Source: Rhodocollybia butyracea
Taxonomy: Eukaryota; Basidiomycota; Agaricomycetes; Agaricales; Omphalotaceae
Direction: 5' to 3'
Length of the DNA: 64,000 bases
Assembly: GCA_015501585.1 (NCBI GenBank)
Contig: JADNRY010000261.1
Location: 1-64,000, forward strand
Shown here: piece by piece, positions 1 through 64,000 of the stretch
Numbering within the stretch: the first letter of the stretch is position 1
Layout: every line of letters starts with the position of its first letter
Translations under genes and position numbers: made by a program
The notes under the pieces: generated by a model
Told to the model about the DNA's origin: nothing
The model's input: only the letters and a program-made list of their open reading frames with translations
The model's database searches: none

Positions 1-2431
1 CGGCGGGATGGTGAGAAGGGTTTTCTTTTCCCAGTTAAGACTATTTGCAGTACGTCGCAGAACATGGCCGAAGAACTGCTTTTGAATTCGCCGAACTGCG
101 ATAATCTGAGCCTTCTGGACGGACAAGCCATCGTCGTCGATTTTCTTAGCTTTTCGTAGCTCAGAACCATCGGTTCGGATTTCATCAGCCGATTCATCGG
201 AAAGAAAATGAGGTATTCCGAGAAGACGACCCATGCTATGAGATCCTGTGGAACGAAATTATTAACGACACGAGTCATAGAAAACAGGGCAAATATACCT
301 TGGGTGATGTAAGAAGAGGCGTCGCAGTTAGAGCCAGCTTGATCCGCCCTTGTTTGAGTGCTGTCAAGGCAGAGTAATATTTTGGGCCAAGATTTCGCAT
401 TTCGTGAGCTTCATCCAGGGAAACTGTCAGATATTCCTGGTGATATAACGTTTCCTTGAGCTCTCGAGTTCGCTGAGGCAACTCGCTAGGTTTTTTGGTC
501 CAGCTTGAGGCTCCACGTGAGCTTTGATACACACGGGAAAAGTCGTTCTGAAGAGACTGAGCACATACATCATTAGCGATTAGAATTCATGACGGGATAA
601 ATGACCAACGGAATGGGTGACAAGTATAATGCGGTTTTGAAGCTGGTGTTTCGAAGAGTGAAATGGTCCTGTGGGATCCCAAAATCCTGGATTTCCAGAC
701 TTGGGACAGTCGTACTGGAAGATGTCAATGCTTTTCGGCAGAAACAGGGTTTTCAGCTCTTGGAGCCACTGAGAGCGTAACGTTCCTGGCATGATGATAA
801 GATGAGGAAGTGCTGGTACAATTTTCGTGTCTTGAAGATAGGGAAAACTTTCTGCCCAAGTGTAGCGAATTAAGCGTAAGTGGTATGGTGAAGAAAGGGG
901 AGAATATCTTACGAAGTATCGGTGGCAGAGGTTTTTTAGCTTCCTGAAGCGCTACGGCTTGTTCAAAAATCCAATAACGGCGATCGCCAGCGCTGTTTTT
1001 CCAAGGCCTACCTCGTCACATTCGAGAATTCCAGTACAGTGTCCCGGTGATGAAGTTGCGGTAAAAGTGTTACGAATAATGGAATGGACACCAGCGAGCT
1101 GGTGCCAATGAAGTTGCAGGAGACGAGAGAGTCTGTTTGCTGAAGTGATGGGGTAAACAACGCAGGCTTATCCCATGGAGTGAAACCAGCTATGTTACGA
1201 AAACGATTGAACTGGAGTGGCAGATTATCCTTCCGAAAGCCCAATCTATGAGCGAGATCCACGACATTGAGATTTGCCTCGAATTCCATACCAAGATCTG
1301 CGACCTCAAGATCCAAAAGCTGAACGGAGAAGTCTCTACCGATGGGCTGACTGTTTTTCATCGTCGTAGGTCCGAAAATATTGATCGTATACTTGGACAA
1401 GTTCTTCCAAGTCCTCCGGTGTGGCAAGACTTTTGAATTCCATCAGGTTAACGTTCACGTTGGCTTTTTTCTATTACAGCAGTTAGGAGTGGAGTTGGTA
1501 CTTATGTGTGATATCGCACCTTGCTGTTTATCCGATTTGACGTTTGCAGGTCGCACCGCTGCACCGATTGCGCTCATGATATCGTTCACCTGATCGAGCA
1601 TCTTCTCTGCCTTTTCAAGGTTTTCTCGAGTAGAGTAGAGCTCCGCAATGTCTTTCCACTTTCCTACCGCACGAATGGTCGCCGTGATTTTGGTTTTCGT
1701 AGGTTTACCTTGGCTGAGGGCTAAGTAAAAGATTTAAAGAGTTGATTAGCATGCATATGTTACATGGGAAACTAAGTATACACACCATCGAACGCTTTTA
1801 GAGCTGCCTTTTCGATCTCGATGATTCTACCTTTGTCTCTGATGATGTGCCGCCTGATACGATCCCAAGAGCGTATGACAATGGCGTTCAAAGGCCTTCG
1901 CAATGCCAGCGGAAGTAAAAGTTGTGGATTTCTGTCATCGCCATAGGCCTCAGGTCCAAACAGAGAGAGAGCGATACTTTCCAGAGCCGCGGGAAGATAC
2001 ATCTCGGCGGAGGGCCACTCTGCATCGATATTATCCTCGTTAAGTAGAATCGTAACAGGGTGAATACCAGCTTGGTGAAGACACTGCACGATTGTCGCAT
2101 GAACTTTCCATGACTCCCACCTCTTTGTAACATAGGTAGCCCACTTTTTACGGCCTGGGAACTCGGAAGCGCCTTTGGAATTGACTGCGAACTTGATTTT
2201 CTTTTCTTCGCTGTCGAGCCCGTTATATGCGGCAAAGTATGACGCGATATCCTCCACGTCGGTTCGAGAGAGACCTTTCGGAAGTAGTGTATCGTCCGAT
2301 GGAAAGAGGCCATGTTTCACCCCGGTAATGTCCTGCCAGACTGGCCATCCCCAGGGATGACCGAGTGGTGAAGCGGAGGGATCAGTGAAGTAGAGTTTGA
2401 TGAGAGCACTAGCTACGGTATGACTGGGCAT
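1..2431 (-). CDS. SNF2-family DNA-dependent ATPase/helicase, partial, with two apparent frameshifts
   Basis: The gene reads leftward from the ATG at 2431 and leaves the window, so the C-terminal helicase lobe is missing. Seen in translated exons: a novel N-terminal region (2431-1786), then LHWHQLAGVHSI, motif I DEVGLGKT (near 1000), motif Ia-like PGTLRSQWLQEL (near 780), ILVTHS, motif II LDEAHEMRN (near 415) and motif III LALTATPLLTSP. These are SNF2 signatures. Introns of about 55-75 nt join in phase, for example 1785-1721, a 75-nt intron ending near 1340 and a 59-nt intron ending near 1143. Two places do not join cleanly. At the A5 run near 966-970 one base seems missing between AIAVIGF and EQAVALQEAKK, and near 234 one base seems missing between KDLIA and MGRLLGIPHF. 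Either this is a decaying gene or the assembly has two indels. The family uses ATP hydrolysis to translocate on DNA or remodel chromatin in the nucleus. Confidence 0.82.
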
Positions 2432-2751
2432 GGCAGGGAAAGCGAGGTGTAAAGTTGGGGAGGAAAGGTGAGATGCGTATCATGGATGACTTGGTACATA
2501 TATATATATCGCAATAATTTTTTTGAGAGTTGACTCGAAGCTGGATGCATGCAGATTTCGAGTCATTGGGCTCGATTACTGCGGTGTAGCTGACCGAATT
2601 CTAGCCGTCGCATCGTTAGAGTAGTCGCTCCGCCACTTAGGTAATTGGATAGGTTTATTAAGGGAGGCATATGTCAGATAATACAATTGCTCTTGTTCCT
2701 TTACCGCCATGTTGTCTGGAGTGTCAATGGTCCCGTTTACACCCGGTTGCC
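2432..2751. other. Intergenic, no gene seen
   Basis: Upstream region of the leftward SNF2 gene. It holds a TATATATATAT run at about 2500-2511. No open frame or RNA fold is convincing. Confidence 0.4.
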
Positions 2752-3165
2752 TCTACTGGCAGATAGAGAGTCGAGCGACGGAGCATAACTTTGCTGGAGA
2801 ACTTAACTCACTGCCTCCCAGATAGAATGTCCAGTCCTTGAGCATACCCTTTGAATTTGCTGCCTTGCAGATAGAGCTTTTAGCGACACGGAGCATAACT
2901 TTGCCTCCAGCCCAATCTGCCAGGTGGCAGATAACGGGTAGAGAGACACAGCATATTCGCTTACAACTGAATCCGCCTCGTTGCAGACACAAGGTAGTTG
3001 TTGTTAGTTTGAAGCAAAGTTATGCTCCGTCGCTACAACCTCTATCTGCAAGGCAGCAAATTCAAAGGGTATGCTCAGGGACTGGATGTTCTATCTGGGA
3101 GGCAGTGAATTAAGTTCTCGAGCAAAGTTATGCTCCGTCGCTTGACTCTCTATCTGCCACTGCGC
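2752..3165. repeat. Foldback element: ~150 bp inverted repeat with ~110 bp spacer
   Basis: The left arm (about 2752-2905) is the reverse complement of the right arm (about 3016-3165) with few mismatches. The core GTTATGCTCCGTCGCT occurs inverted near 2768 and 2885, direct near 3022, 3128 and 3185, and as a diverged copy near 3243. The block ACCCTTTGAATTTGCTGCC (near 2845) is mirrored near 3055. No transposase frame lies inside, so this is best read as a non-autonomous foldback or MITE-like insertion between two divergent genes. Its termini and target-site duplication were not resolved. Confidence 0.75.
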
Positions 3166-3403
3166 ATTCTATCTCAAGCGAAGTTATGCTCCGTCGCTAC
3201 ATGTTCAATCTGCAAGAGAGCAAATTCAGCTTGAAGCGAGGTTATGCTGGGTCACTGCGTGCGATATCATGCTATCTGTGAGGGCGTGGATTGAAGCGAC
3301 ATGACTCGATACATTATTCCATTTTTTCTGTATTGTGTGATAATAAACCTGTTCCTTTATTTAAGCTCGAAGTTTTGTGGACTGGACTTTCAACCCCTTC
3401 ATC

Positions 3404-6081
3404 ATGTCCGTTGAAATCAAAAGCTACTCTCTCCGAGATTACGTCGTTGCTGCCGGAAAGCTGGACGATCTTAACGATGACATTGGGTTCATTCAGTTTA
3501 TGCTGACTGGTGAAACTATGTTCATGAGCATCGAAGCATTAGCCTAACACCTACGTTTACAGGAAGGACAACGGACAGGGAAGGTCAAGCCATCCAAGCT
3601 TTTGTGGACGTCAACAAGAACAGGATCGGGGCCAACCAAGATATCTCGATGGCTAGAGACTTTGACTCTCTGATTGGAATTTCCCAGAACCTTCTGGTAT
3701 CTACACCGCTGTCAGTTTATCCGGTACCCATACCAGCAGCAGCATTGACCAGCAGTATTCACCTTCGATGGCCTGTGGTGCAAGACGACGGTGAAATAAT
3801 CCAGGTAAGAATTTGACAAATGATGTTCCACACGTCACTAATTTAAAAATATAGACACCGATTCATAGGATCCCCAACTTGCAATTGGCTGCGTGGTTAA
3901 CTCGAGGCCAAATTCATATATGTTTTCCTAGTTTAGCAACGAGAGAGGGCGGTCAGCAATCGAAGCCTCTGACCTTGGATCAGCTTACCCAATTTTACGA
4001 GGTGGGTCTACGTCCTACCATTGCTGAGCTGCTTCCAGAAGATGTCTCCGACTGGGCTCCTACTTACCAAGCCGAGCTGTTCCGTGCGAAGAAATCCTCA
4101 GGCCATATGGGCTATCAATCGAAGATGATTCCTGGAAGTCATGTCCGAGAACTTGGTTCCACACTTCGATATTATCTATCTGCTGGGAATATTGACTGGG
4201 CCAACGATTTCTTCTTCCTCCATACGGCTAGGGGATATAAACACGCTACGCAACACTTAACCAGTCGAACCATGGCGAGGTTAAAGCTTGAGGAGTTCTG
4301 CACGACTATCGGCTTGGAGGAGAACGTTTTCGAGGAGGGTGAGTGGAGTTTTTTAGCGCAAATCAACTCTGTCTTCAATGGTCGACAGCTGCGCAGTCTC
4401 GGGTTGTTGAAGAAGTGCTTGGAATACGTTCCGAGGACGCTGTTCGGATTACTTCGCTGGGAAGCTCAAAGTACTCCCGGGATATTGTCAGCCATCTGCT
4501 AGGTGTATCGGGTTGCCGAATTGAGCCTGGTGTTCGGGCTGCTGGTGCTTTTGAAGGGGTTTACTTTCAACTGTACTCGACGGACAAGGCCCTTACTTAC
4601 AATCCGGAAGGTAATCATCACGGGAAATTCATGTCGATTTCTGAAGCGATGGGAGTGAAGCAGCCGGCCCCCTTTATCACTGGACTCCAAAAGCTTTTTG
4701 TGGAAGCGATGGACATGAATACATCGAATGCACGCATCGAGGTTCGAGTACCGTTTCGCCACGCATGTACAGTGCTGACAAGGTTTGACTCTGGTGCTAT
4801 TCAAGAATGTATGCTGGGGTTTCGACGGACAGTATGGTGGTAAGTTTTATCGACTTGAAGATTTACGAATATGTTGTTCAACAGTTTTACAGGAACTTCC
4901 GAGCACACCGGTTAGAAGCAATAAGCAGGCTCCTCATGAAGCAAGCCATGGGCTCTCCAGAGTTTCGGGTAACATCTGATGCACTTCTTTTGACCGCTGC
5001 CTCCGTGTGGCTCGTTAATTCTCTTCATGCTCGACCTGATGATGGATCCGCCGCACGAGACCTCATGAGAGCTGTGCTGCCTTTGACTGATGCTGTGGAT
5101 CCTGATCCCGAGACTCTTTTGTTTAAAGGAGGATACCAGGCGACGGGAGGACAAGACAGTGACGGTGATGAAGACTTGTTGTTAGATGTTCCGTATAATC
5201 CGTATGGCGCCATATTTCCTCGCCGGATCATATTGAATTTCGAGGTTCCGCGAATGGCGAGGGACACCGATACACCGCGTACACTCCCCCCGAAATCATT
5301 CGAATACCTTTTCAAAGGGTCTGTGGGTGATATTGAATATCGGTTTCATCCAGTTGGGATCATTCCGCGTGGAGTCCAACCCGTGCGCCGAGTCGTAACA
5401 AACAAAACTCACCGAACGCGGACCTTTGTGGAGAGTGACACCGACCCACGAGATGTCAATTTATTCAACTTGGGATCGAAAGGTCTCAGCCTGCCTTTAC
5501 CTCTAGTGGATGATGGATCCGATATGGAGGTGGACGACGAGCAGACGAATACCTCTCCAGATATTGACTTCAAGGTGTATCGCATCTACAGGCAGTTCCT
5601 CGTGGACATGGCGTTGAAGAGTTCTACTACGAAACAGGGTGGTGGACCATCATATATGAAGCTTAACGAAGAGGAGCGAGTGAGGGTGACGGAAGACTTG
5701 TATAACAACCTGAAGCTTTCTGATATGTGGAATGAAGTTTTTTGGAAGGTGGGAACTCCGGCATCTCGAGAGCAAGTATTTCGACATCTTTTTCCTCCGA
5801 AGGGACACGAGACTTCCCCCAAAGCGCAGAACTACCCTACGTCCCAATACTACCGGGATTGGAAGGCTCTATGTGCTACTGCTGACGAGGAAACGGTGGA
5901 AAAAATTCGAGGAGCGATTCGTAAAAAGGTTTTGCCACTTAAGTGGTTGCCTTTTGCTGGATCGGATCGGATGTGGAACACGAGCCAGAAGCCCAAGGGG
6001 TTTACGAGGCTTCCTCCACGAACTTCAGGGCCAGCTCCTCATATCTTATGTCGTGAAGAACCTAGCTGGGAGGAGGATTAG
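3404..6081 (+). CDS. Unrecognised 823-residue protein, five exons
   Basis: Exons 3404-3509, 3563-3804, 3855-4338, 4389-4839 and 4893-6081 join with four GT-AG introns of 50-53 nt and give one frame of 824 codons including the stop, so the model is internally consistent. The protein starts MSVEIKSYSLRDYV. It has acidic stretches (DSDGDEDLLLD, DDGSDMEVDDEQ) and a C-terminal basic and aromatic segment (VLPLKWLPFAGSDRMWNT). I see no signal peptide, membrane segment or known catalytic motif, and I do not recognise the family. It is divergently arranged with the SNF2 gene, which could mean shared regulation, although the foldback element lies between them. It shows no internal stops. Confidence 0.8.
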
Positions 6082-6181
6082 ATAGCTTAACATTCGATGA
6101 ACTGTATATACGATATTAACACACTTGAAGGAAACGATGGATCATTAAGTATCATGCACGCCGCCGACGCTATCTCAGTAC
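6082..6181. other. Short intergenic stretch
   Basis: 3' flank of the 823-residue gene. Nothing recognisable before the dispersed repeat begins. Confidence 0.3.
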
Positions 6182-6408
6182 AAAGAATATTTTATTGCGA
6201 CAGATCCGACTATTAGAATCCTTAGAGCTTTGAACGAATGCATCCACTGGTGCTGAACATCCATCAGTACCATTCACAGGCCGGGGGATTAAGTACCCAT
6301 TCGACGGGATACAAGACAAGTAGGCCATAGCACCAGGGCACAGAGCGATGCCGATCTGATTGTGATTGATGGCAATTCGATCAGATTGATTGCATCCCAG
6401 ATCAGTAG
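6182..6408. repeat. Dispersed ~220 bp repeat, copy 1
   Basis: Shares an ordered series of blocks with 7738-7948 and 10076-10300: AAGAATATT, ATTAGAATC, CATCCACTGGT, ACCATTCACAGGCCGGGGG, TACCCATTCG, CCAGGGCACAGAG and GATCTGATTGTGATTGATGG. It is non-coding in all frames of useful length. The family is unknown to me. Confidence 0.65.
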
Positions 6409-6923
6409 ATCTATAGTCAAATGCATGCATGCACGTCTACGACGTGCGCTGTGTACACTATTACTTCCACCATCCATGTTCAAAGCATCCGTGCTCGTCC
6501 ACGACGTGTCCTGGGCACTTGACCACTTGTAAGTGCATATAACGTTCAGTACACATACATGTGGCAAAGTGCACAGGGCACGTCGTGGAAGTGCCTGGAT
6601 GTGTGAAAGACAGCGGATGATAAACAGTGGGAGCGATCTGGTACACCGTGCTCGTCGTGCACATGCATGGATGCCCTAAGGACAATACAAGGTTTAATGC
6701 ACAGATGAGTGGGGTCATATAGTACGCCATGCACGTCGTGGACGAATACCCGATGATTCTGGTATAGAACATCACCGGGATACCAGGATCGTATAGTGTG
6801 AACTGAGGTGCATGAATGTTTGTGGTAGTGTACACGTCTTGGACGTGCACAGATGAGGGGGAGTGATAGCGTACACAGTGCACGCTGTGGTCGGTGCAGT
6901 CCAACGTTCAGTGTACTAAATTT

Positions 6924-7480
6924 CACAGCCTGAAGTGCATAACAATGTTAGTGGCCTGGTGCTACCAGTACTGCTAAGTAACTAATTATCCTAACTACTA
7001 CTACTATTCTATTAGACGTGCATCCACTAAGAATGTTAGCGTCGCCTACGAGTACTACTAACCGACTAACCGACTAACCGACTAACTATACTAGCTATAC
7101 TACTATACTACTCGCACAGCCTGGGATGCATATGCTAACAAGTTAGCGGACCCATACTACCAGTACTACTTCAAGTAACTAATTATACTAAGTACTTGTT
7201 CTACTACTATACTATTAGCCGTGCATCCGCTAACAATGTTAGCGTCGCCTGCAGCCAGTACTACTACCAGTAACTAACTATACTACTATACTACTGGCAC
7301 AGCCTGGGCTGCATCCGCTGACAAGTTAGCGGCCCCGTACTACCAGTACTACTTCAAGAAACTAATGATACTAAGTACTTATTCTACTACTATACTATTA
7401 GCTGTGCATCCGCACACAATGTTAGCGTCGCTGTGCTGCTTATAACTATACGAACTATACTACTATACTACCAATGTTAG
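6924..7480. repeat. ~185 bp tandem repeat, three copies
   Basis: CACAGCCTGGG-like starts at 6924, 7115 and 7298 give periods of 191 and 183 bp. Each unit contains GCATCCGCTAACAATGTTAGCG-type inverted repeats (bases reading in toward AATGTT), ACTACCAGTACTACT and runs of ACTATACTACT. No protein is encoded. Outer edges are approximate because the last copy decays after about 7450. Confidence 0.7.
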
Positions 7481-7737
7481 TGGCTAAAGCAGCACTACAA
7501 GTAACTAATTCTTGTAACTAGCTACTTAAACATAGAAAACAGTCCAATAGAGTAAGAAATACCTTCGGCTATTGTTACATACCAAGGGGAAGACAGAGCG
7601 GACATGGACCAAATCCTAATGCACCGACAACAGATATTAATGTCCTAGGCAGTGCGGAGAAGCTTCGGGAGTGGGAGGGGAATAATGGTTAAGGCAAGAG
7701 AGAGATCAACGGAAGAAAGGTAAAACACAGAAAAATG
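7481..7737. other. No feature seen
   Basis: Unique-looking non-coding sequence between two repeat families. I find no open frame, RNA fold or repeat worth naming. Confidence 0.3.
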
Positions 7738-7948
7738 CATTCCGAAAGATCCGAATATTAAAATTCTTAGGGCTTCGGGCTATCGCATCTACTGACCATG
7801 ACCGTCCTTCCGTACCATCCACAAGCCGGGGGGCTAGATATCCATTCGAGACGATGCAAGACAAGTGGGAGGTAGTACCAGCGTAGTAAGTAACGCCGAT
7901 CCGATCGTGATTGATCGCAAATCAATTAGATTGATTGCATCAGGAGGA
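7738..7948. repeat. Dispersed ~220 bp repeat, copy 2
   Basis: Same block order as 6182-6408: CCGAATATTAAAATTCTTAG, ACCATCCACAAGCCGGGGGG, ATCCATTCGA, GATCGTGATTGATCG and AGATTGATTGCATC. This is the most diverged of the three copies. Confidence 0.55.
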
Positions 7949-8501
7949 GACTGTGAGGAGAATGGTAGTCGAATACTCGAATCGTATGAGTGTGCCCGCC
8001 TGAGTAGAGGTTTCTAGGAAGGTTAGTAGGGTACAATGGGGCGGAATATGAGGAGGATAGAATATAAATAACGGGAGTAATGGTGTTGTTCGCTAGTATA
8101 TAGTGAACGGAAATATAAAGCATGAAGGTAAGAAGCTAGCTACCGGTAGGGCAGATAATACTACCACATGGTGCTCATCCACAATGTGCCCTGTGCACTT
8201 GACCACATCTAGCTTGAATCGAGGATAGCATATGGCAGAGTCACACATGGCATGTCGTGGACATGATTGTATACACAATGCACATTGTGGGGGTGCATAC
8301 ACAGAACACGTCAGGGAAGTGCATGGATGTGTGAACAAAGACTTGGACACATCGTGGACATTGCAGATGAGGCGGGAGTGATTGTGCACCCCGTGCACGT
8401 CGTAGACGTGTCTGGATGCATTGGACTGTGATTAACTGTGATGAAAGATTCTAATATTCAGATCTTTAGTACTAGTGGACCCAGGGCACGCCATAGACGT
8501 G

Positions 8502-9190
8502 CATGGAATGTACGTCCACGACGTGCATGGAATGTACATCCACGACGTGCATGGAGTGTACGTCCACGACGTGCATGGAGTGTACGTCCACGACGTGCAT
8601 GGAGTGTACGTCCACGACGTGCGCTGTGCCCTTTACCACATGTACGTGTACGCGCTGTGGACAGAATAATGGATCTATAGTCTAATATGCATCCATGCAC
8701 GTCTACGGCACGCCATAGACGTGCATGGAATGTACGTCCACGACGTGCATGGAATGTACGTCCACGATGTGCATGGAATGTACGTCCACGACGTGCATGG
8801 AATGTACGTCCACGACGTGCATGGAGTGTACGTCCACGACGTGCATGGAGTGTACGTCCACGACGTGCATGGAGTGTACGTCCACGACGTGCGCTGTGCC
8901 CTTTACCACATGTACGTGTACGCGCTGTGGACAGAATAATGGATCTATAGTCTAATATGCATCCATGCACGTCTACGGCACGCCATAGACGTGCATGGAA
9001 TGTACGTCCACGACGTGCATGGAATGTACGTCCACGACGTGCATGGAATGTACGTCCACGACGTGCATGGAGTGTACGTCCACGACGTGCGCTGTGCCCT
9101 TTACCACATGTACGTGTACGCGCTGTGGACAGAATAATGGATCTATAGTCTAATATGCATCCATGCACGTCTACGACGTGCGCAGTGCGC
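8502..9190 (+). repeat. Higher-order 24-bp tandem array (5 + 7 + 4 units)
   Basis: Units begin CATGGAATG or CATGGAGTG and end CCACGACGTG. Five units fill 8502-8621, seven fill 8724-8891 and four fill 8994-9089. Each block is followed by an almost identical ~102-bp spacer (8622-8723, 8892-8993, 9090-about 9190) containing CCCTTTACCACATGTACGTG and AATGGATCTATAGTC. Within each block the 5' units read GGAATG and the 3' units GGAGTG. This suggests whole block-plus-spacer duplication followed by unit gain or loss. Because 24 is a multiple of 3, several frames stay open by chance. Confidence 0.92.
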
Positions 9191-9513
9191 ACCATCACTG
9201 CCCCCTCTGATGGGGCACTGTACGCAAGCCCTATCAACTTGGACAAGTCAGTCGATCTATAGTCCAATTGTCCCATGCACGTCTGCGACGTGTGCTGTGT
9301 GCATAAGGTGTATGAGTTGACAGATCAGTCAATCCATATCCAATGCATATATGCACGTCCACGACGTGTGCTGTGTACACTCCTTCAAGATAAACTGATT
9401 TGGTGCAAGGCAATAAACAAGCCATGTACAGATGAGTAGGAGTGATGACCTACACAAGAAAAGCAATGGACATTATAGCGTCTAGCCAAAAAATCAATCA
9501 AGGTAAACAACAT

Positions 9514-9626
9514 GGCCAGAGAGGGAATCAAACCCCCGCCTACTTGGTACCCAATACACCTGCAGTTCTGTCGCAGATTTACTTTGTATTTTGCCAAATC
9601 GTCATTTGCCACTAGACTATCTGGCC
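9514..9626 (-). tRNA. tRNA-like unit, GGCCAGA family
   Basis: Read on the minus strand: acceptor GGCCAGA pairs with TCTGGCC. Box A is TAGTCTAGTGG and box B is GGTTTGATTCC. The anticodon-position arm is enlarged, with ATTTGG facing CCAAGT and AATAC facing GTATT. A T6 run follows within 25 nt on the same strand. No ordinary seven-base anticodon loop is visible, so no amino acid is assigned. Confidence 0.6.
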
Positions 9627-10075
9627 ATGACTACAACCTATGCTAAAAAAGCATTTATTAGCATACGCAAGCATGTGCTGTGTACACACCCCGACCATGT
9701 GCACTGCATACAGTATCACTCCCACATCCATGCACGTCCACGACATGCACTGTGTACACTATCACTCCCCTGTCATCAGTGAATTTAGCTTTAAAGCATC
9801 CTTGCATATCCATGACGTGCCCTGTGCACTCTACCGCATGCGACGTAGGTATTGAAAGATGTTTCTATTTTGGGGGTGCATGAATGTGTACACAGGGCAC
9901 GTCGTGGACGTGTATGGATGCATTCAAGGCAATAAAAGATCCATGCACAAATGGACAGGAGTGAGAACATTCACACCGCACATGATGATACCAATTCACT
10001 TCCAGGTTTTTCACACATCCATGCACGTCCCCGACGTGCGCTGTGTAGACTAAGTATCTGAAAAACACACAGTAC

Positions 10076-10300
10076 AAAGAATATTCTATTGCAGCTGATC
10101 TGAATAATAGAATCTTTAGCCCTTTGGCCCAAGACATCCACTGGTTCTGACCACCTTTCGGTACCATTCACAGGCCGGGGGGTTAAGTACCCATTCGGCG
10201 CGATAGGCCATATCACCAGGGCACAGAGTAGGGCCAATCTGATTGTGATTGATGGTAGTTTAATTATATCAGTTATATTAGTTGTATCATGAGATTGTGA
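10076..10300. repeat. Dispersed ~220 bp repeat, copy 3
   Basis: Contains ACAAAGAATATTCTATTGC, ATTCACAGGCCGGGGGG, TTAAGTACCCATTCGGCG, CACCAGGGCACAGAGTA and AATCTGATTGTGATTGATGG in the same order as copy 1, which it resembles closely. Confidence 0.65.
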
Positions 10301-10856
10301 AGAGACCAGTGATCATTGGACATCGTGGACATGCATGAATTCATGAGAGAACCTTTACTCTAATGGTCAGTGAATTTATCATCAGAGCATCTGTACACGT
10401 CTACGACGTGCACTGTGCACACGATCACTCTCCTCTCAGACCATTGGACTGGGTCTCTTCACGATCTCATAATGCCATGAATTATGATTGGATTGGCCTA
10501 CTTGTCTCATATCATGTCGAGCATCTATTGGTTTTCTGTGGGGTCGGAATACACAGCACACGTCACAGACGTACAAGGATGTGTGAAAAAAAATACAGTT
10601 CCAGTAATAGAGAACACAGGCCACGTCGTGGACGTGCCTGGATCTGTGAAAGACAACAGAAGATGAGCGGGAGCACTTGGGGTACACGGCGCATGTCATG
10701 GGCGTGCATGGATTGAGCACAAGAGAAGGTTTAATGGTTGAGTGGCAGTGGGAAAGACAATTTACCGTTGCTGCCAAGTTTGTTGTGGGCTCAGGTGGGA
10801 TTGATTATTAGATTATTTCATGCTCATAAGGTTTTGTTTAACATTGCTGTAGTCAT

Positions 10857-10971
10857 GGTCAGATAGTCTAGTGGCAAAGGACGATTTGGTAGAATATTCG
10901 GTGGTTTTCTTATAAACAATACGAAGATCATCGAACACCAAATAGGCGGGGGTTCAATTCCCTCTCTGGCC
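10857..10971 (+). tRNA. tRNA-like unit, GGCCAGA family
   Basis: Acceptor GGTCAGA pairs with TCTGGCC (one G-T wobble). Box A is TAGTCTAGTGG and box B is GGTTCAATTCC. The long anticodon-position arm is closed by ATTTGGT and ACCAAAT, while sister copies have ACTTGGT and ATCAAGT, a compensatory change. A T7 run follows near 10991. Confidence 0.62.
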
Positions 10972-12099
10972 AATCTTGTCAATGTAATGGTTTTTTTGGT
11001 CTTCATTGTGTTTCATACATCTGTGCACATCCACGACGTGAGCTGTGTACCTCGTCACTTTATATTTGGTCACTTTTGTGTGTACTTTATGACTTGCCCA
11101 CATCAAGGGACGTCTACGACGTGCACTGCGTACTATATGACTTGTGCAGCACATCAAGTAAGGTGGTACACTGGCATGGATATTTAGATGAGTGGGAGTG
11201 ATGGTGTACACCGCACACATCGTGGATGTGCCTGGAGGTGTAAAAAAACTCAAGTTCAAATGGGTGGAAGTGATAGAGTACACCGTGCGCGTTGTGGACG
11301 TCCACGCATTATGTGGATGTAAGGTCTGTCAGACATCAGGGCACGTCCATGACGTGCACTATGTACTTGTTCACTTGCCCACATGAGGTGCAGAATTGAT
11401 AGAGTACGCAGTGTACACTACAGAGAAAGTGGGTGATACTCAGCGTGGATGTGTGAAAGAGCAATTGGGTACACCGCGCACGTCGTGGACGTGCATGGAT
11501 GCCCTGAGTACAAGAGAAGGTTTAATGAGCAGATGGAGTGGCAGTGGGAAAGACAAATTACCATTGCTGACAGGTTTGTTGTATGAATGCCAGTGTACAA
11601 ACTTACCTTGATGTGCACTGTGTACTTTATCGCTTTTGTGTACTGTATGACTTGCACAAATCATAGAGTACACAGTGCATACACCTCCAGGCACGTCCAC
11701 GACGTGCGGGTGTGTACCACCTTACCTTGATGTGCACTGTGCACTTGATCACTTGGACAAATTCATGGATGTGGATGTATCGGGGGTCATAGTGTACACC
11801 ATGCACGTCATGGACGTGCATAGATGTGTGGAAGTCATAGAGTATACGAAAGTGATCAAGTACACAGTGCACATCAAGGTAAGGTGGTACACCGTGCACG
11901 TCATGGACGTGTCTGGAGGTGTATACACTGTGTACTCTATGATTTGCACAGATTCATGGATTACATGAATTTGTGCAAGTCATACAGTACACAGTGCACA
12001 TCAAGGTAAGTTTGTACACTGGCATTGATAGGGTACACCGCACACGTCGTGGACGTGCACAAACGTGTAAAACACAATGGAGAACCAAAAAAAATCATT

Positions 12100-12198
12100 G
12101 GCCAGAGAGGGAATCGAACCCCCGCCTACTTGATAGAAGTGTACTGGAGCTCACAGGCTATTCTACCAAGTCGTCATTTACCACTAGACTATCTGGCC
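12100..12198 (-). tRNA. tRNA-like unit, GGCCAGA family
   Basis: Minus strand. Acceptor GGCCAGA/TCTGGCC is perfect over 7 bp. Box A is TAGTCTAGTGG, box B is GGTTCGATTCC, and the variable region is AGGC. The anticodon-position arm is an 11-bp helix, ACTTGGTAGAA with TTCTATCAAGT, around a loop of about 12 nt. T8 follows directly downstream at 12094-12087 on the minus strand. Nearly identical to the copy at 12632. Confidence 0.65.
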
Positions 12199-12631
12199 AT
12201 GACTACATCCCACGTTAAATTGTGCAAGTCATAGATTACACAGTGCATACACCTCCAGGCACGTCCACGACGTGCACGGTGTATCCTATCAATGCCAGTG
12301 TACCGCCTTACCTTGATGTGCACTGTATACTTGATAACTTTTGTGTACTCTATGACTTCCACACATCCAAGCACGTCTATGACGTGCATGGTGTACACTA
12401 TGACCCCCGATACATCCACATCCATGAATTTGTCCAAGTGATCAAGTGCACAGTGCACATCAAGGTAAGGTGGTACACACCTGCACGTCGTGGACGTGCC
12501 TGGAGGTGTATGCACTGTGTATTGATAAAGTACACAGTGCACATCAAGGCTGGCATTGATAGCGTACACCGCATACGTCGTGGACGTGCACAAACGTGTA
12601 AAACACAATGAAGAACCAAAAAAAAATCATT

Positions 12632-12730
12632 GGCCAGAGAGGGAATCGAACCCCCGCCTACTTGATAGAAGTGTACTGGAGCTCACAGGTTATTCTACCA
12701 AGTCGTCATTTACCACTAGACTATCTGGCC
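12632..12730 (-). tRNA. tRNA-like unit, GGCCAGA family
   Basis: Near-identical duplicate of the unit at 12100, with the same flanking palindromic repeat and a T9 run immediately downstream on the minus strand. It shows that the tRNA-like unit and its palindromic flank were duplicated together. Confidence 0.65.
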
Positions 12731-13317
12731 ATGACTACATCCCACGTTAAATTGTGCAAGTCATAGAGTACACAGTGCATACACCTCCAGGCACGTCCAC
12801 GACGTGCACGGTGTACCGTATCAATGCCAGTGTACCGCCTTACCTTGATGTGCACTGTATACTTGATAACTTTTGTGTACTCTATGACTTCCACACATCC
12901 AAGCACGTCTATGACGTGCACTGTGTACTTTACCACTTGGACAAATTCATGGATGTGGATGTATCGGGGGGTCATAGTGTACACCATGCACGTCATGGAC
13001 GTGCCTGGATGTGTGGGAGTCATAGAGTACACAAAATTGATCAAGTACAGAGTGCACATCATGGTAAGGTGGCACACCGTACACGTCATGGACGTGCCTG
13101 GAGGTGTATGCACTGTGTATTGATAAAGTACACAGTGCACGTCATAGACGTGCCTGGATATGTGGAAGTCATAGAGTACACAGTGCACATCAAGGTAAGG
13201 TGGTATACTAGCATTGATAGGGTACACCACGCACGTCGTGGACGTGCCTGGAGGTGTATGCACTGTGTACTCTATGATTTGTGCAAGTCATAGAGTATGG
13301 CTTGTGTATGCTAATAA

Positions 13318-13369
13318 GTTCCAGTTTTACGCATATGAAGTAGGCGGGGGTTCGATTCCCTCTCTGGCC
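13318..13369 (+). pseudogene. Truncated GGCCAGA-family tRNA-like unit
   Basis: Only the 3' half remains: GAAGTAGGCGGGGG, box B GGTTCGATTCC and TCTGGCC, followed by T6. The 5' acceptor and box A are replaced by unrelated sequence. Confidence 0.55.
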
Positions 13370-13780
13370 AGTGATTTTTTGGTTCTTCATTGTGTTTTAC
13401 ACATTCGTGCACGTCCACGACGTGTGCGGTGTATGCTACCAACGCCAGCCCTGATGCGCACCGCGCACTCCACCACCCGGACAAATCCATGGACGTGGAC
13501 GTACCAGGCGTGATAATGTACACCACGCACGTCGTGGACGTGCCTGGATGTGTGGGAGTCATAGAGTACACAAAATTGATCAAGTACAGAGTGCACATCA
13601 TGGTAAGGTGGCACACCGTACACGTCGTGGACGTGCCTGGAGGTATATACACTGTGTACTCTATGACTTACTGAATTTGTGCAAGTACACAGTGCACGTC
13701 GTAGACGTCTCCTGATGTGGGCAAGTCATAGAGTCCACAGAGTACACCGCACATCTCCTGGAGGTGGGTGGATGTGTGAA

Positions 13781-14022
13781 AATATATACTCTATGTTATA
13801 CAGCATACAGCCCAAGCCCCATAAACCTCTAATATCAGCACCCTGCCCACACTACAGTCCCTCCCCCAGCGCACCAAGTCCAAACCCTACGCTCCTCCAA
13901 AGCCAGAATGTCCAGGGGCCGTGCAGACCCTAGGCCACTCCTAAGCCACCGCTAGGCCCTCCCCTAGGGTTGAGAAAACCCTAGATGGATCCTACATGCC
14001 TCTAATAACCCCCCTTTTCTAA
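13781..14022. other. No gene seen
   Basis: C-rich non-coding sequence with short CCCTAG-type words. Nothing further is supported. Confidence 0.3.
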
Positions 14023-15560
14023 CCTGCAGTGAGCTGCTGGCAGCAACTGCGTTGCGCTTTTATTTCCGTAGATCCCACACACAGAATAAAAATGTATAGC
14101 CTGCTGCAAAATTAGAACCGTACCAGTGTTCTTGATATCTCTATTAATTCTTCTGCCCTGCGGTATGCAATTTACTCTCATCTCTCATACAAGTGTGGGA
14201 ACCTCATAGGATCCAGCAGTATTAAAAGAGTATATAGAAGCTTGCCGAGCTGGTCTCAATTAGTCCTCCTAAAGAGGGAACAGCAAACACATCACCTCGG
14301 CAGACAAGTTATTCCCACTCGCTGGGACTAGAAAGATCACCACTTTATCAGGTCAGTTACCCTGCGGCGCTGATATATCCTTGAACTGCGGCACAGTGAT
14401 GTCAGTGACATATCCCCCCATGTCATAGATAAAGAGAATTGGCAAGGAGAATCTTCTCACCTAGTACCCCCCACCCACATAGAAAATAGTTGGTATTATA
14501 ATCCTTGGGACTCGGACAACTTACAGGGTCTGTAGATAACAGGCAATAAAAATACAGATATCCAACCGAGTTTAAGACAGTATTTATTTTACTTGCTGTG
14601 CGAAAACCAGCTTGCTACAACTCTAGTAACACTTGGGCCTCGCCGCAGAGGACAGGAATCTCACAGTATTAAAAGAGTGTCAGGTCGATATAAAATAGAA
14701 CATGTTTCCGAGGCCATGTGTTGTAATCTAAAGACTTCTTCGGGTGTCAGAGAGTGTAGTGACATCCTATTATTGATCTGTTGTTGTGTACAACTCACTG
14801 GGCTTTGTACAGTCACAAAATCGCAACCTCAGCAATGAACCAGAGCTATTATTCCAGTTCTAGAAACTGCACTGTAAATACCATACATGATTCCGGGTTA
14901 ACTGTGTGGCCAAACGCACTATTCAATACAGTCAGCCATGTTAATCTGTGCAATGTTCCGCACTGTGTGCATCTATACCAACTAACAAGTCCAGCACACT
15001 TGATATTCAGTCACCACTGTATGCACAATAGAAAGCCCTGGTTCCTGGCTACCAGATGGCCCCAAAACAAGGGCTATAGTGTAATTATTACACCCTGTGC
15101 ATACAGTACAAGTTAGGGGATGTTTTTCTGTGTAGCAATAAAAGGTGAATCCCCCCCACTAAGGTCCCACACAGTAACCGGAGTTTATATACATACCAGA
15201 GGAAGCCATAACCCTAACATGAATTTTAAATACAAAATGAACTCCCCAATATTTTTTTTACAACCCACGCATAACCAGCAATAATTTCAACCCTTTAACA
15301 GAAGCTTGGAAAAGACTTGCCAATTGTGGAAGGACTTGGGAACCCGGGGCAGTAAAATCAATGCGGCGGCATCCTGGACCCATTTACGCCACTCTAGTAC
15401 CATTTGCACCACTTCAGGTCCTATTGCCCTTGTTCCCCATGCATTTTGCTCTAAAACACCTGTATTGAGTACACAAACTCGGCAAACACATAGTATGACC
15501 CAATCACGTGATATTAACTACGTTGGGCATGCAGGGCAAATACCTTTAATTTAAGCTATA
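14023..15560. repeat. Direct duplication, left copy (~1.5 kb)
   Basis: Matches 16563-18130 block by block in the same order and orientation. Examples are ATTAATTCTTCTG near 14152 and 16806, CTCGCTGGGACTAGAAAG near 14318 and 16967, AACATGTTTCCGAGGCCATG near 14699 and 17302, and AAAATCAATGCGGCGGCATC near 15354 and 17902. Copies differ by many small indels. No protein of note is encoded. Confidence 0.8.
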
Positions 15561-16562
15561 AATCATGTGGTGCATAGATTTTGGTAAGGATGTCCAGAAG
15601 GGGGTTTGGAGGGAGGCGCACCACTCATCCCTGGGCCCGTATATAGTAGTGACATCAGCAACAGTAGTTGTGCTATCACAAGTCAGTCAGTGCAACATGG
15701 TGTTTTACTACTTGTACCGCGGTCAGCGGCACAATGACACTAATGGGCAGATTCTATTAGAGTACTCTACTGTGATAGACAAAGAGAATTGGCAAGGAGA
15801 ATCCTCTTGGGGCACTTCTTTGGATTGGATGTCCATCCAGGAGTACCGAGTATTATGGAGGAAGGTTGGGACCCATTCATGGTACTAGCATACCACATCT
15901 CTATTAATTCTTCTGCCCTGCGGTATGCAATTTACTCTCATACAAGTGGGGGAACCTGCAGTATTAAAAGAGTATATAGAAGCTTGCCGGATAGCAAACA
16001 CAACACATTACCTTGGAAGTGGAGTATACACTCGCTGAGAGTAGAACATGTTTCCGAGGCCACCTTTGTGTCTACTTTATCAGCGTTGTATCAAAGGCAT
16101 TGGTCAGCTGATTGGGCTTTTCAATTGCCACACAAGGACAACTGTAAGACAAAGAGAATTGGCAAGGAGAGTCTTCCTCAATTGATTGTCTATTCAGTAG
16201 CCCAAGGTGCATACGCAGGGCTGGAAATAAGTTCTTGCCGGTAAATTACATATCAGCACGCAGTAGCCCCGGTGACATGGAGCATAGTAGGGCCATCACG
16301 GGGACTTGGACACTGGCATACTGAGTTGGTCAATGCACACTTAGGGGCTTACCTGTGTACAATTTTGGTAGCGAGGGTCATTAATCTCCTGTTATACATC
16401 CCCGTCTCTTGATGCATCCGCAGAGAAAGGGATCTCACAGTCAACTCAGAGTTTGATCTGAGTTTGGAATGCCCTCCCCATGGAGCCTGCGGCGCTTTTT
16501 TACGTCCTTGAACCCCCAACTCTAACATTCCGTGCTAACGCACGGGCGCAACCTGCGCTTTT
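15561..16562. other. Spacer between duplication copies, with partial extra copies
   Basis: Contains a third partial copy of the ATTAATTCTTCTG to TATAGAAGCTTGCCG block (about 15900-15990) and repeated AAAGAGAATTGGCAAGGAGA (15781, 16152). No gene is supported. Confidence 0.5.
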
Positions 16563-18130
16563 CTAACCTGCAGTGAGCCTCCGGCAGCAAGTATTTCCGT
16601 AGATCCCACAATTATTCTGAAAGGGGAAATCACAGAATAAAAATGTATAGCCTGCGGCAAAATTAGTGATGTCTTAGGACATCCAACACTAATGGGTCAT
16701 CTCTATTATAGTGCTCTAGACAACGAGAATCTTCTCAGGGCACTTGAATTCCCACGTTGGACAGGAGTGGTATTGTGGAGGGAGTAGTGTTTTAGATATA
16801 TCTATTAATTCTTCTGTCCTGCGGTATGCAATTCAAGTGCGGGAACAGGATCTAGCAGTATTAAAAGAGTGTATAGGAGGTTGCCGAGCTTGTATCCCAT
16901 TCTCAATTAGTCCTCCTAAAGAGGGAACAGCAAGCACATCACCTTGGCACACAAGTTATTCCCACTCGCTGGGACTAGAAAGATCACCACTTTATCAGGT
17001 CAGTTGCTGTGGCACTGATATATAGCCTGCGGCGCAGTGATGTCAGTGACATATCCCCCCCATGTCATAGATAAAGAGAATTGGCAAGGAGAATCTTCTC
17101 GCCACATGAAAAATAGTTGGTATTTTAGGTAATTGCCATCCTTGGGACTCGGACAACTGGCAATAAAAATACAGACAACATTATTTATTTTACTTGCTGT
17201 GTGAAAACCAGCTTGCTACACCTCTAGCACCACTTGTGCCTCGCCGCAGAGGACAGGAATCTCACAGTATTAAAAGAGTGTCAGGTCGATATAAAATAGA
17301 ACATGTTTCCGAGGCCATGTGTAGTGACATTCTATTATTGATCTGATATTGTGTACAACTCACTGGGCCTTGTACAGTCACAAAATTGCAACCTCGGCAA
17401 TGAACCAGTGTTATTATTCCACTTCTAGAAACTGCACCGTAGCTTGTATCAGTACCATACATGATTCCGGCTTAAATGTGTGGCCAAACACACTATTCAA
17501 TACAGTCAGCCATGTTAATCTGTGCAATGTTCCGCACTACCAACTAACAAGTCTGGCACACATTTAATATTCAGTCACATGCATGCACAACGGAAAGCCC
17601 TGGTTCATGGCTACCAGATGGCCATAGTGTGATTATTACACCCTGCATATACAGTACAACTTTGGGGATGTTTTTCCAGGTAGCAATAAAAGGTGGATCC
17701 CCCCCACTAAGATCCCAGGCAGTAACCGGAGTTTATATACATACCAGAGGAAGCCATAACCCTAACATGAATTTTGAATACAAAATAAACTCCCCAATAT
17801 TTTTTTTACAACCCACGCATTACCAGCAATAATTTCAACCCTTTAACAGAAGCTTGGAAAAGACATGCCAATTGTGGAAGGACTTGGGAACCCGGGGCAG
17901 TAAAATCAATGCGGCGGCATCCTGGACCCATTTACGCCACTCTAGTACCATTTGCACCACTTCAGGTCCTATTGCCCTTGTTCCCCATGCATTTTACTCT
18001 AAAACACCCATATTGAGTACACAAACTCGGCAAACACATAGTAGGTTCCAATCACGTGATATTGACTACGTTGGGCATGCACAGACAAGAGTAGAGGTAT
18101 ACCGTCAATTTGAGCCATAAATCATGTAAT
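16563..18130. repeat. Direct duplication, right copy (~1.5 kb)
   Basis: Partner of 14023-15560, offset by about 2.55-2.65 kb. Non-coding. Deletions relative to the left copy occur at several points, so a single tandem duplication followed by drift fits. Confidence 0.8.
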
Positions 18131-18269
18131 TCCAATCACAGGTTCTAGTGGTGCATAGATTTTGGTAAGAGGAAGGGGTTTGGAGGGAGGCAAGCAGCCT
18201 GTAAGCAGCAAGGTGCCGAGGACACATAGTCGGACTCAAAGTTTGATCTGACTTTGGAATGCTCACCAT

Positions 18270-18445
18270 CACATGATCTTGTTATGACTCATAACCATGC
18301 CCTGCCACAGTTTTGACTCACGTGATCTGGCTATGACACATAACCATGCCCTGCCACAGTTTTGACTCACGTGATCTGGCTATGACACATAACCATGGCC
18401 TGCCACAGTTTTGTCTCACATGATCTGGCTATAAACATACAAGAC
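18270..18445. repeat. 49-bp tandem repeat, three units
   Basis: CATGCCCTGCCACAGTTTTG starts at 18296 and 18345, with a variant (CATGGCC) at 18394, giving an exact 49-bp period. Units carry TCACGTGATCTGGCTATGAC. Single related copies occur near 18666-18705 and 48178-48230, and a weaker one near 33690-33760. Confidence 0.8.
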
Positions 18446-19696
18446 ATGAGAAATTGATCATGCTATACAGTGATGTCATTACAACCGGGTCTAATTTTCA
18501 GGTCCAGCACAAACTTAAGTGCGGGCCAGATTCAAACCATGATCTGATAAAAATAATAGGAGCTCAAGGACTTCAAGAGCATTGTCAAAATATACCTTCT
18601 AGAGGAACCAGACTACTGGTGCCACACAGTCTTGTAGCACTTGAGTAAAAGGGATTTGATCTTGTTATGACACATAACCATGCCCTGCCACGGTTTTGAC
18701 TCACGTGATTACCACTTGCACAGCATATTAAGAGCCTTTCAAGTCCTAACCGCCAACCCCTCAAACCGGGGCAAATCAAAGTAACACAATATGTTCTAGC
18801 AATAGAATTGCACAATCTGTCAGGCCAAAGCTAATGGGCAGCTATTCTTGCTAAGCTGGTAGAGTGCTCGAGAAGAAGGGGATAACAGAGCAAAAAACTA
18901 TGACCCTGAGAATATAAAGGCAATTAACAAGCCAGGACAAAAAACCGCTGGCTAAGTTTACAGGAAAAAGTGTTTGGAAGCTACTCAGGGCCCTTTTGAC
19001 TACTCTGACCCAAGCCCAAGCTGTTCTGGTCAGGCCGCTAGCAGTGGCGGAGTTTTTGAGGAGGATTTCCCGGAACCTCTAAAATAATGTAGCCGTGTAG
19101 GGAGCCTATTGCTCCCCGCTGTTAATTCTTGGAGACAAATATGTTTATTGAGGGACCAGAAACCAAGTTGCACCGGCCATTTAATTACAAGGGTCAGGCA
19201 GTGCTGAATGCAGGCTGTTGAATACCAGCAAGTAGTTTTTTTGGGTATTGAGTATAATTCAGGCAATGCCCGTGTCAATATTGCCATTGACCTCACCAAG
19301 TATACTACTGATAGACTCCTATAGAACTAGGCAAAAACATTCTCTGCAAAGTCCAGCTGCATATGGCCTTGCACAACACAGTATAGATGTGAACATCCTC
19401 AGAGGTACTAAAAAATGTGCATCAGAAAGAACAGCACATGGAGCAGAGCTGTGGGCTGTACCACCCCAAAGCTCCTTGACCTCTGGTACTTCCAATGTCT
19501 AGGAGCACACCCATATAATTTTTGTGGCCAGTTTGATTGTCAAAGACGCAGCGGTTGTTCGCAAAAAAAAAACCCCTAAAAAACCGAGTATTATAATACT
19601 TGGGTCAAGTATAATAGTAGGCGGCAACTGCGTTGGGCTTTTTCTCGTCACTGTGAGTATTCAAGTATTCTTTTAGCCTAAAGGCAAGGAGAGGGA
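18446..19696. other. Non-coding, no recognised feature
   Basis: I see only short frames and an isolated copy of the 49-bp repeat motif near 18666. An A9 run occurs near 19564. No transposase, RNA fold or spliced gene could be supported. Confidence 0.3.
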
Positions 19697-22600
19697 TCAA
19701 AGTACACGATGTACTACTTGGCGGCTGACAATGTCCATCTTGTATAAATAACCTTGACGAGGCCCAGCCCATGCATAAGAGTCCCCAACCCCCTCCCATT
19801 CTAATATGTTAACCTGCTCGTGATCTTTCTGCTCAACAAGTAGCGTGATTTGAGCTTCGGTCTCCATATCCTCTTCGCGACTACCCTCCCACCAATCATC
19901 AAACCCTTCCTCCACTCCACAGAAATCCTCTTCGATAGCTTTACATACAATAGTTGGATTGATATACTTGACGTTCCTGATATTGTCCGAGTCAATCCGT
20001 TTTCTATAAAAGTTAGTGACATGGCGAAGTAACAGTCGAGCATGATCAAAAAGGAAACTTTGACCAAGATCCTCAAGGAAACTGTGCTCTCCGCCCATGC
20101 TTTCGTCTTCCTCATCATCACTTTCTCCGCCATTTTCCCGACACTCTGTGATCCGGAATCTTGTGTAAAGCCACGCCCGGAATCTACTAGCAACTTCTCT
20201 GGCGGTCTCATAGTCGGCTGGCTTCTTCTCCCCAGCATACCGTGCAGGGCTGATCACCCACGCAAGATCAGCCAGGTTTAGCAAGGCAAGGAGGTTGATA
20301 AGATCATCGATCCTCCTTAGGTTAGGGATGTGGGAAAGGGTAGCTGTCGTATCCTTGATGGTTTTAAAGTAGTCGGCCTCGTTTTCGACGAGCCGCGAAT
20401 ACCAGAAGATCAGCACTCGTAAGATCACGGGGAGCTCGTTGGAGGGATCGACTTTGTTGAGAGACAAGGAGGCTACGAAGCTGTGGTAGCTCGCGAACAC
20501 AGTCTTCGCCATTGTCGCCGAATTGACCGAGTATCCGCCGGAACAGATACAGTCTTCGAGAGTGAACACCACTTGGAGCGTTCCTGGTTGCAAGCAGCTG
20601 GTGATAGGGCTAGAACAAAGGAGGACAAAAGAGGGTAAATGACATACAGAAGGTCGCCTGGCCTAAGCCATATTCCAAACCAGCTGTAGTTGGTGTTGAG
20701 ATCCAGAGACTCTGTCGGGCGTTGACTATAAGCTGGTATCCATGAACAGCCTTTATCTTCGGTCTCGGGTATCCCCACGATTAGCCATTTTGAACCACAG
20801 TGGACGAGCGTCTTTTGAATAAACCCACCAAGGTCCATGTGGTTGGGATCCATAGCCATGCTTTTTCCAGCCGAGTAGTAGTCCATTAGATCATGGGGAT
20901 AGGTTGACGTGAATCTTGGGATAGGCATGAGGTTGAAATATTTATACGCATAGTAATCGCTAGAAATCTGATCAAGTGGTGTGGGGGTGGCTAATGGGTT
21001 CACGAGGGAACTTAGAATTTTATCCGAGTGGAAAAATTCACGCAAAGTGGCCCGTACGTGAACTTTGGATGGGTCATTGGGGTCGTAACGGGACGCATCT
21101 GAATAGTGGTTAAAACATTATCTAAAGCCACGAACACAAATTCTCACCCTGCATGGGTCGTGGAACATTAATGTTTCCGAATTTCTCAAGACCTTCAATA
21201 TTGAAATTCATGTCCGTCGGACAACCTCTGACAAGTAGAATCTTGGTCCTCAATTGCTCTTGAACTTGGCCAGCGGGTGACCCCATGAGAGCCGCGTAGG
21301 ACATGACATGGATATAAGGTGAATCTGATTCAAAATGCTTCACATTTTGACAAAGTTTTGTGTACCATTTAGAATGGTCGTAGTTGGACTGAGCGAGACT
21401 TCTGTCAAGTATGTCGACAGTGAATTAGTAACTCACATAGGGCTCCCATTCAAAAACCATTGAATCCTTTCCGTCCCCAGTAAATATCGAGATCCCGGGA
21501 TACTTTTTTCTCTAGAGCATATATGCGCAAAAGATGGTATATCAATAAGAAGGTGGACCAACCTCGGTGTAATCATCATCCAGGCTAGGAAGATTAAGAG
21601 ATGACCTGAGAAAGAACGGTTTATGGGGCTTTGCGGCAACCTGTGACTCCGCCTGTGTTGTGGTCTGCGTTTCCTTCTTCTTCTTCTTCTTCTTCTTCTT
21701 CTGGTGCTTTGAAGTGTAACACTCTGATGAGTCGGATTATCAGGGTTAGCGTTTGAATATTTTTGCTTGAGAAAACTCTTACCGTCCTCAGCCACATCTT
21801 CGAGCTCTGTCGAAAAAGTTAGCAACGCCTTGTAGAAAGCACGTTTGCCCACTTACTGGCGGTGGGTTTTCCCCGTGGTCGTAAATCGTACTGAACATCA
21901 ACCGCTTCTGCTTCACCCAAGACTTTAGACCCCTTGGTTTGCCTACTTTCTACACTGGCACTGTATGCAAAGAAAAGCGTGACCTCATCCTCTCCTTCCG
22001 CCTCAGATGTTAGAGCGTCCAGCTCCGGAGGGTCTTCTTCCACTTTCTCGACACTAGCCGGGACATCCACGTCCATCGAATCCGCTACCTTCTCGACACT
22101 GGCATGACCCAACCCTTCAACGCTGGTCGGAAGATCGCGATTAAACCCCTGCTCGACACTAGCCGGGACATCCACGTCCATCGAATCCGCTACCTTCTCG
22201 ACGCAGGCATGACCCAACTCTTCAACGCTGGCCGTAAGATCGCGATTAAACCCTTGCTCGACACTAGCCGGGACATCCACGTCCATCGAATCTGCTATCT
22301 TCTCAACAATACCCTCAGCATCGTCGTTCAACCCGTTCTCAAGAGCAACCAGGGCGTCTATTTCCATACTATCCACTTCCCCGCCACTAGTATCCAGAGG
22401 AACCTCAACTTCTTCTGAGGATGAGTCCCCCCATGCGTCTCCCTTGGCAGATTCTGACAACAGCTCCTCTTTAGGTACTTCAGTAGTGGGGGCCTCCTCT
22501 CCACCACTTGATAAGAGCATGCTGGTTGATGTTCCCTTCCCCTTCCCGACTTGTGTATCATTTGATGGTTCTTCCACGATCGTCAATGATTCGTCCCAGT

Positions 22601-22829
22601 CAACATCAATGATTTCTGTGGTTAGCGGTTTGAGAGAAACTGGGGTGAGGCCAAAATGACCCAGAAAAGAGAGGTAGAAAGAGATGGATGATGTTTCAGA
22701 TGGCATCCTAAGTTCTCGAACACCAGCGTCTGGGATGGGTGTTGCTTCATCTGGGATGTCGTACAGACGCCTTTGGTATCGTCTCTGCTGAACTTGGCCG
22801 ATATCTATAAGCTCATCTCGCCAAGCCAT
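19697..22829 (-). CDS. JmjC-like domain protein, module 1; distal iron-binding His replaced
   Basis: Reads leftward from ATG 22829. Exon 1 (to 21857) gives a basic start (MAWRDELIDIGQVQQRRYQRR), EIIDVDWD, an acidic repeat region and a YDLRPRGKP motif. A tiny 24-nt exon (21806-21783), a lysine-rich segment and EKKYPGISIFTGDGKDSM follow. The JmjC/cupin-like core reads NHMDLGGFIQKTLVHCGSKW, then WLRPGDLLYV and, after an intron, LQVVFTLEDCICSGGY. The HxD pair is present (HMD), but the third metal ligand, H in the module 2 paralogue (IHIVFTVEDS), is Q here. A helical C-terminal region of about 250 residues follows. JmjC proteins are usually Fe(II)/2-oxoglutarate oxygenases acting on chromatin proteins; this copy may be inactive. 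It is divergent with the Ulp1-like gene 95 bp away. Confidence 0.72.
22047..22300 (-). repeat. In-frame 105-bp minisatellite inside JmjC-like gene 1
   Basis: Starts at 22047, 22152 and 22257 give a 105-bp (35-codon) period. Each unit encodes ADSMDVDVPASVE, and the complete units also carry QGFNRDL. The repeat keeps the frame open, so copy-number change alters protein length without breaking it. The module 2 paralogue has a longer acidic region without this exact repeat. Confidence 0.85.
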
Positions 22830-22856
22830 GACAGCAATAAGAAAGTTATCTAGGAA

Positions 22857-22905
22857 TCACATGACTCGAGATTAGATCACTTAGACACTGTCGGCGTCAA
22901 TTTTC
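22857..22905 (+). promoter_or_regulatory. Shared promoter elements of Ulp1-like genes (copy 1)
   Basis: ATCACATGACT is followed by GGCGTCAATTTT about 20 bp before the ATG at 22925. Equivalent pairs precede copy 2 (CACATGATATC, then GGGCGTCAAGTTTCT at 29997) and copy 3 (ATCACATGACT, then AGCGTCAAGTTTCTTT at 33782). Conservation across diverged copies suggests a promoter element or 5' UTR constraint. It also lies in the divergent interval with the JmjC-like gene. Confidence 0.5.
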
Positions 22906-22924
22906 CGCTTTTTTATCCACGACA

Positions 22925-25311
22925 ATGCCCAGCGAGATCAATAGTTTATGGCTTCGCCCCGACATTTTAATCAAGAACATCGAGTTCTTAACATCCCTAT
23001 CCTCAGATCCGTTCCCTAAACTCACCAAAGCCCTTTTGAACCATTTTTCTCATGATCGTATCTGGGACAAATCTGTAGGCAAAGACCGGATGTTGAGCTC
23101 TGATGAGTGGCTCCAAATCATGTCACCATTGTACGGCGTTCAACTCATCGCCATCTATGAGACACAACAATTGGTCTACGTTTCCCTTGACCATCCAGGG
23201 ACTGGAGATTTGCAGAAGGCGAATGTAAATGTGCGTACTCCCTGGTGTTTCAGTTACTCTTTCTTAAATCGATTGAATTAGTTCGGAGCTTTCGCTGACC
23301 ATAATGTGAAAACGTTTATGGAGAAGCAAAAGGCAAAAGTGGTCGGATACCAGCAGATCGATCCTGTACCACTATCAAACGACTCCTCTCTGGTGACACT
23401 AGTTGAAAATGTGAAAAGCACAGTATCAAAGTCGAAGGTGTTGGTTTTAAAGTTCAATATGTGCATTGCTGCCTTTACTGTGCGGATGTACATGGAGGTA
23501 TGATTTACGCTCATTTATGCCAGCTCGGTGACTTTATCCCGTCAAAGGGCTTCGTACAACTCCCCAAGAAAGCGAGTGCAACTCCAGCATGGACGGTTCT
23601 GGTGGACATGCTACAAGAAAACGGGTGTGTGATCCACGACTTGTAACTCGTCCGAATTAAAATCCGGCTTAGGTTAACAACCCTACAACCATTGCGTAGT
23701 GACACGACTATGTGCGACTCCTACGACCCATCACGCTGGCAAACAGTGATCCATTGTGCTGTTGGATTTTCGCCGATCGTCCTGCTACAGGACAAGAAGC
23801 TGAAAGGAATTAACAGAGCGGTGTTGCTACAGGTATGGCTTCGATAACCTTCTTTAGTTCAACTGCTCAGTAACAATACAAGTATGCCACACACCTAAAC
23901 AAGAGGAACAAGCCAAAGGCGATACAGGACATCGAGGCCTGTATTTGGTCCAATATTTTTAGTATGGCAATCAATTTTCTTTCGGTCGATGAAGCCCTAG
24001 ACAAACTTTTCTCTGATACAAGCCCCATATTGAACAAGATGTCCGAAAACGAGGGCCGTTATTTTTCCATTGGCAAGTTTAATTTTTCGTTTTTGTTGGG
24101 AAAACTAATGATACTATTCAAGATACCGATCTTCCGAGCAACTCTTCTGTCGTGTACAACGACCCAGCCCCTCCCTACGCTCCATCACAGGAGATTGCCG
24201 GATTCGAGAGGGGAGGCAGGGTACAAGACTTGGGGGACCCAGCAAGCACTCACGGGGAGTTCATGACGGTGGCTGTCCAAAATTCTGGTGGTAGTGTTGA
24301 AGATGACGAGACAGAGTATTGGCTGAAGAATGATCCGTTCTGGGCTCGCCTACAGAAAGACCACGAGTTGGTTAAGAAGAAGCTATCTGCCCTGCTAAAA
24401 TTTGTTCGTTTCGTTTTACGCCTGGTTCATATGAGATACTCATGTGCAAGCGTTCAGATTAAGCACGACACCAATCTTGCTCAGAAAACAAGGCCCCTTG
24501 GTCTCGATTCGTTGTCACGGATTGCCACAGGAAGGTGGCTCAACACAGAAACGATCTCTCATTTTGGGACTCTATGGGCTCGACAAGAGACTCGAAACAC
24601 CGTGCTGTTTCTTGATAGTTGGTTCCAAACCAAGTTCATGTATGACAAGAGCGGTACAATCCTGGGCCCCCAGTTAGACAAACAGGCCAAGCTAAATACA
24701 CATTTAAATCGGAAATTAAAAGTACGTGTTTTGCAACTACTTGAATGTATGCACTGAAATATTGTCGCCATAGACACTCAAGAAGACTATCGATCACGTC
24801 GAATACTGCTACGTTGTGATTAATGAAGATTTGAAACATTGGTACTCATTTGTAATCGATTTTACGAACAAGACAATGTTCGTATGTGATAGCTTACCAC
24901 GAAAGGGCAGAGCAGAAGCAATGATACCGGTAGTATTTGTACGCTGAATTGTATGTTTCTGTTTGCTAATCTTTGGCATCTAGTCATTGGTTTGGATCTG
25001 TCGGTCGATCCTTCTGTTGATGGGCAAGGAAATGGTCATGACAGAGTGGGGATGGCTATCTCATAGCAACGTGAGTGGATTATACCCAAGGGAGGGTAGT
25101 TGTATCTAAACTGCACTCAAAGGTTCCCAAACAAGCTGATACCAACTCCTGTGGACTGTACGTTTTGTGGTGCCTTCGCCAGCTTTTATACACTGGAAAC
25201 GTTGGAAAAGAGGAATTCTCGCCGGGGCTGAGAGTGAGTGAAGATATGAGATGTAAACGAGTCCACTTGCTGGTCGAATATCTCGAGCACAGCGGGTATT
25301 ATTTAGGATAA
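22925..25311 (+). pseudogene. Ulp1-like (C48) protease, module 1, with one premature stop
   Basis: Starts MPSEINSLWLRPD. Exons joined by GT-AG introns give an N-terminal region, GFVQLPKKASATPAWTVL, a middle region (QDIEACIWSNIF), a proline-rich linker, DETEYWLKNDPFWARL and the protease core: WLNTETISHFGTLWARQ, LKHWYSFVIDF (catalytic His), FVCDSLP (Asp) and QADTNSCGLYVLWCLRQLL (Cys). All three catalytic residues are present. At 23644-23646 an in-frame TAA follows CVIHDL, exactly where copy 3 continues (VVHSSQLTLIKF); downstream sequence stays homologous (YDPSRWQTVIHCAVGFSPIVLL). It is therefore probably a recent pseudogene unless an unseen intron removes the stop. The family cleaves SUMO-type conjugates in the nucleus. 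Confidence 0.72.
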
Positions 25312-25574
25312 TAATTGTGATGTCATTGGTATCGGAACTAAATTCAGTTCAGAGAACTGCCTGTGGAGAAATCCCCTGTTTCAAGTGGTTATTCAGGTAG
25401 TCGGACACCTGAGCAGGATCATGGAATTCAGGTAGAGTAACAGTCAAGTAATAGCTGGGATCGTAAAATGCAGGTAGTAGCTGAATCATAAGTAACGCGA
25501 TTATAATAGTTGGTTCACAGACAGCAGTAGCATAGCGGAAAGTCCTTCAGTTGAGCTCTGATAGGAAAAACACA
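25312..25574. other. Module 1 tail
   Basis: Begins with GTGATGTCATTGGTATCGGA after the protease stop. It shares the AGCATAGCGGAAAGTCCTT-type block with 32090-32118, upstream of the equivalent end of Cys-rich gene 2, so it belongs to the duplicated unit. Confidence 0.45.
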
Positions 25575-26538
25575 TCAGCTACGAGCACAGGAACACAGCA
25601 AATGAAACATACCAGGAAGAAGAAATCCCTTGGCCGGTCGCTCCAGGCGCCCGTCGTCGCATAGGGTGAAATAAGCATTAGCGACGAGGACGAGGTTGGT
25701 AAGTTGGCTCTGGGCCTGCGTTGGTTCGGGATACGCGGTTTGTAAGAGCCAGATAGCATAGTGGAGAATCGTTTTAAAGCTGTCCTTGGCGATTCCAAGC
25801 TCTTGGAATACTTGTTCGCGGAGTAGGGGGACGCGGAAGACAAGATATCCCAGGGAGAACCAAAGATCTCTCCACAGCTCCCTCGAGCTCGCCTGGTCCC
25901 TGGAGCATCTGTTTTGGACCGGGTGGAAATCAAACGCGGGGAGTTGGGGACAGAAGCACACATAGCATACAGATCGCTCAGGTTTTTTACCGTATCGAAG
26001 GCAAGGTCTGAATATGCTGAGATATTCTGATTGCTTTGATGTCATTCGAGTCTCAGAGCACTGGAAAAGCTGGCTGTGAAAAGGGACTCCAAAACCAGTC
26101 ATTATGACGTCGTAGGGGCAGACATGAAGGATGCTTGACATCCAATTGGCGACGTAGGCATATATGCCATCGACGGATTGACGCCGGGCGATAATAGATT
26201 CGAGGTTTACGTGGATGGCTGGAGGGGCAGGATAATAGGCCGGAGGAGCAGGATAAGTTGGAGGGACTAAGGAGTTTGGACCTTGTGGAGACGGATAACG
26301 AGCGCGTTTGTGTTCGCGTAGATCCGGCCATTCATCTGCGGCGCGCTTGGCTGTGAGATGATTGGCCCTGTAATGTTCCCAAACGGTTCCGATAGAACCA
26401 AGGGTGGCACATTGTGGTACCGGGCAAGCATAGAGCTTGCCAGAAGTTCTTTCCAGTACCACCGTCAAATCTAGCATCAATCATGAACTAGAGTATAGGT
26501 CATTTACATTAAAAAGGCTTACTAGCAGAGACTTTCAT
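25575..26538 (-). CDS. Cys/His-rich protein, module 1 (303 residues)
   Basis: Two exons, 26538-26523 (MKVSA) and 26470-25575, join in phase (304 codons with stop). Near the N-terminus CPVPQCATLGSIGTVWEHYR with ANH is a C2H2-type finger (C-x4-C-x10-H-x4-H). A proline/tyrosine-rich linker follows (TYPAPPAYYPAPPA), then a second Cys cluster (FQCSETRM, SVCYVCFCP, HPVQNRC) and a helical C-terminus (PLLREQVFQELGIAKDSF). The family is unnamed to me. The Cys cluster plus following helices resemble the tail of the RecQ-type protein at 47050-47727. Role is inferred as nucleic-acid or protein binding. The first 16-nt exon and intron are conserved in copy 2. The 3' end could continue into another small exon, as in copy 3. 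Confidence 0.7.
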
Positions 26539-26822
26539 TTCCACGTGAAGTCTTGTCGATTGAGCATGTTGGGATACATGGCTCGAGAGAGCGCTAGGAC
26601 GCGTGCTTTCAGGGCAGTAGGGACTGGAACTGGTAAGAACGACGCGTAAAAAAGAAGAAAAAGACGCGTACCAATCCGTGGAAGCGTTAAAACACATAAA
26701 GACACGATGGTGGTGGTACGAGAATAAGGGATATTCCAAGTTCAGATTTGCCTTTTATAAAAGGCACGGGATATATTGCCCACGCTATATATCGCTTTGA
26801 CCAAATACAAACACATACTAAG

Positions 26823-29800
26823 CTAGTTGTCTACAATGTCCATTCTAAATACATATCCTTCGCCAGGTCCTTCCCATTCATAGGAGTTTCCGACGTCCCT
26901 CCATTCCTCTTTCCTAATCTCGATTTTTGAACTCTCATCTGCCTGCACAACAAGTTTATTGATCAGCGCCTCGACCTTTTCATCTATCCCCCGTGCTCGC
27001 GTCCACCATTCTTGAAACAGATAGTCCCTCGGACAAAGGTCTTCTTCGATGGCTTCACAGACTTCAGTAGAGGTCACGTAACGTTCTGTTTTCCCATCCC
27101 CTACATCCTCCGAAAAAAACCCTTCTCGGCGAAAGTTCGCGATGTGCCTGACTAGGAGTCTAGCATGGCGGAATAGAAAGGTACGACCGAGGTTCTCTAG
27201 CATGTTAAAATCTTCCTCGATCTCACATTCTTGCCCATCTGTCTGACATCGGGTGATCCGGAATTTTTTGTAGAGCCATTCCCGAAAACAAGACGCACAT
27301 TCCCTAGCAGACTTGTAATCCTGAGGCTCCTTCTCCCCAGCGTATCTTTCAGGACTGATCACCCAAGCAAGATCGGCCAGGTTCAACAAGGCCAAGAGGT
27401 TGACGAGATCTTCAACGCGCCTAAGATCTGGAATGTGGGAAGGGGTGCTCGCCTTACCCTTGATTACCTTGAAGTACGATTTCTCTTGTTCTACAAGTGC
27501 AAGATACCAGAAGAATAAGACCCGAAGGATCATGGTGAGCTCTTGGGACACGGGGGCATTTGTGAGATACGAAGAGGCCACAAAATTGTGGTAATTCGCG
27601 AAGACGGTCTTGGCCATGGTTGCGGAACTGACAAAGTAACCACCAGAACAGATGGAGTCTTCGACGGTAAATACGATATGGATCGTCGCAGGAGGTAAGC
27701 AGCTGGTAACCGCGTCAGAATAAAGGAGGGAAAAAAAGAGGGTAAATGACATACAGAAGGTCGCCTGGCCTAAGCCATATTCCAAACCACTCATAATCAA
27801 CGTCGGCATTGAGGCTGTTCGCCAGTGCAGCCCCATAGGCTGGGATCCATCCTGTCCCGTGTTTCTTGTTTTTAGGGAGACAGACAAGCCACCATTTTGC
27901 ACCGTCCTGGACAAGAATCTTTGTACACGTCCCGCCGACATCCATGTGCTCCATGTGTTCAGCCATCATTTTGGTGGCAATAATCCAGTCCATCAGGGAC
28001 CGAGGGTAGTACGGTGTGAAGCCTATGGGAGGCGTACCAGAAAGGAACTTAACGGCGTAAAAGTCAGTCGCAAGATGATCCATTTGTACGTGGGTGGCGA
28101 GTGGGTTTGATAAGGAATTCAGAATTTTGTCAGACTTGAGAAAATCGCGCAAGCTTCCTTGCACGTGGACGCTGTGGGGCTCCTCTGGATCGTATAGAGA
28201 AGTATCTGCATAGTGGTTAACATATTGTCCGAGTGCCTAAATAACAGGGAGTTACCGTGTATGGTGCGGGGCACATCAATGTTCCCTATCTGGAGAAAAC
28301 TATCCTCGTCGAATTTCATCGTGGTCGGAACACCCCGGATAAGGAGGAGTTTGGTTCGAAAACTTTCTTGTATTTCCGTGGCGGACGTCTTGTTGAGCTC
28401 TTCGTGCGAGATCACGCGGATGTGGGGGGAATCGGGACCAAACGACTTTACATTATTCGTAAGCTGCTGGTACCAATCATGAGCGTTCTTCTTCGCCTGT
28501 CCGAGATTGAGTCAAAACGCTTCAGAAGTTGAAAGGAGGGAATTACTCACGTAAGGCTCCCACTCGAACAATGTGGATTCCTTTCCATCCCCAGTCCAAA
28601 TTTCTACTGCAGGGTATTTCTCCTTCTTTGCCTAATAGACATGTAAGAAACGAAAACGTCGCAGACATGGAACTGACCTTGGTGCTTGGAACGAGCTTAG
28701 GGAGATCAAGTTGAACAGGTCTGAAAAGCGAAACCGCGGGTTTAGAAATTTCGGGTTTCCGAATCTCTGGTGTCTCGACGGCCTTCTTCTTTGTCACCTT
28801 CTTCTTCTTTTTCGGAGGCGGTTTAGTGTCACCCTCTAGAGTAGAAACAAATGAACAAAAGGTGAGTTGACGAGAATGATTCATACCATTTTCTTGAGAA
28901 TTGGGTGCCGAGCCTGCAATAGAAAGTCGGCAATGTTTCTCTGGTATATATAAAAGGTTTACCTGAAGGTTTGTTACGTGCCCGCAACGCGTATCTTGAC
29001 GAGCGTTCTTCCTGACCATCATCGTCGTCATCCACCGACGGCTCCCGTGCATGCTTGCTTCCAGTAATGGCACTTTCTTCCATGAACTTGGCTACGTCAT
29101 CCTCTTGCTGCGACATGTTGACATCCATGTTTTCGACGGGAGGTACCTGCGTCTTACTTGACGAGGGTTCTTGCTGCACTGGTTCAGCTAGCGACGACTC
29201 GCCTCCAACCAGGCTACCAGATGCCGCGTCGACCTCCATCTTATCTACATCCATGTCATGCTCTGAAGACGAAAAGAACCCGCCGCCACCCCCAAGCTGG
29301 TCTCCGTTACCAACATCCACAGCACTACATGACGCGTCCTGATGCATCGTGTCTCCAGAGGCGAGCTGGGCACTATGCGACGAGGATACCTGCTGAAGGT
29401 TGCAAGGCGGGTCACCTTCGACAGCACTTGACGACGCATCTAGATCCATCTTGTCCATAAGAAGACCAAGGTCGGTGCTATTCTCCTCTCTGTTGGCCTT
29501 TTGCACCGCGCCGGATGACATGTCCAGCTCCTTTGCCCCTCCATTGTCATGAGAAACAGCTTCCACGATCGAATTTGTCTGCTCGGACTTCCCAATGTGT
29601 GTACTCGAATTCCCTGCTAACCCATCAGACGACGCATCCTGTGGCAACCCACAAGTTTGATGACTTGTCGACGATGACGATTGATCTACGTCAATGACTT
29701 TGAGCGTTTGAGAGTGTTCACCTTGTAACTTCTGCTTGAATTCGAGGTAAAACGCTGGATCGTCCATACCATATGGCATTGGAAGGTTCCTGTATTTTGG

Positions 29801-29902
29801 TGTTGGTGTTTGGGGAGTAGGCCAAGGTATTCTAAAGTTCCGTGGTTGGGAATACCTTTTTTGCACTTTTCCAATCTCTACGAGAGGCTCTAGGACTGAC
29901 AT
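26823..29902 (-). CDS. JmjC-like domain protein, module 2; metal triad intact
   Basis: Reads leftward from ATG 29902 (MSVLEPLVEIGKVQKRYSQ). Same order as copy 1: N-terminal segment with KVIDVDQS, a long acidic/Ser-rich region, YALRARNKPSGK, a lysine-rich stretch (PPPKKKKKVTKKK), YPAVEIWTGDGKESTLFEWE, RTKLLLIRGVPTTMKF, then the JmjC-like core EHMDVGGTCTKILVQDGAKW (HxD), WLRPGDLLYV and ATIHIVFTVEDSICSGGYF (distal His). A conserved helical C-terminus (LVNLLALLNLADLAWVISPE) follows. All three expected Fe(II) ligands are visible, unlike copy 1. Exons are separated by short introns. Substrate is unknown; the nucleus is likely given the basic and acidic tracts. It is divergent with a decayed Ulp1-like copy. 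Confidence 0.72.
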
Positions 29903-29939
29903 AGTGGCGATGGTATGATAGCTTTTCGGTAAGTAGAGA

Positions 29940-31100
29940 ACTCGAGTATGTATAGGTCACATGATATCATCAATCACATGGGCATTTAGCCTTTAGGGCG
30001 TCAAGTTTCTCCTTTAATATTATGGCTACAAAGATTACTGCCCCATGACTTAGAATTATCAGCACTCTAAGAGGCCATCCTCTGAGCTGGAAAGGGTAAG
30101 CGAATGAATAACTGCTGATGAATGGTTGAGCATTACTTATGGCACCCGTGCTGGCTACTCGGCTAATAGCGGCACACGAAGATTCTGCCATTGATGTGTT
30201 GTTTGGACGACCTACCAGAACCAGACTGTAGATATGGAAAAATTGAAGAACAACGTGCTTCTCATTTAGTTTGGCTACGTTGTTGACCCCAGGCGTGGCT
30301 GCAAGGCATTTATCCAAGGACAGAATCACAAGTTTAACGCGTATAGAATATTCGTACACGAGCGACGGAACCCCCCTAACCCTTTTGGACGTCAAAAATA
30401 CTGTCATGGCTGGTAAACTCTGGACCCTCAAATCCAATTAAATCCTTCCATATCAAGATGTACAAGAAGGTATCATATCCTCGTTAAATACGGCGGCATC
30501 CTGTACTCTCCCTTGATTCCTGCTTTTCCGGATAGATCCTGTAAAGCAGTTGGACCAGCAGGAGTCCCTAAACTCGAACCATGGAGAACCAAGGCATCGA
30601 GTTTTGTTATGTTGCCATCAATGAAGGCAACAACCACTGGTTCACAGGGATTATTGACTTTGTCCGGAAGCAGTTTTACGTGTGTGACAGCCTTCCACAA
30701 AAAGGCTGAGCGTATGAAGCAGTGCTTGGTACCTGCTGTAAGTTTTTTTTTTTGTGCTAGTGTTTGATATCTAAGGTCTATTTGCCGGACCATTCGTTTG
30801 TTACAGGGAAAATATATGGCTGTGAACGAGTGTGAACGAGTGGGAGTGGGCGGTGGGCGACAAAATTATATACATAAAGTTAACCCCTAAGCTGTTCTTA
30901 AACGTCTGAAAGCAATCTGATTCGTGCTCTTGTGGACTGAAAGGGTTGTGGTATCTCCGCCAGCTCATATACACGGGAAGAATTGACGCGGGGGACTTGG
31001 CGCCAGATTTCAGCTTAAGGGAACTAATCCACTTGTTAGTGGAATATCTTGAACAATGTGATATCTTTAGTGGTTGTATCAAGTGCATGAATGACGTCAT
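29940..31100 (+). pseudogene. Ulp1-like protease, module 2, decayed
   Basis: The promoter-type block GGGCGTCAAGTTTCT (29997) and a degenerate start are followed by scattered remnants: FHIKMYKK (near 30445), CYVAINEGNNHWFTGIIDF with YVCDSLPQKG then an in-frame TGA (30600-30713), and SCGLKGLWYLRQLIYTGRID with LLVEYLEQCDI (about 30930-31060). The N-terminal and linker regions are mostly lost. His, Asp and Cys segments survive but in broken frames, so no protease can be made. Confidence 0.75.
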
Positions 31101-31402
31101 TACTATCAGAATTGAAAATGAGTTCCGATTGTTACTCAGACATATCACCCTCCTGGAGGCGCATTTTGACAATGGGCAAGCACCAGAGTTCATCATCACC
31201 ATACGAAGGCTCCAAACAGCGAAAATTAGAAGAGCAGGAGAGGAGATCAAGGCCAAAGGGCGGGTAGTCTGCCAGTTGCTTTCGTGTTTACTCTGCTACA
31301 CTTGTGCTTTCATGTTTCATGGTGATGGAACGTTGGGCAATAGATTAGATTCATACTTTGATACCCAAGACTCTTCACTTTTCTTGAGCCTGCTTTGACG
31401 AG
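31101..31402. other. 3' flank of decayed Ulp1-like copy
   Basis: GACGTCATTACTATCAGAATTG and GTTGACAATGGGC-like words match the 3' flank of copy 3 (36470-36560). No gene. Confidence 0.4.
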
Positions 31403-31463
31403 GATGCACAGCATATTTCCAAATATGGGAATGCGACCCATACATATATGGAAACTGGGAACA
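31403..31463 (+). repeat. Module-tail repeat, copy 1
   Basis: About 60 bp (CACAGCATATTTCCAAATAT, then GCGACCCATACATATA, then GGAAACTGGGAACAAG) matching 36614-36675 downstream of Ulp1-like copy 3. It marks the same position in both duplicated units. Confidence 0.75.
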
Positions 31464-32131
31464 AGATGCCTAGCAAAGACAGGGTATTTTTAAAAAAAAT
31501 CAAACCTACTAATAAAAAACCCAAGCAGCGCTCAGGAACTTGACTGAACGATGAGAGCACATGAAGGTACTGGCAGACTGAAAACTCCTGGGGCGGATGT
31601 TCGAAACCGTTTACAAGCATTTCCCAGCAGTAGCTTGAAGTATGGGAAGATAGATAATGGCTTGAAAACGAGTACACCAGAAGTGAGACTCTAAGGAGGA
31701 TGCCGAAGAACTTGTGCTACCTGCCCTACTATTTCCTATACACCACTGCAAGATCCACTCCTGTTGTAACCAACGAGTGGTCTCAGCTATCTGCTCGCTC
31801 TACCTGGCCATGCACCACCCACAGAGCGTTTGTATCACACTAAATGTTGCAAAAGAGGAATCCTCGCCAGGGCTGAGCGTGAAGGTATTATCACAAATTT
31901 CTTTTGCGCTGGGACAATGGCTCTTGAAAACGTTCACAGTCAGGTTTTTGTTATTCGTGTAGTGAGGCCAAGTGGGATCATAGTGTACAGTTAAAGAGCC
32001 GAGCAGGTATATATAATCGCGAAAGTTCGTCGAGTCATAAGCAGTGTAATTGTTAGCAACAAGTCATAGCAATAGCAGAGCAGACATAGCAGTAGCGTAG
32101 CAGAAAGTCCTTTAGTTGAGCTCTAAACTCA
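31464..32131. other. Non-coding with a fourth Ulp1-like fragment
   Basis: At 31849-31890 the encoded NVAKEESSPGLSV matches NVGKEEFSPGLRV of copy 1, so a short piece of another Ulp1-like 3' exon is stranded here. The rest shows no gene. Confidence 0.5.
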
Positions 32132-33113
32132 TCAGCGACGAGCGCAGGACCACAGCAAAGGAAACGCACCTGGAAATACGAACCCCTTGGCCGGTCGCTT
32201 CAGGCGCCCGTCGTCGCATAGGGTGAAATAAGCATTTGCAACCACGACGAGGTTGGTAAGTTGGCTCTGGGCCTGCGTTGGTTCGGGATACGCGGTTTGT
32301 AACAACCATATCGCGTAGTGGAGAATTGATTTAAAACTGTCCTTGGCGATTCCAAGCTCTTGAAATACTTGTTCGCGGAGTAGGGGGATGCGGAAGACAA
32401 GATATCCCAGGGAGAACCATATATGCTTCCAGAGCTCCCTCGATCTCTCCTGGTCCATGGAACATCTATTTTGGACCGGATGGGAAGCAAACGCGGGGAA
32501 TTGGGGACAGTAGCACACATAGCATACAGATCGCTGAGGTTTTTTACCGTATCGAAGGCAAGGTCTGAATATGTTCATGTACTCTGATTGGCGTGAAGTC
32601 ATTCGAGTCTCGGAGCACTGGAAAAGCTGGCTGTGAAAAGGGTCTCCAACACCAGTCATGATGACGTCGTAGGGACAGACGTGAAGGATGTTTGACATCG
32701 AATTGGCGACGTAGGTATATACACCATCAACCGATTGACGCCGGTTGATAATAGATTCGAGGTTTAAGTGGATGTCTGGAGGGGCAGGATAAGTCGCAGG
32801 GGCAGCACGATAGGCCGGAGGGGCAGGGTAAGTCGGAGGGACGAAGGAGTGTGGAGATTCCGGGGAGGGATAACGAGCGCGTTTGTATTCGCGTGGATTT
32901 GGCGTTTGGCTTGCGACGCGCTTGGTTGGGAGATGATGGGCCCTGTAGTGCTCCCAAACGGTTCCGATAGAACCAAGGGTGGCACATTGTGGTACCGGGC
33001 AAGCATAGAGCTTGCCAGAAGTTCTTTCCAGTACCACCGTCAAATCTAGCATCAATCATGAACTAGAGTATAGGTCATTTACATTAAAAAGGCTTACTAG
33101 CAGAGACTTTCAT
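32132..33113 (-). CDS. Cys/His-rich protein, module 2 (309 residues)
   Basis: Two exons, 33113-33098 (MKVSA) and 33045-32132, join in phase (310 codons with stop). Very similar to the module 1 protein: the same C2H2-type start (CPVPQCATLGSIGTVWEHYR, HH), an expanded proline/alanine linker (TYPAPPAYRAAPATYPAPPD), the second Cys cluster (FQCSETRM, SVCYVCYCP, HPVQNRC) and a helical end. The sequence around the start, intron and upstream region is nearly identical to 26440-26780, indicating recent duplication or conversion. It appears intact although the neighbouring protease is dead. Confidence 0.7.
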
Positions 33114-33362
33114 TTCCACATGAAGTCTGGTCGATTCCTCGTGCTGGGCTACATGGCCCGAGAGAGCACTAGGACGCGTGCTTTCAGGGCAGTAGGGACT
33201 GGAACTGGTAAGAACGACGCGTAAAAAAGAAGAAAAAGACGCGTACCAATCGATGGAAGCGTTAAAACACATAAAGACACGATGGTGGTGGTACGAGAAT
33301 ATGGGATATTCCAAGTTCAGATTTGCCTTTTATAAAAGGCACGCGATATATTGCCCACGCTC

Positions 33363-33495
33363 TAGTCTGCGTGAGACTTTTCGAGGTTCAATTCTGCGCG
33401 TTCAGACCTCGTTTTTGGTTCCCCAAGATGATTTGGAGCATAAAATCTGGATGAATCAAAGGCGAACCCTGAGTGGTAGTATGGCCACCATATAC
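33363..33495. mobile_element. ~133 bp insertion upstream of Cys-rich gene 2
   Basis: Module 1 reads CCCACGCTATATATCGCTTT (26777-26796). In module 2 the same words are separated: CCCACGCT ends near 33362 and ATATATCGCTTTGACC resumes near 33499. The inserted ~133 bp is flanked by GCT on both sides. No inverted termini or coding sequence are evident, so the insertion class is unknown. Confidence 0.6.
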
Positions 33496-33748
33496 TGCTA
33501 TATATCGCTTTGACCATATACGTAAACGCATGTACTTTGTGTGCCCTATCATCGTCTATATACAACCACTTAATACGCATTTACAACATCCATCTTGCCT
33601 CATCGTCACCGTATCGCTGCAGGCCTGTACAAACTTCTTCAGAAGCAACCTATCACTCTGTTTCGTGCTTCAAGCAGCAGCAGTGTGGCAGTCACATGAT
33701 TAAAGGTGACTCAAAACCATGCCCCGCCATACTTTTGTGTGACTAATC

Positions 33749-33793
33749 AGATATCACATGACTGGCTGGCGCCCAATTACCAGCGTCAAGTTT
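33749..33793 (+). promoter_or_regulatory. Promoter elements of Ulp1-like copy 3
   Basis: ATCACATGACT, then AGCGTCAAGTTTCTTT, directly upstream of ATG 33808, in the same order as upstream of copies 1 and 2. Confidence 0.45.
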
Positions 33794-33807
33794 CTTTATC
33801 AACAACT

Positions 33808-36459
33808 ATGTCTGACGTTACTAGTGCCTGGCTTCCACGCAACGTCGTCGAGACGTTTACAACCTTCCTAACCAACAACGAATCGTCTGATTTCGGAAAA
33901 CTCAAAAATGAAATTCTCTTGGATTTCCAGAAAAATGAGCTATGGACTAAGCACGTGGCTTCAGAGCAAATCCAGGGCTTTACATCCGACGTCTGGCTCA
34001 AAATAACGTCTCGATTGTTTGGTGCTCATCTGATAGCAGCAGCTACAAAAGATCGTATTGATTGCCAACTCGAGGTTCTTCCGCCAGAGACAGCCCTAGG
34101 GCAACAGGTAGAACGTCAGGTGCGTAATCACTTGGGTTTTGTTTATGTCTACTGAATTAAACTGGTTAGTACGGATATCTCGTGGACCCCCAGCATGGGT
34201 GCAAACGATATTTTGAGCGACAAAAGCAAAAGTTGGACAGCTCCCGAGCGCGACTCAAAAAGCCCAAACCTTTGGACCAAAAGGACCATTCGCCATTATT
34301 GTGTCTCGTTTTGAACCTCCGAGAAACGGTCGGGCTCTCGGGACTCGTGAACTTGCGTTCTAATCTGCTGATCGCAGCGTTTCATATTAAGATGTACAAA
34401 AAGGTATGTTAGGTTTTCTATTCAAATCAAGGTTCATTGACGAAAATTCCATCAAAGGGTATTATGCAACTACCTAAAAAACAAGGAGATGTTCCCGCTT
34501 GGTCGGTTTTGATAGAGGAGCTGTCGAATAAAGGGTATGTGGTCCACAGCTCGCAATTGACCTTAATTAAATTCCGAGTTAGTTCTACAGAGCTAAACGC
34601 TCTCCGAAATGACCCGGACTTGATCAGTCATTACGATCCGGCTGATTGGCAAATTATGCTACACTGTGCTCTTGCGGTTACGCCCATGGTCTTGTTAAAC
34701 GACACTATACCGAGAAAGATCAGCAGGGGGGTGTTGTGGCAGTACGCGATGAGTTTGGCAGGCAAAACGAAGCCAAAGACCGTCCAGGATATAGAGTCTT
34801 GCATTTGGGACAATATGTTCCAGCTCATGAATGGCTCTGTCTTAGTCGATGATGCAATCGATGCGATATATGCGTGTGCAACGTATCTTTCGCAAAATAT
34901 GTCTAAAGAAGACTCTCTCTTTTTTTGCCTCGGTGAGTTGATTAGATTGAATGTTTTTTTTTTTTTTTTTTTTTTTTTTGGTGGTGAAACTGAATGGTGT
35001 TTGGAGGGTCGACTGTACCACCTATTCCGGAAGACGAGCCCGGAGATTCCACTGCGGCCCCCATTCTGCAAGACGAGCCCGGAGATTCCACTGCGGCCCC
35101 CATTCTGCAAGACGTGCCGGGAGATTCCACTGCGGCCCCCATTCTGCAAGACGTGCCGGGAGATTCCACTGTCGCCCCTGTTCCAGGTGACAACACCGTA
35201 CTTCACGGAGATTCTGCCATACCTCATATTCCGGATGATGGCCCTCCTCCTGCATATAGTCCACCCCGGTCCAAGCAAGTTGTTGCGCACGAGAGGCGCA
35301 GAAGAGTAGATCGAGGAATCGTCATCAATAACCACATAACCATTCAAGCGGATAATTTGATATTCGGTGATGGTTCAGGATATTCCTCGGGAGCAGAGAG
35401 ATCGTCGCCGGCTGCGGGGACATCGTCGTCGGTTGCCAAGTCTACAGCTGATCAAGACGAAACGGAATACTGGACCAAGGAACAAGGGTTCTGGGTCCTG
35501 CTCGAGAACGACCCAGAGTTGGTTAACAGAACTTCCTCGGCCTTGTTCGAGCAAGTTTGTGATCCTGCTTCTCTCCTGGTCCTATTGACTCACCCAAGTT
35601 TTTAGGTTGAAGCAGTGGAGTGGGGTCCAAACCAAAAGTCATTCCTGAATCCCAAATCGCTGCTGAAGCTGAAACGCGGTGAATGGATCAATGACGAACT
35701 GATCGCTCATTTCGGAACCACTTGGGCTCGACAAGGACAACGGCACCACGTACTCTTCCTTGACTCATATTTCCCATCGATCTTCATGTACAGTGACAAG
35801 GCATGTACAGCAGGTTCCCCCCAATTGGACCGTCAGGAGGAACTCAACCTCAACCTCGACCGAAGATTGCAGGTATGTATTTCGCGTTCACTTGTTCGCA
35901 CCTGCTGATATAACCCCTAGAGTTTGGAGATGGCAATCAATGAAATTGATTTTTGTTTCATTGCAATCAACGAAAGGAACACTCATTGGTTCTCGGCAGT
36001 CATTGACTTTCGGGGGAAAGAAATGTACATGTGTGATAGCATGCCAGAGAAATTCCGAGATGTTCGAATCATCGCCGTAATACTTGTATCTGATGTTGTG
36101 AGGCGTTGGTTGCTAATTTTAATTTATTCTTAGAGTCTTGCGTGGGTCTGTCGCACCATCCTTTGGCTGCAAGGAAAATACATGGTCGAGGAGGAATGGA
36201 AGTGGGTTTTGAAAGATGTGAGTAGATGGATTTATGGGTGTCACAGCTGAACTCTAAATTGTTCTCAAAGGTCCCGAAACAAACCGACACATCATCTTGC
36301 GGGTTAAACGTATTATGGTATCTCCGACAGCTCCTGTACACAGGAAGAATCAGCGCAGTGGAGACCTATCCGGGGTTTAGCTTGAAGGAGAGTATGGAGT
36401 GCAAAAGGGTCCACTTGTTAGTGGAATACCTTGAACATTGTGATATTACCTTTTCGTAG
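33808..36459 (+). CDS. Ulp1-like (C48) cysteine protease, copy 3, apparently intact
   Basis: Starts MSDVTSAWLPRNVVETF. Exons join across short introns, e.g. YKK to GIMQLPKKQ over 34404-34457, and SLFFCLG to STVPPIPED over an intron carrying a T23 run. Order: N-terminal region, middle region (YDPADWQIMLHCALAVTP, QDIESCIWDNMFQLM), a 13-residue repeat linker, SKQVVAHERRRRVDRG, DETEYWTKEQGFWVLL, then the protease core WINDELIAHFGTTWARQ, NTHWFSAVIDF (His), YMCDSMP (Asp) and TDTSSCGLNVLWYLRQLLYT (Cys). Catalytic residues are complete. Ulp1-family enzymes process or remove ubiquitin-like modifiers. Unlike the other two copies it lacks an adjacent JmjC-like gene. Confidence 0.78.
35042..35197 (+). 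repeat. In-frame 39-bp minisatellite in Ulp1-like copy 3
   Basis: Starts at 35042, 35081, 35120 and 35159 give an exact 39-bp (13-codon) period encoding GDSTAAPILQDEP and close variants. It lies in the linker between the middle region and the protease core. Confidence 0.88.
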
Positions 36460-36613
36460 GTGTAGTTGTACCATAATGATGTCATTGCTATCCGAGCTGA
36501 AACTCGATTCGAATAAGTGTTATACTTCTTGAGGTGGTACGTTGACAATGGGCCACTAGACCAGTCCATCAAAGCTACTTGAGGGTTCAGAGGCTATAGA
36601 GGTTATCCGCTCA

Positions 36614-36675
36614 CTACACAGCATATTCCCAAATATGGTAATGCGACCCATACATATAAGGAAACTGGGAACAAG
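36614..36675 (+). repeat. Module-tail repeat, copy 2
   Basis: Matches 31403-31463 over about 60 bp: CACAGCATATTCCCAAATAT, GCGACCCATACATATA, GGAAACTGGGAACAA. Confidence 0.75.
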
Positions 36676-36687
36676 GGCAGTCACTGA

Positions 36688-36748
36688 TGGTGTAATGGTA
36701 GAACATGTCAAGCCAAGTTGGCCTAGGTCCAAATCCTGCTCAGGGCAG
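36688..36748 (+). tRNA. tRNA-like unit, TGGTGTAATGG type, short
   Basis: Box A TGGTGTAATGG and box B-like GGTCCAAATCC are separated by a short arm with CCAAG facing CTAGG-like sequence, and a T6 run follows near 36765. The acceptor stem is weak. A related start occurs near 58794. Confidence 0.35.
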
Positions 36749-36840
36749 GTAGGTGAGTTTGTTTTTTACTACTACTTAGAGGTAACACATTCCTAAACTG
36801 ACAAAAAGGAAAATACACAACAAGGCATACAAAGTGCTCA

Positions 36841-36919
36841 GTGCCTGAGAGGGAGTCGAACCCTGGTAAACTATCATGCATGCTTCAATCAACCGACTAT
36901 ACCGTTAGACTACCAGGCG
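36841..36919 (-). tRNA. tRNA-like unit, GCCTGG type
   Basis: Minus strand: GCCTGGTAGTCTAACGG (box A TAGTCTAACGG), box B GGTTCGACTCC and closing TCAGGC, with GCCTG facing CAGGC. A short central arm pairs partly. T5 lies downstream on the minus strand. Confidence 0.45.
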
Positions 36920-37038
36920 GTATAGGTTTGCCTTGGTTGCCTCAATTTGTACGCATACAGAAAAGACGCAAGTCAAGTGAACTTGGTAAAAAACGCGTTT
37001 TCAGGCGCCACTAAATACATAGACATGCCACTCGCGTT

Positions 37039-37392
37039 CTACTCTACGTGTTTTAACTCGTGGTTTTCCTCGGCCATCCGAACCTTGATTTCCGGTTCCA
37101 TCAAGGCTTGCTGGTTGTCGAGCTTTTTTCTCAGTTCTGGGATAGTTTTCTACTCCTGCACTCTAAGCTCCTCTCTTATTTTTAGTTCTGCCACCTTTCC
37201 TGCCAGAAGATCCAGTAAAACATCGGTTGTCGTGGCTAGAAATTGATTCTCCTCCATATCGGCATCATCGCCATCTAGTTGTGGCGTAATGTCAGACCTG
37301 GTAGATACCTCATAGAGTACTGATGCTAGCCTGTAGTATATAAGGCCAAGTAAAATATCGCTTATCCCTGCCCCACAGCTCCGAGTCCCCAA
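37039..37392 (-). pseudogene. Coiled-coil protein paralogue with internal stop
   Basis: Encodes DVLLDLLAGKVAELKIREEL, RVQE, then an in-frame TAG at about 37154-37156, then KTIPELRKKLDNQQAL and a further coiled-coil end. It aligns with the intact gene at 37679-38023 (NVLLDVLAEKVLELKLQEEL then QVQKDKKIAELEKEV). Loss of the frame at the TAG makes it a likely pseudogene. Confidence 0.6.
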
Positions 37393-37488
37393 TGGACCAG
37401 ATACCTACGACAGGGAAAAGCTCGAGAATCCACGTAAAGTACTTGGAATACCCGAAGCAAAGTGTTCCCAAAAAAAAGATAAATCTTG

Positions 37489-37552
37489 ATGGCGTGGTGG
37501 TAAATCCTTGGGTCCACCAAGCTAACAACAGTTCAATTCCTGGTTAGGGGAT
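37489..37552 (+). tRNA. tRNA-like unit, TGGCGTGGTGG type, short
   Basis: Box A-like TGGCGTGGTGG and box B AGTTCAATTCC lie about 35 bp apart, with CTTGG facing CCAAG between them, a normal-length anticodon arm. The acceptor is poorly paired and no T-run is close. Probably a pseudo-tRNA. Confidence 0.3.
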
Positions 37553-37678
37553 ATCTACGTGTGGCGGGTGAGGACCTTCAAAACACATGAAAAGTAGCAT
37601 CAGTTTGAATGTATTTTTGTATGAGATGGGAGCATCAAGCCTCAAGAGATGGGATACAACGTGCAAACTACAACACGT

Positions 37679-38023
37679 CTACTCTACGCATGGGTGTCCT
37701 TGTCCTTTTTTCAACATTTCATTCTCCTTGGTCAGCCTCTCAACCACTTCTTCAAGTCGTCCCACTTTTGTTTGTGATTCTGCCAATGCACGCTTGAGGT
37801 CAACCTCTTTTTCAAGCTCTGCAATTTTTTTATCCTTCTGGACCTGCAGCTCTTCCTGGAGTTTTAGCTCGAGCACCTTTTCCGCAAGGACATCAAGGAG
37901 GACATTGTTAGTGGTTTGGAGATGCATATGTTGGGTTGTAGTGGGTCTCTCTTCTGGATCAGAAAACTCCATCTCATCATCTTGGAGAGGTGGTCCAGTT
38001 TTTCCTCCACGAGGGAATACCAT
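37679..38023 (-). CDS. Small coiled-coil protein (114 residues)
   Basis: From ATG 38023 (MVFPRGGKTGPPLQDDEMEF) the frame gives an acidic head, TTNNVLLDVLAEKVLELKLQ and a charged heptad-rich region (KIAELEKEVDLKRALAESQ, EEVVERLTKENEMLKK). A predicted dimeric coiled coil with no catalytic motif. An upstream exon (VLEK before a GTATGT donor near 38083) may extend the N-terminus. Function is not assignable. A broken paralogue lies downstream and a similar-style gene at 62368-62820. Confidence 0.55.
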   Translation of the reverse strand: MVFPRGGKTGPPLQDDEMEFSDPEERPTTTQHMHLQTTNNVLLDVLAEKVLELKLQEELQVQKDKKIAELEKEVDLKRALAESQTKVGRLEEVVERLTKENEMLKKGQGHPCVE

Positions 38024-38485
38024 TTTACTACATAGGAAAAGTTTAATCGTTGAATACCAATCAGCTTTTGACGACATACCTTTTTCCAGCACAAACAAAC
38101 TACAATTTGATCAAAGTGGGTAACTTGTCGATTTACGACTGCACGAAATACAGATGAGCTGATGCAAAGATTGTGCGTGGATAACTTACGTTGACAATGG
38201 TGGTAAGTTGAAGTCCAGCGTGGGAGTCAACAATTGTCAGTGACCGTGGGAGTACTAAATGACTCAACGTCACCTGTTTGGACGCTGGTGCCATTGCAGG
38301 TAGTCCTGGTGCTATGCACCATCCTGTGGTCACAACCCGAGGGTTTGAACTGGCCAGGATGAAAACTCAACTAATACCCTTCATTCTGACTTCAGAATGC
38401 CTTGGAGGTGCATATCACATTACATTATGTAAAAGGCAAAGCGTCAGAAAGCGAGGCTGCTCTTTCAGCTTTGTTTTCTCTCACC

Positions 38486-39530
38486 ATGTCCGACGCAAAA
38501 GTACTTTTGGTTGGGGATCTTGAGTTGTCAGAAGGTGAGATCATATCCATGCACAATTCTCCAGTCGATTTGACTATAATTTCAGCAGAGGAGCCTTTGA
38601 TTGGACGCGCAAAAAAGAGATTTGTGTTGTTTCCAATTGCGTACCCAGAAGTGAGTGCTTTGGTGATGATGTTATTGTGCCTAACCCACCCAGATTTGGG
38701 CCTTGTATAAGAAAGCCCAGCATTCGTTTTGGACATCAGAAAGTTTCCACCTAAAGGAAAGCACGACAGACTCTCAACTACAAAGATTGGTATCTTTCAT
38801 GGCATCAACTTTTGACTCTCCGACTATCCGTGATCTTAGTGGTCGAGTATCCAGAACCATACAGATCCAAGAGGCACGGTCTTATTATGGTTTTCAGAGT
38901 ATGCGCACGAGCATACAGCTCGAGGCTTACGCTGATATTCTAAAACCTCATTTTATCGACTGTTCGCCCAGTCTTCAGACCAAGATGAGTTGGATCGAAC
39001 GTCAGATCGCCGATCCAGGATGCGAATTCAGCAAGCTGGTGCTAGTTGACGCGCTTGTTAGAGGTTTATTCTGTTCTGGCACGCTTACTGTGCTGGAATG
39101 GTTGGTTAGGGACAATCCATCTTCCAACACCTCTTCTGCCATTCACCAAATTATTCGAGACCTTCATCAGGACGTCCAGTTCTGCTATGTGGTGTTCAAG
39201 AGCCTTTGCAAGCGCACACACCCTCAGAGTCTGGCCAAAGTCATCAAAGAGGCGGTTGGCATCGAGCAAGATTTTGTGAAGGGTACTTTATATATGCTCC
39301 TAGCTTGTGGGAATCTTACTGGTTTAATAGACAACATCAGAACTGGATTGGATGTTACGCTGGTCAACAAGCATATTGAATGCATGGCTGATAAATTGGC
39401 TATCGGGTTTGGGGGTTCACCTATATACCACTCCCAGACCGTGTTCTCATCGGAACCGTTGAACGAGATAGAGACCCACGTTGGTGTCAAAAAACAGATC
39501 AGTTCTCTTTCAACGGCAGCACCCTTGTAA
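38486..39530 (+). CDS. Ribonucleotide reductase R2-like protein lacking all six metal ligands (333 residues)
   Basis: Exons 38486-38650 and 38694-39530 join across a 43-nt intron in phase (334 codons with stop). Clear R2 landmarks: RFVLFPIAYPEIWALYKKAQ, SFWTSESFHL, EARSYYGFQ, LVRGLFCSGTLTVLEWL and HIECMADKLAIGFGG. Aligned with canonical class I R2, the ligand Asp (FWTxExxD) is His; the ENIHSEMY ligands Glu and His are Thr and Gln (TSIQLEAY) with the radical-position Tyr kept; the VEG Glu is Arg (VRG); and in RDEGLH the Glu and His become Leu and Asp. No di-iron site can form. The frame is intact and the fold-level pattern conserved, suggesting a pseudoenzyme, in the manner of yeast Rnr4, rather than a dead gene. 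Confidence 0.85.
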
Positions 39531-40176
39531 GTGCCACTGTCTGCTTTTCGGTTTTCAAGCACTTGACGTGTGATGTTAGGGTCTTGGATGAAGATTTTTA
39601 GTAGAAGAAGTGTAATTACATGTCCTTGTATACTCGTGATTTTGGAAAAATAATTCCAACAGACTTTGTGCTGACAGTGCCCAAGTGGAATCGAACCTCT
39701 GTCTACTTGATATCACTCGTGGAAGATCTGGGGTCTAATATGCACTGCAAGGCCCCGTACATGTAATATGAAGTCCACTTTCAGGAGCCTCATGTCATCG
39801 ACAACAACCAATTGAAATGGGAGACTGTGGTAAAGGCAAAGAAGATAAAGGGTGAGGAACAGGGTTCAAGCAGCGTGTATGTGGTAGTCAGTATTCTGTG
39901 TTGTCAGGGAACACGACGATCAAGTTTAGTAGTTGTGGGCACACGTGTTGTATTGGTGAGAGGCCTCGCCATACTTTTGTTGCTCATCTGTCAGGTGATA
40001 AACATGACCTTTGATGTCATTACTACTGGAACCAAGTTGTAGAATGGATTATTTAATACATGCATTTGTTTATTCGTTTAACATTACAGGGACGTTACAG
40101 AAAGTCGAGACGAGGAGCGTGAAATCATAACAAAGAAACTTGCAATCATAAGCGAGGGAACGTGCAAGGCAAAGAC
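39531..40176. other. Intergenic with a truncated tRNA-like 3' half
   Basis: On the minus strand near 39710-39677, AAGTAGACAGAGGTTCGATT and CCACTTGGGCA form a box B and 3' acceptor remnant. TGATGTCATTACTACTGGAA occurs near 40014. No gene. Confidence 0.4.
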
Positions 40177-42049
40177 TTAGCGGGCCTTCTTGGCGTACTG
40201 AATAACGCTAAAGAGTGCAGGGTCGTTTTCAACGTCTGTAATGGCAAGTTGGTAAAGCAATAAGAGTAAGATCAAAATCACTTACCGTCAAACTCCATTT
40301 TGTGTTTTGGAAGCCCCTTGGCTTCCCACAACTCGAGTAAAGCCCAGACCACCACATAAAAGTTTACAAGACGTGAGAACGTTGTCGACGCAGGCATTAC
40401 CAGCCAGCGGGCCCAGTCCGTGGTTGAGACAAACTGGTCAGCGAGTGTGGCATCTCCAAGCCACTCAAAGACGGCTTTACGTAGCGGAGAGCAGCGAAAG
40501 ATAATATACACCAGACCCCGATAAAGATCCTGGAAGCGCTCTCGGCCTTGACAGCGGAAGCCCGGTGCGGCAATGGGATGTTTGAAGGTGGGTCCCCAAT
40601 CCTTATCAAAAGGGCAGTAGCAGATTGCGCAGGTGTTACCGGGCAACTTCATCACCTGCTTAAAATGGAGGTAGTAATCACAATACTGGCCAGACATCGG
40701 GCCTGAGCAGTGGAATGTGTCTCGGAGACAGGAGGACCCCTGGTTGAGGACAGTATGATAAACACAAACGCCTGCGAAATCGTTCTGCAGAAACGCAACC
40801 CGCTTGAACACTGCCTTGGGACCCTTGTCGTTGCTGAACTGGAACCCAGCTATTCGGCCAAGAGGGATCCTGACGAAAAAGACCCAGGGAGCTTCCTGAA
40901 GCTCCCGATATGGGACTGTCTCTCCGCTCGGCAGCACGTATAGCTGGCGATGGTTGTCAGCACAGGTAGGATCAAAGATTTCACGTGAAATCGGCGCGCG
41001 CGGAGGTGGGATGACTTTGGGAGAAGATGATTGACTTGAGACCTTTGACCTGCGTGGAGAGAGCCTGGGCGAACCCGAAAAGGTAGCATTGTCAAGAGGA
41101 GCCTGGAGACCAAGACCCTTGGGCGAAAGCGGAGTTACGACGCGATGAACAGGAGAACGAGTCGGGGAAGCAGTGGGAGGACCGTCAGTGCGGGTCGAAG
41201 TGGCGTACTCTTGGATCAATCCTGGAACTTTCATGAAAAAGTCAAGAACTTCAGATGTGGTGACGCTCGTTCCCGGCTCCTGGCTCCTGGCGTAGGTTTC
41301 GAACGCGATCGGCAATGAATCCAGGTCGATGACAACAAGGCTGGTCGGCCTTGGATGACTCTAAAGACAGTTGTCAGTGAATAACAAGCAAAGAAATGAG
41401 CACTTACTACGGTCCCATTTTCGACGGGTTTCTACATGGACATGGTTATATGCGCCAAGTTTGAAGAGAAAACAGCTTACCAGAGCGGGAGCAGGAAGGC
41501 GCAGCTACATACGCATATATCAGCAACGTAAACCAATAAACAATTGAAAGGCCTACTGGTTCGCGATTCTTTTCTCTTGGTGGTCGATCGAGAAAGTCTA
41601 GGGGATACTTTTTGTACCCAGCAACGTCCCGATACCACTACAAAAAAAAAATCAATTACCGAAAAGACAAGTATTTGAGACGCTCTACCATGGGCAGTGC
41701 CTTGTGAGCTGTCTGAATATGTTTAAATAATTCCAAAGGCTCAGCGGAAAAAGTGCATTGGTCTATGCGTCTAACAGGACATCCAAAAGCCTTTTGGTTA
41801 TCTGCTGAGGGACAATCCATCGTTTGGCCTATAAGATTGGTTAAGAATAATTTCAAGAGAAAGACCAGAAAAAGGCTCACCAACGGAGTCTACATAAAAA
41901 TACAATGAGGTCGCAGTCTTGTGACCAAGCTTTATATGTTTGTGTAATTGACTTTCATTGAGCTGCTCTCTACAGAAGGGACACCTGGCAAGAGTTGGAA
42001 AAGGAAGAGAAAAGAAAAGAAGAGCTTACTTTACAGTGTCATCAGCCAT
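40177..42049 (-). CDS. Cys/His-rich zinc-finger protein, copy 3 (longer form)
   Basis: Starts at ATG 42049 with MADDTVK; the intron joins in phase to CPFCREQLNESQLHKHIKLG with H (C2H2 finger). The next exon gives DSVG, QTMDCPSADNQKAFGCPVRR and CTFSAEPLELFKHIQTAH (second finger). Short exons lead to the main exon (41315-40278): Ser/Pro-rich (SPRRSKVSSQSSSPK), a core with FHCSGPMSGQYC, TCAICYCPF, HPIAAPGFRC and SPLRKAVFEWLGD, then a last exon DVENDPALFSVIQYAKKAR ending at 40177. It shares the second Cys cluster and following helices with the module 1 and 2 proteins and with the RecQ-type tail. It is divergent from the RecQ-type gene. The middle exons (41350-41660) are only approximately placed. 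Confidence 0.65.
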
Positions 42050-42346
42050 AACGGAAATAGAGACAAGGCAAATTAGCGCGCGCAAATAGATCTGTTATCA
42101 CGTCGTGTTTAGGGCAGGTCTGTTGGTGCTTGACTGATGCCATTGTAAGTTTTTTTCATTGGACTCGTATCTTGATAGTACTTACGCTTTTGATTAAAAG
42201 ATTCAAATGCAATAGAGCAGAATGCGCTTATCCGGCAGCATCCACAGCAAAAACTCATCCAAAAGCCTACCATTTTGGCACCAGTGTGAGTTTTCAAGGC
42301 AAGTAAATCTTCATCAGTTATATGCACATGGTTTTATGAAAATGGC
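42050..42346. other. Divergent intergenic region
   Basis: Separates the Cys/His-rich gene from the RecQ-type gene and probably contains the unplaced first exon of the latter. No convincing promoter motif is recognised. Confidence 0.35.
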
Positions 42347-45300
42347 CAGGAAAAACACACAACGTCGAGCGAATATCCGGAATTCTGCACTGTCCCTGTG
42401 GTAATCCGGCACATAACAGATACCATGTGGAACGGTTCAAAAAAATCTTTACCGACTTTTCCGTCCATCCTACCATCAATGATTTAGGTGAAAAGTATGC
42501 GGATCCATCGCCTCATCTCTACGTTAGCCCCTGTAGCGGCGTACCTTCTGCGCCTCCGACCCCGGATGAGATGATATCTCAGTTTTCATCTCTGCAGGTG
42601 GCCGGTCCTTCCACCACGGCAGAGCCTCTTGACGCCAGTCACCAAACAGAAGATGAAGACATTGAGATGGAGGGAACCGTCGATGACTTTGGTGATAACG
42701 TGGACGAAGGAGAGGGGCAGGAATGGGAGGACGAACCAGCAGTTGGGCTAGATTCGGATATGGAAATCTTGGCATCTGCAGATCATGACGAAGAAAAGGA
42801 ACACGATGATCCAATGGATGGTATTCAGGTTCCAGAAGAAAGCTCAGAGGAAGACTCGGACTCGGACACAGAGTGTCATGACGATTTTGATGAAAATCCT
42901 GCATCCCCTCCACCTCCTCCTTCTGATGAGCTTGTACAGGATCTAATATCCCGGTACGCTCCAGACCCTGACGATATCAACGAGAATGCTGCACGAAAGT
43001 TCCTCCAAGAGAACCAGATTGTTGTGGATCCAATCCAGCGCTGGACAGTCTGCCTCCAATGCCGTCTGCCTATTCGTTGGACAACTATTCACAAGCACCG
43101 ACGCTGTGAACACCATTCTCGTTTCTCTCGACTTTCCCGTACCGCTGGCGCTTTTGTGGAATTTCCGTCGGAAGAGGAGATCATACGAAACCTCCTTATT
43201 CTCAAAGCAGATCAAGCTACAGAATACAGTCTGCGGATGATTCCTCCTGTGGAGGGTCTCGAGGTGAAGACCTGTGTCAAATGCTTGTTTCCTGGTTGCG
43301 GAAAAATCTACAGCTCAAAAGGCTCCTTCGATTATCACTGGAGAACATCGCAGAGCCATACTGGTAAAAGATCTAGCAGCAAAGTCAACGTCCACCCACT
43401 CGGGGGCATGATGTTTTCGCAGCAATACATCGAAATCACCGGCTCTCTGAACCATTTAGACTCTGACAAAGTCCTCCAGAAAGTTTTGGCTCTTGCAAAG
43501 GAACGCGGGGTTCTCGATCCTCCAACTATAGCAGGCCCTCCTGGTACCGCGTCTGCAATGAACCAGGTCTACAACGAGTTTCGCTGGAACGAAATTATTG
43601 AAGGCGCTGTTTTTGAAGACGTTCGAGTTTCTGCTCTCATCCCTGTTGCTTCTGAAGAGCCCGACTATTTTCGAATTGTCCAAGGCGCTCATTTCTACTA
43701 CTGGTCCATCGTCCCGAAACTTGAGAGCTTGGGCACTACCGTCCGGCGTTGGATTCGATCTCTGCGGCCTAGGTAAGGTTTTGTTCTTTTCAAGTATTTA
43801 ATTACTCAGATTTGTGCCAGTGAGATTCGCAACATACCTTTTCGTAGATTACAGGAAAAGAGCAGTATGGATCAGAACGCAAATGTTCTTGCTACCTTCC
43901 TGGTTTTCCTACTACGAAACACACGAAAGCCAATCCCAAGCTTTGATATTGTCCTCCACCCAGCCGCAAAAGGTGCTCTTACGATGCTGGGAGACAAAGC
44001 CACGGAAATACCTGGGCCTGCGGCTGAAGACCAGAAGATATACAACTCAAATATCAGTAAAGCCATCCATGACGCAGTTTGGACGTTCCTATCAAACCCA
44101 TCTAGTGAATTCCTAGTCAATCGTCAGCTCTGTCCTCTTCTGCGGTTTTTCGTGGCCTCCCACATTCGTGATGCTATTGGTACTCTTGGGATGATAACAC
44201 AAGTCACACCAAGAATCTCGAAAATTCAGTGGTGCTTCCGAACCACTGGATGCAATGTCATCATACTCGGACGGGAAGAATTTGATAACGAAGAGTTTAG
44301 GTACATGACTTGTTCTTATTCCCCAACGGTTACTGACTGAATTATTAGAACGTACGAAGCCCTTGTTCAAAATTACCTTATGGACGGTTACAGTACCGCA
44401 TTCACTACGATGAGAGAGACCAAAAACAGGTTTTCGAGTGTGATTGCCAGCCAGCCAACCATTGCTCGATTCACCTGGGACGTGGACTCCAAAGTTGTCA
44501 GTATGGATGGGACTCCGATCTCCGTTCAGAAGCTTTTCGACTCTTGGCAAACGTGTCTTGCAGATCTTGAAACCGCCACACGTAAAGTTTTCCGGGGCTA
44601 TGACTATACCGCGATCCTTGAGCTCATAGATTCGAAAACAATCCCTCTTCCGGAAGAGTCATCGAATTGGTTCGTTGACTCACGAGCAGAGCTGGACTAC
44701 CTCTACTCGTTTATAGAGGAGGACCGTAATCAGCTAAAGCCGTATCGAGAGGTTCTTCTTCAGCATTTACTGAAGGATAAAACCATGTTCGCTGTTGCAA
44801 ATGGCGAGCTCATCCCAAACGAGAACGCGATCTGGCAATGGTTTGCCGACTTGCAGGATTCTGTTAATCTCAAGTGGTATCTAACCCATGTGTCTAGCCC
44901 TGGAACTGGTCGAGGTAGAGAGTGGGAAAATATCTATTATGCCAATCATCCTTCCCATTCTAAAAATCTTCACTGCCTTAACGGAACACCTGGCTATGAA
45001 CCCTATTACGGAAAAACGCAGGCAGTGAAGGGGTATACCGAATGCATACTCCGAACACCAGCCTGGCAGGTGATGCGATACGATATTTTAATCCTTGATT
45101 GCGCCTATTTCGCCGCCTCTCATCTGGGTAACCTCATTGGGATGAAGAAGGAGTTCTGTGCTAATTATCTCTATCGATCGTTTGTGAGATACGGAAGACC
45201 CATGGAATCTGCAGATTTCTCCAAGTTCCTCCAATACATTACCCAAAAGACAATCGGCGTTCCCCTTGGACTCCTCGACTACCGACAGCTTGACACTGCC

Positions 45301-47727
45301 ATCCTGAACCAGATCGCACACCTTTCCCTTGAAAAAGCAGATTTCGAGGATACTGAAGTAGAGGAGATGCACCTGATGTCAGGCCATTCTGCCCAAACGG
45401 CGCGTAATACTTATGGAGTCAGTCACTCATCGGCCACCCCAACTATCCCTCAAGATATTGTAGCGTCTCAGCAACGTAAAGCACGGGTTTGGCAGGGGGT
45501 CATTGGTATGCTTCATCCTCGACTTCGCGTCAAAGCTTCAAGCATCTCCGTACGTTTTTTTTTTCTTTATTCATCTGATATTATTTTAAATCCCCACTAG
45601 CCCAATAGCTCTGGTTATACATTTTCTCCAGAGGTAATGGAACAAATTCTCGCGCCGATTGTAAAGTCCGCTGTTGAGGAATCGACTCGAACCATCATGG
45701 GTGGGTTACACAAGGAAATCCGTGAACTTAAATCCTTTATCACCGGGGCTTATACCTCGGGGATTCACCAAGTTCTTGAAATCATCACCGGCAGTGGTCC
45801 TGCGCCATTCTATGATTCTCCTCCTGTGCCTGTCTCCCAGGACTGAGAGATTTCATTCACCGAAACTGTTTCCCTCATCTTGAATCATTTTCTTTTCATT
45901 CTCCCCAACAAGCCGAGGCAATTGCAAGTGTCCAGACCAAGGACCACATCTTCGTTGTCCTTCCTACTGGCGGCGGAAAAAGCCATGCGTTTCTTGCTGC
46001 GCCCTTGGTCCAGCGTGGTGTTTATATTGTGATCTTTCCCCTCGTTTCTATTGTGAATGAGATGAAGCTGCGCGCTGACAAGCTTCCGATCCAAGCAGTG
46101 ATCTGGGGAGAGGACGAGTTTGACTTTTCACGGCCCGGGCTTATCCTTGTAGCGGTTCACAAGGCGGCAACCGACAAGTTTCGAGCTTGGATGAAACTTG
46201 AGGAAGTGTACAAGCATATCCGTCGAATATTCATCGACGAATGTCATCATATCATCACGGACCCAGACTTTCGTCTTTGCTATGACATCCTGGTCTTTCT
46301 CACCGAGCTTGGGATTCCGTATACTTGGTTATCTGCCACTCTTCGTCCCTCCGATATGCCTCTTATCGTTGATACTCTTCAGATTCCGGGGGATGCTGTC
46401 ATTCGTGAGATCCGGGCTTATACTGGCCGTCTCAACCACATTTACACCCACCAGAAAGTCGCTCCAAAAGATTTGGAAGAAGCAATTTTAGCCTGGGTTC
46501 GTCCGCGGGCAAAGCTGGAAGGGAAAGCACGAGCGTTGGTATATGTTTCAAGCCGAAAAGAATGTGAGGGAATTGCCCAACTCCTAGATGTGGATTTTTT
46601 CCATTCCCAGCTTGATCCAGAACGCAAACGTACTTTGGCTCAGCAGTGGCGAGATGGTTCCGAATACCGGCACCGCTTTCTGGTCTGTACTTCTGCATAC
46701 GGTGAGGGAATTGATTGTCCAGAGGTAGTCTGGGTCCTGTCTATTAATCCTTTTGGGATTATCTCTCTTGTACAGTGGGAGGGACGTGCGGGACGGAATG
46801 GACAGCCAGCTGAATGCCATACGATCTTCACTCGCCTCCCAAGGATCAACGTGGGCCATGTCGACTCCAAAGGAGCTGCTGCACTTGTCAGGAGACTCAC
46901 AGGCGGGGATTGTATTCGCTTGTCGCAGGCCTCTCTTGACCGTGAGACGCATTCCTGCTCAGCTCTTACAGGTGCACAGTTGTGCCAAAACTGCAATGAG
47001 GTATATCTTTAATAGTATCCGGACTATTAATACTCTAATTTATTACTAGGCTCCGATGGACAATCTTGCCGGCGTTCCCAATATCAATCTCCAGAACCGG
47101 CTACTCAAATGGACACAATCCAAGCCGATTATTGACCCGACAATTCCTGTTTCGAGTGTTGCCAGCAGTGTCGTTCCTCTACGCGAAAGGTTTGAAGCAA
47201 GGGATAAAGCGCTCGAGAAATTCGAGCGAATACTGGACCAGATCGCTGCCCGGGGTTGTATTTTTTGTTTTGTTGACGGGACTACACATCAACCCGACAC
47301 ATTTCACGAGCCTCACAACAAGTTTGAGCTCCTCCGTAGCAAGTTTTCAAGCTCGACAACCGCTCCGGGCTTCAACGTCAAGGCGAACATACATGTTCCT
47401 TATTGCTTCCATTGTTGGATTCCGTTTCGCCAAGTTGGCAGTAATCATCCAAATCCCGAACCTGGCCGGGCTTGGGACACACAAGACTGTCCATATAATG
47501 GGACCCAACACACGATCATTCCCAGCCTCATAGCATACATTTGGGGCAAAAAGGAGGTGTTTGACAAGGTAGACATAAAGTTGGGTTTGGGCTGTAAGGA
47601 TGTTGATGGCTACTACAACTCGGACACCCTGTGGAAATGGCTGACATCCCCGGTTGGAGCCACTGAGTTGCAACCACCGTATGTTTTTGTAAACGCGTTC
47701 TTTGATACTTGTATATCTCTTGACTAA
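42347..47727 (+). CDS. OrsD-like zinc fingers + tyrosine-recombinase-like segment + RecQ-type helicase, single gene model
   Basis: From 42427 six exons (to 43772; 43848-44300; 44349-45549; 45601-45793; 45841-47000; 47050-47727) join at five GT-AG introns of 47-75 nt, all in phase, for about 1,676 residues. The true start lies in an unplaced upstream exon. Order: acidic N-terminus; OrsD-like fingers CLQCRLPIRWTTIHKHRRCE and CLFPGCGKIYSSKGSFDYHW (about 207-311); a segment with GLLDYRQL and MSGHSAQTARNTYG (about 906-955) like the C-terminus of tyrosine recombinases; helicase (about 1080-1430) with LPTGGGKS, IDECHHI, WLSATLRP, CTSAYGEGIDCPEV and QWEGRAGRNG; and a Cys-rich tail (CIFCFVDG, CFHCWIPF). 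RecQ enzymes unwind DNA 3'-5'. The joining intron 45794-45840 is the weakest link; two separate genes are the alternative. Confidence 0.8.
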
Positions 47728-48889
47728 TATTAACTGCTGGGCTAAGGCGCATGCGTATGCTCGTTCTGAACTTGGAACAACGCCTTGATTAGATCCTAAA
47801 AAAGTAGCTCACTAGGACAAATGTTCGCCCTTACCCTCTTCAGTTTGTAGAAGCGTACAAGACTGAAGCGTCATACCACTAGACTCCCTCAAAGTGTTTA
47901 ATGATCCGTACTACTCAATAAATGTCGCTTAGCACTAGTACCTTCACTTATATCAATACCACCCCAAACATTGATTGACCTAGGCTGATTGCAAATGGCG
48001 ACAGAGCTGCGACCATGGAACATCAAAGGGAGACGTGAAGCACAAGGGTATTGGAGTGAGAATTGTCTTCTAAAGCTTAAGTGAATTTCCAGTTTAACAA
48101 AGTGAAGATGTTTCCAAGGTAGATATAATAAACATCATTTAGCATGCAGTAGAAGAGATTCTTGAGTAAGAGGCACGTGATTTTATATGACTCAAAAGCA
48201 TGCCATGCCACGGTTTTGGCTCACGTGATAACCACTCCTGCCTAATGTGCGTCTACTTGTTTGCAAGGTGTACTTTAGCCCCAGGATAGCAGGGGTTTGT
48301 GTTTGAATTTGCCTCAAACAGGCTGGAGACTGAATAAATTGATCAGGGTATCCGGGCGTAGCAGAGGGCTGGCTTGGAACAACATCCGAACCAAGTGCAG
48401 GCTCACCCAGCTCAAGGAAGAAAAGGAGTTTGGGAGCAAGGTGTTGGACATAGCCTTTGAATTGTGGGACCCCTCTTCAGTAAATACTGGTCAGACTCTG
48501 GATACATTCAACTGAAGTGTGATACCACTAGACTACAAGGGCATTTCAAATGGCCTTTTACGTTGGTAAGTGGGTAAATAACCTGGGCGTGAATCTATAA
48601 CTTGTAATACGTCAGGTCCCAGTTTGTTCCAGTATTATAGCCTCTGAAGTTGTACAAAAGTGTAGACATTTACTATGACTAGTGTTACACCAGAGCTGCC
48701 TTTCACGCAGACTCGGAGCAATTTTTCTGGAAGAATTATGGGAGAATTTTGGCAGAATTCTGGGAGATTCATCTATTTGGGGTCGCTGAGAACTTGAACT
48801 CATTTTTCCTACCCTGCACTCGTGGTCAGCTGCTGTGCAAGATTTTGAGGCAGCTAGTGGGGACAAGAGAGGATGTGATCAACCCTGTG
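47728..48889. other. Gene-poor stretch
   Basis: Contains a related copy of the 49-bp repeat (GCCATGCCACGGTTTTGGCT near 48205, then CACGTGAT) and an ATTCTGGGAGATTC word near 48756 shared with 56930-56960. No gene supported. Confidence 0.35.
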
Positions 48890-48960
48890 AGGTATGAACC
48901 TGCATGTGTTCGCTGAATCGGTTTTGTACACAGGTCTACTAACAGTTGAGCTATCAGGGT
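48890..48960 (-). pseudogene. Degenerate tRNA-like unit, CCCTGATAGC family
   Basis: Minus strand: CACCCTGATAGCTCAACTGT keeps the 5' acceptor and box A; the box B region (GGTTCATACC) and 3' acceptor (AGGGTTG) survive in altered form. Confidence 0.4.
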
Positions 48961-49034
48961 GTGGATTACAACTGTGTGTTGTCTCTTGGTATACGCAAAG
49001 GGAAAATGCTGCTAAGCGTGGTAGAGGTCGGACT

Positions 49035-49118
49035 TGAAAAGAAGTCAGGTTCGAACCTGTCTGCTTCGGGGTTTGAACTTGGAAATATGTCAAGAAACAG
49101 TTGAGCTATCTGGACACC
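49035..49118 (-). pseudogene. Degenerate tRNA-like unit, TAGCTCAACTG type
   Basis: Minus strand: GTCCAGATAGCTCAACTGTT (box A TAGCTCAACTG) and box B GGTTCGAACCT about 60 bp later, but the acceptor pairs poorly. Confidence 0.4.
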
Positions 49119-49345
49119 GCTCAAGTTTTGAACCTGCATGTACTGTAGGTGACAACTCAAGCCGCTGAGCGTGTTGGGGATACAGAAATCTAAACACCCA
49201 GTGGTGTAAAAGTGTTGAACATGTGCCTAGAATCCACCTGGGTAGCCAGACGGACCGGTATTTATATCTTGGTACAATGTTGGCAAGCTTCACTTGTAGC
49301 TGGGGATAAGCTCCATCTCAAACATGATTTAACCTTTCCTAGTAC

Positions 49346-49445
49346 ACACTCAAATAGTCAAGTGGTCAAGACACCTTGAATATATATACCATTCATATAC
49401 CAATATTTCAAGGAGGCGGGTGGTTCAATTCCCCCTTTGGGTATA
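49346..49445 (+). tRNA. tRNA-like unit, ACTCAAA family
   Basis: ACACTCAAA faces TTTGGGTAT. Box A TAGTCAAGTGG, box B GGTTCAATTCC. CCTTGAATAT faces ATATTTCAAGG. A T9 run begins near 49464. An ACCT-TTCC-TAGTA leader precedes it. Confidence 0.6.
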
Positions 49446-49782
49446 GTTGAGAGATCCTCCAGTTTTTTTTTCCCACTGTCCCCAGTACTGCGGGACCACG
49501 CTGCAATACCCCGGTCATCTTTCATTCCTCCTTTGAGTGTAGCGGACTGATCATACAGTTATCTTCCAGCATATAGGAATCAAGCAATGACTAGAAATGC
49601 AGGGAACATCCGTGACGTGTTTTAGCTGAGGGATCATATTGAAAGTCTGAGCATGGAATGATGCACCTCAATCAAAGACAGCTCAGTGTGGGCACTGAAT
49701 ATAAGAGTCTTGGTGATTTGTAGTGGAGCAAAAAAAAAAAAAAACAAAAACAAAAACTGCAGAAATACCAGACGCGTCGATT

Positions 49783-49858
49783 ACCCTGTGAGGATCGAAC
49801 CTGCGTGTCCACTGAATCGGGTTTGGACAGATATCAACTAACAGTTGCGCTATCAGGG
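49783..49858 (-). tRNA. tRNA-like unit, CCCTGATAGC family
   Basis: Minus strand: ACCCTG pairs with CAGGGT; box A TAGCGCAACTG; anticodon-position stem TGTCC with GGACA; box B GGTTCGATCCT. The T stem is weak. T5 lies about 35 nt downstream on the minus strand. Confidence 0.45.
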
Positions 49859-50063
49859 TTCAATACTGCTACTGGTACAAAGGTACTTGGCAGCTGCAGG
49901 CTGTGACACACTCGAATAGTCGAGTAGCTAAGATCGTGCAGGGTTCAATTCGAGAGAAAAGTCTCTAGGTGGATCTGCCACCCAACGCATGGCACAGTGT
50001 GACAATGTATAGAAGTTACGTGAGAGCCCGACATCACTTTACCAGGTTCACCACTTCCAGAGT

Positions 50064-50169
50064 GCACTCGCATAGTCCAGTGGTCAAGACACCTTGAAAT
50101 CATCCATATATCTGTTTCAAGTACATTTAGATTCCAGGGAGATGGGAGTTCAATTCTTCCTGTGAGTAT
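50064..50169 (+). tRNA. tRNA-like unit, ACTCRCA family
   Basis: ACTCGCA pairs with TGTGAGT. Box A TAGTCCAGTGG; T stem GGGAG with CTTCC around TTCAATT. A conserved leader (CAGGTTCACCACTTCCAG) precedes and T5 follows near 50190. The change of acceptor and T stem together relative to the ACTCAAA family is compensatory. Confidence 0.6.
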
Positions 50170-50233
50170 TCACCATGAGACTGCGCAATTTTTGTGACCC
50201 CCCTCTGTTAACCTGGTGAACAGATCCTAATAT

Positions 50234-50307
50234 GCACTCAAATAGTCAGGTGGCCAAGACGCTTTGAAATTACAAGTGGGCGGGGGTTCGATTTCTCCTT
50301 TGGGTGT
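50234..50307 (+). tRNA. tRNA-like unit, ACTCAAA family, short arm
   Basis: ACTCAAA faces TTTGGGT; box A TAGTCAGGTGG; box B GGTTCGATTTC. Most of the long arm is deleted (CTTTGAAATTACAAGTGGG). T6 follows near 50325. Confidence 0.5.
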
Positions 50308-50442
50308 AGTGGAGAGATCATGCAGTTTTTTCGCCTTTACTGATGATAGTACTAATGTTGAGGGAGGGTTCTCTGGATTGTGTTGTCTCCCTCAAACAAA
50401 TATGAGAAAAAAATACTAGGTCGAAATACAGGAGGCATGGAT

Positions 50443-50508
50443 TACCCTACAAGGTTCGAACCTGTGAAGTTTGGCCATAGGTCAACTAACAATTGAGCTA
50501 TCAGGGTA
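50443..50508 (-). tRNA. tRNA-like unit, CCCTGATAGC family
   Basis: Minus strand: TACCCT pairs with AGGGTA; box A TAGCTCAATTG; box B GGTTCGAACCT with T stem ACAGG/CTTGT. T7 lies about 30 nt downstream on the minus strand. Confidence 0.5.
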
Positions 50509-50691
50509 TGAATTAAAAGTCCCTTGCCTCTGATGTCACTAAGCATAACATCTTTATATTATTCTGGCCGATTTTACGCGCAGTAGAGCAAAGGACTTGT
50601 GAAAGAAAAGGCGACGCCGGCAGGATGTGCCCGGATGCAACAGACTCTGTGCATGAAACAACACGTTCAACCAGATGGACGAATCCTAGTA

Positions 50692-50782
50692 CACACTCAA
50701 ATAGTCAAGTGGTCAAGACACCTTGAAATCATAACATCTTGAAGGATTAAGGAGGCGGGGGTTCAATTCCACCTTTGGGTGT
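50692..50782 (+). tRNA. tRNA-like unit, ACTCAAA family
   Basis: CACACTCAAA faces TTTGGGTGT; box A TAGTCAAGTGG; box B GGTTCAATTCC. The arm beginning CCTTGAAATCAT is shortened. T5 near 50818. Confidence 0.55.
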
Positions 50783-51140
50783 AACAAGAAAGCAATATGT
50801 GTGAAGCTGATAGTAGTTTTTATTTGAAACCATTAGTGTTGGCGAGCAACCGATTCTACGAGGTCTAGTACAAACTCAAATAGTCACACCTTGCAATTAT
50901 AAACTTGACGCAGGATGGAGGCGAGGGTTTGATTTTACCTTTGGGTGTGCCCGAAAATAGAGTGAACTTTTTTCCCCTCTCTAGAAGACTCTTATCCACA
51001 CAAGGTGGTGGTTCAGTTTGTCCTTTGATGTATAACCCAGTCTCTACAAGGTGGTTGGGATGCCAGCAGGTAACTCGAAGAGTTGGCCAAGTCGTGATGC
51101 GCAGTGACACAGTGGCCAACTTTCAACACATCCAGTGCTT
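50783..51140. other. Spacer with a damaged tRNA-like copy
   Basis: At 50872-50948 AACTCAAATAGTC and GGTTTGATTTTACCTTTGGG remain, but box A is cut by a deletion. Another T-run lies near 50968. Nothing else seen. Confidence 0.4.
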
Positions 51141-51236
51141 ATTCACATGGTCTAGTGGTCAAGACACCTTGAAATCATATAACTTGGGCTCACTGTGAGA
51201 TTTCATGGAGACGGGAGTTCAATCCTTCCTGTGAAT
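51141..51236 (+). tRNA. tRNA-like unit, ACTCRCA family
   Basis: ATTCACA pairs perfectly with TGTGAAT, a third acceptor variant. Box A TGGTCTAGTGG, box B AGTTCAATCCT. CCTTGAAATC faces GATTTCATGG. T7 follows directly near 51238. Confidence 0.6.
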
Positions 51237-51335
51237 GATTTTTTTCTCTGTCCTAGAGTAATGTAACATGGGGGTGTTGTCTACATATGTGGTATGAACG
51301 CAAACACTATTTAACCTGGTAAACTACTTTTAGTA

Positions 51336-51437
51336 TGCACTTGAATAGTCAAGTGGCTAAGACACCTTGGAATCATACATCAAGCTCCAGTGCTAGAGGA
51401 TTCCGGGGAGGCGGGGGTTCGATTCCTCCTTTGAGTA
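51336..51437 (+). tRNA. tRNA-like unit, ACTTGAA variant
   Basis: GCACTTGAA faces TTTGAGTAT. Box A TAGTCAAGTGG, box B GGTTCGATTCC. In the long arm CTTGGAATC faces GATTCCGGG, a covariation with CTTGAAATC/GATTTCAAG of other copies. T7 near 51457. Confidence 0.6.
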
Positions 51438-51537
51438 TCCACGAAGTGTAAACGATGTTTTTTTCGACCCTATAGGGAATCTCAAGTGGTGCTGTTTTAG
51501 GACAATCTGAAGAGTTCTGGTCTGACCACATACAGTA

Positions 51538-52260
51538 CTCACTCGAGTAGTCAAGTGGCCAAGACGCCTTGAAGTTATACTAATATTTCAAGGAGGCGGG
51601 GGACCTTTGAGTGTAATAAGAAAAAAATAAGGTACTCCCTACATGAAACGTATGTACTTCCAGGTCTAGTACAAGCTCAATTAGTCAAGTGGCCAAGACA
51701 CCTTGGAATTATACATCAAGCTCCAGTGCTAGAGGATTATGGGGAGGCCGGGGTGTGCCTGAATCGCCGCGATAATTGGCATGTGTGAGAGTCCACTCTG
51801 GGCGAGACCAGTTTCTGAGGCTCGTCCAGGGATTGCCTGCAGTAAGCCAGGTCATTCTTAGCTTGGAATGATATCTTGATTAAACCCAGCTCTAAATTGT
51901 TGACCTCATACTAGTAGACACTGTTGGCAGGCACGAGCTGATCAGGGAATGACAATCAACTCGTTCAGGCTATGGACTCTCCAGTTTGGTGCCCAACACT
52001 TCTAGTGTGTCCAAGAAGCCATACAAGCAAAGTTGAATTTCATGGAGACGGGAGTCTGTGAGTAAATAAGCTTAATTTTTTCTACTCTCCAACTGGAACA
52101 CGTATAGATTTGCACAAGCCAGCCATCATACTTTGAAAATGGATTTGAACCATAAGCTTAAACCAGTCCATGACTTCACACTTGGATAGTCAAGTGAACA
52201 AGACACCTCAATTGATTTCGAGGACGTGTTGCTGCAAGGGTTACCTGTAGTGGTGTATTG
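51538..52260. repeat. Three damaged tRNA-like copies
   Basis: 51538-51614 has both acceptor halves but lacks box B. 51663-51755 keeps box A (TAGTCAAGTGG) and the arm but loses the 3' end. 52165-52215 keeps only ACACTTGGATAGTCAAGTG and a short arm. The rest is featureless. Confidence 0.5.
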
Positions 52261-52341
52261 AACGGGCTAATCTTTTTCCTGCACTTCTTGATGTATCACA
52301 GATTTTCGCGCGACAGCATTAGCCCCTTCACCACTCCTAGC

Positions 52342-52430
52342 ACAGACTCGAATAGTCAAGTGGGCAAGACGCCTTGCACCCAAGATTTCATCTTTCAAGG
52401 AGGCGGAGGTTCGATTCCTCCTTTAAGTGT
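52342..52430 (+). tRNA. tRNA-like unit, ACTCGAA variant
   Basis: GACTCGAA faces TTTAAGTGT with one mismatch. Box A TAGTCAAGTGG, box B GGTTCGATTCC, GCCTTG facing CAAGGAGGC. No strong T-run is near, so terminator use is doubtful. Confidence 0.5.
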
Positions 52431-52529
52431 AACGGAAATGTAATTGTATACAGTTTTAGTAAGCCAGACAGCCACAGCTATGTGAAAGCACATTGGTTTA
52501 TTGGCCTAAATCTCAACACATCTAGTGCT

Positions 52530-52626
52530 TACCCACATAGTCTAGTGGTCAAGACACCTTGAAATCATATGAATTGGATTGCTATCGGATTTCAGGGAGA
52601 CGGGAGTTCGATTCTTCCTGTGGATA
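52530..52626 (+). tRNA. tRNA-like unit, ACTCRCA family
   Basis: ACCCACA faces TGTGGAT (6 of 7 pairs). Box A TAGTCTAGTGG, box B AGTTCGATTCT. CTTGAAATC faces GATTTCAGG. T7 near 52631. Confidence 0.6.
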
Positions 52627-53668
52627 AATGATTTTTTTCCACTGTGTGCCAGTTAGGCGACCAACACTGAATGACTACACCCTCAATAGTCAGAGGTGTG
52701 AGCGCAAAAAAAGTGCTGTGTCTCAGGCATGTTAGAAACATCATTTAACCTGGCATTAGTACACAATAAAATGGTTGATTGGATAAGACGCCTCGAAGAA
52801 TCGCTTATAATGAGGAAAACAGTTTTTTTCTTTCCGTTACGGATGAGTGGGATTCTTTCCCCAAATGGATGTGCGCAAGATGCTAGTAACTAACCCTAAC
52901 CCCTAAGTTTTAATTCGAAACCCATTTTACCAGGTCTAGTACACGCTCGAAAACTCAATGCCTTGAAATCATATGTTTAACCCCAGATAGTGCTGTGGCC
53001 GTAGCATAAATATTCTGAGTCGTACCACTCCTGTGAAACAGTCAAGTCGTCAAGACGCCTTGAAATTACACATACGAAATAAGATGAGGTAGGGGTTCGA
53101 TTCCTCCTTTGGGTGTACCTGTACTTCACGTAATAACAAAAACAGTTACCGATGAGTGGGATGAGATGTACGCAAGACATTACAGCTTTAAAATTAAAAA
53201 AGAAGGTTTTAGGATCACAATCAAGATAGTCTCATAAAGTATTCCTTGGGCAGGAAATATGGCTCACATGTAATGATGTCATTAGGCTTGGAACTGAAGA
53301 TTGGTTCCAATGTTAAGTCTTAGTGTTGTTAATATTTACGGATTCCAGAAGATGGCTGCAGGAGAGCGGGGATCGCCATCTCTCGATCCATGGGAGTCAA
53401 TAAAAAATTAGAGAATGGGATTCGAGGCCCGCTCACTGGAGCAATAAACCACTGGACTATAAGTGCCTTGCTAGGGTGAATAGTTAGTGCATCTAAAGGT
53501 CAGTAGTTTCGTGCTTAACTCAGAATGATGTCAGATGCGTATAGCAGCCTCTGAAGTTGAGCATAAGTGAGGTAGCACTTTTATGACTCCAAGGATATGG
53601 TGTCAACTACTAGACCATGGTGGCTGCAATTTTAGTAACATAATGGGACTCGTATCAACTAATAAGAA
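52627..53668. repeat. Spacer with two damaged tRNA-like copies
   Basis: 52755-52805 has a degraded 5' half. 53035-53118 keeps the arm, box B GGTTCGATTCC and TTTGGGTGT but lost the 5' acceptor. TGATGTCATTAGGCTTGGAA occurs near 53274. CTAACCCTAACCCC (two telomere-like units) is at about 52892-52905. No gene. Confidence 0.4.
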
Positions 53669-53749
53669 GGCTCAGATAGTCTAGGGGTAAGACAATTCAG
53701 TTGTATTGCCAGCCACGAATAGACGTAGGTTCAATTCCTACTCTGGCCG
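53669..53749 (+). tRNA. tRNA-like unit, GGCCAGA family, compact
   Basis: GGCTCAGATAGTCTAGGGG (box A TAGTCTAGGGG), perfect T arm GTAGG-TTCAATT-CCTAC and CTCTGGCC end. Anticodon-position stem ATTC/GAAT with an 18-nt loop. T7 follows near 53767. The acceptor pairs partially. Confidence 0.5.
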
Positions 53750-53872
53750 TTCCACGTGTGTCCACTTTTTTTCTCTAACCTTCTGCATTTAAACTACTTC
53801 AACTTGCTAGGGTGGTAACGCAGATCGTTAAAGCACAAGTGCACACTTGACCAGGGCTACCACTTTTACAGT

Positions 53873-53967
53873 GCACTCACATAGTCCAGCGAGACGCCTC
53901 GAAATCATTCACATGAAGTTACATCTTTATTTCGAGGAGACGGGAGTTCGATCCTTCCTGTGAGTAT
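53873..53967 (+). tRNA. tRNA-like unit, ACTCRCA family, D-arm deletion
   Basis: ACTCACA pairs perfectly with TGTGAGT. T arm GGGAG-TTCGATC-CTTCC. Arm GCCTCGAAAT faces ATTTCGAGG, compensatory to CCTTGAAAT/ATTTCAAGG. Box A is shortened (TAGTCCAGCG). T6 near 53984. Confidence 0.5.
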
Positions 53968-54851
53968 GTGTGGATAGACGATTTTTTCCATCAGTACTTA
54001 TTCCATATGAGGAGCAGGGATGGCAGCAAGTTGGACAAAGCGATAATAATGCATTCTGGTATGCACTCAAATAGTCGAGTGGCCAAGAAAGCAGGAGTTT
54101 AGGGTTTAGGGTGATTTTTTTGCCTACTCTCTATGTGAAGCTTGTGCAGGTTAGCCATTAATTGGCGAGCTTGTACAAACTCAAATAGTCAAGATCCATC
54201 ATATATCAAGCTTCAGGGCCAGAGGATTCCAGGAAGGCGGGGGGTTTGAATCCTCCTTTGGGTGTGATGGAACAATTCATGTGGACATTTTTAAGTGAGC
54301 CAGCCTTCTTTGAATAGAAACTCGAAGAGTATGCTTCCCACAGGAGCAGGTTAGTCTTCATCGCCGGCTATGCTCGCAGCTATGTGAAAGCACGTGTGTT
54401 TATTGGCCAACTTTTAACGCATCTAGTGCCCTAAGAGACGGGAGTTTTGTGAATTATGGCGTAATGACAGGCACAAAGGATTCTGACTTGAAAAGGGCCC
54501 TGGTTCACACTCCTGGTATGCACTCGCATAGTCTAGTGGTCAAGACACCTTGAAACTGTACTACTCGAGTCCTACAACAGATTCCAAGGTCTTCCTGTGA
54601 GTATTAAAGGATGAGTAATTCATCCAGGAGGAACGTGCAAGCCAGATATAGACAGGAGGTGAGTAACGTCCGTCCAAGACGCCTCGGAAAGGGTTCTCTG
54701 AGTGTCCACACCGAGTCTGTGTTGCATAGCGATTGTGGTGGATGTTAACAGGGCGTTTCAGGGCAGCATTAAACACTGGTAAACTATCAAGACGAGGACA
54801 TGGCAACTAGTTCATCTACTGTAACGAGGCACATCAGTACTGAATTATATT
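53968..54851. repeat. Damaged tRNA-like copies and short telomere-like word
   Basis: 54057-54095 is a 5' fragment immediately followed by GTTTAGGGTTTAGGG. 54175-54267 lacks the D arm. 54518-54605 (ACTCGCATAGTCTAGTGG) lacks box B. No protein gene. Confidence 0.45.
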
Positions 54852-56696
54852 CTACTTGACATTTTTGAGAAAGCGATCAAGTTCCTTCAACCACGCGGTT
54901 ACTTCGGTATTTTCAAGTCCTTCCCAATGGACGCGATCTGGGCCACCACGCGACATAGCTGCCTTCCACCCCATAAAGACGTTACGTGCTCCAACCAGCA
55001 ATACGAGTTCATCTGCAATCTCTGCAGCCTTGTTCGGTAACCCTTGGTTTGCTTTCTCCTCTTCCACTTTTGCCTTTTTCTTCGTCTCTGTTTCGAGTTT
55101 CTTCCACTTGGGCCACCACTCCATCATTTTCCGGTTCATCATCTTTGCGATTTCTAGCCCTTCTAAGCTCCAAGTTGAGACGCCAATATGGACAGACGCG
55201 GTCAAGGAGAGGCAGCAGTGGATGGTGAGGGGTGGAACGTCAAAACAATCGCCTTGCTCAACCAGGTATACCTGCATACCCGTCATGTTTCTCATATACA
55301 CGTCAAGCGAATGCTCAGGATGGTAATTCATCTCATATAAATTCCGACAGACCCATGATATGTTATGTTCAATTGGGGGCCAAACCACCCATACCTTCGA
55401 GCCCCTTGCCTGGTAGATCCGCATTCCATACCCGAACCCATCCCTGTGAGCCGAGGTGATGCTTCCCGGCTGAGTATAGGTGGCCGGTCGTAGATCTGGA
55501 GAGTCAAAGACGATTGTAGAGGACTCCCATCGTATGTTGAGGTCTTTGAGCCCGTCGCGAGCTGCTACTGGCCAACTTTCAACAATCGAATAGTATGGTT
55601 CTTCGGGATCCACCAGACTTTCACGGTCGCTGAAATTGGCGATAAGCTCCGCTGAAATCCTAGTTAGAACACAAAAAAAAAAAAAAACTGGATGAGAAGA
55701 AACTTACACAGCAAAGGAAATGCATTCATTCCTAGTGAGCCAATACTCGCTTTTCTAACGTCAACTGCCAAGTCGGCCCAGATCATTGAAGTATTAAAAA
55801 CTGAGCTCATTTCTGGAGCCGGGGCTTGGGTGAGAAGACCAGATGAATTCGGCATGTCGAATGCGAAGGTTGGTTGGTTTTTCAGACGTTCGAGGAACCG
55901 GTCGACTCGATCGCGGAGGTTAAGGTGTCTGCAAGAGTGTGGGTCCCAGAGTGCTTGAATCTTTTCAGCTGGAGTCATTGTGTCTGGACTATAGTCAGCA
56001 TGGAATGTACTTTCCCTGAAAAAGGTGGACTTGCCACTGTAAACAATTTTGGATGACTCGGGGTTAATCTTTTGTTTTTTCTACCCATAAATTAGATGTT
56101 TCATAGTTGAAAAGAGGTAAAAATGACGCACGTTTATTGGGGTAGAAGGCCCCGCTTCAGGAGTGTCTTGAGTTACGACTTTCTGCTTCTTGGAGTTTAA
56201 TTTTCTCAACCGATCCTGGAAAAAAAACTCAATATCGATACAACTAACAACCACAACATCTTCACCTCGTTTCCTTCTATGTCTTCACTTATGGCATGCT
56301 TGTTCTTGCTGTAGTCTTCCCAGTGTTCTTTGAGTGTATTCCACGTATAGTGGGTCCCTTTTATTGACGATGGATGAATGAACGCTTGATTTAAAGGTTT
56401 CTCATTCCAGTTCAAGCCATCAAAGACCCAATATCGTTCAGATGAGGTGTTCAAATGGAGGTAACCAATCTTAGGATTCGGACTATCGCTTAGGGTTTCA
56501 TACAGAAAGCGCGTGGCATCAGGAGGACCAGGTGAGGTTGAGTAGATCGTCTCAAAATTTTGACTGTTGATTCTTCGACTCTTGGACTTGGTAATCATAG
56601 CATCAACCAAGTCTTAATGCTCATGTTGGCTTGAGCATGGTAGGCATATCGAGATGGAAACTTACTGGTGGAGTTTGGTGTATTGCTGTTTGACAT
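54852..56696 (-). CDS. JmjC-like protein, distinct subfamily, triad intact
   Basis: Reads leftward from ATG 56696 (MSNSNTPNST) through several exons: YWVFDGLNWNEKPLNQAFIH, then DRLRKLNSKKQKVVTQD, KIVYSGKSTFFRESTFHADY, MTPAEKIQALWDPHSC (at 55978), a helical region, and after an intron at about 55705 the core PGSITSAHRDGFGYGMRIYQ (HxD = HRD), ARGSKVWVVWPP and CFDVPPLTIHCCLSL (distal His). It ends with a lysine-rich helix and TAWLKELDRFLKNVK. Metal ligands are all present, so it could be an Fe(II)/2-oxoglutarate oxygenase. It shares the overall plan with the JmjC-like genes at 19.7 and 26.8 kb but is clearly diverged and stands alone among tRNA-like repeats. No internal stops were found in the spliced exons. 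Confidence 0.72.
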
Positions 56697-57079
56697 TGAG
56701 GGGGGAGGGTTTGTTGAGGAATACCTTCTGTGTGGTCGAGAGAGTTTGGGGCGAGTGGTGTTGTCGACAAGTAACGGAAAGAGAAAGTTTGAGCGCTTAT
56801 TGCTGCGCAACATGTTATGTAATATTTGATCTCGTAAAGTTCACTCGATCAGTCCACATTCAAGCGCATCTACGCCTGTTGTGTAGAAAAATACATAGAC
56901 AAATTGTATCTTGGCAGGATTCTGGGATGTTCTGGGAGATTCTGGGAGATTGTGGCAGAATTCTGGCGGAATCCAAGAATAGTGTATTCATCTCTATCCT
57001 AAATACGAAGAACTTGGTATAAACCCTGAAGCTCTTCAAGTAGCTTTCCTCCACGTATCTAATAATGTCTGTATGGCAC
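56697..57079. other. Upstream region with ATTCTGGGAGA reiteration
   Basis: ATTCTGGGAT, TTCTGGGAGATTCTGGGAGA and AGAATTCTGGCGGAATCC follow each other at about 56920-56975, with a related run near 48726-48770. No gene. Confidence 0.45.
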
Positions 57080-57148
57080 GGTGGCATATGTGGTTCACAA
57101 ACCTCTTGGTTCAGAGCAACCCGCAAGGGTTCGATACCCTCAGACAGC
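57080..57148 (+). tRNA. tRNA-like unit, GTCTGTATGG family
   Basis: GTCTG pairs with CAGAC. Box A-like TGGCACGGTGG; T arm AGGG-TTCGATA-CCCT. Close relative at 61697. T6 near 57175. The anticodon arm is unclear. Confidence 0.45.
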
Positions 57149-57393
57149 AGTTTTACCATAATCATCATCCCATGTTTTTTCATGGCTGATTTATTGTTCA
57201 TTGAGTAGTATTTTTGAAAAGCATATCCTTCAGTCAGCAAGCAGCGTGCGCAAACAGATCAATTTCACGTGCATTACATATCACTTTATGTGACTAGAAG
57301 TCGGAATCAGAGTCAGAGTGAGCTCATCTAGCCACAGTGTTGCCAGGCACTTCTGGCCACCGTACCAAGACAACATTCACTCCGCTCCTAGTA
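57149..57393. other. No feature seen
   Basis: Non-coding spacer leading into the next tRNA-like unit. Confidence 0.3.
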
Positions 57394-57499
57394 CACACTC
57401 GAATAGTCAAGTGGTCAAGACACCTTGAGATTATAGATCGTTGATTCGGCACTGTTTGTATTTCAAGGAGGCGGGGGTTCAATTCCTCCTTTGAGTGTG
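57394..57499 (+). tRNA. tRNA-like unit, ACTCGAA variant
   Basis: CACACTCGAA faces TTTGAGTGTG. Box A TAGTCAAGTGG; box B GGTTCAATTCC. CCTTGAGAT faces GTATTTCAAGG. T6 near 57509. Confidence 0.62.
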
Positions 57500-57622
57500 C
57501 TGTAATACATTTTTTCTTGTACTTCTTGATAAGTATATTTCTGCGGACATGGGTTACTGGTAGGCACTGAATTAGTCACCTATCCTACAGTAACAGCATT
57601 CATCAAACTGCACTTGTAGTAC

Positions 57623-57710
57623 GCACTTGAATAGTCAAGTGGTCAAGACGCCTTGAAATAATAGATGAGAAAATCAAGAAAGCATGGAGTTCGATTCCTC
57701 CTTCAAGTAT
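57623..57710 (+). tRNA. tRNA-like unit, ACTTGAA/TTCAAGT
   Basis: ACTTGAA pairs perfectly with TTCAAGT, covarying with ACTCAAA/TTTGAGT elsewhere. Box A TAGTCAAGTGG; box B AGTTCGATTCC. The arm starts CCTTGAAATAATAG; its 3' side (TCAAGAAAGC) is eroded. Confidence 0.58.
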
Positions 57711-57758
57711 ACATCGGGTTAACGCCAGTATACAAATTTGGTAGTCCACTTTGATAGT

Positions 57759-57857
57759 GTACTCACTTAGTCAAGCTGCCAGGATGCCTTGAGATTTTGA
57801 CAAGCAAGCATTGTCCATATTCCAAGGAGACGGGAGTTCGAGTCTTCCTGTGAGTAT
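57759..57857 (+). tRNA. tRNA-like unit, ACTCACT/TGTGAGT
   Basis: TACTCACT faces TGTGAGTAT. Box A TAGTCAAGCTG; T arm GGGAG-TTCGAGT-CTTCC. CCTTGAGAT faces ATATTCCAAGG. T6 near 57873. Confidence 0.55.
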
Positions 57858-58186
57858 CTGAGAATATATAATTTTTTCCATCTTCCAACAAGTGGGATTC
57901 ACACATATTTTTATTCTGGATGGGGAAATGGCGAGAGCAGGGACGGTAGCAAGTTGAATCCAGGCATTGAAATGGGATAGCAATAAAGGGTTAGGAGAAT
58001 GCAATCTGCCAAGACACCTTGAGATTATAGATCGTTGGTTCGGCATTTATATTTCAACGAGGGGGGTCCAGTGTAATACATTTTTTCCGCGCTGCGTGAG
58101 GTGCCATAGATATAGATGGGTTGGCAAGTTACAGAAGAAAGTACTAAATTAGTCGCCTGCACTTGACCTGGTTCACCACTTGTAGT
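57858..58186. repeat. Spacer with eroded tRNA-like copy
   Basis: 58003-58076 keeps CAAGACACCTTGAGATTATAG and TTTCAACGAGG but no box A or B. T6 near 58080. Confidence 0.4.
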
Positions 58187-58289
58187 ACACATTCGAATAG
58201 TCAAGTGGTCAAGACGCCTCGAAATTATAGATACAAAGTGAAATCTCATCTTTCAAGGAGGCGGGGGTTCGATTCCTCCTTTGAGGGTA
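58187..58289 (+). tRNA. tRNA-like unit, ATTCGAA variant
   Basis: ACATTCGAA faces TTTGAGGGT. Box A TAGTCAAGTGG, box B GGTTCGATTCC, arm GCCTCGAAATT facing TTTCAAGGAGGC. Leader CTTGACCTGGTTCACCACTT; T6 near 58313. Confidence 0.6.
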
Positions 58290-58362
58290 ACATCTTAACA
58301 TCAGAAGAGTTAATTTTTTCTCAGTTGCTGGAAAAGGTAGGTGATGTCAACGAATTTCAATA

Positions 58363-58453
58363 CACACTCAAATAGTCAAGTGGACAAGACACCTTGAGTG
58401 CATCTCACATTAACATTTCAAAGACGCGGAGGTTCGATTCCTCCTTTGAATGT
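58363..58453 (+). tRNA. tRNA-like unit, ACTCAAA family
   Basis: CACACTCAAA faces TTTGAATGT. Box A TAGTCAAGTGG; box B GGTTCGATTCC. CCTTGAGTG faces CATTTCAAAG. T6 near 58481. Confidence 0.58.
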
Positions 58454-58533
58454 ATAAGGAATGACTGAATGAGTTACATTTTTTGTCACATATAAGAGCA
58501 TTCATCAAACTGCACTTGACCTGGTTTACCACT

Positions 58534-58631
58534 TGTACGAATAGTCAAGTGGTTAAGACGCCTTGAAATTATAAAACTGCCCCAGGATTTCAGGTTTCAA
58601 GGAGACGGGGGTTCGATCCCTCCTTTCAGTA
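58534..58631 (+). pseudogene. tRNA-like unit lacking 5' acceptor
   Basis: GTACGAATAGTCAAGTGG begins directly after the leader; box A and box B (GGTTCGATCCC) and the arm (CCTTGAAAT, GGTTTCAAGG) are intact. A long T-run (T12 or more) near 58667. Confidence 0.5.
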
Positions 58632-59789
58632 TGTTATTTGCCATCCCAAACATGAGACAATGTGAGTTTTTTTTTTTTTACCTGATGTTGTGATATCATT
58701 CTCGAATTGTTAATCACTCTGGGATTTCTTTTTGCATGGACATAAGACTCGAGCGCACGTCTCAGGCAACTTTAGTGCAGGTATTCATGGCCTGATGGTG
58801 CAATGGTATTTCCCTTGGTTTGTTCTTGTAATCAAGAGGCTTTCTCCTAAGCAGACCCTTGAAATAATGGCCTTGTGAAAATGTAGAGCCACGTTTTTTT
58901 TTCTCTCAAAAATAAATATGCTAGGAACGATTCCTTACCAGGCTGCACTTGTATGGCCTGATACGCCTTTGGTTCCGATCTGAGTTTGAAAGGATTCAGC
59001 ATTGTGTGAATGCCCTAAAAATGAGATGGACAAGTAACAACACTCTAGTCTGTCATAGTGAGGTTGAACAATTGAGCTCGCAAACACATAGTAACTACAT
59101 GCTAGCTTATATACTATACATACTGTATAATATGCTACAGGCGCCTAAGTAATCTCCGGAGTTGCCACATCAGAAGAGCATGTCGAACCCCGCATCTTGC
59201 GAACAGGAGGGTCTCTGGTGACCCATCAACTGGGATCCTGGCAACACTTGAGTAAGAGGCACATGATCCACCTGCTTGGTTAGTTTTACTCTATATTATG
59301 TAGTTGTATCAGGATAGCAGCATTGTGTAGGGATTTTTGTTTTGTTTTGGCTACTGTATAGAAACTCTGTTTTGCTTTGAAACAGGTTGCGGACATAGAT
59401 TGAAGAAGGGAAAGTGAGACTTGAGGATGACGTGTGAACAATGATGTCATTGTAATCGGTTCTGATCTCTGGTTGTAACAGAAAAGTTGTTCCTGGCTTG
59501 GAACGACGGAACCAGAACTCACCTCATCAATAAAAAATAGTAATAGCTCAAGGATAAAAAGGGGTTCAGGGGTGCGGTGAATGTACACCGGACAAACACT
59601 TCACACTACCACTACTAGGCCATAAGGGCATTAATAATTTCCAGCAACACACCCTAAAGGGTATACATAATCAGATGAGCATGGTATGAGCTGAAGAGGT
59701 GCATGTTGGTCAGTGAAACGCGTCGTCACTCAACCCATGCTTTGTCCCAAGACCGCTTGTCTTTTAACCTGGTTCACCACTCCTAGTAT
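58632..59789. other. Gene-poor spacer
   Basis: Contains GCCTGATGGTGCAATGG near 58791 (a box A-like start related to 36688) and CAATGATGTCATTGTAATCG near 59439. A minus-strand open frame at 59286-59588 has no recognisable features. Confidence 0.35.
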
Positions 59790-59881
59790 GCACTCAAATA
59801 GTCAAGTGGCCAAGACACCTTGAAATTGTAAAATCCAACAATCTACCTTTTCAAGGAGGCAGGGGCTCAACCTTTGAGTGT
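59790..59881 (+). pseudogene. tRNA-like unit with damaged box B
   Basis: CACTCAAA pairs with TTTGAGTG. Box A TAGTCAAGTGG; the arm CCTTGAAATTG faces TTTTCAAGG, but box B is shortened to GGCTCAACC. A full leader TTTAACCTGGTTCACCACT precedes. Confidence 0.5.
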
Positions 59882-59993
59882 ACCGTAGAAATTGAATATC
59901 TAGAGAAGACCTGCGGTGCATTTTGTCCTTTGATGTATAGTAATAATCAGTAATCATTTTCAAAGCCAATTATCTGAGACCATGAGCTCTACT

Positions 59994-60084
59994 ACACACT
60001 CAAATAGTCAAGTGGTCAAGACGCCTATACAAGGATAAATCTCATCTTTCAAGGAGGCGGGGGTTTGATTCCTTCTTTGAGGGC
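59994..60084 (+). tRNA. tRNA-like unit, ACTCAAA family
   Basis: CACACTCAAA faces TTTGAGGGC. Box A TAGTCAAGTGG; box B GGTTTGATTCC. The arm is partly eroded on its 5' side. T6 near 60111. Confidence 0.52.
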
Positions 60085-60173
60085 AATACTTTGACATGGA
60101 AACATGTAATTTTTTCCCAGTTGTTGGAACAAGAAAAGTCTGATCACACTTTCCCAAGTCAACGACCTCTAAT

Positions 60174-60281
60174 ACACACCCAAATAGTCGAGTGGCTAAG
60201 ACGCCTTGAGATCATGGATCATTCATCCCAAAACTATATAAGTATTCCAAGGAGGCGGAGGTTCGATTCCTCCTTTGAGTT
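60174..60281 (+). tRNA. tRNA-like unit, ACCCAAA variant
   Basis: CACACCCAAA faces TTTGAGTTT. Box A TAGTCGAGTGG; box B GGTTCGATTCC. CCTTGAGATC with GTATTCCAAGG. T7 near 60301. Confidence 0.58.
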
Positions 60282-61334
60282 TGATGGGAAATGATTGACA
60301 TTTTTTTCCTGTTCTGCTCGATAGTGCTGCAGACATGATTGGCAAGTTAGTCAGTCATCAAACTGCACTTGACCTACTTCACCACTTTTAGTACACACTC
60401 AAATAGTAAACTGCCCAAGACATGACCTATATTTCAAGTTTGATTCCTTACCAAGCCTCAACAATCAGGAGTGACAATAAAAGGATTCTTACATGACATT
60501 GTTTCCCACTCCTGGTATGCGCTTGCATAGTCTTGAAGCACAAAGTTACATGGCAAGGAGGCGGGGATTCGATTTGTCCACTTTCCAAGAGGGACGTGGG
60601 ATAAGAGATCAAAGCAATCAGAAATTTTATGTCATATATATCCATTTGTTTTAACGTCTGGACTAAGTAGCCCGTGGGATAGGCCTACAGTATTGGGCAT
60701 GAGCGCTGCTCCTTGTCAACTCAGGCCAGCATTTAAAGTGTTAGAAACACTGTTTAACCTGGTAAACTACTTTTAGTGTACACTGGAATAGTCAAGTGGT
60801 CAAGACGCCTTGAAATTATAGATGAGAAAATCAAGGATGCGGGGGTTTGTTGAGGGATCATAAGTTTTTTGCCACTCTTATCCGCATGTATAGTGATTTT
60901 TTTCCCTGGTCCGGCGGGGATCTGCCAGCTGGAAACCTTAAAGAGTGCTACGGCGAGCCAGGGCTACAGCTATTGTGATAACACACCAGGCCTTACTTGC
61001 CAATTCTTCCTGTGAGCATTGAAGAATGGATCATTTTTTTTTGCCACTTTCCAAAGAACGCGGGAGCCACCTGGTTGGCAGAAGCAAGTACATCCGCTTG
61101 TTCTAATGTCTGGGCCGAGTATAGTGTGTGCTTGCCTTTTAGTTTTCGCTTAGCTCGAGCGATGCCTGTTTCTATCTCACGGCAGCATACACACTCAAGT
61201 TGAGGCTCGATTTCTCCTTTGAGTATCCACGAAAAGCAGGATAAACTACAGGGAGTTATTCTTCTCGCAATGGAGAGAGACAGTTGCGCACAAAGTACTT
61301 GGATAAGCAATCCAAAAAAAAAGAGAAGCCATTT
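60282..61334. repeat. Cluster of broken tRNA-like copies
   Basis: 60393-60445, 60516-60578 and 60776-60850 keep ACACTCAAATAG, GCTTGCATAGTC or ACACTGGAATAGTCAAGTGG starts but lack one or both boxes. 61005-61020 and 61192-61230 are 3' fragments (TTCTTCCTGTGAGCATT; ATTTCTCCTTTGAGTATC). No protein gene. Confidence 0.45.
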
Positions 61335-61418
61335 GAATTACCCAGAGAGGTTCGAACCTGCATACGTATTAGTCAAAGGGTGGGCCACAACCTAAACCGT
61401 TCAGCTATATCAGGGCCT
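61335..61418 (-). tRNA. tRNA-like unit, CCCTGATATAGC type
   Basis: Minus strand: GGCCCTGATATAGCTGAACG and box B GGTTCGAACCT with GGGTAA end; acceptor pairing is partial. A T9 run lies just downstream on the minus strand (about 61322-61314). Confidence 0.42.
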
Positions 61419-61696
61419 GACAGAAAGGCCAAATAAGACAATGATAACGGGGTTGTGTTCAGTTACACCCAATCGCGTAAGACGATCTGATTGCTCTGTA
61501 TGTTGCGTGAGTTCCCCTCATATGTAGAATCAGACAACACATTATTCTTACACTAGACCTCCGTACGCTGGAACAACAGAGCATATGCGACTAAAATGGT
61601 AGAGCATCTCCCGTTGCACTTCGATCTGCCGGCTGGCATATTTTCCAGACGGCTCTCTACCCACAAGACGCCACATATTCGGAACTTGATGATGGT
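61419..61696. other. No feature seen
   Basis: Non-coding spacer without recognised structure. Confidence 0.3.
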
Positions 61697-61767
61697 CTGT
61701 ATGGCACAGTGGCATAGTGTTATTATTCAACGCAATCTCCAAGAGTTCGATCCCTTAAGCCGGACAA
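61697..61767 (+). tRNA. tRNA-like unit, GTCTGTATGG family
   Basis: GTCTGTATGGCACAGTGGCA matches the start at 57080. Box B AGTTCGATCCC. The 3' acceptor (CCGGAC) pairs only in part. Confidence 0.42.
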
Positions 61768-62367
61768 ACCCTTGGCCCAGAAGTGAAGCGTGAGTGTATG
61801 AGGAAAGACTGTGTGGTCTACATTTTACCCATACTGCTTGGCGTGTCAGAGATATAGTGCTGCGGACATGTGAAATGCTACAGCGACAGCATCCATCAGA
61901 TCAGTCAAAGCCCCACTTGACCTGCTTTACCACTTGTATGTCACGATACACCCTCGTAGGTATAAGCACAGCATCCTCTCACACGTATCATGTATTTGTT
62001 ATTCTTCTTACAAGTCTCACTTGAGTTCTTACATGTTTTACTCGTATTTAACGTAGCTTTTCATTACAAGCTAAAAGAGAGGCCAACAGCACAGGAATTA
62101 AATAACTTAACAAGCATCTACGTACGGGACCACAAAATTTCATCGCGCAGCGTTAACGATAACTTAATATTACTTCGATCGTAGTACAGGGTTAGCAGCG
62201 AAAACTTTCTTACAAGCAACTACAGGACGCAACTTGCATTTGTTTGTTTCATTCATAAGTCAGATCGCTAAAACAAGAACTGTGTCAAACTCCAAGCACA
62301 TCCAATAATATCACTACTAAAGTACAAAATTCGTCCGCAAATCTTTATAACTGACACAGGGATCTCG
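61768..62367. other. Gene-poor spacer
   Basis: A leader-like CTTGACCTGCTTTACCACTT at about 61917 has no tRNA-like body after it. 62033-62066 carries GTTTTACTCGTATTTAACGT and GTAGCTTTTCATTACA, repeated at 63729-63760. Confidence 0.4.
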
Positions 62368-62820
62368 TTATCTCAACAACACATTCAACCTATCGTTTTC
62401 CGCTTCCAAGATTCCATTCCTCCCTTCAAGTCGAACAACTTCTGATTGTAAAAACTCGCACTTTTCTACCTTCTCTTCCAACTGTTTGCGTAGAAGATCC
62501 ACCAACGCTTTTTGTTGTATCTGTGACTGCTTTTTTTTCTCCAACTCCAACATCGCTTCATCAAACAGATTGGCCAATTCCTTATAAACATCCATCAGAC
62601 ATTCCCTCTCGATCCGATGTTCAACAAGTTCAAGAAGACGTTTCCGTCGCTCTTCAACTTGGACCTCCAGTACTTCAATTTCTGCATCTCTGGATATCAC
62701 ACGTTCGACTTCATCATCATCCGTTAACACATCCACCAGCGTTACAGAAGCAGACTGTGGCGAATCAACGATTGTGGAGACCATGCCCTCGGAAGCATCA
62801 CTTTCCACGTTGGAGAGCAT
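62368..62820 (-). CDS. Coiled-coil protein (150 residues)
   Basis: Single open frame from ATG 62820 (MLSNVESDASEGMVSTIV) with an acidic head (VLTDDDEVERV) and long heptad-like stretches (EIEVLEVQVEERRKRLLELV, ALVDLLRKQLEEKVEK, EVVRLEGRNGILEAENDRLN). A dimeric coiled coil is likely; no catalytic motif. It has the same acidic-head-plus-coil plan as 37679-38023 but no close identity, so common origin is unproven. Isolated between short direct repeats at 62.03 and 63.73 kb. Confidence 0.55.
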   Translation of the reverse strand: MLSNVESDASEGMVSTIVDSPQSASVTLVDVLTDDDEVERVISRDAEIEVLEVQVEERRKRLLELVEHRIERECLMDVYKELANLFDEAMLELEKKKQSQIQQKALVDLLRKQLEEKVEKCEFLQSEVVRLEGRNGILEAENDRLNVLLR

Positions 62821-63235
62821 AATTGAATCTACGAAACCTCAGCATCTCAAACTAAGTCTTCAAACGCAATCCCATACCTTTCTACTTCAACACCACAAAT
62901 GATAATTTTGAACGATGAACTTTCCAAACAATGTTCTATAATCAAAAAGAAAATGATAACCCAAGAAATTTTAACTCCCAAGCTCACTTACTCAGAAGTG
63001 GTACGTGTTGAAGACGCTAGACGCCCACTGCTTAGACGCCGATTGCGTAAACTATGACCGAACCAACGACCACAACACTACTACTACTACACTATTAACT
63101 ACAACAACTACACCGGTTCTAGCAATTGAGCCTAACTTTGACTTAAAATTCACCAACCTCGTCAACTTGCATTACCGCTAGCGAAACGAAAACCAGGTCA
63201 CGAACACCCCGAATATATAGTACCTAAACTAAATT
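62821..63235. other. Upstream region of coiled-coil gene
   Basis: AT-rich non-coding sequence with ACTACTACTACTACACTATT near 63079. No motif is recognised. Confidence 0.3.
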
Positions 63236-63601
63236 ATGATCTTCTCCACACGTGTATCGTCACAGGTAATCGATTATACTCCTGCTTATCCAACCTGCAC
63301 ATCAACAACCAAGAAAGACCGCAGCCTAACAGCTGCAGAACCAGAAGACTCCAAACAGGTACCTCGGTTTCAGCAGACGACTATGGTCGGAACCGCAGTA
63401 ACTGATATCGAATCCAGACAACACAACGAAACAATTAAGGACATGCGTTGGCTGCTGGGTTATTTCAGATCAGTGCTCGGAAGACTAGTTTGTAAATCGT
63501 TAGATAGCACAACTTTCTACCTTAATGATATCTCTTTCACGTTTACACAACGGATTGCAAAAAACTCCAACACCGCATTCAATTCATTCACCTTTACATA
63601 G
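63236..63601 (+). CDS. Doubtful open reading frame, 121 codons
   Basis: Open from ATG 63236 with no recognised domain, a Thr/Ser-rich composition and no supporting neighbour or paralogue. It could be part of a spliced gene or chance. Recorded because it is the longest frame in this interval. Confidence 0.2.
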   Translation: MIFSTRVSSQVIDYTPAYPTCTSTTKKDRSLTAAEPEDSKQVPRFQQTTMVGTAVTDIESRQHNETIKDMRWLLGYFRSVLGRLVCKSLDSTTFYLNDISFTFTQRIAKNSNTAFNSFTFT

Positions 63602-63968
63602 CAACACTGCTCCTACATTTTCAATAACCGTTCATTCACTGTACTTGTCTACTTCGTACAACGATGTATCACCACTTCACCGTAACTCAGAGTCGGGGAT
63701 TGCCGTGCTTTGCACGGCGCTAACGATGTTTTACTCGTAATTAACGTAGCTTTTCATTACATGCTTCAACTAGAGTTTCATGTGTATTTCATATTTACTT
63801 ACAGTATTTAAACACTTGGAGATACCCAGATTCCCCAGTTAAATCAACTCTTACACACCTGCTTATTCTCTTCCCTCTCTTACCCTTGCTCTTCTCTTCT
63901 CTTATCCACTCTTATTCCCTCTTCTCCTCCTAAGAGGAAGTTCTCGCCGTCTCTCCGGCTTCACCTTC
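63602..63968. other. Non-coding, pyrimidine-rich end
   Basis: Contains the inverted repeat GCCGTGCTTTGCACGGC at about 63700-63716, the second copy of the GTAGCTTTTCATTACA repeat (63745-63760) and CTCTTCTCTTCTCTTATCC near 63890. Confidence 0.45.
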
Positions 63969-63971
63969 AGT

Positions 63972-64000
63972 ACACACTCAAATAGTCAAGTGGTCAAGAC
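63972..64000 (+). tRNA. tRNA-like unit cut by the window end
   Basis: ACACTCAAATAGTCAAGTGG (box A TAGTCAAGTGG) and TCAAGAC at the last base. Same family as the copy at 49346. The 3' part is outside the window. Confidence 0.5.

What the first reader, a model, noticed from the sequence alone, without database searches (positions are those of the whole stretch)
49346..64000. Large family of tRNA-like Pol III units with an elongated anticodon arm
More than 30 copies or fragments share a 7-bp closing stem, a consensus box A (TAGTCAAGTGG), a box B (GGTTCGATTCC), a short AGGC-type variable region and an 8-11 bp arm (CCTTGAAAT facing ATTTCAAGG) in place of a seven-base anticodon loop. Most intact copies have T5 or longer on the sense side within about 40 nt, and many carry a common 5' leader (ACCTGGTTCACCACTT). 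Seen: repeats, boxes, T-runs. Known: A/B boxes and T-runs direct RNA polymerase III. Inferred: a transcribed structural RNA family or tRNA-derived SINE with no decodable anticodon.
Basis: partly seen in the sequence, partly recalled or inferred. Interest (0 to 1): 0.9.

Follow-up and report, generated by a model that had tools for sequence, protein, structure and literature searches.

The report
Tandem array of non-decoding tRNA-like genes
A fungus-like genome carries local, mostly one-direction arrays of dozens of tRNA-shaped genes that keep the switches for RNA polymerase III and the tRNA fold but lack a normal anticodon, so they look like a locally multiplied small-RNA gene family and not like jumping DNA or ordinary tRNA genes.

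Summary
The repeats are real. A covariance model built from 17 window copies finds 32 matches at E<=1 on the + strand of 49,346-64,000 and none on the - strand there. A second array, absent from the model's training set, lies on contig C80. Of 82 genome matches to the 5' half, 70 lie on four contigs, one strand per contig. No target-site duplications show, so a SINE or TRIM origin is not supported; tandem duplication is. Selection on transcription and fold is indicated: intact copies have T5+ within 45 nt downstream in 28 of 31, against 0 of 31 for A5+ and 0 of 31 for T5+ inside the unit; 16 of 24 base pairs show double changes; the core is 77% identical between arrays, flanks 61-62%, loop 48%. 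They are not ordinary tRNAs: nucleotide 33 is never T (0 of 51), while genuine tRNA-Gly(GCC) genes of the same genome give one anticodon (7 of 7). The long loop probably descends from a hypervariable tRNA intron. Many copies are decaying. Best reading: a birth-and-death array of tRNA-derived, non-decoding Pol III genes. Expression and function are unproven.

The parts
49348..49444 (+). main-family unit, 89.3 bits; T9 18 nt downstream
50066..50169 (+). main-family unit (TGTGAGT subfamily), 93.7 bits, with leader motif starting at -25
50236..50307 (+). main-family unit with very short loop, 66.7 bits
50695..50782 (+). main-family unit, 84.7 bits
50874..50948 (+). degenerate unit, 32.3 bits
51141..51238 (+). 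main-family unit (TGTGAAT subfamily), 90.7 bits; closest partner C80:144624
51339..51438 (+). main-family unit, 91.5 bits
51541..51614 (+). unit with truncated T arm, 63.2 bits, no T5 in the next 60 nt
51675..51782 (+). degenerate unit, 37.9 bits
52346..52430 (+). main-family unit, 81.6 bits; T4 only downstream
52531..52627 (+). main-family unit, 98.2 bits
53032..53116 (+). degenerate unit, 43.9 bits
53670..53750 (+). related tRNA-like unit with a different arm, T7 downstream
53875..53967 (+). main-family unit, 88.6 bits; compensated arm CCTCG/CGAGG
54179..54265 (+). degenerate unit, 36.8 bits
54522..54604 (+). degenerate unit, 50.6 bits
57397..57498 (+). main-family unit, best score 99.7 bits; 90% identical to C80:145932-146030
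57625..57710 (+). main-family unit, 69 bits, no T5 in the next 60 nt
57761..57857 (+). main-family unit, 80.9 bits
58191..58288 (+). main-family unit, 94 bits, leader motif starting at -25
58366..58453 (+). main-family unit, 82.8 bits; the only ARAGORN call in the window (Ser-tga at 58365-58453)
58535..58632 (+). main-family unit, 85.9 bits
59792..59881 (+). unit with truncated T arm, 64.5 bits, no T5 in the next 60 nt
59998..60084 (+). unit with partly deleted arm, 71.7 bits
60178..60282 (+). main-family unit, 89.6 bits
60782..60878 (+). degenerate unit, 42.7 bits
63976..64000 (+). 5' end of a further unit, cut by the window edge

Best explanation
A local gene family of tRNA-derived RNAs that no longer decode. 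Shown: a few arrays, each on one strand, of units with box A, box B and, in most intact copies, a downstream T-run; amplification by tandem and segmental duplication; core and fold better kept than flanks and loop. Inferred: the founder was an intron-bearing tRNA gene whose intron became the variable loop and whose anticodon loop drifted (A/G at nt 33); intact members are still transcribed by RNA polymerase III into about 100-150 nt tRNA-like RNAs and selected for transcription and folding, while others decay (birth and death). I think the RNA, not only the DNA, matters to the cell, because double changes preserve stems outside the promoter boxes; what it does (processing-enzyme or tRNA-binding-protein ligand, small-RNA source) is open.
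For: Terminators: T5+ within 45 nt in 28 of 31 units with >=80 bits, 8 of 13 with 60-80, 8 of 16 below 60; A5+ in 0, 1 and 3; the 28 T-runs start 0-34 nt after the unit (28/31 vs 8/16, Fisher p = 0.004). The T-run is not part of the model. With copies chosen by the 5' half alone, T5+ follows in 36 of 49. Fold: 16 of 24 pairs with double changes; 73 such cells against 19.9 shuffled; 93.4% of cells paired against 35-56% for slid controls (49 distinct rows). With the 5'-half choice, broken acceptor pairs are 62 against 82.6 shuffled, 0 of 2000 shuffles as low. Constraint: core 0.77, 5' flank 0.62, 3' flank 0.61, loop 0.48; core above 3' flank in 104 of 116 comparisons and above 5' flank in 77 of 92 (166 non-independent comparisons). 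Mode: HSPs all direct (410, 100, 182); 725-bp 99.7% direct repeat in C80. Non-decoding: nt 33 is T in 0 of 51; ARAGORN with introns of 60 with 18 different anticodons against 7 of 7 Gly(gcc) in L093.
Against: No expression data. Thermodynamic stability is barely above shuffles (mean z -0.81; 6 of 31 below -2). With the 5'-half choice only 61 of 123 deviant acceptor pairs stay paired, against about 40% in the shuffles. 13 of 63 five-prime halves lack a recognisable 3' half in the range searched. In the inter-array unit pair of highest identity (51141 and C80:144624) core, loop and flanks are about equally conserved (0.95, 0.92, 0.92). Shuffles ignore relatedness, and several double changes are subfamily traits inherited together. 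Arrays are not pure: two weak + strand matches lie beside the C80 array, and L028 (C563 beyond 64 kb) has three - strand matches of a related family.
Confidence: 0.5

Rival explanations
1. A decaying tRNA pseudogene array: an intron-bearing tRNA gene was tandemly amplified, lost its role and now decays; the signs of selection date from functional ancestors.
For: tRNA-Gly(GCC) genes here cluster with hypervariable introns, 7 of 7 on one strand in L093 and 11 of 12 listed matches on C517, showing the route. Many units are broken (16 of 60 below 60 bits; 13 of 63 without a recognisable 3' half). Folding z is weak.
Against: T-runs kept in 28 of 31 intact units at varying distances while flanks are about 61% identical; double changes in 16 of 24 pairs; the D-arm pattern with <=1 mismatch occurs 29 times, all on C80, C563, C500 and C470, so no canonical parent with that D arm was found.
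Confidence: 0.32
2. Mobile elements: a tRNA-derived SINE, or LTRs of a Helenus-type TRIM, that inserted repeatedly.
For: tRNA-like heads with Pol III boxes are typical of both. Helenus is published for rusts and some Agaricomycetes, and tandem arrays of one zebrafish family are mentioned (PMC10886601, passages read). An element of that plan exists in this genome: 296-bp LTRs TG...CA around a tRNA-like sequence; one full copy and two solo LTRs each have 5-bp target-site duplications. 12 of 82 matches to the main-family 5' half lie outside the four array contigs, on ten contigs.
Against: Main-family copies lie mostly in few clusters, one direction each; no excess of flanking repeats; the best inter-array matches often begin 8-9 nt upstream of the unit and end at or within a few nt of its end; of 6 close direct-repeat pairs in the arrays only one holds whole units, and it is hardly longer than the units; box A starts TAGTC where most Helenus have TRGCY.
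Confidence: 0.05
3. A DNA-level role: the arrays act as TFIIIC/Pol III boundary or chromatin elements, and the RNA is a by-product.
For: Dense A/B boxes; a related family lies within the first 5 kb of seven contigs. tRNA clusters as chromatin barriers are known in yeasts (recalled).
Against: Does not explain compensatory changes in acceptor and anticodon arms outside the boxes or the retention of terminators.
Confidence: 0.08
4. Unusual but translating tRNAs: a 7-bp anticodon stem (CCUUGAA/UUCAAGG) followed by A-U-YAU-A, an Ile/Met-like anticodon shifted by two pairs, with an intron.
For: The octamer AAAUYAUA at nt 32-39 is conserved past the paired part (nt 37 A 43 of 49, nt 38 T 45 of 49, nt 36 C/T 47 of 50) and conservation drops to nothing at nt 40.
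Against: A 7-bp anticodon stem would misplace the anticodon in the ribosome (general knowledge); the first extension pair is kept in only 35 of 47; C and T at nt 36 do not track nt 73 (Fisher p = 1 on 36 of 51 copies); units are far more divergent than the tRNA-Gly genes.
Confidence: 0.05

Closest known systems
Helenus TRIMs (non-autonomous LTR retrotransposons with tRNA-like LTRs; PMC10886601, abstract and passages read)
   Same: tRNA-like sequence with boxes A and B, isotype and anticodon often in disagreement, known from fungi; an element of this plan is in the same genome.
   Different: Main family has no LTR pair, no excess of flanking repeats, mostly one orientation per contig, few arrays, TAGTC instead of TRGCY in box A.
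tRNA-derived SINEs of fungi (for example AfuSINE2, PMC5063351, seen in a search listing with the start of its abstract)
   Same: tRNA-related head, many diverged copies.
   Different: AfuSINE2 has target-site duplications; here none found, little dispersal, one strand per contig.
Intron-containing nuclear tRNA genes (tRNA-Gly(GCC) cluster on C517 of the same genome)
   Same: Cluster mostly on one strand, variable insert in the anticodon loop, T-run downstream.
   Different: Control: near-identical exons and one anticodon (7 of 7). Main family: core about 77% identical between arrays, no U33, continuous arm extension.
Rfam tRNA, RF00005
   Same: Many units pass the gathering score of 29 (main family 29.3-49.4 bits).
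   Different: No valid anticodon loop. The score itself does not discriminate: only 1 of the 7 genuine tRNA-Gly genes of L093 passes it.

Membership tests
canonical cytosolic tRNA | cloverleaf with acceptor, D and T arms | tested here: met
canonical cytosolic tRNA | U33 and a consistent anticodon after intron removal | tested here: not met
   0 of 51 with T33; 18 different calls in 27 of 60; control 7 of 7 gcc
canonical cytosolic tRNA | aminoacylation and ribosome binding | not testable with these tools
   no expression data
Helenus TRIM | two LTRs with PBS and PPT between | tested here: not met
   6 close direct-repeat pairs (>=85%, >=70 bp, <2.5 kb apart); only one holds whole units and it is hardly longer than the units. 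PBS and PPT were not searched for. Contrast: L094
Helenus TRIM | 5-bp target-site duplication in fungi | tested here: inconclusive
   unit ends are not sharply defined; no excess of flanking repeats of >=8 nt; a 5-bp repeat alone was not tested for the main family
tRNA-derived SINE | dispersal by retroposition, random orientation | tested here: not met
   70 of 82 matches on four contigs, one strand each
tRNA-derived SINE | target-site duplications | tested here: not met
   2 of 60 with a shared repeat of >=8 nt, chance about 7%; shorter repeats not excluded
tRNA-derived SINE | A-rich or simple-repeat tail | tested here: inconclusive
   A5+ within 60 nt 3' in 4 of 60; other simple tails not scored
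Pol III gene with internal promoter | A box, B box, T-run terminator | tested here: met
Pol III gene with internal promoter | actual transcription | not testable with these tools
   no expression data
tRNA pseudogene array | no excess constraint on unit over flanks | tested here: not met
   for the bulk of comparisons; the pair of highest identity, 51141/C80:144624, shows almost no difference

The most novel reading that the evidence does not exclude
A new class of working, non-decoding tRNA-like RNAs: a constant tRNA-shaped scaffold with a conserved AAAUYAUA element at the base of an enlarged arm (possibly a YAU anticodon shifted by two pairs, or a protein site), most genes showing their own apical loop, amplified in arrays in a fungus-like genome.
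Probability: 0.15. Interest if true: 0.75.

Novelty: new variant of a known kind. Interest (0 to 1): 0.48.

Why it matters
tRNA-like repeats are usually filed as SINEs, TRIMs or pseudogenes. Here a family multiplies by tandem duplication, loses decoding and yet appears to keep promoter, terminator and fold, with a built-in control (intron-bearing tRNA-Gly genes) in the same genome. That makes the question whether tRNA genes can turn into non-decoding RNA genes directly testable, and warns that tRNA counts in such genomes mix at least three kinds of locus.

Tried and rejected
Tried: literature searches for fungal tRNA-like arrays; no title in the listings describes such arrays, and the library holds open-licence papers only. 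The relevant find was Helenus (PMC10886601: outline, abstract and passages read). Passages of PMC9858662 were also read. Protein searches to name the organism: the helicase ORF gave a 60% match from an unnamed source as its best hit, the largest ORF inside the array one unnamed 68% match; a viral-contig scan gave nothing. A T-arm pattern search was uninformative. Loop T-run depletion alone is weak (2 of 42 with T4+ against 5.2 shuffled, P about 0.07) and is not used. Leader as a general feature: rejected (15 of 60). Rejected: miRNA matches near 11.9-13.0 kb (below gathering score). The 4704 first-look tRNA candidates were not used as a count, since only 63 were scored. Rfam score as a sign of degeneration: rejected, since 6 of 7 genuine tRNA-Gly genes in L093 also fail it.

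Rows dropped: the 60-copy table (25 on C563, 35 on C80) leaves out 7 weaker + strand window hits in the finding's interval (63976, 52180, 52765, 57993, 54065, 49910 and the related-family unit 53670), the lowest-scoring C80 hits (two of them on the opposite strand), main-family hits in L028 beyond 64 kb, and the C500/C470 near-duplicates. The A3 count includes 4 units of the related 9-13 kb family. nt 32-39 were read in the 51 of 60 copies whose 5' arm could be placed, the 3' side in 41 of 60. The loop list found loop borders in 42 copies, some loops visibly clipped by the pattern.
Full report
What is there. The window is the first 64,000 bases of contig C563 (87,261 bases) of an unnamed 95.6-Mb, 1381-contig genome. 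Coding content is fungus-like by inference (helicase ORF with DEAD and Helicase_C domains, an OrsD match below cut-off), but no species could be named. From 49.3 kb on, tRNA-like units of 72-108 bases follow each other on the + strand. A covariance model (R1, 97 positions, 24 pairs) built from 17 of them finds 32 matches at E<=1 on the + strand between 49,346 and 64,000 and none on the - strand there. Rfam's tRNA model passes 9 units in this stretch and 14 with the laxer filters (53670, of a related family, included in both). That score is no measure of being a real tRNA: of the 7 tRNA-Gly genes of L093 only one passes.

Where else. The 5'-half pattern with up to 3 mismatches has 82 matches in the genome and 1 in the reversed control. 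Of the 82, 32 lie on C80 (all minus; all but one within 132-149 kb), 24 on C563 (all plus, 49-69 kb), 12 on C500 (all minus, 93-109 kb) and 2 on C470 (plus); the other 12 lie on ten contigs. Units of C500 and C470 score the same as units of C563 and look like near-copies. The D-arm pattern with <=1 mismatch occurs 29 times, all on these four contigs. BLAST between the C563 and C80 arrays gives 410 matches, all in the same relative orientation; among the best ones many start 8-9 bases upstream of the unit and stop at or within a few bases of its end, others include the leader. Self-matches of the two arrays are all direct (100 and 182), and C80 holds a 725-bp direct repeat at 99.7% identity. 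This points to tandem and segmental duplication, not dispersal. No excess of flanking repeats is seen (2 of 60 with a shared repeat of >=8 bases, chance about 7%). Not everything near the arrays is on one strand: the model also gives two weak + strand matches beside the C80 array and three - strand matches of a related family in L028.

Pol III signals. In 60 non-redundant copies (25 on C563, 35 on C80), T5+ occurs within 40 nt downstream in 44, A5+ in 4; T5+ in the 40 nt upstream in 5; T5+ inside the unit in 2; random 40-nt stretches of the arrays carry T5+ in 10-12%. By score: 28 of 31 units with >=80 bits, 8 of 13 with 60-80, 8 of 16 below 60 have T5+ within 45 nt (28/31 against 8/16, p = 0.004). 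The 28 start 0-34 nt after the unit, so the terminator is kept without a fixed place. The T-run is outside the model, so this is not circular; among 49 copies chosen by the 5' half alone 36 have it.

Fold. On 49 distinct rows (4 of the 50 sequences are from the related 9-13 kb family), 93.4% of cells pair, 16 of 24 pairs show double changes, 73 cells against 19.9 in shuffles; slid controls reach 35-56% paired and at most 18 such cells. Caveats: the alignment is fitted to the structure, and subfamily traits count many times. With copies chosen by the 5' half alone (63 copies, 50 with a 3' half, 49 after removing duplicates), broken acceptor pairs are 62 against 82.6 in shuffles (0 of 2000 as low), but only 61 of 123 deviant cells remain paired. 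Minimum free energies are barely lower than shuffles (mean z -0.81, 6 of 31 below -2). In the aligned matches between arrays the core is 0.77 identical, flanks 0.62 and 0.61, loop 0.48 (166 comparisons, not independent; some 'flanks' contain neighbouring units). The pair of highest identity (51141 and C80:144624) shows almost no difference between unit and flanks (0.95, 0.92).

Anticodon. With the 5-bp stem CCTTG/CAAGG as nt 27-31/39-43, nt 33 is A or G in all 51 copies that could be scored, never T. The stretch AAAUYAUA (nt 32-39) is nevertheless conserved and then stops: 1.53 bits at nt 38, 0.59 at 39, 0.01 at 40, with a weaker A at 41 (0.51). On the 3' side T at -2 and -3 is conserved (36 and 34 of 39), -1 is T or C (28 and 10 of 41). 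So the arm is a 5-bp stem, a partly open 32-38 pair, then about three pairs. This resembles anticodon-intron pairing in pre-tRNAs but without the usual bulge (general knowledge, not modelled here).

Controls from the same genome. C517 carries a cluster of tRNA-Gly(GCC) genes: 11 of the 12 listed pattern matches are on the minus strand (capped list), and in L093 7 of 7 are called Gly(gcc), with near-identical exons, unrelated intron sequences of different length at the anticodon loop, and T5+ downstream. This shows where a hypervariable loop can come from and what constraint looks like when a tRNA still decodes. A second contrast is C494: 296-bp LTRs with TG...CA ends containing a tRNA-like sequence called Ser(aga), copies in both orientations; one full copy and two solo LTRs have 5-bp target-site duplications, 3 of 3 examined, matching the plan of fungal Helenus TRIMs as described in PMC10886601 (passages read). 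The main family shares neither pattern: of 6 close direct-repeat pairs in its arrays one holds whole units, and that repeat is hardly longer than the units.

Interpretation. The simplest account is an intron-bearing tRNA gene that was amplified by tandem duplication, lost its decoding loop, and persists as a birth-and-death array in which intact members keep promoter, terminator and fold. Whether that retention is present-day function or a fading inheritance is the open point; I give 0.5 to the first and 0.32 to the second. Transcription itself was not observed.

Noticed in passing
9512-9626 (-), 10857-10973 (+), 12098-12198 (-), 12630-12730 (-), 13286-13371 (+): A related tRNA-like family with other acceptor and arm sequences (GGCCAGA; ACTTGGTAGA facing TCTATCAAGT), T-runs seen downstream; 40 matches (40 of 60 candidates were scored), 22 of them at 98-100% identity; seven of the contigs carry it within their first 5 kb.
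   Followed up: partly
49780-49860 (-), 50420-50515 (-), 61340-61420 (-): A third tRNA-like family on the opposite strand inside the array (ACCCTGATAGC...GGTTCGAACC, seen directly), with T-runs downstream of at least two of them on their own strand; the 50420-50515 query has one other match, in the C80 array.
   Followed up: partly
6400-14000: Many scattered copies of a palindrome-like motif of the type GCACGTCGTGGACGTGC around the related tRNA-like units.
   Followed up: no
L093 (C517:248500-256500): Seven tRNA-Gly(GCC) genes on one strand with near-identical exons and unrelated, length-variable introns.
   Followed up: partly
L094 (C494:702500-710500): Helenus-type TRIM: 296-bp LTRs with a tRNA-like sequence (ARAGORN Ser-aga); one full copy and two solo LTRs, each with a 5-bp target-site duplication.
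   Followed up: partly
C563:66872-66963 (-) and 68195-68291 (-) in L028; window 47793-47893 (-), 48451-48542 (-): A fourth tRNA-like family (GCCCTTATAGTCTAGTGG..., arm CTTCAGTC facing GACTGAGG) with a U at nt 33 but differing triplets (read by eye).
   Followed up: no
main-family units, about nt 19-32: The D loop and anticodon stem hold a conserved inverted repeat (TCAAG..CTTGA) that folds as a competing hairpin in some predicted structures.
   Followed up: no
42340-47012 (+): An ORF with a sub-threshold OrsD match and a DEAD/Helicase_C ORF just upstream of the array; best homologue of the helicase 60% from an unnamed source.
   Followed up: partly
L001-L008: About 84-nt tRNA-like genes with the body GGCTACCTGGCGCAATGG... 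called Ser(cga) or Leu(caa), two of them within 100 bases of the starts of contigs C1305 and C692.
   Followed up: no
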